The notes under the pieces: generated by a model
Told to the model about the DNA's origin: nothing
Databases searched by the model: none
The model's input: only the letters and a program-made list of their open reading frames with translations
Source of the DNA: an uncultured Clostridium sp.
GTDB lineage: Bacteria > Bacillota > Clostridia > TANB77 > CAG-508
Length of the DNA stretch: 32,851 nucleotides
NCBI GenBank assembly: GCA_948468275.1
Contig: CAOKHI010000022.1
Coordinates: 1-32,851, forward strand
Direction: 5' to 3'
Made by a program: the position numbers and the translations under genes
Shown: positions 1 through 32,851 of the stretch, one piece after another
How positions within the stretch are numbered: the first letter of the stretch is position 1
How the letters are laid out: each line of letters starts with the position of its first letter

Positions 1-1800
1 ATCTATTTCTATTTGTGTTACCTTTACTACTTTGGGAGCTGATATATTTCCTACTAAATCTCTTGCCCATAAATAGTATGTTCCATTTTGGTCTACTGTG
101 AATTCCCCATTTGGTACAAATTTACTTAAACTTGGTGCTGTATTTTCTCTTGTTATTGCATATCCTGTTACTCCTGAACCAATTTCTCCATTTAGAGCTT
201 CACATCTATCATGTGCTGTTACTGTTATGCTAATTTTTTTGTTGTTATCTATCAAACGTTGTGATACATTATTTTCTATTGTTGGTGGAGTTCCATCTAT
301 TTTTGCTATTTGTACTAATTGAGTAGTAATATTTCCTAAATTATCTTTAATATATACTGCTCCTGTTACAGGTTTGCTATATACATTTCCTGTAAATCTA
401 TATGTCCTAGAAAACACACCATTTGAATAATCTGCTACTTTAAGATCTGATTGATTATTAAATCCAATTAATACTGCTCCTCTTCCTGTAGTTCCTATTC
501 CTGAATCTGTTGCAGTAAACGTTATATCCTTATATCGTGCCCACCCATTTGTAAAATCTCTATTATTAGTCATTTGTGGTGGTTTTCCATCTACTTTAGA
601 AACTGTAATTTTTTTTATTGTTTCATTTCCAGTTTTATCTTTTACATATACATTGAAAATTGTTGGAATTGAAGCTTCTATATGTGGTATGAATGAAAAT
701 GAATATGTTCCATTTGTTACATTTGCATAACTATATGGATATACTACATTGCCATTATTATCTGTCATTTTTACATATACACCATCTGAATATGCTTCAT
801 TACCTGTAACTGTAAATCTCATAGATGTTGTCCAATTATTTGCTGTTGTTACTTGTGTTTGTTGTACACTATTAATTGTTGGTGCTACATTATCTGGACT
901 TATTAGTACATATCGACCATGAAATAATGATTTATTTCCACCATATTCAAAATACATTCTTGCTTGTAAATTCATTTGTAATTGATATGGATATGATGTA
1001 ATTTTACAAGTATATTTTAAGCTGTATGTTCCATCATTATTATTTGTAAATGTAGATGATGTAACATCAAATCCTCCTGAACTTGAAAATGAATGTACAC
1101 TTATTACTGAAATAGGAGTTGTTGGACGTACTGTATATGTTACATATGCAGTACGTCTATCTGATGAATATGTGACATTTGTTTGATAACTACTAATTAT
1201 TTCTGTATTACATAATGTACATTTTCCACCTGTTGTAATTTCATGATTTACAAAATGATTTTTCGCATCATATGTATGTCCACATACAACACATGTTCCT
1301 AAATTATTACATGTTATTTGTGTTCCATCTGACTTTGTGCATCTACTATAATCTACCCACCAAGCACATCCTTCTACTTGACAAGTTGTATGATGTTGCC
1401 AGCCTTGATCTGTCCATTCATATTTTGTTCCTACTACATGTTTATCTCTAAATTGTTTCGAATATCCACACCCTGAACAAAATGTTGTAGCTATATTACC
1501 CTCATGACAATGTGGTTTGTCTGTTGCCCAATTTGTTGTTAGATTGTGATTTGCCCTATTTCTTTCACTTGGACACAAAACACATTTTTGCCAATGTTGG
1601 TTTGCATCATATTTATCCTCATAAATATGAGTATGACTAGCATCTGTTCCTGTAACAAGTCCTGTTAAGTCAATCTCATCTACACTTGCAATTGTAGTAC
1701 TTTTTTCAATTTGACTTGTTATTGCTAGCGAAATTGTTGAAATTGGCAAATATGTTGTTAATATTAATGCTATTAAAAAGCATACAACTACTTTTTTCAT
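1..1800 (-). CDS. Secreted Cys/His-rich, Ig-like repeat surface protein (3' end cut by window)
   Basis: The frame is open from an ATG at 1800 down to base 1 with no stop, so 600 residues are visible and the C-terminus lies outside. GAAGGG precedes the ATG. Residues 1-26 form a signal peptide (MKK, hydrophobic core, SLA). Residues about 55-200 are rich in Cys and His: 13 Cys between residues 73 and 197, including CVLC, CSGC, CVVC and CTLC pairs spaced by His-containing segments (SHTH, PHCHE, NHFVNH). This looks like a zinc-ribbon-type or disulfide-rich head. From about residue 205 there are Ig-like beta repeats; two begin with related strings (GKPPQ near 404, GTPPT near 501), and one carries the ATDSGIG and YLWARDLVGN patterns common in bacterial Ig-like surface proteins. 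The ligand is unknown. It is transcribed alone from its own promoter. The anchor cannot be seen. Surface location is well supported; a specific function is not. Confidence 0.85.
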   Translation of the reverse strand, partial: MKKVVVCFLIALILTTYLPISTISLAITSQIEKSTTIASVDEIDLTGLVTGTDASHTHIYEDKYDANQHWQKCVLCPSERNRANHNLTTNWATDKPHCHEGNIATTFCSGCGYSKQFRDKHVVGTKYEWTDQGWQHHTTCQVEGCAWWVDYSRCTKSDGTQITCNNLGTCVVCGHTYDAKNHFVNHEITTGGKCTLCNTEIISSYQTNVTYSSDRRTAYVTYTVRPTTPISVISVHSFSSSGGFDVTSSTFTNNNDGTYSLKYTCKITSYPYQLQMNLQARMYFEYGGNKSLFHGRYVLISPDNVAPTINSVQQTQVTTANNWTTSMRFTVTGNEAYSDGVYVKMTDNNGNVVYPYSYANVTNGTYSFSFIPHIEASIPTIFNVYVKDKTGNETIKKITVSKVDGKPPQMTNNRDFTNGWARYKDITFTATDSGIGTTGRGAVLIGFNNQSDLKVADYSNGVFSRTYRFTGNVYSKPVTGAVYIKDNLGNITTQLVQIAKIDGTPPTIENNVSQRLIDNNKKISITVTAHDRCEALNGEIGSGVTGYAITRENTAPSLSKFVPNGEFTVDQNGTYYLWARDLVGNISAPKVVKVTQIEID

Positions 1801-1835
1801 AATTGTTCCCTTCTTTAAATAATATATTTATAATA

Positions 1836-1864
1836 ATTATATTATCTGTGTTTTTGTTAGTAAA
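1836..1864 (-). promoter_or_regulatory. Sigma-A-like promoter for the 1-1800 gene
   Basis: On the minus strand, TTTACT (1864-1859) is separated by 17 bp from a perfect TATAAT (1841-1836), 36 bp before the start codon. The sequence around the -35 (GGAAAAAACTACTATTTAC) closely matches the block upstream of the 6409-12057 gene. Confidence 0.6.
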
Positions 1865-1904
1865 TAGTAGTTTTTTCCAAATTTTCTTATTATTTGTTTA
1901 TTTA

Positions 1905-1967
1905 TTACGGAAATCTGTATCATGCTCCATTTTGTATTTCAATTACATTTTTGTAATTTTTATGACA
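1905..1967 (-). promoter_or_regulatory. Upstream TTACGGA box and TTACA/TGACA boxes
   Basis: TTACGGA lies at 1905-1911 in plus-strand reading. TTACA lies at 1943 and TGACA at 1963, 20 bp apart. The same combination occurs upstream of the two paralogous thioester-protein genes, with TTACGGA 105-122 bp before each start codon. This suggests a shared regulator site; the regulator is unknown. Confidence 0.4.
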
Positions 1968-2028
1968 TTTTTACTTATTTTTCTTTGTAGTTCTTACGTA
2001 TATAGTAATTTAAGTTTGTATACCTATA

Positions 2029-2061
2029 AAAAGAAAAGTCCAATATTTGAACTTTTCTTTT
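2029..2061 (-). terminator. Intrinsic terminator after the 2079-5786 gene
   Basis: Eleven-bp arms (2029-2039 and 2051-2061, AAAAGAAAAGT with its complement) enclose an 11-nt loop. Read on the minus strand the 3' arm is itself T-rich (CTTTTCTTTTTAT) and starts 18 bp after the stop codon. Confidence 0.6.
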
Positions 2062-2078
2062 ATCTATTTATGCATATA

Positions 2079-5000
2079 TTAAATTACATATTTTTTTATT
2101 AATGCTATTCCTCCTGCTAATGTTATTAATGATATTATTCCAATCCCTAAATACATTCTTACTTCTCCTGTTTTTACTGATAATATTACCGGTGCATCAT
2201 CTATGTCGTCTTCTCCTGGCTTTTTGTTGTTTGGAGTAGAATCTATATCTGGTGTATCACTGTCGTTGTAGTCTTTGCTTATTTCTGCTATATTTACTTT
2301 TAATCCTAAATTATTTTCGTGGTTTTCCCATGTTAGTAATATATCTACTGTTGCACTTTGTCCTGGTTTTAATAATGTATTTTCTAATTGTGTTGTTACG
2401 ACCTCTTTTTCATTTAATGCTTTCCATTTTGGATTGTCTTTTGCTACAAATTTTAGTCCATCTGGTATGTAGTCTTTTACTTCTTTTGCATATCCCTCTA
2501 TTTGTCCTTCATTTGTTACTTTTATTTTGTATCCAAATTTTACTGTTACTTTGTTTAATTTTTTATCTTTCAAATCTACTTTTACTACTGGTTCTGGATT
2601 TTCATCTCCTGTGTGTCCTGTATTTGTTGTTGTAGTTTTTCCATCTTCTATTACTATTACTGTACTTACCCATTTTTTTAGTGCAAGATCAAAATATTTT
2701 ACTTTTACTTTTTCTATATCTATATCATCTTCATCTGGATCGTCATTTCCTGGTGTTGAGTCTATGTCGTCTACGGGGTCATTATTTTTGTCTGCATCTT
2801 CTGATATCTCTGCTATGTTTATAATTATTCTATCTGATGTATTTGGCTCTACTACTTTAAATGCTACTTTTACATCTTTGTAGTCTGGATTTTTATCTGT
2901 TATTCCTGCTTGTTTGTTATATGCTTTTATTAAATTTTGTCCTTCTTGTTTTTCTTGCTCTTTTGATAGATAATCTGTTGTTATTTTTGTAGCTTTTGTT
3001 ACATCTGTTGTTTGTTTTCCTTCTTTGTCTAACATTATCCATCTGTATTGTTTGTTTGTTTCATGTTGTGGTAAATACTCTAAGCCTTGTGGTAGATTGT
3101 CTGTTATTTCTTTTGCATATCCATCCATTTTTCCTTCATTGTATATTCTTAATGTATATGTTACTATGTCTTTTTGTACTACTTCCACTGGCTCTTTTGT
3201 ATGTGTATATTTAATGTTTCCTTTTTCGTCTTGGCTTAATTGTGGATTTCTGTTATTTATGTCTAAATTATTTACTTTTGTTATAAATTTTCTTAGTGCT
3301 AAGTCAAAATATACTAATTTTACATGTTCTTCATCTATATCGTCTTCCCCTGGTTTGTTGTTTCCTGGTGTTGAGTCTATGTCGTCTACTGGGTCATCAT
3401 TTTGGTCTGCATCTTCTGATATTTCTGCTATGTTTGTTAGTATTTTGTCTGATGTGTTTGGCTCTATTACTTTGAATGCCACTTTTACATCTTTATAATC
3501 TGGATTATTGTTTGTTATTCCTGTTTGTTTATTAAATGCTTTTATTAAATTTTGTCCTTCTTGCTTTTCTTGTTCTTTTGATAGATAATCTGTTGTTATT
3601 TTTGTAGCTTTTTTTACATCTGTTGTTTGTTTTCCTTTTTCATCTATCATTATCCATCTATATTGTTTATTAGTTTCATGTTGTGGTAAATATTCTAATC
3701 CTTCTGGTAGGTTGTCTGTTATTTCTTTTGCATATCCATCTATATCGCCTTCATTAAATATTCTTAATGTATATGTTACTATATTATTTGTTTGTACTTC
3801 TACTGGTTGTTTTGTATGTGTATATTTGATATTTCCTTTTTCATCTAGACTTAAATTTGGTATTCTGTTTGTTATATTTTTATTATCTACTTTAGTTATA
3901 AATTTTCGTAAGGCTAAATCAAATATTTGTACTTTTACTTTTTCAAAATCGTCATCGTCTTGTTGTCCTGGTATGTATTCAATTTTTTTACTTATTTCGT
4001 CATTTTTATAGTTTGGTAAATTCTCGTCTGATGGAAGATTTACATTATTTTCTTTAGAATCTCTATCTATTTTGTTTTTACCATATTTATCTGTAAATCC
4101 TGTTATGTCTGCAATGTTTGTTATGTTTTTATTTGCTATTGCTGTATTTTTTACCTTACATTTTACTTTTACATCTTTATAACTTAATGTTTTTCCATCA
4201 AATGCTTTTAATAAATTGTCTGTATCTATATCTTTTGATAAATGATTTGTTTTTATTGTTCTTAATTTACTATCCTTTTCGTCATATATCCATCCATTTG
4301 CTATATTTTCTTCATCATCTGGTAAAAATTCTAAATGTTCTGGTAAATGGTCTGTTATTTCACTTACATATCCATCTACTTCTCCTTCATTGTATACTCT
4401 TATTGTATATGTAACTATATCTCCTATTTTTACTGATAAAGGTTCTTTTGGATGATTGTAAATTGCTGTTGTACTTTTGTTTGATGCAAGGTTTGATATA
4501 TCTACTTTTGGCGCTCTATTTATTTGTGGTGCTATATTATTTACTGCTGATATAAATTTTCTTAAAGCTAAGTCCATTTGCTTTGGTTCTGGTATTTGAA
4601 CTTGTGCTCCTCCTATAAATGGTTGTGTTACTTTTTCTACTAATACCACAGGTTGTTCTTGTAAGTATGTTGATGCACTTGTTGTATAATATGTTGCATC
4701 TTTTTTATTAAATGATCCTTTTATGCTAAAGTTTACTGTTTTTATATTTGTAGTTTCTGGTAATGAAATATAAAATTCTTGACCTATTACATCTTGTATT
4801 TTTCCGCTTGATACTTCTTGTTTATTTGCATTTAATAATTTGTTTTCACCTGTTAGTGCTATTTCTTTTCCATTTTCATCTATAAATTTTAATTCCGATA
4901 TATTATATTGTCTATCTTTATCTACTACAATTTTTAGAGGTCCTACTATGTATTTTTCCCCTTCTTGAACTATTTTAAAGTTACCTGCTTGTAATGATAT

Positions 5001-5786
5001 TGGTGAAGTTTGATCTTGTGGTTCATAATTTGGATCTGCATTTTCTATTAAGTATTTATATAAATCTTCTGCTTGATATTGACGTTTTTGTCCTACTCTG
5101 TTATTTTCAAAAGGATCATTATATAAATCTGCAAAACTTTTGTATCCTCCATCTATTCCTGAGTTATTGTTAAACATTAGTATTGGTAGTTCTTCACTAT
5201 TATAGTTTGAATCTTTTGAATTTGTAAAATACCATAGAGCTAATTGTTGTACTACTTCTATGTCTGAGTCTGTTAATAAAACTCCATCTTGATACTGTGT
5301 TATTCCTGCTGCTTCTAACAATGCTTGTTTTTCTTCATTTGCATTATTAGAATTTGGTAAATACATGTTGTCCATTATCCATAATATTTTATTATACGAT
5401 GTTTTGTCTGTTGTAAATACATCTATTGCATTTAGTCTATCCATTACCTCTTTTTGTTGTGTTTTCATATTAAATTTTGTATCATATAATTTTCTAATAT
5501 CTGTTACTGAGGTACCATTATTTACTACAAAGCCATGTTCTGCTTTTATACAATAAAATGCATTGCTGTAATTTGGTGCTGTACTAACTGTATCTGGATA
5601 TGAAACTATTTTCCATATTTTCTTTACTTGTCCATTTGGGGCTATTTGATATGCGCCTTTATCTTGTCTTATGTTTGTTATACCTAGTATATAGCTTGAG
5701 TCTGCTGCATATGTTGGTATATTACATATAGCAAATATAGACATTATAGCTATTACTATTGCTTTTATTAATGTTTTTAATTTCAT
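2079..5786 (-). CDS. Thioester-domain surface adhesin with four isopeptide-D2 stalk modules
   Basis: A 1235-aa secreted protein whose start is supported by GGAAGG upstream. The signal peptide ends near residue 27 (PTYAA). Residues about 28-260 form a Gram-positive thioester (TED/TQXA-type) domain, with Cys79 in FYCIKA and Gln181 in QQLALWYFTN placed as in proteins that form an internal Cys-Gln thioester for covalent binding to a host or surface amine. A beta domain (about 265-400) follows. Four stalk modules start near residues 404, 621, 826 and 1031, each opening with DLALRK or DLALKK, containing YTxRxxNEG and DxLPxGLEFLP-like strings and NIAEI or NIADI, and the last three ending in DIDSTPxN. 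This is the fimbrial isopeptide D2/DUF11-like pattern. The C-terminus has SVKTG (residue 1202), a hydrophobic helix and KKYVI, with no LPXTG. It is a paralogue of the 6409-12057 gene. The thioester target and any sortase are inferred, not shown. Confidence 0.9.
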   Translation of the reverse strand: MKLKTLIKAIVIAIMSIFAICNIPTYAADSSYILGITNIRQDKGAYQIAPNGQVKKIWKIVSYPDTVSTAPNYSNAFYCIKAEHGFVVNNGTSVTDIRKLYDTKFNMKTQQKEVMDRLNAIDVFTTDKTSYNKILWIMDNMYLPNSNNANEEKQALLEAAGITQYQDGVLLTDSDIEVVQQLALWYFTNSKDSNYNSEELPILMFNNNSGIDGGYKSFADLYNDPFENNRVGQKRQYQAEDLYKYLIENADPNYEPQDQTSPISLQAGNFKIVQEGEKYIVGPLKIVVDKDRQYNISELKFIDENGKEIALTGENKLLNANKQEVSSGKIQDVIGQEFYISLPETTNIKTVNFSIKGSFNKKDATYYTTSASTYLQEQPVVLVEKVTQPFIGGAQVQIPEPKQMDLALRKFISAVNNIAPQINRAPKVDISNLASNKSTTAIYNHPKEPLSVKIGDIVTYTIRVYNEGEVDGYVSEITDHLPEHLEFLPDDEENIANGWIYDEKDSKLRTIKTNHLSKDIDTDNLLKAFDGKTLSYKDVKVKCKVKNTAIANKNITNIADITGFTDKYGKNKIDRDSKENNVNLPSDENLPNYKNDEISKKIEYIPGQQDDDDFEKVKVQIFDLALRKFITKVDNKNITNRIPNLSLDEKGNIKYTHTKQPVEVQTNNIVTYTLRIFNEGDIDGYAKEITDNLPEGLEYLPQHETNKQYRWIMIDEKGKQTTDVKKATKITTDYLSKEQEKQEGQNLIKAFNKQTGITNNNPDYKDVKVAFKVIEPNTSDKILTNIAEISEDADQNDDPVDDIDSTPGNNKPGEDDIDEEHVKLVYFDLALRKFITKVNNLDINNRNPQLSQDEKGNIKYTHTKEPVEVVQKDIVTYTLRIYNEGKMDGYAKEITDNLPQGLEYLPQHETNKQYRWIMLDKEGKQTTDVTKATKITTDYLSKEQEKQEGQNLIKAYNKQAGITDKNPDYKDVKVAFKVVEPNTSDRIIINIAEISEDADKNNDPVDDIDSTPGNDDPDEDDIDIEKVKVKYFDLALKKWVSTVIVIEDGKTTTTNTGHTGDENPEPVVKVDLKDKKLNKVTVKFGYKIKVTNEGQIEGYAKEVKDYIPDGLKFVAKDNPKWKALNEKEVVTTQLENTLLKPGQSATVDILLTWENHENNLGLKVNIAEISKDYNDSDTPDIDSTPNNKKPGEDDIDDAPVILSVKTGEVRMYLGIGIISLITLAGGIALIKKYVI

Positions 5787-5825
5787 AATTACATTACCTT
5801 CCTTTTTAAATGTCTTTATTATTTA

Positions 5826-5853
5826 TATTTTGCTACACTACTTTTTAGTACAA
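5826..5853 (-). promoter_or_regulatory. Probable promoter of the 2079-5786 gene with overlapping dyad
   Basis: On the minus strand TTGTAC (5853-5848) and AAAATA (5831-5826) are 16 bp apart, a weaker match than its relatives. The GTAG(C/T)AAAAT context matches the promoter of the downstream paralogue. A 7-bp inverted repeat (ACTACTT and AAGTAGT, 5837-5843 and 5852-5858) overlaps the -35 and could be an operator. Confidence 0.4.
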
Positions 5854-5900
5854 GTAGTTGTTTTTCTTATATTATTACATATATTATTTTTGCATACTCC

Positions 5901-5977
5901 TTACGGATATTTACCTTTACAATTTTCTTAAAAGAAAAACTCAAAACATATTACAATTATATTACATTTTCGTTACA
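5901..5977 (-). promoter_or_regulatory. TTACGGA box plus three TTACA boxes at exact 11-bp spacing
   Basis: TTACGGA is at 5901-5907. TTACA occurs at 5951, 5962 and 5973, so the three copies fall on the same face of the helix. Direct repeats at 11 bp are typical of OmpR/PhoB-class response regulators, and the B. subtilis PhoP site is built of TTAACA-like repeats. The match is suggestive only. No regulator gene is in the window. Confidence 0.45.
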
Positions 5978-6022
5978 TTTTCAACTAATTATGTAAAATT
6001 TTTAAAATTTGTTTAACCCATA

Positions 6023-6203
6023 GTTACAATTCACAGACAATAGCAGTAAGTAGCGAAGACTAAGTAATATATTTTATTTTGTAATGAAGACCCGACAGCC
6101 CATTGAGGCGGGGGAATACCCGTGAGCTTGGAGGGCGAAATGAAAAAATAAAATATATTACTTAGCCGTAGCGGATTTTATTATATATGCTGTGAACTGT
6201 AAC
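6023..6203 (+). ncRNA. Candidate structured RNA: 181-nt dyad with GC-rich core (possibly raiA-class)
   Basis: The outer stem is GTTACAATTCACAG (6023-6036) with CTGTGAACTGTAAC (6190-6203), 13 of 14 positions complementary. An inner stem of 19 perfect pairs joins 6062-6080 to 6145-6163 region sequence (AAGTAATATATTTTATTTT and its complement). The roughly 65-nt core at 6081-6145 is far more GC-rich than the surroundings and holds local pairings such as GGG-GAATA-CCC, GCC-CATTGA-GGC and CCC/GGG. Unpaired purine-rich strings (GCGAAGAC, GGGCGAAATG, GCCGTAGCGG) flank the stems. It lies between two surface genes with no ORF. The sequence resembles what I remember of the raiA RNA class of Firmicutes, but I cannot confirm this. 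Strand is uncertain; a palindromic mobile element is the main alternative. Confidence 0.5.
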
Positions 6204-6270
6204 AACCCCTAAGATAAAGTACCTAAATACAGTTATTTATTATTTAACCATTTCATTTGACATATAATAC

Positions 6271-6303
6271 AAAAAATAGAAGTGTAGTAGTAATACACTT
6301 CTA
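6271..6303 (-). terminator. Intrinsic terminator after the 6409-12057 gene
   Basis: A perfect 10-bp stem (TAGAAGTGTA, 6277-6286, with TACACTTCTA, 6294-6303) has a 7-nt loop. On the minus strand it is followed by TTTTTTG, as expected for leftward termination about 105 bp after the stop codon. Confidence 0.75.
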
Positions 6304-6408
6304 TCAAGTTCTTGTTATATTTTGAATGCAATTTGTTTTAGTTAAATTTTGAATTTTACTTGTTTTTGATGTGTGTCAAAAAGCCCCGTCCCTATTGACA
6401 CAAAAATT

Positions 6409-9400
6409 TTATATTATATATTTTTTTATTAATATTACGCCAACTGCTGTTATTAGTAGTATGGTTGTTGTTAGTACTATGTATAATCTTGCTTGTCCTG
6501 TTTTTACTGATAGTAGTACAGGGGCATCATCTATGTCATCTTCTCCTGGTTTTTTGTTGTTTGGTGTTGAGTCTATGTCTGGTGTATCACTGTCATTATA
6601 GTGTTGGCTTATTTCTGCTATGTTTACTTTTTGCCCTAGATTGTTTTCACTATTTTCCCATGTTAGTAATATATCTACTGTTGCACTTTCTCCTGGTTTT
6701 AGTAATGTGTTTTGTAGTTGCTGTGTTACTACTTCTTTTTCATTTATCATTGCCCATTTCGGATTGTCTTCTTGTACAAATTTTAATCCATCTGGTATGT
6801 AGTCTTTTACTTCTTTTGCATATCCTTCTATTTGGCCTTCGTTTGTTACTTTTATTTTGTATCCAAATTTTACTGTTACTTTATTTAGTTGTTTTGATTT
6901 TAAATCTACTTTTACTACTGGTTCTGGGTTTTCATCTCCTGTATGGCCTGTATTTGTTGTTATTTGTTTTCCATCTTCTATTATTATTACATTGCTTACC
7001 CATTTTTTTAGTGCAAGATCAAAGTATTTTACTTTTACTTTTTCTATGTCTATGTCATCTTCATCTGGTTTTTCATTTCCTGGTGTTGAGTCTACATCAT
7101 CTACTGGTTTGTCTTCTTTGTCAGAATCTTCTGATATTTCTGCTGTGTTTATTATTATTCTATCTGATGTGTTTGGTTCTATTACTTTAAATGCTACTTT
7201 TACATCTTTGTAGTCTGGATTTTTGTCTGTTATTCCTGCTTTTTTATCAAATGCTTTTATTAGGTTTTGTCCTTCTTCTTTTTCTTGTTCTTTTGATAGA
7301 TAGTCTGTTGTTATTTTTGTAGCTTTTGTTATATCTGTTGTTTTATTTCCTTCTTTATCTATCATTATCCATCTGTAGTTTTGGTTTGTTTCATGCTCTG
7401 GTAAAAATTCTAAGCCTTCTGGTATATTATCTGTTACTTCTTTGGCATAGCCATCTATTTTTCCTTCGTTGTATATTCTTAATGTGTATGTTACTATATC
7501 TTTTTGTTCTACTTGTACAGGTTCTTTTGTATGTGTGTATTTTATGTTTCCTTTTTCATCTAGGCTTAAATTTGGTACTCTGTTGTTTATGTCTAAATTA
7601 TTTACTTTTGTTATGAATTTTCTTAGTGCTAAATCAAAGTATATTAGTTTTACATGTTCTTCATCTATATCATCTTCGTTTGGTTCATTGTTGTCTGGTG
7701 TTGAGTCTATATCATCTACTGGTTTTCCTTCTTTGTCTGAATCTTCAGATATTTCTGCTGTGTTTGTTAGAATTCTATCTGATGTATTTGGCTCTACTAC
7801 TTTAAATGCTACTTTTACATCTTTATAGTCTGGATTATCTTGTGTTATTCCCGCTTCTTTGTTGTATGCTTTTATTAGGTTTTGTCCTTCTTCTTTTTCT
7901 TGCTCTTTTGATAGATAGTCTGTTGTTATTTTTGTAGCTTTTGTTATATCTGTTGTTTTATTTCCTTCTTTATCTAACATTATCCATCTATAGTTTTTAT
8001 TTGTTTCATGTTCTGGTAAAAATTGTAGTCCTTGTGGTAAATTGTCTGTTATTTCTTTTGCATATCCATCTGTATCACCTTCATTAAATATTCGTAATGT
8101 ATATGTTACTATATTATTTGTTTGTACTAATACAGGTTCTTTTGTATGTGTATATTTGATGTTTCCTTTTTCATCTATACTTAAATTTGGTATTCTGTTT
8201 GTTACATCTTTGTTATCTACTTTTGTTATAAATTTCCTTAGTGCTAAATCAAATACTTGTATATTTACTTTTTCAAAATCATCATCATCTTCTTGTCCTG
8301 GTATGTATTTATCACCTTTGTTTATTTCTTCATCTTTATAATTTGGTAATTCTTCATCTGATGGTAATTCTACATTTTTTTCGTTAGAATCTCTATCTGG
8401 TACTTTATTTCCAGCCTCATCTGTATATTCTGTTATATCAGCTATATTTGTTATGTCTTGGTTTGATATTGCTGTATTTTTTATTCTACATTTTACTTTT
8501 ACATCTTTATAGCTTAATGTTGTTCCATCAAATGCTTTTAACATATTATCTATATCTACTTCTTTTGATAGATGATTTGTTTTGATTGTTCTTAATGTAC
8601 TATCATTTTCATCATACATCCACCCATTTGCTATGTTTTGCTCATCTTCTGGTAAGAACTCTAAGTATTCTGGTAAGTGGTCTGTTATTTGGCTTGCATA
8701 TCCATCTATTTGTCCTTCATTATATACTCTTATTGTATATGTAACTATATCCCCTACTCGTACTGTTAGTGGTACTTTTGTGTGATTATATATTGCTGTT
8801 GTACTTGTACCTGCTTGTAGTTTTGATATATCTACTACTGGTTCTCTATTTGTTTTTGGAGGTATGTCATTTACCTCTGATATGAATTTTCTTAATGATA
8901 AGTCAAAATATGCTTTTGGTATTACTATTGGTTCAAAATCGTCATCATCTTGTTGTCCTGGTACGTAATCTCCTTCTTTTCCATTTCCTGTATATGAATT
9001 GTTTTTCTTATCACTTGGAAAGTTTTGTATTTGCGAATCTCTGTCTACATCTTTTTCTATATTACTTTGGGCATCAAAGTATTTTGTTATTTCTGCTATG
9101 TTTACTAGTCGTGTATCTGTTGTACTTGCTTTAGCTGTTATTCTACATCTTATTGTAAATCCTTCATATTCTAAGTTTCCACTACTAAATTTGTTTAATA
9201 CTGTTTTTCCTGTGTTTGTTATTGTTACTGTTGTTGTTCCATTACTATTTTTTGTAGCTACTGCTTTATATTTGTCTTGTGGTGATACTAGTTCTACAAA
9301 CTCTATTCCTGCTGGTAAGTAATCTTTTATCTCGGCTGCATATGCATTTCTTTGGCCTTCATTAAATACATTTATAGTATACTCTATAATAGAACCTGTT

Positions 9401-12057
9401 GTTGTTTCTAAATCATTTTTTGGATGATTATATGTTGCTGTTGTGCTTGTACCTGCTTCTAATTTTGATATATCTACTTGTGGTAGTCTATTTACACTAG
9501 GTGCTTGCCCATTTATTTTTGTTATTGATTTTCTTAATGCTAAATCTAATTCTTTCTTTACTACTACTATTGGTTCAAAATCATCATCATCTTGTTGTCC
9601 TGGTATATAATCTCCTTCTTTTCCGTTTCCTGTGTAAGTATTATTTTTTTTGTTGTCTGGGAAGTTTTCTATTTGTGAATCTCTATCTATATCTTTTTCT
9701 ATATTACTTTGGGCATCAAAATATTTTGTTATTTCTGCTATGTTTACTAATCGTACATTTTCTTTTTCTGGATCTAATGTTATTTTACATCTTATTGTAA
9801 ATGCTTCATGCTCTAGGTTTCCATTACTAAATTTATTTAATACTGTTTTTCCTGTGTTTGTTATTGTTAATGTACTTGTACCATCTTGATGTTTTTCTTC
9901 TGCTACTGTATATTTGTCTTTTGGTGATACTAGTTCTACAAATTCTATTCCTGCTGGTAAGTAATCTTTTATCTCGGCTGCATATGCATTTCTTTGGCCT
10001 TCATTAAATACATTTATAGTATACTCTATAATAGAACCTGTTGTTGTTTCTAAATCATTTTTTGGATGATTATATGTTGCTGTTGTGCTTGTACCTGCTT
10101 CTAATTTTGATATATCTACTTGTGGTAGTCTATTTACACTAGGTGCTTGCCCATTTATTTTTGTTATTGATTTTCTTAATGCTAAATCTAATTCTTTCTT
10201 TACTACTACTATTGGTTCAAAATCATCATCATCTTGTTGTCCTGGTATATAATCTCCTTCTTTTCCGTTTCCTGTGTAAGTATTATTTTTTTTGTTGTCT
10301 GGGAAGTTTTCTATTTGTGAATCTCTATCTATATCTTTTTCTATATTACTTTGGGCATCAAAATATTTTGTTATTTCTGCTATGTTTACTAATCGTACAT
10401 TTTCTTTTTCTGGATCTAATGTTATTTTACATCTTATTGTAAATGCTTCATGCTCTAGGTTTCCATTACTAAATTTATTTAATACTGTTTTTCCTGTGTT
10501 TGTTATTGTTAATGTACTTGTACCATCTTGATGTTTTTCTTCTGTTACTGCATATTTGTCTTTTGGTGATACTAGTTCTACAAATTCTATTCCTGTTGGT
10601 AAATAATCTTTTATCTCGGCTGCATATGCATCTTTTTCTCCTTCGTTACATACATTTATAGTATATTCTATGAATGAACCTGTTGTTGTTTCTAAATCAT
10701 TTTTTGGATGATTATATGTTGCTGTTGTGCTTGTACCTGCTTGTAATTTTGATATATCTACTTGTGGTAGTCTATTTATAGCAGGTGCTTGGCCATTTAT
10801 TTTTGTTATTGATTTTCGTAATGCTAAATCTAGTTCTTTTGGCTCTGGTATTGATACTTGTGCTCCTCCTATTATTGGTTGTGTTAATTTTTCTACTAAT
10901 ACTACTGGTTGTTCTTGTAAATATGTTGCTTCACTTGTTGTATAGTATGTTGCTTCTGTTTTATTAAATGAACCATTTAAGCTAAAATTTACTTGTTTTA
11001 TGTTTGTTGTTATTGGTAATGATATATAGAAATCTTGTCCTATTACATCTTGTATATTTCCGCTTGTTACTACTTGTTTATTTTGATTTAATAACTTGTT
11101 TTCTCCTGTTAGTGTTATTTGTGTTCCATTTTCATCTTTAAATTTTAATTGTGTTATGTCATATTGTCTATCAGGTTGTATTGTTATATTTAAAGGTCCT
11201 ATTATATATCTTTCTCCTTCTTGTACTGCTTTAAAGTTACCTGTTTGTAATGAAATAGGTGATGTTTGGTCTTGTGGTGTATAGTTTGAATTTTCATTTG
11301 CCCCATTTATTAGATACTCATATAAATAACCTGCTTGTTCTTGTCTTATTGTTCCTGTATATACATTTTCAAATGAATCATCATATAAATTTGCTAAAGA
11401 GTCATAATTTTCATCTCTTCCACTATTATTGTTAAAAAATAAAGCAGGTAACTGTGTGCTATTATAATTTGCATCATTTGGATTTGTGAAATACCATATT
11501 ACTAGTTGTTGTACTGCTTCTATATCTGAATCAGTTAATAATGAGCCTTCTTCATATCCATTTTCTCCTATAATTTCTGCATCTTCTAATAATTGTGTTT
11601 TTGTTTGCTCTGCACCTAATGTTCCTGGTAAATACATATGGTCTATAATCCATAATAATTTATTATATGTAGCTTGGCTATTGTTAAATACATTTACAGC
11701 ATTTAGTCTTGTTAATACTTCATCTTTTTGAGTTTTCATATTAAGTTTTGTATTATATATTTTTTTACTTCCTGATAATGATGTGTTATTGTTTGCTGAA
11801 AATCCTAAATCTGCCTTCAAACAATAAAATCTATTTGCGTAATTTGGAGTTGAGCTTTCCATACTAGGATATGATACAATCTTCCATACCTTTTTTGCTT
11901 GACCATTTGGAGATATTTGATACGCTCCTTTGTCTTCTCTTATATTAGTTGCACCTAATATATAGCTTTGATCTGCAGAATATATTTTGACTTGAGCTAT
12001 AGTCAAAATAAAAATTATTGTTATAATTAGTGTTCCTATAAATTTTTTTAGTTTCAT
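6409..12057 (-). CDS. Giant thioester-domain surface adhesin with seven stalk modules
   Basis: An 1882-aa paralogue of the 2079-5786 product, with GGAAGG 5' of the ATG. The signal peptide ends near residue 28. The thioester domain (about 29-265) has Cys79 in FYCLKA and Gln184 in QQLVIWYFTN. A beta domain runs to about 405. Seven modules start near residues 408, 621, 835, 1049, 1270, 1473 and 1680. Modules 1-3 are of a KSITKINGQAP type that the paralogue lacks; modules 4-7 match the paralogue's four modules in order. Modules 1 and 2 share a 601-bp perfect DNA repeat. Modules 1-4 end in an acidic PGQQDDDDFE linker and module 5 on has DIDSTPxN. The C-terminus is SVKTGQ (1850), a hydrophobic helix and KKYII, with no LPXTG. 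The role is probably covalent surface attachment displayed on a long stalk; ligand unknown. Confidence 0.9.
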   Translation of the reverse strand: MKLKKFIGTLIITIIFILTIAQVKIYSADQSYILGATNIREDKGAYQISPNGQAKKVWKIVSYPSMESSTPNYANRFYCLKADLGFSANNNTSLSGSKKIYNTKLNMKTQKDEVLTRLNAVNVFNNSQATYNKLLWIIDHMYLPGTLGAEQTKTQLLEDAEIIGENGYEEGSLLTDSDIEAVQQLVIWYFTNPNDANYNSTQLPALFFNNNSGRDENYDSLANLYDDSFENVYTGTIRQEQAGYLYEYLINGANENSNYTPQDQTSPISLQTGNFKAVQEGERYIIGPLNITIQPDRQYDITQLKFKDENGTQITLTGENKLLNQNKQVVTSGNIQDVIGQDFYISLPITTNIKQVNFSLNGSFNKTEATYYTTSEATYLQEQPVVLVEKLTQPIIGGAQVSIPEPKELDLALRKSITKINGQAPAINRLPQVDISKLQAGTSTTATYNHPKNDLETTTGSFIEYTINVCNEGEKDAYAAEIKDYLPTGIEFVELVSPKDKYAVTEEKHQDGTSTLTITNTGKTVLNKFSNGNLEHEAFTIRCKITLDPEKENVRLVNIAEITKYFDAQSNIEKDIDRDSQIENFPDNKKNNTYTGNGKEGDYIPGQQDDDDFEPIVVVKKELDLALRKSITKINGQAPSVNRLPQVDISKLEAGTSTTATYNHPKNDLETTTGSIIEYTINVFNEGQRNAYAAEIKDYLPAGIEFVELVSPKDKYTVAEEKHQDGTSTLTITNTGKTVLNKFSNGNLEHEAFTIRCKITLDPEKENVRLVNIAEITKYFDAQSNIEKDIDRDSQIENFPDNKKNNTYTGNGKEGDYIPGQQDDDDFEPIVVVKKELDLALRKSITKINGQAPSVNRLPQVDISKLEAGTSTTATYNHPKNDLETTTGSIIEYTINVFNEGQRNAYAAEIKDYLPAGIEFVELVSPQDKYKAVATKNSNGTTTVTITNTGKTVLNKFSSGNLEYEGFTIRCRITAKASTTDTRLVNIAEITKYFDAQSNIEKDVDRDSQIQNFPSDKKNNSYTGNGKEGDYVPGQQDDDDFEPIVIPKAYFDLSLRKFISEVNDIPPKTNREPVVDISKLQAGTSTTAIYNHTKVPLTVRVGDIVTYTIRVYNEGQIDGYASQITDHLPEYLEFLPEDEQNIANGWMYDENDSTLRTIKTNHLSKEVDIDNMLKAFDGTTLSYKDVKVKCRIKNTAISNQDITNIADITEYTDEAGNKVPDRDSNEKNVELPSDEELPNYKDEEINKGDKYIPGQEDDDDFEKVNIQVFDLALRKFITKVDNKDVTNRIPNLSIDEKGNIKYTHTKEPVLVQTNNIVTYTLRIFNEGDTDGYAKEITDNLPQGLQFLPEHETNKNYRWIMLDKEGNKTTDITKATKITTDYLSKEQEKEEGQNLIKAYNKEAGITQDNPDYKDVKVAFKVVEPNTSDRILTNTAEISEDSDKEGKPVDDIDSTPDNNEPNEDDIDEEHVKLIYFDLALRKFITKVNNLDINNRVPNLSLDEKGNIKYTHTKEPVQVEQKDIVTYTLRIYNEGKIDGYAKEVTDNIPEGLEFLPEHETNQNYRWIMIDKEGNKTTDITKATKITTDYLSKEQEKEEGQNLIKAFDKKAGITDKNPDYKDVKVAFKVIEPNTSDRIIINTAEISEDSDKEDKPVDDVDSTPGNEKPDEDDIDIEKVKVKYFDLALKKWVSNVIIIEDGKQITTNTGHTGDENPEPVVKVDLKSKQLNKVTVKFGYKIKVTNEGQIEGYAKEVKDYIPDGLKFVQEDNPKWAMINEKEVVTQQLQNTLLKPGESATVDILLTWENSENNLGQKVNIAEISQHYNDSDTPDIDSTPNNKKPGEDDIDDAPVLLSVKTGQARLYIVLTTTILLITAVGVILIKKYII
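9302..9902. repeat. 601-bp perfect direct repeat, copy 1
   Basis: By direct comparison this is identical, base for base, to 9944-10544. The repeat period of 642 bp is 214 codons, so gain or loss of a unit keeps the frame. Bounding mismatches are C/T at 9301/9943 and C/T at 9903/10545. A third, diverged unit lies on the 9301 side. Confidence 0.95.
9944..10544. repeat. 601-bp perfect direct repeat, copy 2
   Basis: Second copy of the 601-bp repeat at 9302-9902, inside the same reading frame. It spans the junction of stalk modules 1 and 2. Perfect identity including synonymous sites indicates a recent tandem duplication or gene conversion. Confidence 0.95.
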
Positions 12058-12098
12058 ATCCCTTTACCTTCCTTATAAAAATATTTATAACTATTTTA

Positions 12099-12126
12099 AT
12101 TTTACTACATTGAGTTTGTAAGTCAA
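12099..12126 (-). promoter_or_regulatory. Sigma-A-like promoter of the 6409-12057 gene
   Basis: On the minus strand TTGACT (12126-12121) and TAAAAT (12104-12099) are 16 bp apart, 42 bp before the ATG. The preceding GGAAAAAACTGCTAT string is nearly the same as that upstream of the 1-1800 gene. Short arms ATTGA (12109) and TCAAT (12123) form a small dyad across the spacer. Confidence 0.6.
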
Positions 12127-12148
12127 TAGCAGTTTTTTCCTATAATAA

Positions 12149-12180
12149 AAAGCACTTTCTTATTTGTAAAAAAGTGCTTT
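12149..12180 (-). terminator. Intrinsic terminator after smc
   Basis: Ten-bp arms AAAGCACTTT (12149-12158) and AAAGTGCTTT (12171-12180) have a 12-nt loop, followed on the minus strand by TTTTATTATA. It would end the xth/AI-2E/smc transcript and sits directly upstream of the next gene's promoter. Confidence 0.7.
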
Positions 12181-12242
12181 ACGGATACTTAATTTTCTAA
12201 TTCTATATACATATATATGTATTTTATTACATTTTTATAACA
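12179..12242 (-). promoter_or_regulatory. TTACGGA box and two TTACA/TAACA boxes at 11-bp spacing
   Basis: TTACGGA is at 12179-12185, overlapping the last bases of the smc terminator. TTACA is at 12227 and TAACA at 12238, exactly 11 bp apart. Order and distances parallel the region upstream of the 2079-5786 gene. Confidence 0.45.
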
Positions 12243-12347
12243 TTTTTGTCTTATTTTTTGTATTTTCATTATGTATTTCCACAAAACCTAAGTATGCGTA
12301 AGTATTTTTTAATTTTATGTTGTAATATATTGCTTATAGTAGATCTT

Positions 12348-15300
12348 CTATACATTTGCTAACTTCATTGATAATAATTTAGAAATTCCGTTTTCTTCCA
12401 TTGTAATTCCATATACTGTATCTGCTGCTTCCATTGTTCCTTTTCTGTGTGTTATTACCAAAAATTGTGTTTGATTTGTAAATTTCTTTATATATTCTGC
12501 AAATCTATATACATTTACATCATCTAATGCTGCTTCTATTTCATCTAGTACACAAAATGGGGATGGATTTATTTTTAGTATAGCAAATAGTAGAGCTATT
12601 GCTGTAAAAGCTTTTTCGCCTCCTGATAGTAATGTCATATTTTGTAGTTTTTTGCCTGGTGGTTGTATTTGTATTTCTATTCCACATTCTAGTATATTTG
12701 TTTCATCTGTTAATATTAACTCTGCTTTTCCTCCACCAAATAGTTCTTTAAAGACATCTCCAAAGTTTTTATTTATTATTGCAAATTGATTTTTGAATTG
12801 TTCTTTCATTGTATTTGTCATATCTTGTATTACTTTTCTTAATTTTGCTATACCACTTTCTAAATCTAATCTTTGTTCACACATAAAATCATATCTTTGT
12901 TTTGTTTGTTTGTATTCTTCTATTGAATCTATGTTTATGCTTCCTAAGTCCCTAATATTATTTCGTAAAGTATTTACTTGTTTTGTAGTATATTGTATAT
13001 CTTTTGGTTTTTCATATTCTGTAATATTATTTGGTGTAACTTCATATTCTTCCCACATTTTATTTATAACATCTTCTAAGTCTTGCTTTGTTTTTGTTTT
13101 CTTTACATCTATTTTTACTATTTGTGCTTTTAAGTCTTCTATTACATTAAATTGATTTGCAATTTCTTCTTCTGTTTTAGATAATTTATCATTTTTTTGT
13201 ATTCTTTCATTTTTTAATTTTTCAACTTTTTCTCCACTGTCATTTACACTATTTTTTATTTTATCTATTTGATTATTTAAGTCTATAATAGATTTTTGTA
13301 GCTCTTCATTATCTTTTTGTATATTTTCCATCTGCTGATTTTTATTTTTTATAGATATATTACAGTTTTCTATATCTTGCTCTATTCTTTGTACTATTTC
13401 ATCAATAGACATTTCGCTTTCATCAAATGATGATACAGATATTTTTAAATTTGTTATATCTAATTTTAAATCATCTATATATTTTTGGCTATCTTTATTT
13501 ACACTTGCATATTGTTCTATTTGTTCATTTGTTTCTTGTATGCTTTTAGTTAATTCTTCTACATCTTTTATTGCTAATTCTTTTTGTTTTTGTATTTCTT
13601 CTTTTTGCTTTTTTATTTCTTCTGCTTCATTTTTTAATTTTTGTAATCTTGCTTCTAATTTTGAAACATTTTCTTCTACTAAAATAAGCTTTTGTTTATC
13701 TGTTGCATATTCTATGTCTATCTCTTGAAGACTTCTTTCTAAAGTTTCTACTTCTTGTAATACACTTTCTATACTTTCTTCATATTCTTGTTTTTGTTTT
13801 GTTTCTTTTTCTATTTTTTTATTTATTTCTTTTACATTTTGTTCTAATTCTTCTATTTCTCTTGCTCTTCCTAATATATTTACTGTTTTTGTTGCAACAG
13901 ATCCTCCTGTAATTCCACCAGATGGATTTATTACATCTCCAGATAATGTTACTATTTTGAATGAATAATTATTTTGTTTTGCAAGTTGTATCGCATTTTC
14001 AATTTTATCTACTATTACTGTTCTTCCTAACAAACTTGTTACTATTCCTTCATATTTTTTGTCAGTTGTTATTAAGTCTACTGCTATACCTATTACTCCT
14101 TGTATTCCTTTTTGGTTTATTTTTTCTATCTTTTTACCTTTTACTGATGTTATAGGTAAAAATGTTGCTCTTCCTAAATTGTTTTTTCTTAAATGTTCAA
14201 CTAATTTTTTAGCATCTTCTTCTGTATCTGTTACTATGTTTTGAAGTGCTCCTCCTAAGGTCATTTCTATTGCTGTTTCATACTGCTTTTCTACAGATAT
14301 TAAGTTACTTAAGGCTCCATTTGTTCCTTTTGCAAGTGTCGGATTTTTTTCACAGTCTAATAGTAATGCTTTTACAGCTCTTGTATATCCTTCTTTTTCT
14401 TTTTCTGTTTCTATTAAAAATTTTAATCTTGAAGATTTCATTCTTTCTTCTGTTTGATATGCATTTATATTGTTTTCAAATTGTTTTATTTGTGCATCTG
14501 CTGTATCTTTTTTGCTTGCAATTTCTTCTAATGCTTTTGTTATTTTATTTCTTTTTGCTTCTATTTCATTAAAAGTCTTTGATATGTCTTCTTTTGTTAT
14601 TCTTGTAGCATCTAGCTCTGAGATTGTTACACTTTTTTCTGAATTTATAGATGTTTCTCTTTTTTGTAAATTTTCATAGTTTGCTTCTAATGTAGTTATT
14701 ATTGTATTTTTTTCATATCTTTCATCTGTATTTTTTTCTACTTGTTGTTTTTTATCTTCTATTTCTAATTCTTTTGCTCCTAATTTTTTATTTAACTCTT
14801 CTAATTGTTTTTCTTTTTCATCTAGTTCTTTTTGAAATTTTTCTTTATTGTTATATAAACTATTTTTCTTCTCTACTTTTTGTAATTTTTCTTCTTCTAA
14901 TTGTGTAACTCTTTTTTTATTTTCTTCAATTTCTTTTTCATATCTTAAATAGTTTTCTTTATTATTTGCTATTCTTTCATTTGCAACATTTATATTAGAG
15001 TTTATTTTTTCTATGTTTTTTTGGCTTTCAAAGCCTAAATTTTGCATACTTTCTATTTCATTTGTAATATTATCTATACTTTTTTTAAGTTCTTCTTTTA
15101 ATTCGTTTATAGAATTCATTTTTATTGTTGCTTCATCATTATGATTTTTTAAAATTTCTTCATCTATTTTTATTTGTTCTAATTTTTCCTTATATGTATC
15201 TATATTATATAAAAATAATCCTATTTCAATATTTTTTAACTCTTGTCTTAAATCTAGAAATTTTTTTGCTTTTTCTGATTGTATTTTTAATGGTTCTATA

Positions 15301-15902
15301 TTTGTTTCTATTTCAGATAATATATCATTTATTCTTAATAAGTTTAATTTAGTATGCTCTAATTTTTTTTCTGATTCTTGTTTTCTTACTCTATATTTTA
15401 CAATTCCTGCTGCTTCTTCAAAAATATGACGTCTATCTTCTGATTTATTGCTTAATATTTCATCAATTTTACCTTGTCCTATTATACTATATCCATCTTT
15501 TCCTATTCCTGTATCCATAAATAATTCTAAAATGTCTTTTAGTCTACAAGGCGCTTTATTTATAAAATAGCCAGATTCACCTGTTCTATATATTTTTCTT
15601 GTTATTGTTACTTCTGTATATTCTATTGGAAGTTTTCCATCTGCATTATCAAATATTAAAGATGCTTCAGCAAATCCTAATGATTTTCTGTTTTGAGTTC
15701 CTGCAAATATTATATCATCAGATTTTGCTCCTCTTAATGATTTCATGCTTTGTTCTCCTAGTACCCATCTTATAGCATCAGAAATATTACTTTTTCCAGA
15801 CCCATTTGGTCCAATAACTGTAGTAATACCTGGCATAAATTCTAATACAGTTTTATCTGCAAATGACTTAAATCCTTGCAATTCCAATCTTTTTAAATAC
15901 AT
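12348..15902 (-). CDS. smc: Chromosome segregation protein SMC
   Basis: A full-length 1184-aa SMC ATPase, which with ScpA/ScpB loads at the origin and extrudes loops to organise and separate sister chromosomes. The Walker A motif GPNGSGKS is at residues 31-38. Two long Lys/Glu-rich coiled coils flank a hinge at about 500-650 (GALQNIV, LLGRTVIVD). The ABC signature LSGGEKAF is near 1092 and Walker B CVLDEIEAALDD around 1118-1127, followed by VITHRKGTME. The frame extends nine bases further to a GTG, but that codon lies inside the AAAGGTGG ribosome binding site, so ATG 15902 (MYLKRLELQGFKSF) is chosen. It is the last gene after xth and the AI-2E gene, with its own possible promoter in the 74-bp gap. 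The common rnc-smc-ftsY order is not seen: the downstream side is a terminator and a surface gene. Confidence 0.98.
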   Translation of the reverse strand: MYLKRLELQGFKSFADKTVLEFMPGITTVIGPNGSGKSNISDAIRWVLGEQSMKSLRGAKSDDIIFAGTQNRKSLGFAEASLIFDNADGKLPIEYTEVTITRKIYRTGESGYFINKAPCRLKDILELFMDTGIGKDGYSIIGQGKIDEILSNKSEDRRHIFEEAAGIVKYRVRKQESEKKLEHTKLNLLRINDILSEIETNIEPLKIQSEKAKKFLDLRQELKNIEIGLFLYNIDTYKEKLEQIKIDEEILKNHNDEATIKMNSINELKEELKKSIDNITNEIESMQNLGFESQKNIEKINSNINVANERIANNKENYLRYEKEIEENKKRVTQLEEEKLQKVEKKNSLYNNKEKFQKELDEKEKQLEELNKKLGAKELEIEDKKQQVEKNTDERYEKNTIITTLEANYENLQKRETSINSEKSVTISELDATRITKEDISKTFNEIEAKRNKITKALEEIASKKDTADAQIKQFENNINAYQTEERMKSSRLKFLIETEKEKEGYTRAVKALLLDCEKNPTLAKGTNGALSNLISVEKQYETAIEMTLGGALQNIVTDTEEDAKKLVEHLRKNNLGRATFLPITSVKGKKIEKINQKGIQGVIGIAVDLITTDKKYEGIVTSLLGRTVIVDKIENAIQLAKQNNYSFKIVTLSGDVINPSGGITGGSVATKTVNILGRAREIEELEQNVKEINKKIEKETKQKQEYEESIESVLQEVETLERSLQEIDIEYATDKQKLILVEENVSKLEARLQKLKNEAEEIKKQKEEIQKQKELAIKDVEELTKSIQETNEQIEQYASVNKDSQKYIDDLKLDITNLKISVSSFDESEMSIDEIVQRIEQDIENCNISIKNKNQQMENIQKDNEELQKSIIDLNNQIDKIKNSVNDSGEKVEKLKNERIQKNDKLSKTEEEIANQFNVIEDLKAQIVKIDVKKTKTKQDLEDVINKMWEEYEVTPNNITEYEKPKDIQYTTKQVNTLRNNIRDLGSINIDSIEEYKQTKQRYDFMCEQRLDLESGIAKLRKVIQDMTNTMKEQFKNQFAIINKNFGDVFKELFGGGKAELILTDETNILECGIEIQIQPPGKKLQNMTLLSGGEKAFTAIALLFAILKINPSPFCVLDEIEAALDDVNVYRFAEYIKKFTNQTQFLVITHRKGTMEAADTVYGITMEENGISKLLSMKLANV

Positions 15903-15944
15903 AGCTACCACCTTTAATTTGTAACTTTAAATTTCACTGTATAT

Positions 15945-15973
15945 ATAATATCCTAATCCCCCAAAAATAGCAA
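15945..15973 (-). promoter_or_regulatory. Possible internal promoter for smc
   Basis: On the minus strand TTGCTA (15973-15968) is 17 bp from TATTAT (15950-15945), in the gap between the AI-2E gene and smc, 42 bp before the smc ATG. It would let smc be expressed apart from the two upstream genes. Confidence 0.4.
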
Positions 15974-15976
15974 GTT

Positions 15977-17101
15977 TCAAAAAACATTTTTCTCTTTATA
16001 ATCTATAAAATCTTCTATTATTAATTTAAGTACTGCAAATACTGGTACTGACAAAAACATTCCTATTACTCCAAAATATGCTCCTCCTATTGTTACTGCA
16101 AATATTACTAGTAGTGGACTTATTTTTAATGAGTTTCCTACTATTTTTGGATTAATTATATTTGCATCTATTTGTTGTAATATTATTACTACTATTGAAA
16201 GTATTAGTGCTTTTCCTATTCCTCCTGTAAATATTGTTATTATTATTGTAAGTCCTATTCCTATTATTGCTCCAAAATATGGTATTAAGTTAGACAATCC
16301 TATTAATACTCCTAATAGTATTGCATATTTTATATCTAAAAATAACATGGCTATACTTGTTAGTATTCCTACTATTATTGCATCTAGTATTTGACTTGAT
16401 ACAAATTTAAAAAATATGCTGTTTGTGCTAGAAAAATATTTTCCTACTGTTTTATATGCTTTATTTTTTAATACTACTGATGATATTCTTTTTATAAAAT
16501 TTAATATTTCTGTACGTTCTAATAATATATATACAGATACTATTATTGATACAAAAAAGTTAAATATTCCTTTTGCTACTCCTATTGCTCCTGCTACATA
16601 TTGTGTTATTGCTTCTATACTTATATATTTTTGTATGTCTAGATTGTTTAACATATCTGTTAACTTTTGCATATCTATTTTTCTTATTATTGAATCTTGT
16701 GGTATATTATCTAAATTTTGTATTGTATTATTATAATATACTCCTACATTGTTTACTAAATCTGCTACACTTTGGCTTAATGTTGGTATTATAAAGTTCA
16801 TTGCTAATAATATTATTAGTAGTAAAATTAAATATACTGTAAATATACTAAATCCTCTTGCTTTATTTTTTAATATTTTGAATTTTGATTTTTGATAAAT
16901 TTTTTCTAATCCTTTACATGGTATGTATAATATGTATGCTATAAATATTCCTATTAAAAATGGCATTATTACATTCATTATATTATTAAACCAGGTTACT
17001 ATATCTTTAAAATTGTCTAAGGTTTTATATACTGTAATTACTGCTACTGCAAATATAAACCAATATAGCCATTTGCTCCATATGTTTTTATTTTTTTCCA
17101 T
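15977..17101 (-). CDS. AI-2E family (PerM/YtvI-like) membrane transporter
   Basis: A 374-aa polytopic membrane protein with about eight hydrophobic segments: two near the N-terminus (about 12-30 and 38-60), one near 85-110, and a cluster from about 185 to 365. A soluble stretch at about 115-180 lies between them, as in the family. The C-terminal block with NPKIVGNSLKISPLLVI and GVIGMFLSVPVFAVLK is the family's most conserved part. Members include transporters named for autoinducer-2 export and Na+/H+ antiporters; the substrate cannot be told from sequence. AAGGAGG precedes the ATG. The gene begins 10 bp after the xth stop, so the two are almost certainly cotranscribed, and smc follows after 74 bp. 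Confidence 0.92.
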   Translation of the reverse strand: MEKNKNIWSKWLYWFIFAVAVITVYKTLDNFKDIVTWFNNIMNVIMPFLIGIFIAYILYIPCKGLEKIYQKSKFKILKNKARGFSIFTVYLILLLIILLAMNFIIPTLSQSVADLVNNVGVYYNNTIQNLDNIPQDSIIRKIDMQKLTDMLNNLDIQKYISIEAITQYVAGAIGVAKGIFNFFVSIIVSVYILLERTEILNFIKRISSVVLKNKAYKTVGKYFSSTNSIFFKFVSSQILDAIIVGILTSIAMLFLDIKYAILLGVLIGLSNLIPYFGAIIGIGLTIIITIFTGGIGKALILSIVVIILQQIDANIINPKIVGNSLKISPLLVIFAVTIGGAYFGVIGMFLSVPVFAVLKLIIEDFIDYKEKNVF

Positions 17102-17111
17102 TTTTTCCTCC

Positions 17112-17867
17112 TTATATTTCTATTTCTAATCCTACAGGACAATGGTCACTTCCATATATTTCTTTAAATATATGTGCATCTTTTATTTTATCTTTTATGT
17201 CTTTTGATACTATAAAATAGTCTATTCTCCATCCTATATCTTTTTGTCTTGCTTGTCCCATATATGACCACCAACTATATGCTACTTTTTCAGGATATAC
17301 ATATCTAAATGAATCTACAAAATTTGCACTTAGTAGTTTAGTCATTTTATTTCTTTCTTCGTCTGTAAATCCTGCATTTCTTCTATTTGTTTTTGGATTT
17401 TTTAAGTCTATTTCTTGATGAGCTACATTTAAATCTCCACACATTATTACTGGTTTTTTTTCGTTTAGTTTAGAAAGATATTTTCGTGTTTCGTCCTCCC
17501 AAATCATCCTATAATCTAATCTTTCTAATTCTCTTTTAGAATTTGGAACATATATATTTACTAAATAAAATTTTTCAAATTCTAATGTTATTACTCTTCC
17601 TTCTGTATCATGTTCTTTTTTTCCTATTCCATACATTGCTTTTATTGGTTCTTTTTTGGTAAATATTGCTGTACCAGAATATCCTTTTTTTTCTGCACTA
17701 TTCCAAAATTGTTTATAGCCTTTTAAATTAAAATCTTCTATTTGCCCTTCTTGCATTTTTGTTTCTTGAATACAAAATATATCTGCATCTATTTCATAAA
17801 AAAAGTCTTCAAATCCTTTTTTTAATACTGCTCTTAATCCATTTACATTCCATGAAATTATTTTCAT
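17112..17867 (-). CDS. xth: Exodeoxyribonuclease III / AP endonuclease
   Basis: A 251-aa Mg-dependent exonuclease-endonuclease-phosphatase family enzyme that cleaves 5' of abasic sites and degrades 3' ends in base excision repair. All catalytic motifs are present: Asn7 (WNVNGLR), Glu35 (QETK), Tyr106 (NIYVPN), Asp145/Asn147 (GDLNVAH), the substrate loop around SWW and GWRIDYF (199-217), and Asp241/His242 (GSDHCP). Length is normal for the Xth/ExoA family. AAGGAG precedes the ATG. It is the first gene of the cluster with the AI-2E protein and smc and has a good promoter upstream. No unusual residue changes were seen. The B. subtilis name would be exoA. Confidence 0.97.
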   Translation of the reverse strand: MKIISWNVNGLRAVLKKGFEDFFYEIDADIFCIQETKMQEGQIEDFNLKGYKQFWNSAEKKGYSGTAIFTKKEPIKAMYGIGKKEHDTEGRVITLEFEKFYLVNIYVPNSKRELERLDYRMIWEDETRKYLSKLNEKKPVIMCGDLNVAHQEIDLKNPKTNRRNAGFTDEERNKMTKLLSANFVDSFRYVYPEKVAYSWWSYMGQARQKDIGWRIDYFIVSKDIKDKIKDAHIFKEIYGSDHCPVGLEIEI

Positions 17868-17899
17868 ATTTATTCTCCTTTTGACATTTTATGTTTAAT

Positions 17900-17928
17900 A
17901 ATATATAATGTTTTTCTCTAAAATGCAA
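17900..17928 (-). promoter_or_regulatory. Sigma-A-like promoter of the xth operon
   Basis: On the minus strand TTGCAT (17928-17923) and TATATT (17905-17900) are 17 bp apart, 33 bp before the xth ATG. Confidence 0.6.
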
Positions 17929-17966
17929 GTAAATTATATTTTTTAATACAAATATTGGTAAATATA

Positions 17967-18002
17967 AAGAGTCTAGTTTTAGATTTAAAACTTAGACTCT
18001 TT
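17967..18002 (-). terminator. Intrinsic terminator after the 179-aa gene
   Basis: A long stem pairs AAAGAGTCTA plus GTTTTA (from 17967) with TAAAACTTAGACTCTTT (to 18002), with one bulged base and a tiny loop. It lies just past the stop at 18010 for leftward transcription and separates this gene from xth. Confidence 0.7.
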
Positions 18003-18009
18003 ATGTTTA

Positions 18010-18549
18010 TTAGTTTGCTACTTGTTGATTTTGTTCTTTTTCAAATACTTCTTCTACTCTTCTTAATCCTGATGTATTTAGTATTAGTTCATGATTTTTA
18101 ATAATTTCTTTTGCATCATTGTATTTTGATGCTTCATAACAATTTATAACTGTTATTGTTTTATTTTTTAACTCTTTGTGGTTTTTGTTTATGAATTTAT
18201 TTATATTTGTATTTATTATATTTATGTGTTCACTTTTTCCATTTACTATTATTTCTATGCTATTTTTAAATTTTATTTTTTCTTTCAAATATTGTTCTAT
18301 ATTATCATATTTATACATTTTATTGCTTGTCCAATTTATTGATAATATTTTTGATTTTGTTTCTTCTTTTAAGTTCATTCTTGATATTAATTCTTCTACT
18401 CTTTCTTGTATTCCATTTTCTAATATAGTTAGTATTTGTGTATCTTTTGTTATATTTTCATTAATATGTGGTAACATCATTGTTGTTAAATGCCATTCAT
18501 TTACATAGAAACTACATACTTTTTTTATGATTTTTTCTTTATTCTCCAT
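18010..18549 (-). CDS. Uncharacterised 179-aa cytoplasmic protein
   Basis: I do not recognise this family. The product is 179 aa, rich in Lys, Asn, Ile and Glu, with no signal peptide or membrane span. Near the N-terminus is a distinctive string, CSFYVNEWHLTTMMLPHIN (residues 12-30), followed by TILENGIQERVEELISRMNL, and toward the end NCYEASKYNDAKEIIKNHEL; alternating beta and helix character suggests a small alpha/beta domain. The frame is open to an ATG at 18600, but that ATG overlaps the -10 of a near-consensus promoter, so the start at 18549 (MENKEK), with GGGTGG seven bases upstream, is preferred. It is a single-gene unit, divergent from spoIIR by about 210 bp and closed by its own terminator. 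A link to sporulation is possible from position only. Confidence 0.8.
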   Translation of the reverse strand: MENKEKIIKKVCSFYVNEWHLTTMMLPHINENITKDTQILTILENGIQERVEELISRMNLKEETKSKILSINWTSNKMYKYDNIEQYLKEKIKFKNSIEIIVNGKSEHINIINTNINKFINKNHKELKNKTITVINCYEASKYNDAKEIIKNHELILNTSGLRRVEEVFEKEQNQQVAN

Positions 18550-18590
18550 GTTTTTACCCACCCTTTTTTCTTTTCTTACGTTACTGGTAA

Positions 18591-18619
18591 ATTTTAACAT
18601 TATTACAAATATATGTCAA
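18591..18619 (-). promoter_or_regulatory. Near-consensus sigma-A promoter of the 179-aa gene
   Basis: On the minus strand a perfect TTGACA (18619-18614) is 17 bp from TAAAAT (18596-18591). The alternative ATG at 18600 falls at the -10 end of the spacer, which rules it out as a start. Confidence 0.75.
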
Positions 18620-18678
18620 TACTGTTTCAAAATAAATACAAAAAAATTTTTCTTTTTTTATTATTTTTGCATAGTAAT

Positions 18679-18704
18679 GTATATTTTTAAATTTTTGGTT
18701 AATA
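18679..18704 (+). promoter_or_regulatory. Possible forespore (sigma-F-like) promoter of spoIIR
   Basis: GTATA (18679-18683) and GGTTAATA (18697-18704) resemble sigma-F -35 and -10 elements, but the spacer is 13 bp, shorter than usual, and the -10 has a mismatch. The call leans on the known sigma-F control of spoIIR in Bacillus and Clostridium and is weak. Confidence 0.22.
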
Positions 18705-18761
18705 CTTTTTTTATAGAGATATTTTAACAAATGTGTATTATTTTTAAAGTGGAGGTTTATT

Positions 18762-19427
18762 ATGAGAACTTTATTAAATATTATATGTAGTAAAAAAGTA
18801 AAATATTACATTTTATTATTATTTTTACTATTTTTATATATAACTGTATCTGCTGTTTCTTATGTAAATGCTGTTTCTTATGATTTAGCAAATAGTGTTT
18901 TTAGGCTTCACGTTATTGCAAATAGTGACTCTAAAGAAGATCAAGATCTAAAATATATTGTTCGTGATAATGTTTTACAATATATGAATTCAATTTGTAA
19001 AGATGCATGTTCTAAACAAGATGCTATAAATATTGCAAACGAGCATTTAGACGATTTTCGTGACATTGCTACTAAAACTATAAAAGATAATGGATATAAT
19101 TATGATGTTACAGTTGAAATAGGCAATTTTTCTTTCCCTACTAAAAATTATGGTGATATTTCTTTGCCCTCTGGATTTTATGATGCTTTACGTATAAAAA
19201 TAGGTGAAGCCAAAGGTCAAAATTGGTGGTGTGTTATGTTTCCTCCTTTATGTTTTGTAGATGTAAGTTCTGGAATTGTTTCTGATGAATCAAAAGAGAT
19301 TATGAAAAAAGATTTATCTGAAGAAGAATTTAGTTTAATTTCTAATGAGGATAATGCTGAAATTAGTTTTAAGTTTAAATTAATAGAAATGCTACAAAAT
19401 GCAAAAATATTAACTGCAAAAAATTAG
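18762..19427 (+). CDS. spoIIR: Stage II sporulation protein R
   Basis: A 221-aa protein with an N-terminal membrane or signal segment (about residues 15-37), then the SpoIIR domain: FRLHVIANSDSKEDQDLK and VRDNVLQYM early, and the hallmark GFYDALRIKIGEAKGQNWWCVMFPPLCFVD in the centre. In Bacillus it is made in the forespore and exported to the intermembrane space, where it triggers SpoIIGA to process pro-sigma-E in the mother cell. Length and motifs are complete. GGAGG sits seven bases before the ATG. It is monocistronic: the stop codon is inside the stem of a terminator. It is one of few plus-strand genes here and is the clearest evidence that the organism forms endospores. Confidence 0.96.
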   Translation: MRTLLNIICSKKVKYYILLLFLLFLYITVSAVSYVNAVSYDLANSVFRLHVIANSDSKEDQDLKYIVRDNVLQYMNSICKDACSKQDAINIANEHLDDFRDIATKTIKDNGYNYDVTVEIGNFSFPTKNYGDISLPSGFYDALRIKIGEAKGQNWWCVMFPPLCFVDVSSGIVSDESKEIMKKDLSEEEFSLISNEDNAEISFKFKLIEMLQNAKILTAKN

Positions 19428-19449
19428 ACAAATACCTGTCTAATTTTTT
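19418..19449 (+). terminator. Intrinsic terminator of spoIIR containing its stop codon
   Basis: Thirteen-bp arms AAAAAATTAGACA (19418-19430) and TGTCTAATTTTTT (19437-19449) have a 6-nt loop and run into more T residues. The TAG stop at 19425-19427 is in the 5' arm. Confidence 0.85.
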
Positions 19450-19464
19450 TATTTTTTCAAAATA

Positions 19465-19609
19465 TTTTTCTTTACTTTTTCTATTTTTTGTGTTTTAATA
19501 ACATCATTAAATATTCTAAATATTTATTTTCTTAAATATTTTTCCAATAAATATTTTATTGACAAGTTGTCAAATTTATTTTATAATTAAAGAAAGAAGT
19601 GGTTTTATG
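19465..19609. repeat. Rpn upstream region, copy 1 of a direct duplication
   Basis: From TTTTTCTTTACTTTT at 19465 through the promoter, RBS and first codons, this stretch matches 32669-32816 with scattered substitutions and small indels. Both copies keep an AAATATTTA / TAAATATTT hairpin (19518-19526 and 19533-19541) and the palindromic promoter. Confidence 0.85.
19559..19587 (+). promoter_or_regulatory. Consensus sigma-A promoter with palindromic -35 operator (Rpn gene)
   Basis: TTGACA (19559) and TATAAT (19582) are both perfect and 17 bp apart. TTGACAAGTTGTCAA (19559-19573) is a 7-bp perfect inverted repeat around one central base and covers the -35, a classic repressor-site position. It is conserved exactly in the second copy at 32765. 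Confidence 0.8.
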
Positions 19610-20641
19610 ATAGTTTTTTCCTATCAGGATTATTTAGCTTGTAAGAAAATTATTGGTTCTTATTGGTATTTAAACGAAAATAGTTCAGATTATTATTTAG
19701 GTACAAATAGTGCTGTTCACAATGTTCATGATGCTATGTATAGAGCTTTACTTAATGATAAAAATGAATTATGTGCATTTTTAGAAAAATTTATTAATTA
19801 TAACATTTATAGTAATGAAATTTGTAAATACAATACTTCATTTATTACTGATAATTTCAATTCTAGATACACTGATGTTATTTATAAATTTAAAAATGAA
19901 CCCATATATATTCTTATTGAACATCAATCATATATTGATAACAGTATTTCTTATAGAATTTTTGATTATTATACTGAAATCTTGAGAGATACTATTGATA
20001 GGAATAGTATTAATAAAAAAGATTATAAATTTCCCTGTGTTATTCCTATTGTGCTGTATACTGGTAATAAAAATTGGAATTTAGTTCCTAATATAAAAGC
20101 AAAACAGTATGATGCAAGAACTATTATGGGGAAAATATTCATAAATTATTATTTTATAAATATTAATAATTATTCAATATATGAACTATTAAAAGTAAAT
20201 TCTTATATTGGATATGCTATGGCAATAGATAAATGTAAATGTGCTGATGAACTTTATGATGTTATTAATAAATTATCTACTATATTAGATAATAATGAAC
20301 ATATAAGTTACACAAGACGTATTATTAAATATATTTTAAATGTACATTTTGATGATGAAACAACAGCGTTGCTGTTAAATAAATTTAATGAAAGGAATGA
20401 TGTTACTATGAAATATGTTTGGGATTATATTAAAGAAGATCAAGAAAGAATTGCAAAAAAATTAACTATGAATGGCAAGCGTGAAGGTAAACGTGAGGGT
20501 AAACGTGAGGGTAAGTTAGAAGCGAGATTAGATTTTGTTAGAACTATGCTTAATAATGGCGAAACTATTGAAAAAATTATGCTTTATAGTAAAGTTAGTA
20601 AATCAGAAATTGAAAAACTTCGTGAAGAAATGGCTATTTAA
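19607..20641 (+). CDS. Rpn-family PD-(D/E)xK nuclease / putative transposase
   Basis: A 344-aa member of the Rpn / PDDEXK nuclease family (often annotated as putative transposase), whose E. coli relatives are DNA endonucleases that raise RecA-independent recombination. HDAMYRALL at residues 41-49 and the core YTDVIYKF...YILIEHQS give Asp90, Glu105 and Gln107, the D...ExQ form usual in this family. SYRIFDYYTEIL and PIVLYTG are also family strings. The C-terminus has three GKRE tetrapeptide repeats and a Glu/Lys-rich helix. The frame is open back to TTG 19559, but that codon is the promoter -35, so ATG 19607 after AAAGAAGTGG is taken. It is monocistronic. A second copy begins at 32814. The gene looks intact; activity is not known. 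Confidence 0.9.
   Translation: MIVFSYQDYLACKKIIGSYWYLNENSSDYYLGTNSAVHNVHDAMYRALLNDKNELCAFLEKFINYNIYSNEICKYNTSFITDNFNSRYTDVIYKFKNEPIYILIEHQSYIDNSISYRIFDYYTEILRDTIDRNSINKKDYKFPCVIPIVLYTGNKNWNLVPNIKAKQYDARTIMGKIFINYYFININNYSIYELLKVNSYIGYAMAIDKCKCADELYDVINKLSTILDNNEHISYTRRIIKYILNVHFDDETTALLLNKFNERNDVTMKYVWDYIKEDQERIAKKLTMNGKREGKREGKREGKLEARLDFVRTMLNNGETIEKIMLYSKVSKSEIEKLREEMAI
20474..20512 (+). repeat. Twelve-bp in-frame tandem repeat encoding GKRE
   Basis: Three units encode Gly-Lys-Arg-Glu. Units 2 and 3 (20486-20497 and 20498-20509) are identical and unit 1 differs at synonymous positions. Such charged repeats are common at the end of Rpn-family proteins and can change copy number by slippage. 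Confidence 0.8.
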
Positions 20642-20723
20642 AAAACATTTATTCATGTAAAAAATTATACATCTGAAATAAATAATATTTTTCCTTATTC
20701 TCTAAAGCTTATAAAATTTTCCT

Positions 20724-20850
20724 GAGGGTGTCCTATAATTAAATTATAAAACAGATACCCAATTTTATTATAAAATATTCTATATGTTTTATAACTTTCT
20801 AATTAAAAGTAGTATCTAAATTTTGTAAAAATTTATTTTAGGACATCTTC
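20724..20850. mobile_element. MITE-like 127-bp element with imperfect terminal inverted repeats
   Basis: The left end GAGGGTGTCCTATAATTAAA (20724-20743) and the reverse complement of the right end (GAAGATGTCCTAAAATAAAT, from 20850) agree at most of their first 20 positions and continue to an AGATAC string about 10 bp further in. The interior is AT-rich without an ORF. The TGTCCTA ends recall transposon termini, but no transposase or clear target duplication is visible. Confidence 0.4.
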
Positions 20851-20892
20851 TGTTAATTTTCTCATTACACAAAAAACAACAAATAATATGCA

Positions 20893-20922
20893 AAAATTCC
20901 AACGAGTTTTCGTTGGAATTTT
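20893..20922. terminator. Strong bidirectional terminator between the convergent Rpn and surface genes
   Basis: Perfect 13-bp arms (AAAATTCCAACGA, 20893-20905; TCGTTGGAATTTT, 20910-20922) close a GTTT loop, with T-rich flanks on both strands. It sits between the end of the Rpn gene (20641) and the stop of the 20938-27219 gene. Apart from this hairpin and the MITE-like element, 20642-20937 shows nothing recognisable. Confidence 0.9.
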
Positions 20923-20937
20923 GCTTTTGGATTTATA

Positions 20938-23900
20938 TTATTTTTTGTCTATAACTTTTCTTTTTATTAAGTAAACTCCTGCTGCTAGTATTATTGTTAT
21001 TGTAAATCCTAATGTATAGTAGATGTATTTTGATCCTGTTGGTGGTGTTACTATTACCTCGCCATCTGGTGGTGTTTCTTTGCTTGTTTTGTCTGCTGTT
21101 CTACTTGAACCTACTGTATCGTGTTCTTGTGGTTGTTTTTCTAGGCTTTGGTTTCCTGGTATTGCTCCATGGTCATATCTACCAACTGAATTGTCTATTT
21201 CTACTATTTCAGCCATGTTTGAATATGCTAAGTCGTCTGCTGAACTTTCTGATGATAATACTTTTGTTAGTTTTAATGTTGCTGTTTCTTCTTCTCCTGG
21301 TTTTAATGCTTTTGTAAGTGGATTCTTAGCTGTTGCTTGTAATGTTGTTGTTTGTGTGCTTATGTCTAGTTGTTTTCTTTCTTCATTTGCTATAGCTCTA
21401 TTGTTAACTAATGTTGATTTTTTATCATTTTGCATATCATCTAGTTTTACAACTTCCCATAATGCATTTCCATCTTTATCTTTGTTGTCTGCTATTTCAA
21501 AGTTTAGATTATTTGCAACATAGTTTATTATTCTTTTAGCTCTTGTTGTTGCTTCTGCTTCTCCATTGTTTGTTATAGTAAATTTATATGTTATTTCTAA
21601 TTTTGCTCCACTTATTAATTCATTATCCATAATTATATTGATTAATTGTTTTTTATCATATCCTTCTATAGGTCTTCCACTTACCATGCCTTTATTTGCA
21701 TTATCTCCTTTTTTCCATTGTAAGTTGTATACACCTTTTTCAGTATCAAATAATACTGTTACTCCATCTGCTGCTGTTACTTTTATGTGTTGTACATCTT
21801 GGTCTAATACTAGTTCTGATCTTGGTCTTTCCACTATACCAAAGTCTACACCTGTTATATTATGTTCATATTTTTGTCCTTCTTTATAGTTTCCTTTTAT
21901 TGTTGTTGTTGCATATTCTACTTCTACTGGTATTTGTGGTGTATATGCATATCTGTATGTTCTTCTTTCTAATTCAGATGCTAGTGTAGCATGTAAGTCT
22001 TTTGTCATTGTTGGATAATATCCTGTTTCGTTTTCTGTATCATATTTGTAATAATCATCATTTTGGTAAGAGTTAAATACTTCTGCTTTATGGTTTGTTA
22101 TTTCTCTTCCATATTCATTTTTTGAATAGTCTATTACTTGTTGTTTTCTTGCTGCATCATCTTGTGCATCTGATTTTTTATCGTCTTGTGTGTACCAATA
22201 GAATGTTTGACCATTGCCTTCATTGTTATATTTATATATTTCAGTTTTGTTTGGTACATCTATATTTTGTTGTTCTTCTCCATTTCTTCCTTTATTAATT
22301 GCAGTAGAACTATCTTTTAATGACTGATCTGTATTATATTCTGATTTTGCAAGTGTTTTTCCTTGTTTTACTGTCATTATTGTAGATTGGAAGTCTTGTC
22401 CATTATAAGATTTTACATTGCTTCCTTTTTTACCAAATGCTGTTGTTGTATTCATTGCTGTTGTATCATCTGAACCATATATAAATCTTACTGTATAATC
22501 TCCTGGTACAAATCCTATAAATCCATACCAACCGTCTGAATTAGTTCTTGTTTGTGCTCTTACAACCATGTTATTATTTTTAATTTCTACTAATTGTACT
22601 ATTACATCTTTTACTTTTGTATCATCATTTCCTAGATCTCCATTTCCATTTCTTGATTCTTCTGTCTTTAATTCTCCTGTTGTTTTATCTTCAAACACAG
22701 TTCCTGCAAGTGTTCTAGATTCTCTAACTTTATAGATAAATACTGGCGCTCTTGATGTATCATCTTCATAAACATTTTTTAAGCCTGGATAATTTTTTAT
22801 GTTGTTATCAGTAAATTCTCCTATGTTAGATATGTCTATATTTCCTGGATTTGAGTCTATATCTATTAGTCCTGGTGTTGAAGTTCCTTGTAGTGCATTA
22901 TATGTTTTGTATCCATTTATTTCTGCTAAGTTTGATGTTTCAAAGTTTTGCTTATTCAATAGTTTATCGCATAATGTATTTCCTGCATCTTTATTATTTG
23001 GATCTTTTCCTACTAGTTTTAATGTTACAAAAATGTATTGTCGTTTATTATTGTTATGTAATCTTGTTTCTGTATTTGGTCTTAAATACATTGTTTTATA
23101 TGTTCCATTTTTGCTTTTATACATATTTGCTCCATTGTTTGCATACATTGAGTTTTCGCTATATGTTACATCTCCTTGTTTTACTCCATTTTCATCTCCT
23201 ACATATGCTCCTGCGTATTCGTAGTTTGGATCATAATAGTCTACTATTTCTGTAATAGCTGCTGTTGTTCCAGATTGATTTTCTACCGCTATTTTATATG
23301 TCAAGTATACTTGTAATCTGTTTTCATTTCCAATTCCTTGTAGTGTTTCATAGTTATTATTTATTGTATAGCTATTATTACCACCTATAATACCACTTTT
23401 ATTTCCATATACAGAGCTTTGACCATTAGCAACTTCTTCGGCTCTCATTTCTATTTCATATTTGTCTGATTCTATTTCTCTTGTTTGTTGATTTGTTATT
23501 TTTTCTTCTATTTCTTTATTTGCATTATATTGTTCTTCTGCATTAACAGCTAAATATTTGTTTCTAAGTCCATTTAAATAGTCACTTTCACTTACACCAA
23601 CACTAAATGGTTTATTACTACCTTTTCTAGAGTCATATTCATATATTTCAGATTTTCCATTTATTTTTACTTCTGCTTTGAATGCATCTTTGTATAAAGC
23701 AAGATCTACTGTTGGTCTATTTTTTATACCTAAGTTTACATTTGTTTGATCATATTGTCTACTATATATTGGTGAATAATCTTTTCCTGCTATTCTTTGA
23801 TTAGAATCGTCTATAACAAATTCATCTGGTATAGCATATGTTTTTACTGTATATGCATTTATTCTACAATCAGCTACAAATTGTATTTTACTTCTTATTT

Positions 23901-26900
23901 CATTTTCACCTTTATGCTGTTCTAATACCTTTAGATATGCAGCTTTTTCGTCCCCATCTGTAGTTGTAGCCATTTTTGATACTTCTCTAAATAAGTCTGC
24001 TATTTCTTCTTGTAAATATACTTTATTGTATATTGTTTGTCCATTTTCAAAGTCTGTTGTTTTATAGTTTGTTGGATATGAACCTATTTCTGCAAATGTA
24101 TTGTTAAAGTTTGCTCTGTTGTTATTCATATACTCTGCTGGATTTTTATTTGATCCGCCTTGATAATCTTCTGTTGCCTTTGATGATACAACTTCTGAGC
24201 CTACATTATATTTAACATTGGTGTATAACATTCCATTATATGTAAATTTAACATAATAGTCTTTTTGAGCATCTATATTTGTAAATTCATAATATCCATT
24301 TGAATCTGTTAATACTGGATTAGCAAGTTTTGTTGTTGATTCTACTGTACTTGTTGTTTTTCCACAACCTGGTTCATAGTAATCTATATCTTTTCCTTCT
24401 TCTTTATTACATGTAAATATGTATTTTACTTCTTCATTACATGTAAGTTTCCAGTAATCTGGTTCAAGATTTTTTTCTTGGCAATCTAATATTTCATGTG
24501 ATAATATGCTATAACAGCTTTTCTTATCGTGTTTACAATCTGTTTCTTCACATTTTAATGGATAACAACCATCTTTCCAATTATGTTTTTCGTGTTCTTC
24601 CTTTCCACATATTTCTGCTGCTTTCATATCAAAACAAGTTTTTCTAGTATGCTCATGTTCTTTTTGACATTTTAATGGATAACATCCTATTTTATAACTA
24701 TGCTCATGTATTTCTTTTCCACATTTTGTAATTTGCTCTACTTTAAAGCATCTTTCCTCATGTTCATGCTTGCCACATATTAGTTGTCCATCTGGGTTAT
24801 AACATTCTGGTTCATGCATATGGTAAACTGGTTCTTCAAAGCATGTTCCTGGTCCTCCTTCTTCAGCTGAACCTATATGTGTGTGTGTAGCTTGATTATA
24901 GCAAGAACTTTGTACTGTTTCACTACCTGAATGTTTATGATAAACTGCTTTTGTATAACATCCTCCATATTGGCTACTATTTCCTATATGTTGATGCATT
25001 ACATTTTGTTCTAAAGCTACTTTATTATTGTTTACTTCATATAATGTAACTTCTATACCTTCTAGTCCTTCTCCATCATCATACTGATTGTTGCCTTCGT
25101 TTACTTTTCCTTGGTCTTTATCTAAGAATACTTTACCACTTATATTCATAGTAATATCTATTACTGGTGGTGGCGTTTTCTTTGCATTGTATATTGTAAT
25201 TTTTGCAATGCTATTACCTTTTGAATCTGTTTTTAAATTCGTAGTACTTGATCCAGAACAACTTGTAATTACACCATTATTTAATGTTAACTTCATTGTT
25301 GATGTTTCATTTGTTATTACATAATTTGTTGGTGCTTTTGTTTCTTTGAATATTACATCTATAGTTCCTGTAAATTCACTTAAGTCTAATCCTCTTTCTT
25401 TTATTTCTTGTGCTGTTATTCTAGCTAAACCATTAGTATCTGTTTTTCTACTAAATTTTAATTCTTTTCCATTAATTTTTAATGTTACTTCAAATTCTGC
25501 ACCAAATAATGCTTGTGTATTGTCTGAAGATTCCTTATATATGTATATAACTGGTTGTTTTGGTATTATTGTTGGTGGAATTTCATCATTATATACTGTA
25601 ATTTTAGCAACACTCTTTCCTCCCATGTCATTATCTATCTCTGTTTTGCTAGAACCTGTACAATCGGTAATTAAACCTTTATTTAAAACTATTCTCATTG
25701 TTGATGTTTCATTTTTAATATGATGTCCTTCTGGTGCTTTTGTTTCTTTAATTGTTGCATCTATAGTTCCTGTAAATGTACCTATATCTATACCATATTG
25801 CTCTATATCTTCTGTTGATATTTTAGCTAAACCTTGATCATCTGTTTTTTTACCTAAAGTTATGGTTTTATTTTTGCTTCCAGATGAATCTTGTCCATTT
25901 ATTGCAAGTGTAATATTAAATTCTGCACCATACAATGGTTCATTATGTGTAGAACATTCTTTATATATAGCTATCATTGGTATTTTTTTCTCTTCTGGTT
26001 CTTCTGGTATATCTTTACCAATTGTTAGTCTAGCTGTTCCTGTTTCTTCTTCTACATCCATACCATAAGCCAATAATTTTTGTGCTTCACCTAAATCTAG
26101 TTTTCTCAAATTAAATGCATATGTTGTTGTTTGATTTACTATACCTCCATGTGCTGTTTTATGTGGTATTGTACACCCATCATCTTTTGTTTTACTATCA
26201 ATTTGCCAATACCATTGATATATTCTTCCTTCATATTCATATAATGTACCTGTATATTTTTTAAAGTATTTGAATCCCATATCTAGGCTAATAGATTTTG
26301 AAGGTTTAGTTGCCTTAAATTTTACATAGAATTTTTCTTCTTTTTGTGGATATTTATAATCTCTAGCTGATATTGATTTTCCTTTTTCATCTTGAATTTC
26401 TACTAGCTCTAAATCTTCTCCTTTTTCATTTTTTACTAATAACTCACTCATTTCTCCAAAGTTAATTCTTTCTCCATTTGGTTTTACATAGTAATTATCC
26501 AAATACGATACTGCAAATGGTCCTGCTGTATATGTATCATTTTTTTTGTCTACTGATACTTTTACTTTACTTAAATCAGTAACATCTTTTGGAGTAAATT
26601 CTTTTCCTGCATTTTTTTCTTTTTCTTCATAATATTTTTTATATTCTACCGCTTCATTGTATATATCTTTTTCAGTATCTCTCAGTGAATCTATTCCTAA
26701 ATGTCTACCTTCATTAATACCTAATACCCACATAATTCTTTGTGCTACATCTATATCATCTGTGTGCTTTAATACATATAATACATCTTGATATTTATTT
26801 ACATCTTTTTGTTCTTTTATAGTAAATTCACTTTGGTATTTATATTTAACAGGATCTGCCTTTTTAGGCCAACCTGTATTTTTTAATCTTAATATTTCTC

Positions 26901-27219
26901 TTGAAGGTAAGTTTTCTTTTCCATCTCCCTCTGTATCCTTAAATTCCGTTCTATCCCACTCTCCTGCATCTTCAAGACATCTCCAACATATATAATCTGT
27001 ACCTTCCTTCTCTCCTTCATCGTATGTAGTTTCCTTCAAATGTCCACCTTTTTCGATACACATAACCCACATACCTTCTACTATAGTAGTTGCAAATTCT
27101 CCTTTTCCATCTGAGTGCCAGTTGAAGCTTTGGGGTACCGCCTTTACCATTGTTGTGGATAGTGCTATTATTGTAAATATTATTAATCCTATTATACCTT
27201 TTATACTTTTATTTCTCAT
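20938..27219 (-). CDS. Giant (2093-aa) thioester/SpaA/SdrD-type surface protein with Cys/His-rich insertion
   Basis: The signal peptide covers about residues 1-27. A divergent thioester domain follows: Cys54 (WVMCIEKG) and Gln160 (AQRIMWVLG) fit the Cys and Gln positions of such domains. Two SpaA/prealbumin-like domains (about 410-548 and 554-690) repeat AEFxxTLxINGxxxxxxxK and ETKAP. An SdrD-B-like domain starts near 690 and is interrupted at 741-952 by a region with 19 Cys and 18 His, then resumes at LTDSNGYYEFTNI. D2-like modules begin near 1172 (VDLALYK) and 1800, with a second, uninterrupted SdrD-B domain near 1502. The tail is TPPTG (about 2058), a hydrophobic helix and KRKVIDKK. GGAGG precedes the ATG, and the gene starts 20 bp after the stop of the 1679-aa gene, so it is second in that operon. 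It is probably an anchored adhesin; the binding partner is unknown. Confidence 0.9.
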   Translation of the reverse strand: MRNKSIKGIIGLIIFTIIALSTTMVKAVPQSFNWHSDGKGEFATTIVEGMWVMCIEKGGHLKETTYDEGEKEGTDYICWRCLEDAGEWDRTEFKDTEGDGKENLPSREILRLKNTGWPKKADPVKYKYQSEFTIKEQKDVNKYQDVLYVLKHTDDIDVAQRIMWVLGINEGRHLGIDSLRDTEKDIYNEAVEYKKYYEEKEKNAGKEFTPKDVTDLSKVKVSVDKKNDTYTAGPFAVSYLDNYYVKPNGERINFGEMSELLVKNEKGEDLELVEIQDEKGKSISARDYKYPQKEEKFYVKFKATKPSKSISLDMGFKYFKKYTGTLYEYEGRIYQWYWQIDSKTKDDGCTIPHKTAHGGIVNQTTTYAFNLRKLDLGEAQKLLAYGMDVEEETGTARLTIGKDIPEEPEEKKIPMIAIYKECSTHNEPLYGAEFNITLAINGQDSSGSKNKTITLGKKTDDQGLAKISTEDIEQYGIDIGTFTGTIDATIKETKAPEGHHIKNETSTMRIVLNKGLITDCTGSSKTEIDNDMGGKSVAKITVYNDEIPPTIIPKQPVIYIYKESSDNTQALFGAEFEVTLKINGKELKFSRKTDTNGLARITAQEIKERGLDLSEFTGTIDVIFKETKAPTNYVITNETSTMKLTLNNGVITSCSGSSTTNLKTDSKGNSIAKITIYNAKKTPPPVIDITMNISGKVFLDKDQGKVNEGNNQYDDGEGLEGIEVTLYEVNNNKVALEQNVMHQHIGNSSQYGGCYTKAVYHKHSGSETVQSSCYNQATHTHIGSAEEGGPGTCFEEPVYHMHEPECYNPDGQLICGKHEHEERCFKVEQITKCGKEIHEHSYKIGCYPLKCQKEHEHTRKTCFDMKAAEICGKEEHEKHNWKDGCYPLKCEETDCKHDKKSCYSILSHEILDCQEKNLEPDYWKLTCNEEVKYIFTCNKEEGKDIDYYEPGCGKTTSTVESTTKLANPVLTDSNGYYEFTNIDAQKDYYVKFTYNGMLYTNVKYNVGSEVVSSKATEDYQGGSNKNPAEYMNNNRANFNNTFAEIGSYPTNYKTTDFENGQTIYNKVYLQEEIADLFREVSKMATTTDGDEKAAYLKVLEQHKGENEIRSKIQFVADCRINAYTVKTYAIPDEFVIDDSNQRIAGKDYSPIYSRQYDQTNVNLGIKNRPTVDLALYKDAFKAEVKINGKSEIYEYDSRKGSNKPFSVGVSESDYLNGLRNKYLAVNAEEQYNANKEIEEKITNQQTREIESDKYEIEMRAEEVANGQSSVYGNKSGIIGGNNSYTINNNYETLQGIGNENRLQVYLTYKIAVENQSGTTAAITEIVDYYDPNYEYAGAYVGDENGVKQGDVTYSENSMYANNGANMYKSKNGTYKTMYLRPNTETRLHNNNKRQYIFVTLKLVGKDPNNKDAGNTLCDKLLNKQNFETSNLAEINGYKTYNALQGTSTPGLIDIDSNPGNIDISNIGEFTDNNIKNYPGLKNVYEDDTSRAPVFIYKVRESRTLAGTVFEDKTTGELKTEESRNGNGDLGNDDTKVKDVIVQLVEIKNNNMVVRAQTRTNSDGWYGFIGFVPGDYTVRFIYGSDDTTAMNTTTAFGKKGSNVKSYNGQDFQSTIMTVKQGKTLAKSEYNTDQSLKDSSTAINKGRNGEEQQNIDVPNKTEIYKYNNEGNGQTFYWYTQDDKKSDAQDDAARKQQVIDYSKNEYGREITNHKAEVFNSYQNDDYYKYDTENETGYYPTMTKDLHATLASELERRTYRYAYTPQIPVEVEYATTTIKGNYKEGQKYEHNITGVDFGIVERPRSELVLDQDVQHIKVTAADGVTVLFDTEKGVYNLQWKKGDNANKGMVSGRPIEGYDKKQLINIIMDNELISGAKLEITYKFTITNNGEAEATTRAKRIINYVANNLNFEIADNKDKDGNALWEVVKLDDMQNDKKSTLVNNRAIANEERKQLDISTQTTTLQATAKNPLTKALKPGEEETATLKLTKVLSSESSADDLAYSNMAEIVEIDNSVGRYDHGAIPGNQSLEKQPQEHDTVGSSRTADKTSKETPPDGEVIVTPPTGSKYIYYTLGFTITIILAAGVYLIKRKVIDKK
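24364..24999 (-). other. Cys/His-rich insertion (residues 741-952) inside the SdrD-B domain
   Basis: This segment begins at MHQH and ends at GCGK. It opens with units pairing HxH and a following CY or CF (YHKH...SCY, THTH...TCF, YHMH...ECY). Two longer units of about 37 residues follow, each with CGKExHE, GCYPLKC and KxC. The second SdrD-B domain of the same protein has a short turn at this place, so the region is an insertion into a loop. Metal binding or disulfide knotting are the likely roles. Confidence 0.75.
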
Positions 27220-27239
27220 AAAATTTAACCTCCTTTCCC

Positions 27240-30200
27240 CTATATTCTTCTTAAAACTTTTTTATTTATAAGATATATTCCAACTCCTAATATACCTATA
27301 CTAATTAATGTTATTACTATGTAAACATATACTTCACCAGTTTTTACACCTATTATTGCATCTGCTCTGCTCATGTCGTCTTCATTTTGTACACTGTTTG
27401 CTGGTGTTGAGTCTATATCTTGTATTCCTAAATCGTTATAAGCTTCATATATTTCGGCATTATTATTTATTACACCTGTGTTGTTCTGTGTCATTTTCTT
27501 TGTTAGTACTAGTGTTAATTCTTTTGTTTCTCCTGGTTGTAATAAAGTATTTGCTAAACTTGCATTGTATACATTTCCATTTTCTGCTGCATACCAATCT
27601 TTGTTTATTTCTGATGTGAATTTTACATCTTGTGGTATGTAATCTACTATTTTTTTAACATATCCTGCAAGAGCTCCTTCATTTGTTACTTTTATTTTGT
27701 ATTCTATTACTAATGTTGTATCATTAATTGTTTTTGGATCTAAATCTAGTTTCGCAAGTTGTGTTTCTTTGTAGTCATGAACTTTGGTGCCTTTTGAATT
27801 GTTTACTGTTATTTTTGTTATAAACTTGTCTAGTTTTAAATCGAATTTTGGATTTTCTATTAATCCTATATCTATGTTATATATATTTTCAAATAATGAA
27901 ATATTGTCAGAAACCGCTCCTGTTATTTCTTCTCCATCTAAGCTCATTTTCATTGTTATTGCATCTGAATTTATGCTATCATTTATTCCTTCTGCTTTGT
28001 ATTTTGTAAGATCATATTTCTTTGTATCATACACAAATACTACTATATATTTTCCTCTTTCTATGTTTTCAAATATATAACTTCCATTTTTATCTGTTGT
28101 TGTAGTTATAGCTTTTCTAGCTTCATCTTTAACAGTTTCTCCTGTTTCTGCATTAATTAACATTAGTTTTATATTTTCTAATTTTGGTTCTTTTGCATCT
28201 CTTTTTCCATCTTTGTTTTCATCTATCCATGCTACACCTGAAATATTGTATCTTCTTGGTTGTACTGTTCCATCTGGACCTTCAATGTCTTTATTTGTTG
28301 GTTGTATTTCATGTGTAGAAGAATATTTTTTATAAAATCCTATAGTTTTACATTCTACTAAAATTTCATTTGTTGCACTTATAGCATTTTCACCTGTAAC
28401 TTCATTAGCTTTTGCTATAACTGTTATCTCTATTGTTTTTCCTGGTTCTAGGTTTAGTGTTACTACTGATGTGTCTTTACCTGTTTTTATTTCTGGTGTT
28501 GCTTCACCTTCTATTGTATATTTTGTTTTTTGGTATGAAAGTTGTTTTGGTATACTATCTGTTACAACAATGTTTTCTATAACTTCTGTTCCTGTATTTT
28601 TTATTTTTACATAATATTCGATTGTATCTTCATCTGTTAGTTTTCCTTCTGGTTTATTGTCACTTACTGATACTGATATGCTTTGTACTATAACTCTATT
28701 TATTATCTCATTTGTTGAAAATATTTCATCTGTTCCATCACATGTTACTTCCATTTCATGTTTTATATCTTTTTTCATTAATCCAGTTGGTAGTCTATCT
28801 ACAGTTACTTCTAATACAACTCTTATTACTTCTTCTGCTTCTAATTCTCCTATATCCCATGTTACTGCATTAACGTCTTCTTCAAAATCTACACCTTCTG
28901 TTATTCTTCCACCTTTTAATATATATGCTGTTTTATATGTTGTTCCACCTGGTATTATACTTGATGCTACTACATTTTCTCTTTCTTTTTGGCTTACATT
29001 AGTAATTGTAGTAGTATATCTTATTGTTTCTCCTTCTTTTACCATTCCATTTAATATAGTAGGATACGAACTCATCTCTACACTCAAAAATCCCTCTTTA
29101 ACCTTATTCCTTATACTATTTGTCTGTATAGCCTTCTCCAATCCATCTGCTGTAATTGTTCCATATGCTTCTGCATAAACTTCCTCAACTGCAAGATTTC
29201 CATCTTCATCTTCTATTTCCTCATCAGATAAAGTCTTAACTACAACATTATATTCAACTGTTTTAGTTTCTCCTACTTTTAAAGTTTCTATAGTTTGAGA
29301 AAACTCTCTTTTATAATAATCTTCTACATATTCATCATACCAATAATCTCCACCTGGAACAAATTCTGTATAATTAGTTCCATAAGGTACTTTTCCTTTT
29401 ACAATAACATTATTTACATCAGACTTTCCAACATTTGTTACACTTATTATATATGTAATACGTGTTCCTTCACTTACTTCGTCTCCATCTTCTAAGTAAT
29501 CTCCATTTTGAATTACCGCTTCTATTTCGGCTTCTAGTTCTGGTCCTGCTCCTGTTGTTAGTCCTACTGTTGCAGATTTTGCTGTGTCTTTTATTGTTTG
29601 AGATTTTGTTACATTATCAAAATCTACTACATAGTTTGCATATGCTGATTGATTGTGTTGTAGATTTTCTGGTATGTCTACATTATATGATACTGTTATA
29701 TTATCTCCTGTGTTCATTTCATTGTTTGATAATACTATTAAGTATGATTTTACTTTGCTATAATCTGTAACTTCTTTTGTCCAGCCATTTGAACTTTGGT
29801 TTAGGTCTTTTGTTGCACTTTCATTAGTACTATAATATATTGTAACTTTTGATGCATCTACTCCAGATACTGTTATTGCATCTTTTAGTGTTGCTTGTAA
29901 GTTAGATCCTAGCTCTTCATTAGAAACTGCATCTTTACTTTTTTCTCCTAGTACTCTTCCTAATATGCTAACATTTTTTGCTACATTATTATAGTTATTT
30001 ATTACATTCATTGTAACTGTTGCAACTTTTGCTTCTGTTTTTGTTTCTAGTTTTCCTGTACTGTTTTGTCCACTTATTGATGTTACTGTTTCTCCTTTTG
30101 CATTGTAGTTTGCTACTGAATTTGTTGTTACCATTCCTACTGGTGCTACTGAATTTAATTTTGTTTCTACATATGCACTTGTAGGTACACTTCTTAGTTT

Positions 30201-32279
30201 TTGTGTTGTTTCGTATGATGTTGCATTTTCGTTTGTAACATATACTTTCATTACATCTTCTTTTGTTGGTGTTAATTGTTTTAATGTAATATCTGATGAA
30301 ATTACTATGTTTGCTCCCTTAGATACTTCATCTGTATTGTATTTTGTGTCTTCTCCTTCTATTATTACTTTAATTACAGTATTGCCTGATTGATTTTTGT
30401 ACAATTCATAGTTTTTAATTTTTAATTCTTCATCAAATAGTAAATTTATGTCTTTTATGTCTATATTTTCTACATATGTTGGTAATACTACTTCAATTAC
30501 TGGGTTTTTATATAAATCGCAATCAATATTGTTTGTTTTTAATATAACTCTAATTTGTACATTTTCATTTTTTACTACTGTTGATAAATTTTCATTACTT
30601 ACGCTTGCTTCTATTCTTGTTACAGGGTCTATTAATGTAATATCTGATTGTGTGTTTATGTTTGCTATTTCATTTTGTACAAAGTTTGCTTTTACATTTG
30701 TATTTGTTTGTAATGTTCTATAACTTTGTAATTGTGCTTTTTGATAATTTTTTGAACCTTGTAATGCTTTTTTGTGGTATATTTGTATTTTTCCTTCTTG
30801 TATTGGTTTTGTTGTTTGAATTATTATTTTATCTGTTTTTCCTTCATAATTATATGTATAATTTCCGTTTTCATCTTCAGTTGTTTCTTTATTAAATGTA
30901 GTAAGTATATTTCCATCTTTATCTTTTATTATTATTTGTCCATCTTCTCCAAGCATTTTTTGGAATAATTCTTTTTTAATAGATGTTTCTTTATAATATG
31001 AATTATTTGCTATATCTTTTATTCCTTCTGCATTTACAAATTGATCTGTTTCATTATTTATTACTAATTCATCTACAACTTCACTATATCCTATATCTAT
31101 TTTTGTTTCTATATTATATATAGTTTCTTTTTCTGAATTTGTATATAGGTATCCTTTGCTAAGTTCTTTTGTAGAAGTGTTTTTAACATCTACTATTTCT
31201 CCTACTTTATCTTTTAATTCAACTTTTCCTGCTACTTGTGCTTCTTGTATTGTTTCTACATTATTATATGCTTTTATGGTTGCTTTAACAGTTTGTTCTG
31301 TTTGTACTGCTTCTTGTGTATCTAGCTTATATATATATGTTATTACATATTCATCTATAGCATTTTTTTGCCATGATACTATATTGTCTTGTGCTTCATT
31401 TTTTACTGTTATGTTTAGTGTTCCTGCCTCAGCATTATAATTCCAATTATCATTATTAAACTGTGTTACTTCTTTTCCATTTGTAGCTTTTGTACTATTT
31501 GCTATAACACTTACTTTTTCTGGTTTTTGATTATTTATTTGTGGAACTATTACATCTAGTGTTGTTTGTTCTATTGGTAAATTATTATTTTCTAATCCTG
31601 CTTTTACCACTGTTTGTAAAATTATTCCTTTTTCATCTTTTATATTGTAAGGAATATATCTTTGTATTCCTTGTTCTAAAGATACTTTTATTTGTCCATT
31701 CCATTCTACTTTTACTTTTATTGTTTTTGAAATGTTAATTGTTTTTCCTTCATCATTTACAAATGAACCTTTTAATTGTACTGCGTTTTCTTTAATAAAA
31801 TTGCTTACATCAAATTTATCGTCTTTGTTTGCAACTATTGGTAGTTCAATTATTGCTTGTGTTCCTTGATTTATTTGTTTTAAAGCTATTTCATTTTTAT
31901 CTAAATCTATTTTTTGAATTAATTCTAAGGATTCATCACTATTTAATAATTTAAAATTTGAATAACTTCCTTCCTTATCTCCAAATATTTTTATTAACGC
32001 ATCTTTTAAATATCCTCTTTTTACATTTACAGATATATACAGCTTTGTATCTTGCTTGTTTATATCTTGTTTAATGCTATGTATTTTGGTTTTGTTTTCA
32101 TTCACAAAATAAGCATCGAATTCTACATTTTCATTGTTTGTAGTAATTCCTTGCTTTTCTAAATTTTCTGACATAGCATATGTATTGTTTGCATATACTC
32201 CCAAGAGTATAATGTTTGCCAAAGTTAGTGTTATTACTAACATTGTTGCAACAACCTTGCTAAATATTTTTTTATTCAT
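27240..32279 (-). CDS. Large (1679-aa) DUF11/SdrD-type surface protein, first gene of operon
   Basis: The signal peptide ends near residue 35 (ANNTYA), and TAGGAGG precedes the ATG. No thioester Cys-Gln pair was found. The first half is a long series of beta-rich segments without a firm family match. At least three DUF11-like repeats follow (ITYIISVTNVGKSDV, IRYTTTITNVSQKE, IEYYVKIKNTGTEV), each leading to a P.G.Y or IP.xLSYQ-like strand. An SdrD-B-like domain (about 1345-1430) has GVAWIDENKDGKRD, a calcium-site-like acidic loop, and DKNGSYIFENI. The last module (about 1479-1630) is D2-like with FDLKLDKFITKI, NNNAEI and DIDSTPAN. The C-terminus is GVKTGE (1644), a hydrophobic helix and NKKVLRRI. 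It lies directly upstream of the 2093-aa gene (20-bp gap), suggesting the two act together, perhaps as partners in one surface structure. Confidence 0.9.
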   Translation of the reverse strand: MNKKIFSKVVATMLVITLTLANIILLGVYANNTYAMSENLEKQGITTNNENVEFDAYFVNENKTKIHSIKQDINKQDTKLYISVNVKRGYLKDALIKIFGDKEGSYSNFKLLNSDESLELIQKIDLDKNEIALKQINQGTQAIIELPIVANKDDKFDVSNFIKENAVQLKGSFVNDEGKTINISKTIKVKVEWNGQIKVSLEQGIQRYIPYNIKDEKGIILQTVVKAGLENNNLPIEQTTLDVIVPQINNQKPEKVSVIANSTKATNGKEVTQFNNDNWNYNAEAGTLNITVKNEAQDNIVSWQKNAIDEYVITYIYKLDTQEAVQTEQTVKATIKAYNNVETIQEAQVAGKVELKDKVGEIVDVKNTSTKELSKGYLYTNSEKETIYNIETKIDIGYSEVVDELVINNETDQFVNAEGIKDIANNSYYKETSIKKELFQKMLGEDGQIIIKDKDGNILTTFNKETTEDENGNYTYNYEGKTDKIIIQTTKPIQEGKIQIYHKKALQGSKNYQKAQLQSYRTLQTNTNVKANFVQNEIANINTQSDITLIDPVTRIEASVSNENLSTVVKNENVQIRVILKTNNIDCDLYKNPVIEVVLPTYVENIDIKDINLLFDEELKIKNYELYKNQSGNTVIKVIIEGEDTKYNTDEVSKGANIVISSDITLKQLTPTKEDVMKVYVTNENATSYETTQKLRSVPTSAYVETKLNSVAPVGMVTTNSVANYNAKGETVTSISGQNSTGKLETKTEAKVATVTMNVINNYNNVAKNVSILGRVLGEKSKDAVSNEELGSNLQATLKDAITVSGVDASKVTIYYSTNESATKDLNQSSNGWTKEVTDYSKVKSYLIVLSNNEMNTGDNITVSYNVDIPENLQHNQSAYANYVVDFDNVTKSQTIKDTAKSATVGLTTGAGPELEAEIEAVIQNGDYLEDGDEVSEGTRITYIISVTNVGKSDVNNVIVKGKVPYGTNYTEFVPGGDYWYDEYVEDYYKREFSQTIETLKVGETKTVEYNVVVKTLSDEEIEDEDGNLAVEEVYAEAYGTITADGLEKAIQTNSIRNKVKEGFLSVEMSSYPTILNGMVKEGETIRYTTTITNVSQKERENVVASSIIPGGTTYKTAYILKGGRITEGVDFEEDVNAVTWDIGELEAEEVIRVVLEVTVDRLPTGLMKKDIKHEMEVTCDGTDEIFSTNEIINRVIVQSISVSVSDNKPEGKLTDEDTIEYYVKIKNTGTEVIENIVVTDSIPKQLSYQKTKYTIEGEATPEIKTGKDTSVVTLNLEPGKTIEITVIAKANEVTGENAISATNEILVECKTIGFYKKYSSTHEIQPTNKDIEGPDGTVQPRRYNISGVAWIDENKDGKRDAKEPKLENIKLMLINAETGETVKDEARKAITTTTDKNGSYIFENIERGKYIVVFVYDTKKYDLTKYKAEGINDSINSDAITMKMSLDGEEITGAVSDNISLFENIYNIDIGLIENPKFDLKLDKFITKITVNNSKGTKVHDYKETQLAKLDLDPKTINDTTLVIEYKIKVTNEGALAGYVKKIVDYIPQDVKFTSEINKDWYAAENGNVYNASLANTLLQPGETKELTLVLTKKMTQNNTGVINNNAEIYEAYNDLGIQDIDSTPANSVQNEDDMSRADAIIGVKTGEVYVYIVITLISIGILGVGIYLINKKVLRRI

Positions 32280-32318
32280 AGTAATTCCTCCTAAAACTTT
32301 TTTACTTCCTCAAATTTT

Positions 32319-32347
32319 ATTATACCGTTTTTTTCGCCATTTTTCAA
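32319..32347 (-). promoter_or_regulatory. Sigma-A promoter of the two-gene surface operon
   Basis: On the minus strand TTGAAA (32347-32342) is 17 bp from a perfect TATAAT (32324-32319), 40 bp before the ATG at 32279. The TTACGGA and phased TTACA boxes of the other surface genes are absent. Confidence 0.75.
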
Positions 32348-32668
32348 TGCTTTTTTCCAAATTTGTTGAAGTTTTTATGTAAAATTATTTTGTTTCTACA
32401 CAATTTTATTTATTTATATTTAATTTTACTATTTTTTTATTTTTTTTCAAGTTATAATATTTTCCATATTAAATTATATTTTTTAGGGAAATAGCGCTTA
32501 ATTGATGTTTTTTTAGTATTGTTAAATTTATATTAAACTTTTATTACAACTTATAATTTTTTCTGCTATTTCATTGGGGATTGTAGCTTTTTTAGCTATT
32601 TTTTATAGTAATAAAGAATTTATTTTACATTCATTTTATTTCTATCTTTGTCGTTTTTTGTCGAATTG
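32348..32668. other. Intergenic stretch without recognisable features
   Basis: AT-rich sequence between the divergent surface-operon promoter and the second Rpn upstream repeat. I see no credible ORF, RNA gene or strong hairpin in it. Confidence 0.5.
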
Positions 32669-32816
32669 TTTTTCTTTACTTTTATTTGCTTTTATGTTTT
32701 AATTGTTTTATTAAATGTTCTAAATATTTATTTTCTTAAATATTTTTTCCAAAAAACATTTTTATTGACAAGTTGTCAATATTATTTTATAATTAATAGA
32801 AAGAAGTGATTTTATG
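32669..32816. repeat. Rpn upstream region, copy 2 of a direct duplication
   Basis: Matches 19465-19609, including the AAATATTTA hairpin (32722-32730 and 32737-32745), the promoter and GAAAGAAGTG before the ATG. The two copies are in the same orientation about 13.2 kb apart. Confidence 0.85.
32765..32793 (+). promoter_or_regulatory. Palindromic consensus promoter of the second Rpn gene
   Basis: TTGACA (32765) and TATAAT (32788) are perfect and 17 bp apart, with the same TTGACAAGTTGTCAA dyad (32765-32779) as at 19559. Confidence 0.8.
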
Positions 32817-32851
32817 GTAGTTTTTTCCTACCAGGATTATGTGACTTTTAA
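32814..32851 (+). CDS. Second Rpn-family nuclease gene, start only
   Basis: Twelve codons are visible before the window ends: MVVFSYQDYVTF, against MIVFSYQDYLAC in the gene at 19607. The promoter, spacing and RBS are the same as in the first copy. Whether the rest of the gene is intact cannot be seen. Confidence 0.8.
   Translation, partial: MVVFSYQDYVTF

Follow-up and report, generated by a model that had tools for sequence, protein, structure and literature searches.

The analysed window is a DNA stretch of 32,851 nucleotides from an uncultured Clostridium sp. (GTDB CAG-508; contig CAOKHI010000022.1 of assembly GCA_948468275.1), in which the gene of a 2093-aa surface protein carries a block rich in cysteine and histidine (Table 1). 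The large surface proteins of the window (2079-12057 and 20938-32279, both on the minus strand) end in xxTG-like motifs with hydrophobic stretches and basic tails and not in LPXTG, and 10 sortase matches were obtained in the genome. Between SpoIIR and the surface gene an open frame on the plus strand (19559-20641) encodes a YhgA-like putative transposase (PF04754). In the congener loci that were read, the insert-bearing gene adjoins one whose product resembles the 1679-aa DUF11/SdrD_B protein in size and start. In congener L027 it has beside it the genes of SpoIIE, of a PBP-type transpeptidase and of a protein similar to this DUF11/SdrD_B one, and they do not reveal the function of the module. 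The SpoIIE gene lies downstream where the window has the YhgA-like frame, and similar frames are present in other congener loci.

Table 1. Positions in the window of the insert-bearing surface gene, its parts and the adjacent gene; residues are those of the 2093-aa protein.
Feature	Position	Strand	Details
Surface protein ORF, 2093 aa	20938..27219	-	signal peptide, SpaA domains, two SdrD_B-like domains, C-terminal transmembrane segment
SdrD_B-like domain (interrupted), first part, residues 689-740	25000..25155	-	
Cys/His-rich insert, residues 741-952	24364..24999	-	
N array, HxH...C units 1-4	24802..24996	-	H742/H744/C754, H761/H763/C773, H779/H781/C793, H800/H802/C806
Variable middle/tip, residues 807-912	24484..24801	-	extra short HxH-x3..5-C-x4..8-C units including two GCYPLKC units
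C array	24364..24483	-	C913, C927, C937, C952, with YxxxC and IDYYEPGC strands between
SdrD_B-like domain (interrupted), second part, residues 962-1002	24214..24336	-	
Second SdrD_B domain, uninterrupted, residues 1523-1618	22366..22653	-	
PPTG, hydrophobic stretch and basic tail at C-terminus, degenerate sorting-signal-like	20941..21048	-	from sequence
Adjacent DUF11/SdrD_B surface protein, 1679 aa	27240..32279	-	

The preliminary description reported 19 Cys and 18 His in residues 741-952, arranged in HxH...C(Y/F) units and two GCYPLKC units, and the recount agrees with these numbers and finds both kinds of unit in the insert. The whole protein contains 28 Cys and 35 His, so that 9 Cys and 17 His fall to the remaining 1881 residues, and the enrichment of the insert is far above chance (hypergeometric P about 2e-13 for Cys and 6e-10 for His). 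It had also been stated that Cys is scarce in the other wall-anchored proteins of the window, which holds for three predicted surface proteins (3, 6, and 3 Cys per 1235, 1882, and 1679 aa) but not for the open frame at 1-1800 (minus strand), a second Cys/His-rich surface protein, with 16 Cys and 16 His among the 600 residues read. The N-terminal 200 residues of this second protein show H...CxxC...CGxC-type repeats with a zinc-ribbon-like look, a pattern unrelated to the insert. Another small Cys/His patch lies in the N-terminal region of the 2093-aa protein, at residues about 340-360, and is richer in congeners L027 (TCSKHIYCHTCRDGIYRCHG) and L031.

The Cys/His block can be described as a removable insert that a given loop may carry or lack, since four congeners (L136, L143, L146, and L149) and one paralogue (L150, a second copy in genome G004) have the same domain uninterrupted at the insertion point. 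These empty-site copies go directly from “VxLYxxxN” to “LTDxNGxYxF” with nothing between. Thus the earlier observation of an interrupted domain with a continuous second copy in the same protein is confirmed and extended beyond that protein, and the specialised nature of the block is borne out by the empty sites together with homologues that keep the Cys and His. The flanks are two parts of an SdrD_B/CarboxypepD_reg-like domain: when joined they match SdrD_B (PF17210) modestly (26.9 bits, E 5.7e-6, against the curated cut-off of 29.7), the 3' flank alone gives 23.3 bits and the 5' flank alone no match, while the whole protein passes the cut-off at 36.6 bits through its second SdrD_B copy. SdrD_B is in this way the host at the insertion point, whereas the insert itself is not SdrD_B. 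A further weak SdrD_B match was noted elsewhere in the genome, in a 1313-aa open frame (L004; G000 contig C24, 5141-5305).

Orthologues, sought with the region after the insert as query, were found in 19 of the 21 genomes of the genus, and most of them carry the insert (13 congeners by tblastn, and L135). Its length within the genus ranges from about 140 to 320 residues. The N side in most members reads HxH-x9-C-x6-HxH-x9-C-x5-HxH-x9(11)-C-x5/6-HxH-x3-C and the C-side end C-x13-C-x9-C-x13/14-C; these outer blocks are conserved in most members, and the extra short units are confined to the middle, which varies among congeners in length and content. Less regular members are L031, L038, L039, and L135. 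The Cys and His counts of the genus members (8/8, 10/10, 8/8, 17/20, 15/17, 10/11, and 19/18) are correlated with r = 0.97, more tightly than either residue is with length (0.83 and 0.79).

The module is an unnamed family that is not restricted to the genus of the window. No match in the insert was found in Pfam, G5 family included, and a NCBIfam scan gave no covering family; six relatives searched against Pfam had only weak chance-level matches (best E 0.012), none of the zinc-finger or zinc-ribbon families being significant. PHROGs gave nothing significant. Against PDB sequences phmmer found no match and the profile reached a best E of 0.83, and the literature on the motif strings yielded nothing relevant. 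Similar strings had been placed by the preliminary description in poorly characterised clostridial surface and phage-tail proteins. The first group is real, as a genome scan with the alignment recovered relatives outside the genus both in Lachnospiraceae, where the cultured Kineothrix alysoides has one (L082), and elsewhere in the family to which the window belongs. The second drew no homologue by tblastn in 50,697 phage records or in the scans of viral contigs, and tblastn of plasmids found no copy. A single viral pattern match (L126), judged from its DNA alone, which gives no sign of the repeat, is taken to be a chance one.

The module occurs in four settings: it directly follows a signal peptide, forms the C-terminal end of pilin-like proteins, is enclosed by an ALK/LTK glycine-rich domain in L062, or occupies the SdrD_B loop. 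The pilin-like hosts L047, L049, and L073, from the same family and another genus, possess a GVTLIALxIT leader with the module at the end, and L047 has a weak N_methyl match; the module may therefore also decorate pilus-like structures. It is uncommon, being present in 5 of 348 Kineothrix-family genomes at E <= 1e-10. Exact codon-pattern scans, each of which returned a single match in 398 genomes from the phylum, are given little weight, because they miss the window's own copy and are thus too strict to gauge the spread.

A shared plan is recognised throughout the family, in which n units HxH-x9-C-Y with a period of 19 (N units; short form HxH-x3-C) are followed by a variable tip and then by m units C-G-K...Y-x-L-x with a period of 14 (C units). 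Both periods are strict in regular members, and 93 of 94 in-register N-unit positions are intact. The N units were scored by pattern and the C units with a matrix built from the other clades alone (leave-clade-out), in place of a PSSM trained on three arrays, which misses edge units; the PSSM threshold for C units was the analyst's choice. In 23 proteins from outside the genus n and m were equal in 16 and differed by one in all others (r = 0.99, Spearman 0.98, both inflated by kinship among the proteins), the shortfalls being mostly a single edge C unit under the threshold; a cruder counting rule outside the genus resulted in Spearman 0.93 and slope 0.98. Close relatives change both numbers jointly (7/7, 10/10, and 13/13), and the variation is seen between species, with one genome searched per species. 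The rule holds across tips of the C18-C20-C12-CxxC type (L082 and relatives), shorter tips (L074 and L078), and a nearly Cys-free tip (L062). The minimal congeners L029 and L035 possess 4 N and 4 C units, while L039, with two full N units and four C Cys, violates the rule, L038 and L135 are irregular, and the middle of the window insert makes its units more difficult to count. Despite the inflated statistics, it is hard to account for the joint changes unless the two arrays pair physically.

Since an N unit holds two His and one Cys and a C unit one Cys, each pair amounts to one CCHH set. Equal numbers of units would also fit one disulfide per rung, in which the Cys of each N unit is bonded to that of its partner C unit to give a stapled rod, with HxH structural or binding something else, and the extracellular location of the host protein suits such bonds. 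Disulfides, however, need neither an HxH conserved as strongly as the Cys nor a C:H ratio near 1:1, and the absence of DsbA and VKOR families from the genus (controls were positive; the search covered these two oxidase families and this genus) counts against them as well. This explanation is therefore regarded as unlikely, and the disulfide “knot” of the preliminary description is not favoured, the parts behaving as a ladder of paired repeats. The proposal of a metal module is partly borne out, with indirect support from the 2H+2C content of each pair, the equality of n and m, and the missing DsbA and VKOR, and zinc would be the most probable metal judging from the ligand set.

In a rival reading the arrays would serve mainly to capture zinc (or copper or iron) at the surface, and the rod shape would be incidental. 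In its favour, counting ligands, the 19 Cys and 18 His of the insert suffice for at most about nine CCHH sets; but a store does not need strict periods of 19 and 14 or paired arrays, and the tip varies independently, being nearly Cys-free in L062 and L064, which makes a scavenger an improbable main role. Rieske centres are likewise held by two His and two Cys, and the hosts are anaerobic, so that sets containing iron or [2Fe-2S] clusters could be imagined to conduct or sense electrons along the cell surface. Signal peptides and pilin-like leaders, however, point to export of an unfolded chain, and unfolded chains do not carry clusters; the Rieske order CxH...CxxH is missing from the units, and no cluster-binding family was matched; a redox rod is considered very improbable.

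The structural evidence concerns the order in which the arrays would pair. The AF2 model of the window segment (14 rows) is confident in the outer N and C parts, with mean pLDDT of 81-92 over model residues 41-110 (the N array), and falls below 50 over residues 128-229 in the middle; its outer strand lengths match in nested order. For a relative with n = 5 (13 rows, pLDDT 89.5) the whole domain is locally confident, and N-side strands (2-5, 19-24, 38-43, 57-62, and 76-80) and C-side strands (167-172, 181-186, 195-200, 206-211, and 220-224) surround long tip strands. Because the pTM values are low (0.39, and 0.44 for the n = 5 relative), the overall shape of the models is not fixed; five N and five C predicted strands are the number needed by a two-stranded nested ladder, with which they are consistent. 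In Foldseek comparison with PDB the best E values of the two models, 6.3 and 0.49, were not significant. Covariation of gap lengths gave P 0.006 for nested and P 0.07 for parallel order, a signal probably driven by the genus members with 13-9-13 spacing, and charge covariation between the arrays was weak and only suggestive (P 0.07); in these tests m was set equal to n, and they bear on the order and not on the equality. Parallel pairing is thus disfavoured by the length covariation and by growth in the middle, both of which favour nesting.

According to these data the best reading, to which a probability of about 0.6 is given, is a zinc-laddered stalk of variable length with a swappable tip, and not a chance patch of Cys and His. 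The family, the removable insertion, the periods of the units, and the equality of their numbers are shown by the data, whereas the nesting, the identity of the metal, and the role as a stalk are inferred. The two repeat arrays would zip together, the first N unit pairing with the last C unit and so on inward, into a two-stranded beta ladder, with a single CCHH site for metal, most probably zinc, pinning every rung; to each site the N unit would contribute two His and one Cys and the C unit one Cys. The two ends of the module would then sit together at the base, which allows it to be plugged into a surface loop, and the variable middle would lie at the far tip; addition of one N and one C unit would lengthen the rod by one rung. 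In the window insert the putative rungs are H742/H744/C754 with C952, H761/H763/C773 with C937, H779/H781/C793 with C927, and H800/H802/C806 with either C913 or C815. The tip would be a string of self-contained HxH-C-C hairpins, which could bring the total to the nine or so sets of the ligand count in a middle that has no AF2 support. As to function, a stalk is favoured, stiffened by metal and adjustable in length, which would hold its tip out from the cell surface. The reasons are a length that changes with n, the proposed meeting of the two ends at the base, the variability of the middle, and hosts that are surface or pilin-like proteins. Any role of the tip in adhesion or sensing is guesswork.

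If this is true, it would add a new way of building surface stalks in bacteria, with length set by two arrays kept equal, and the stability of the stalk would depend on metal: the metal stoichiometry would equal n, and chelation would soften the rod. Also, a module missed by family libraries would gain a name, in hosts that are gut Lachnospiraceae including a cultured species. There is an even chance, in our estimate, that the architecture is an undescribed one, namely, a nested two-array zipper rod with CCHH rungs split between distant repeats, whose length changes only by joint addition of N and C units and which serves as a plug-in cassette of unrelated surface and pilin-like proteins in gut Clostridia.

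Several known systems are comparable in part. In periscope proteins and fibrillar adhesin stalks the number of tandem repeats sets the projection distance of the tip and varies between relatives, and each stalk consists of one array of complete folded domains, for instance SHIRT (PMC8201768, PMC9210967), whereas here two separate arrays, matched in number and paired, with Cys/His rungs, are proposed. The staphylococcal Aap/SasG G5-E (B-repeat) rods are surface repeat rods with zinc-dependent behaviour, and the B-repeat regions of Aap make homophilic contacts with each other through zinc (PMC9802226); the metal proposed here would instead lie inside each rung. Tandem C2H2 zinc fingers are also repeated CCHH sets, and the short units (HxH-x3-C-x8-C) are similar to a minimal CCHH hairpin that is complete in itself; however, the ligand order and spacing of the module differ, its units lie outside the cell, and the long units would take their fourth ligand from a distant repeat.
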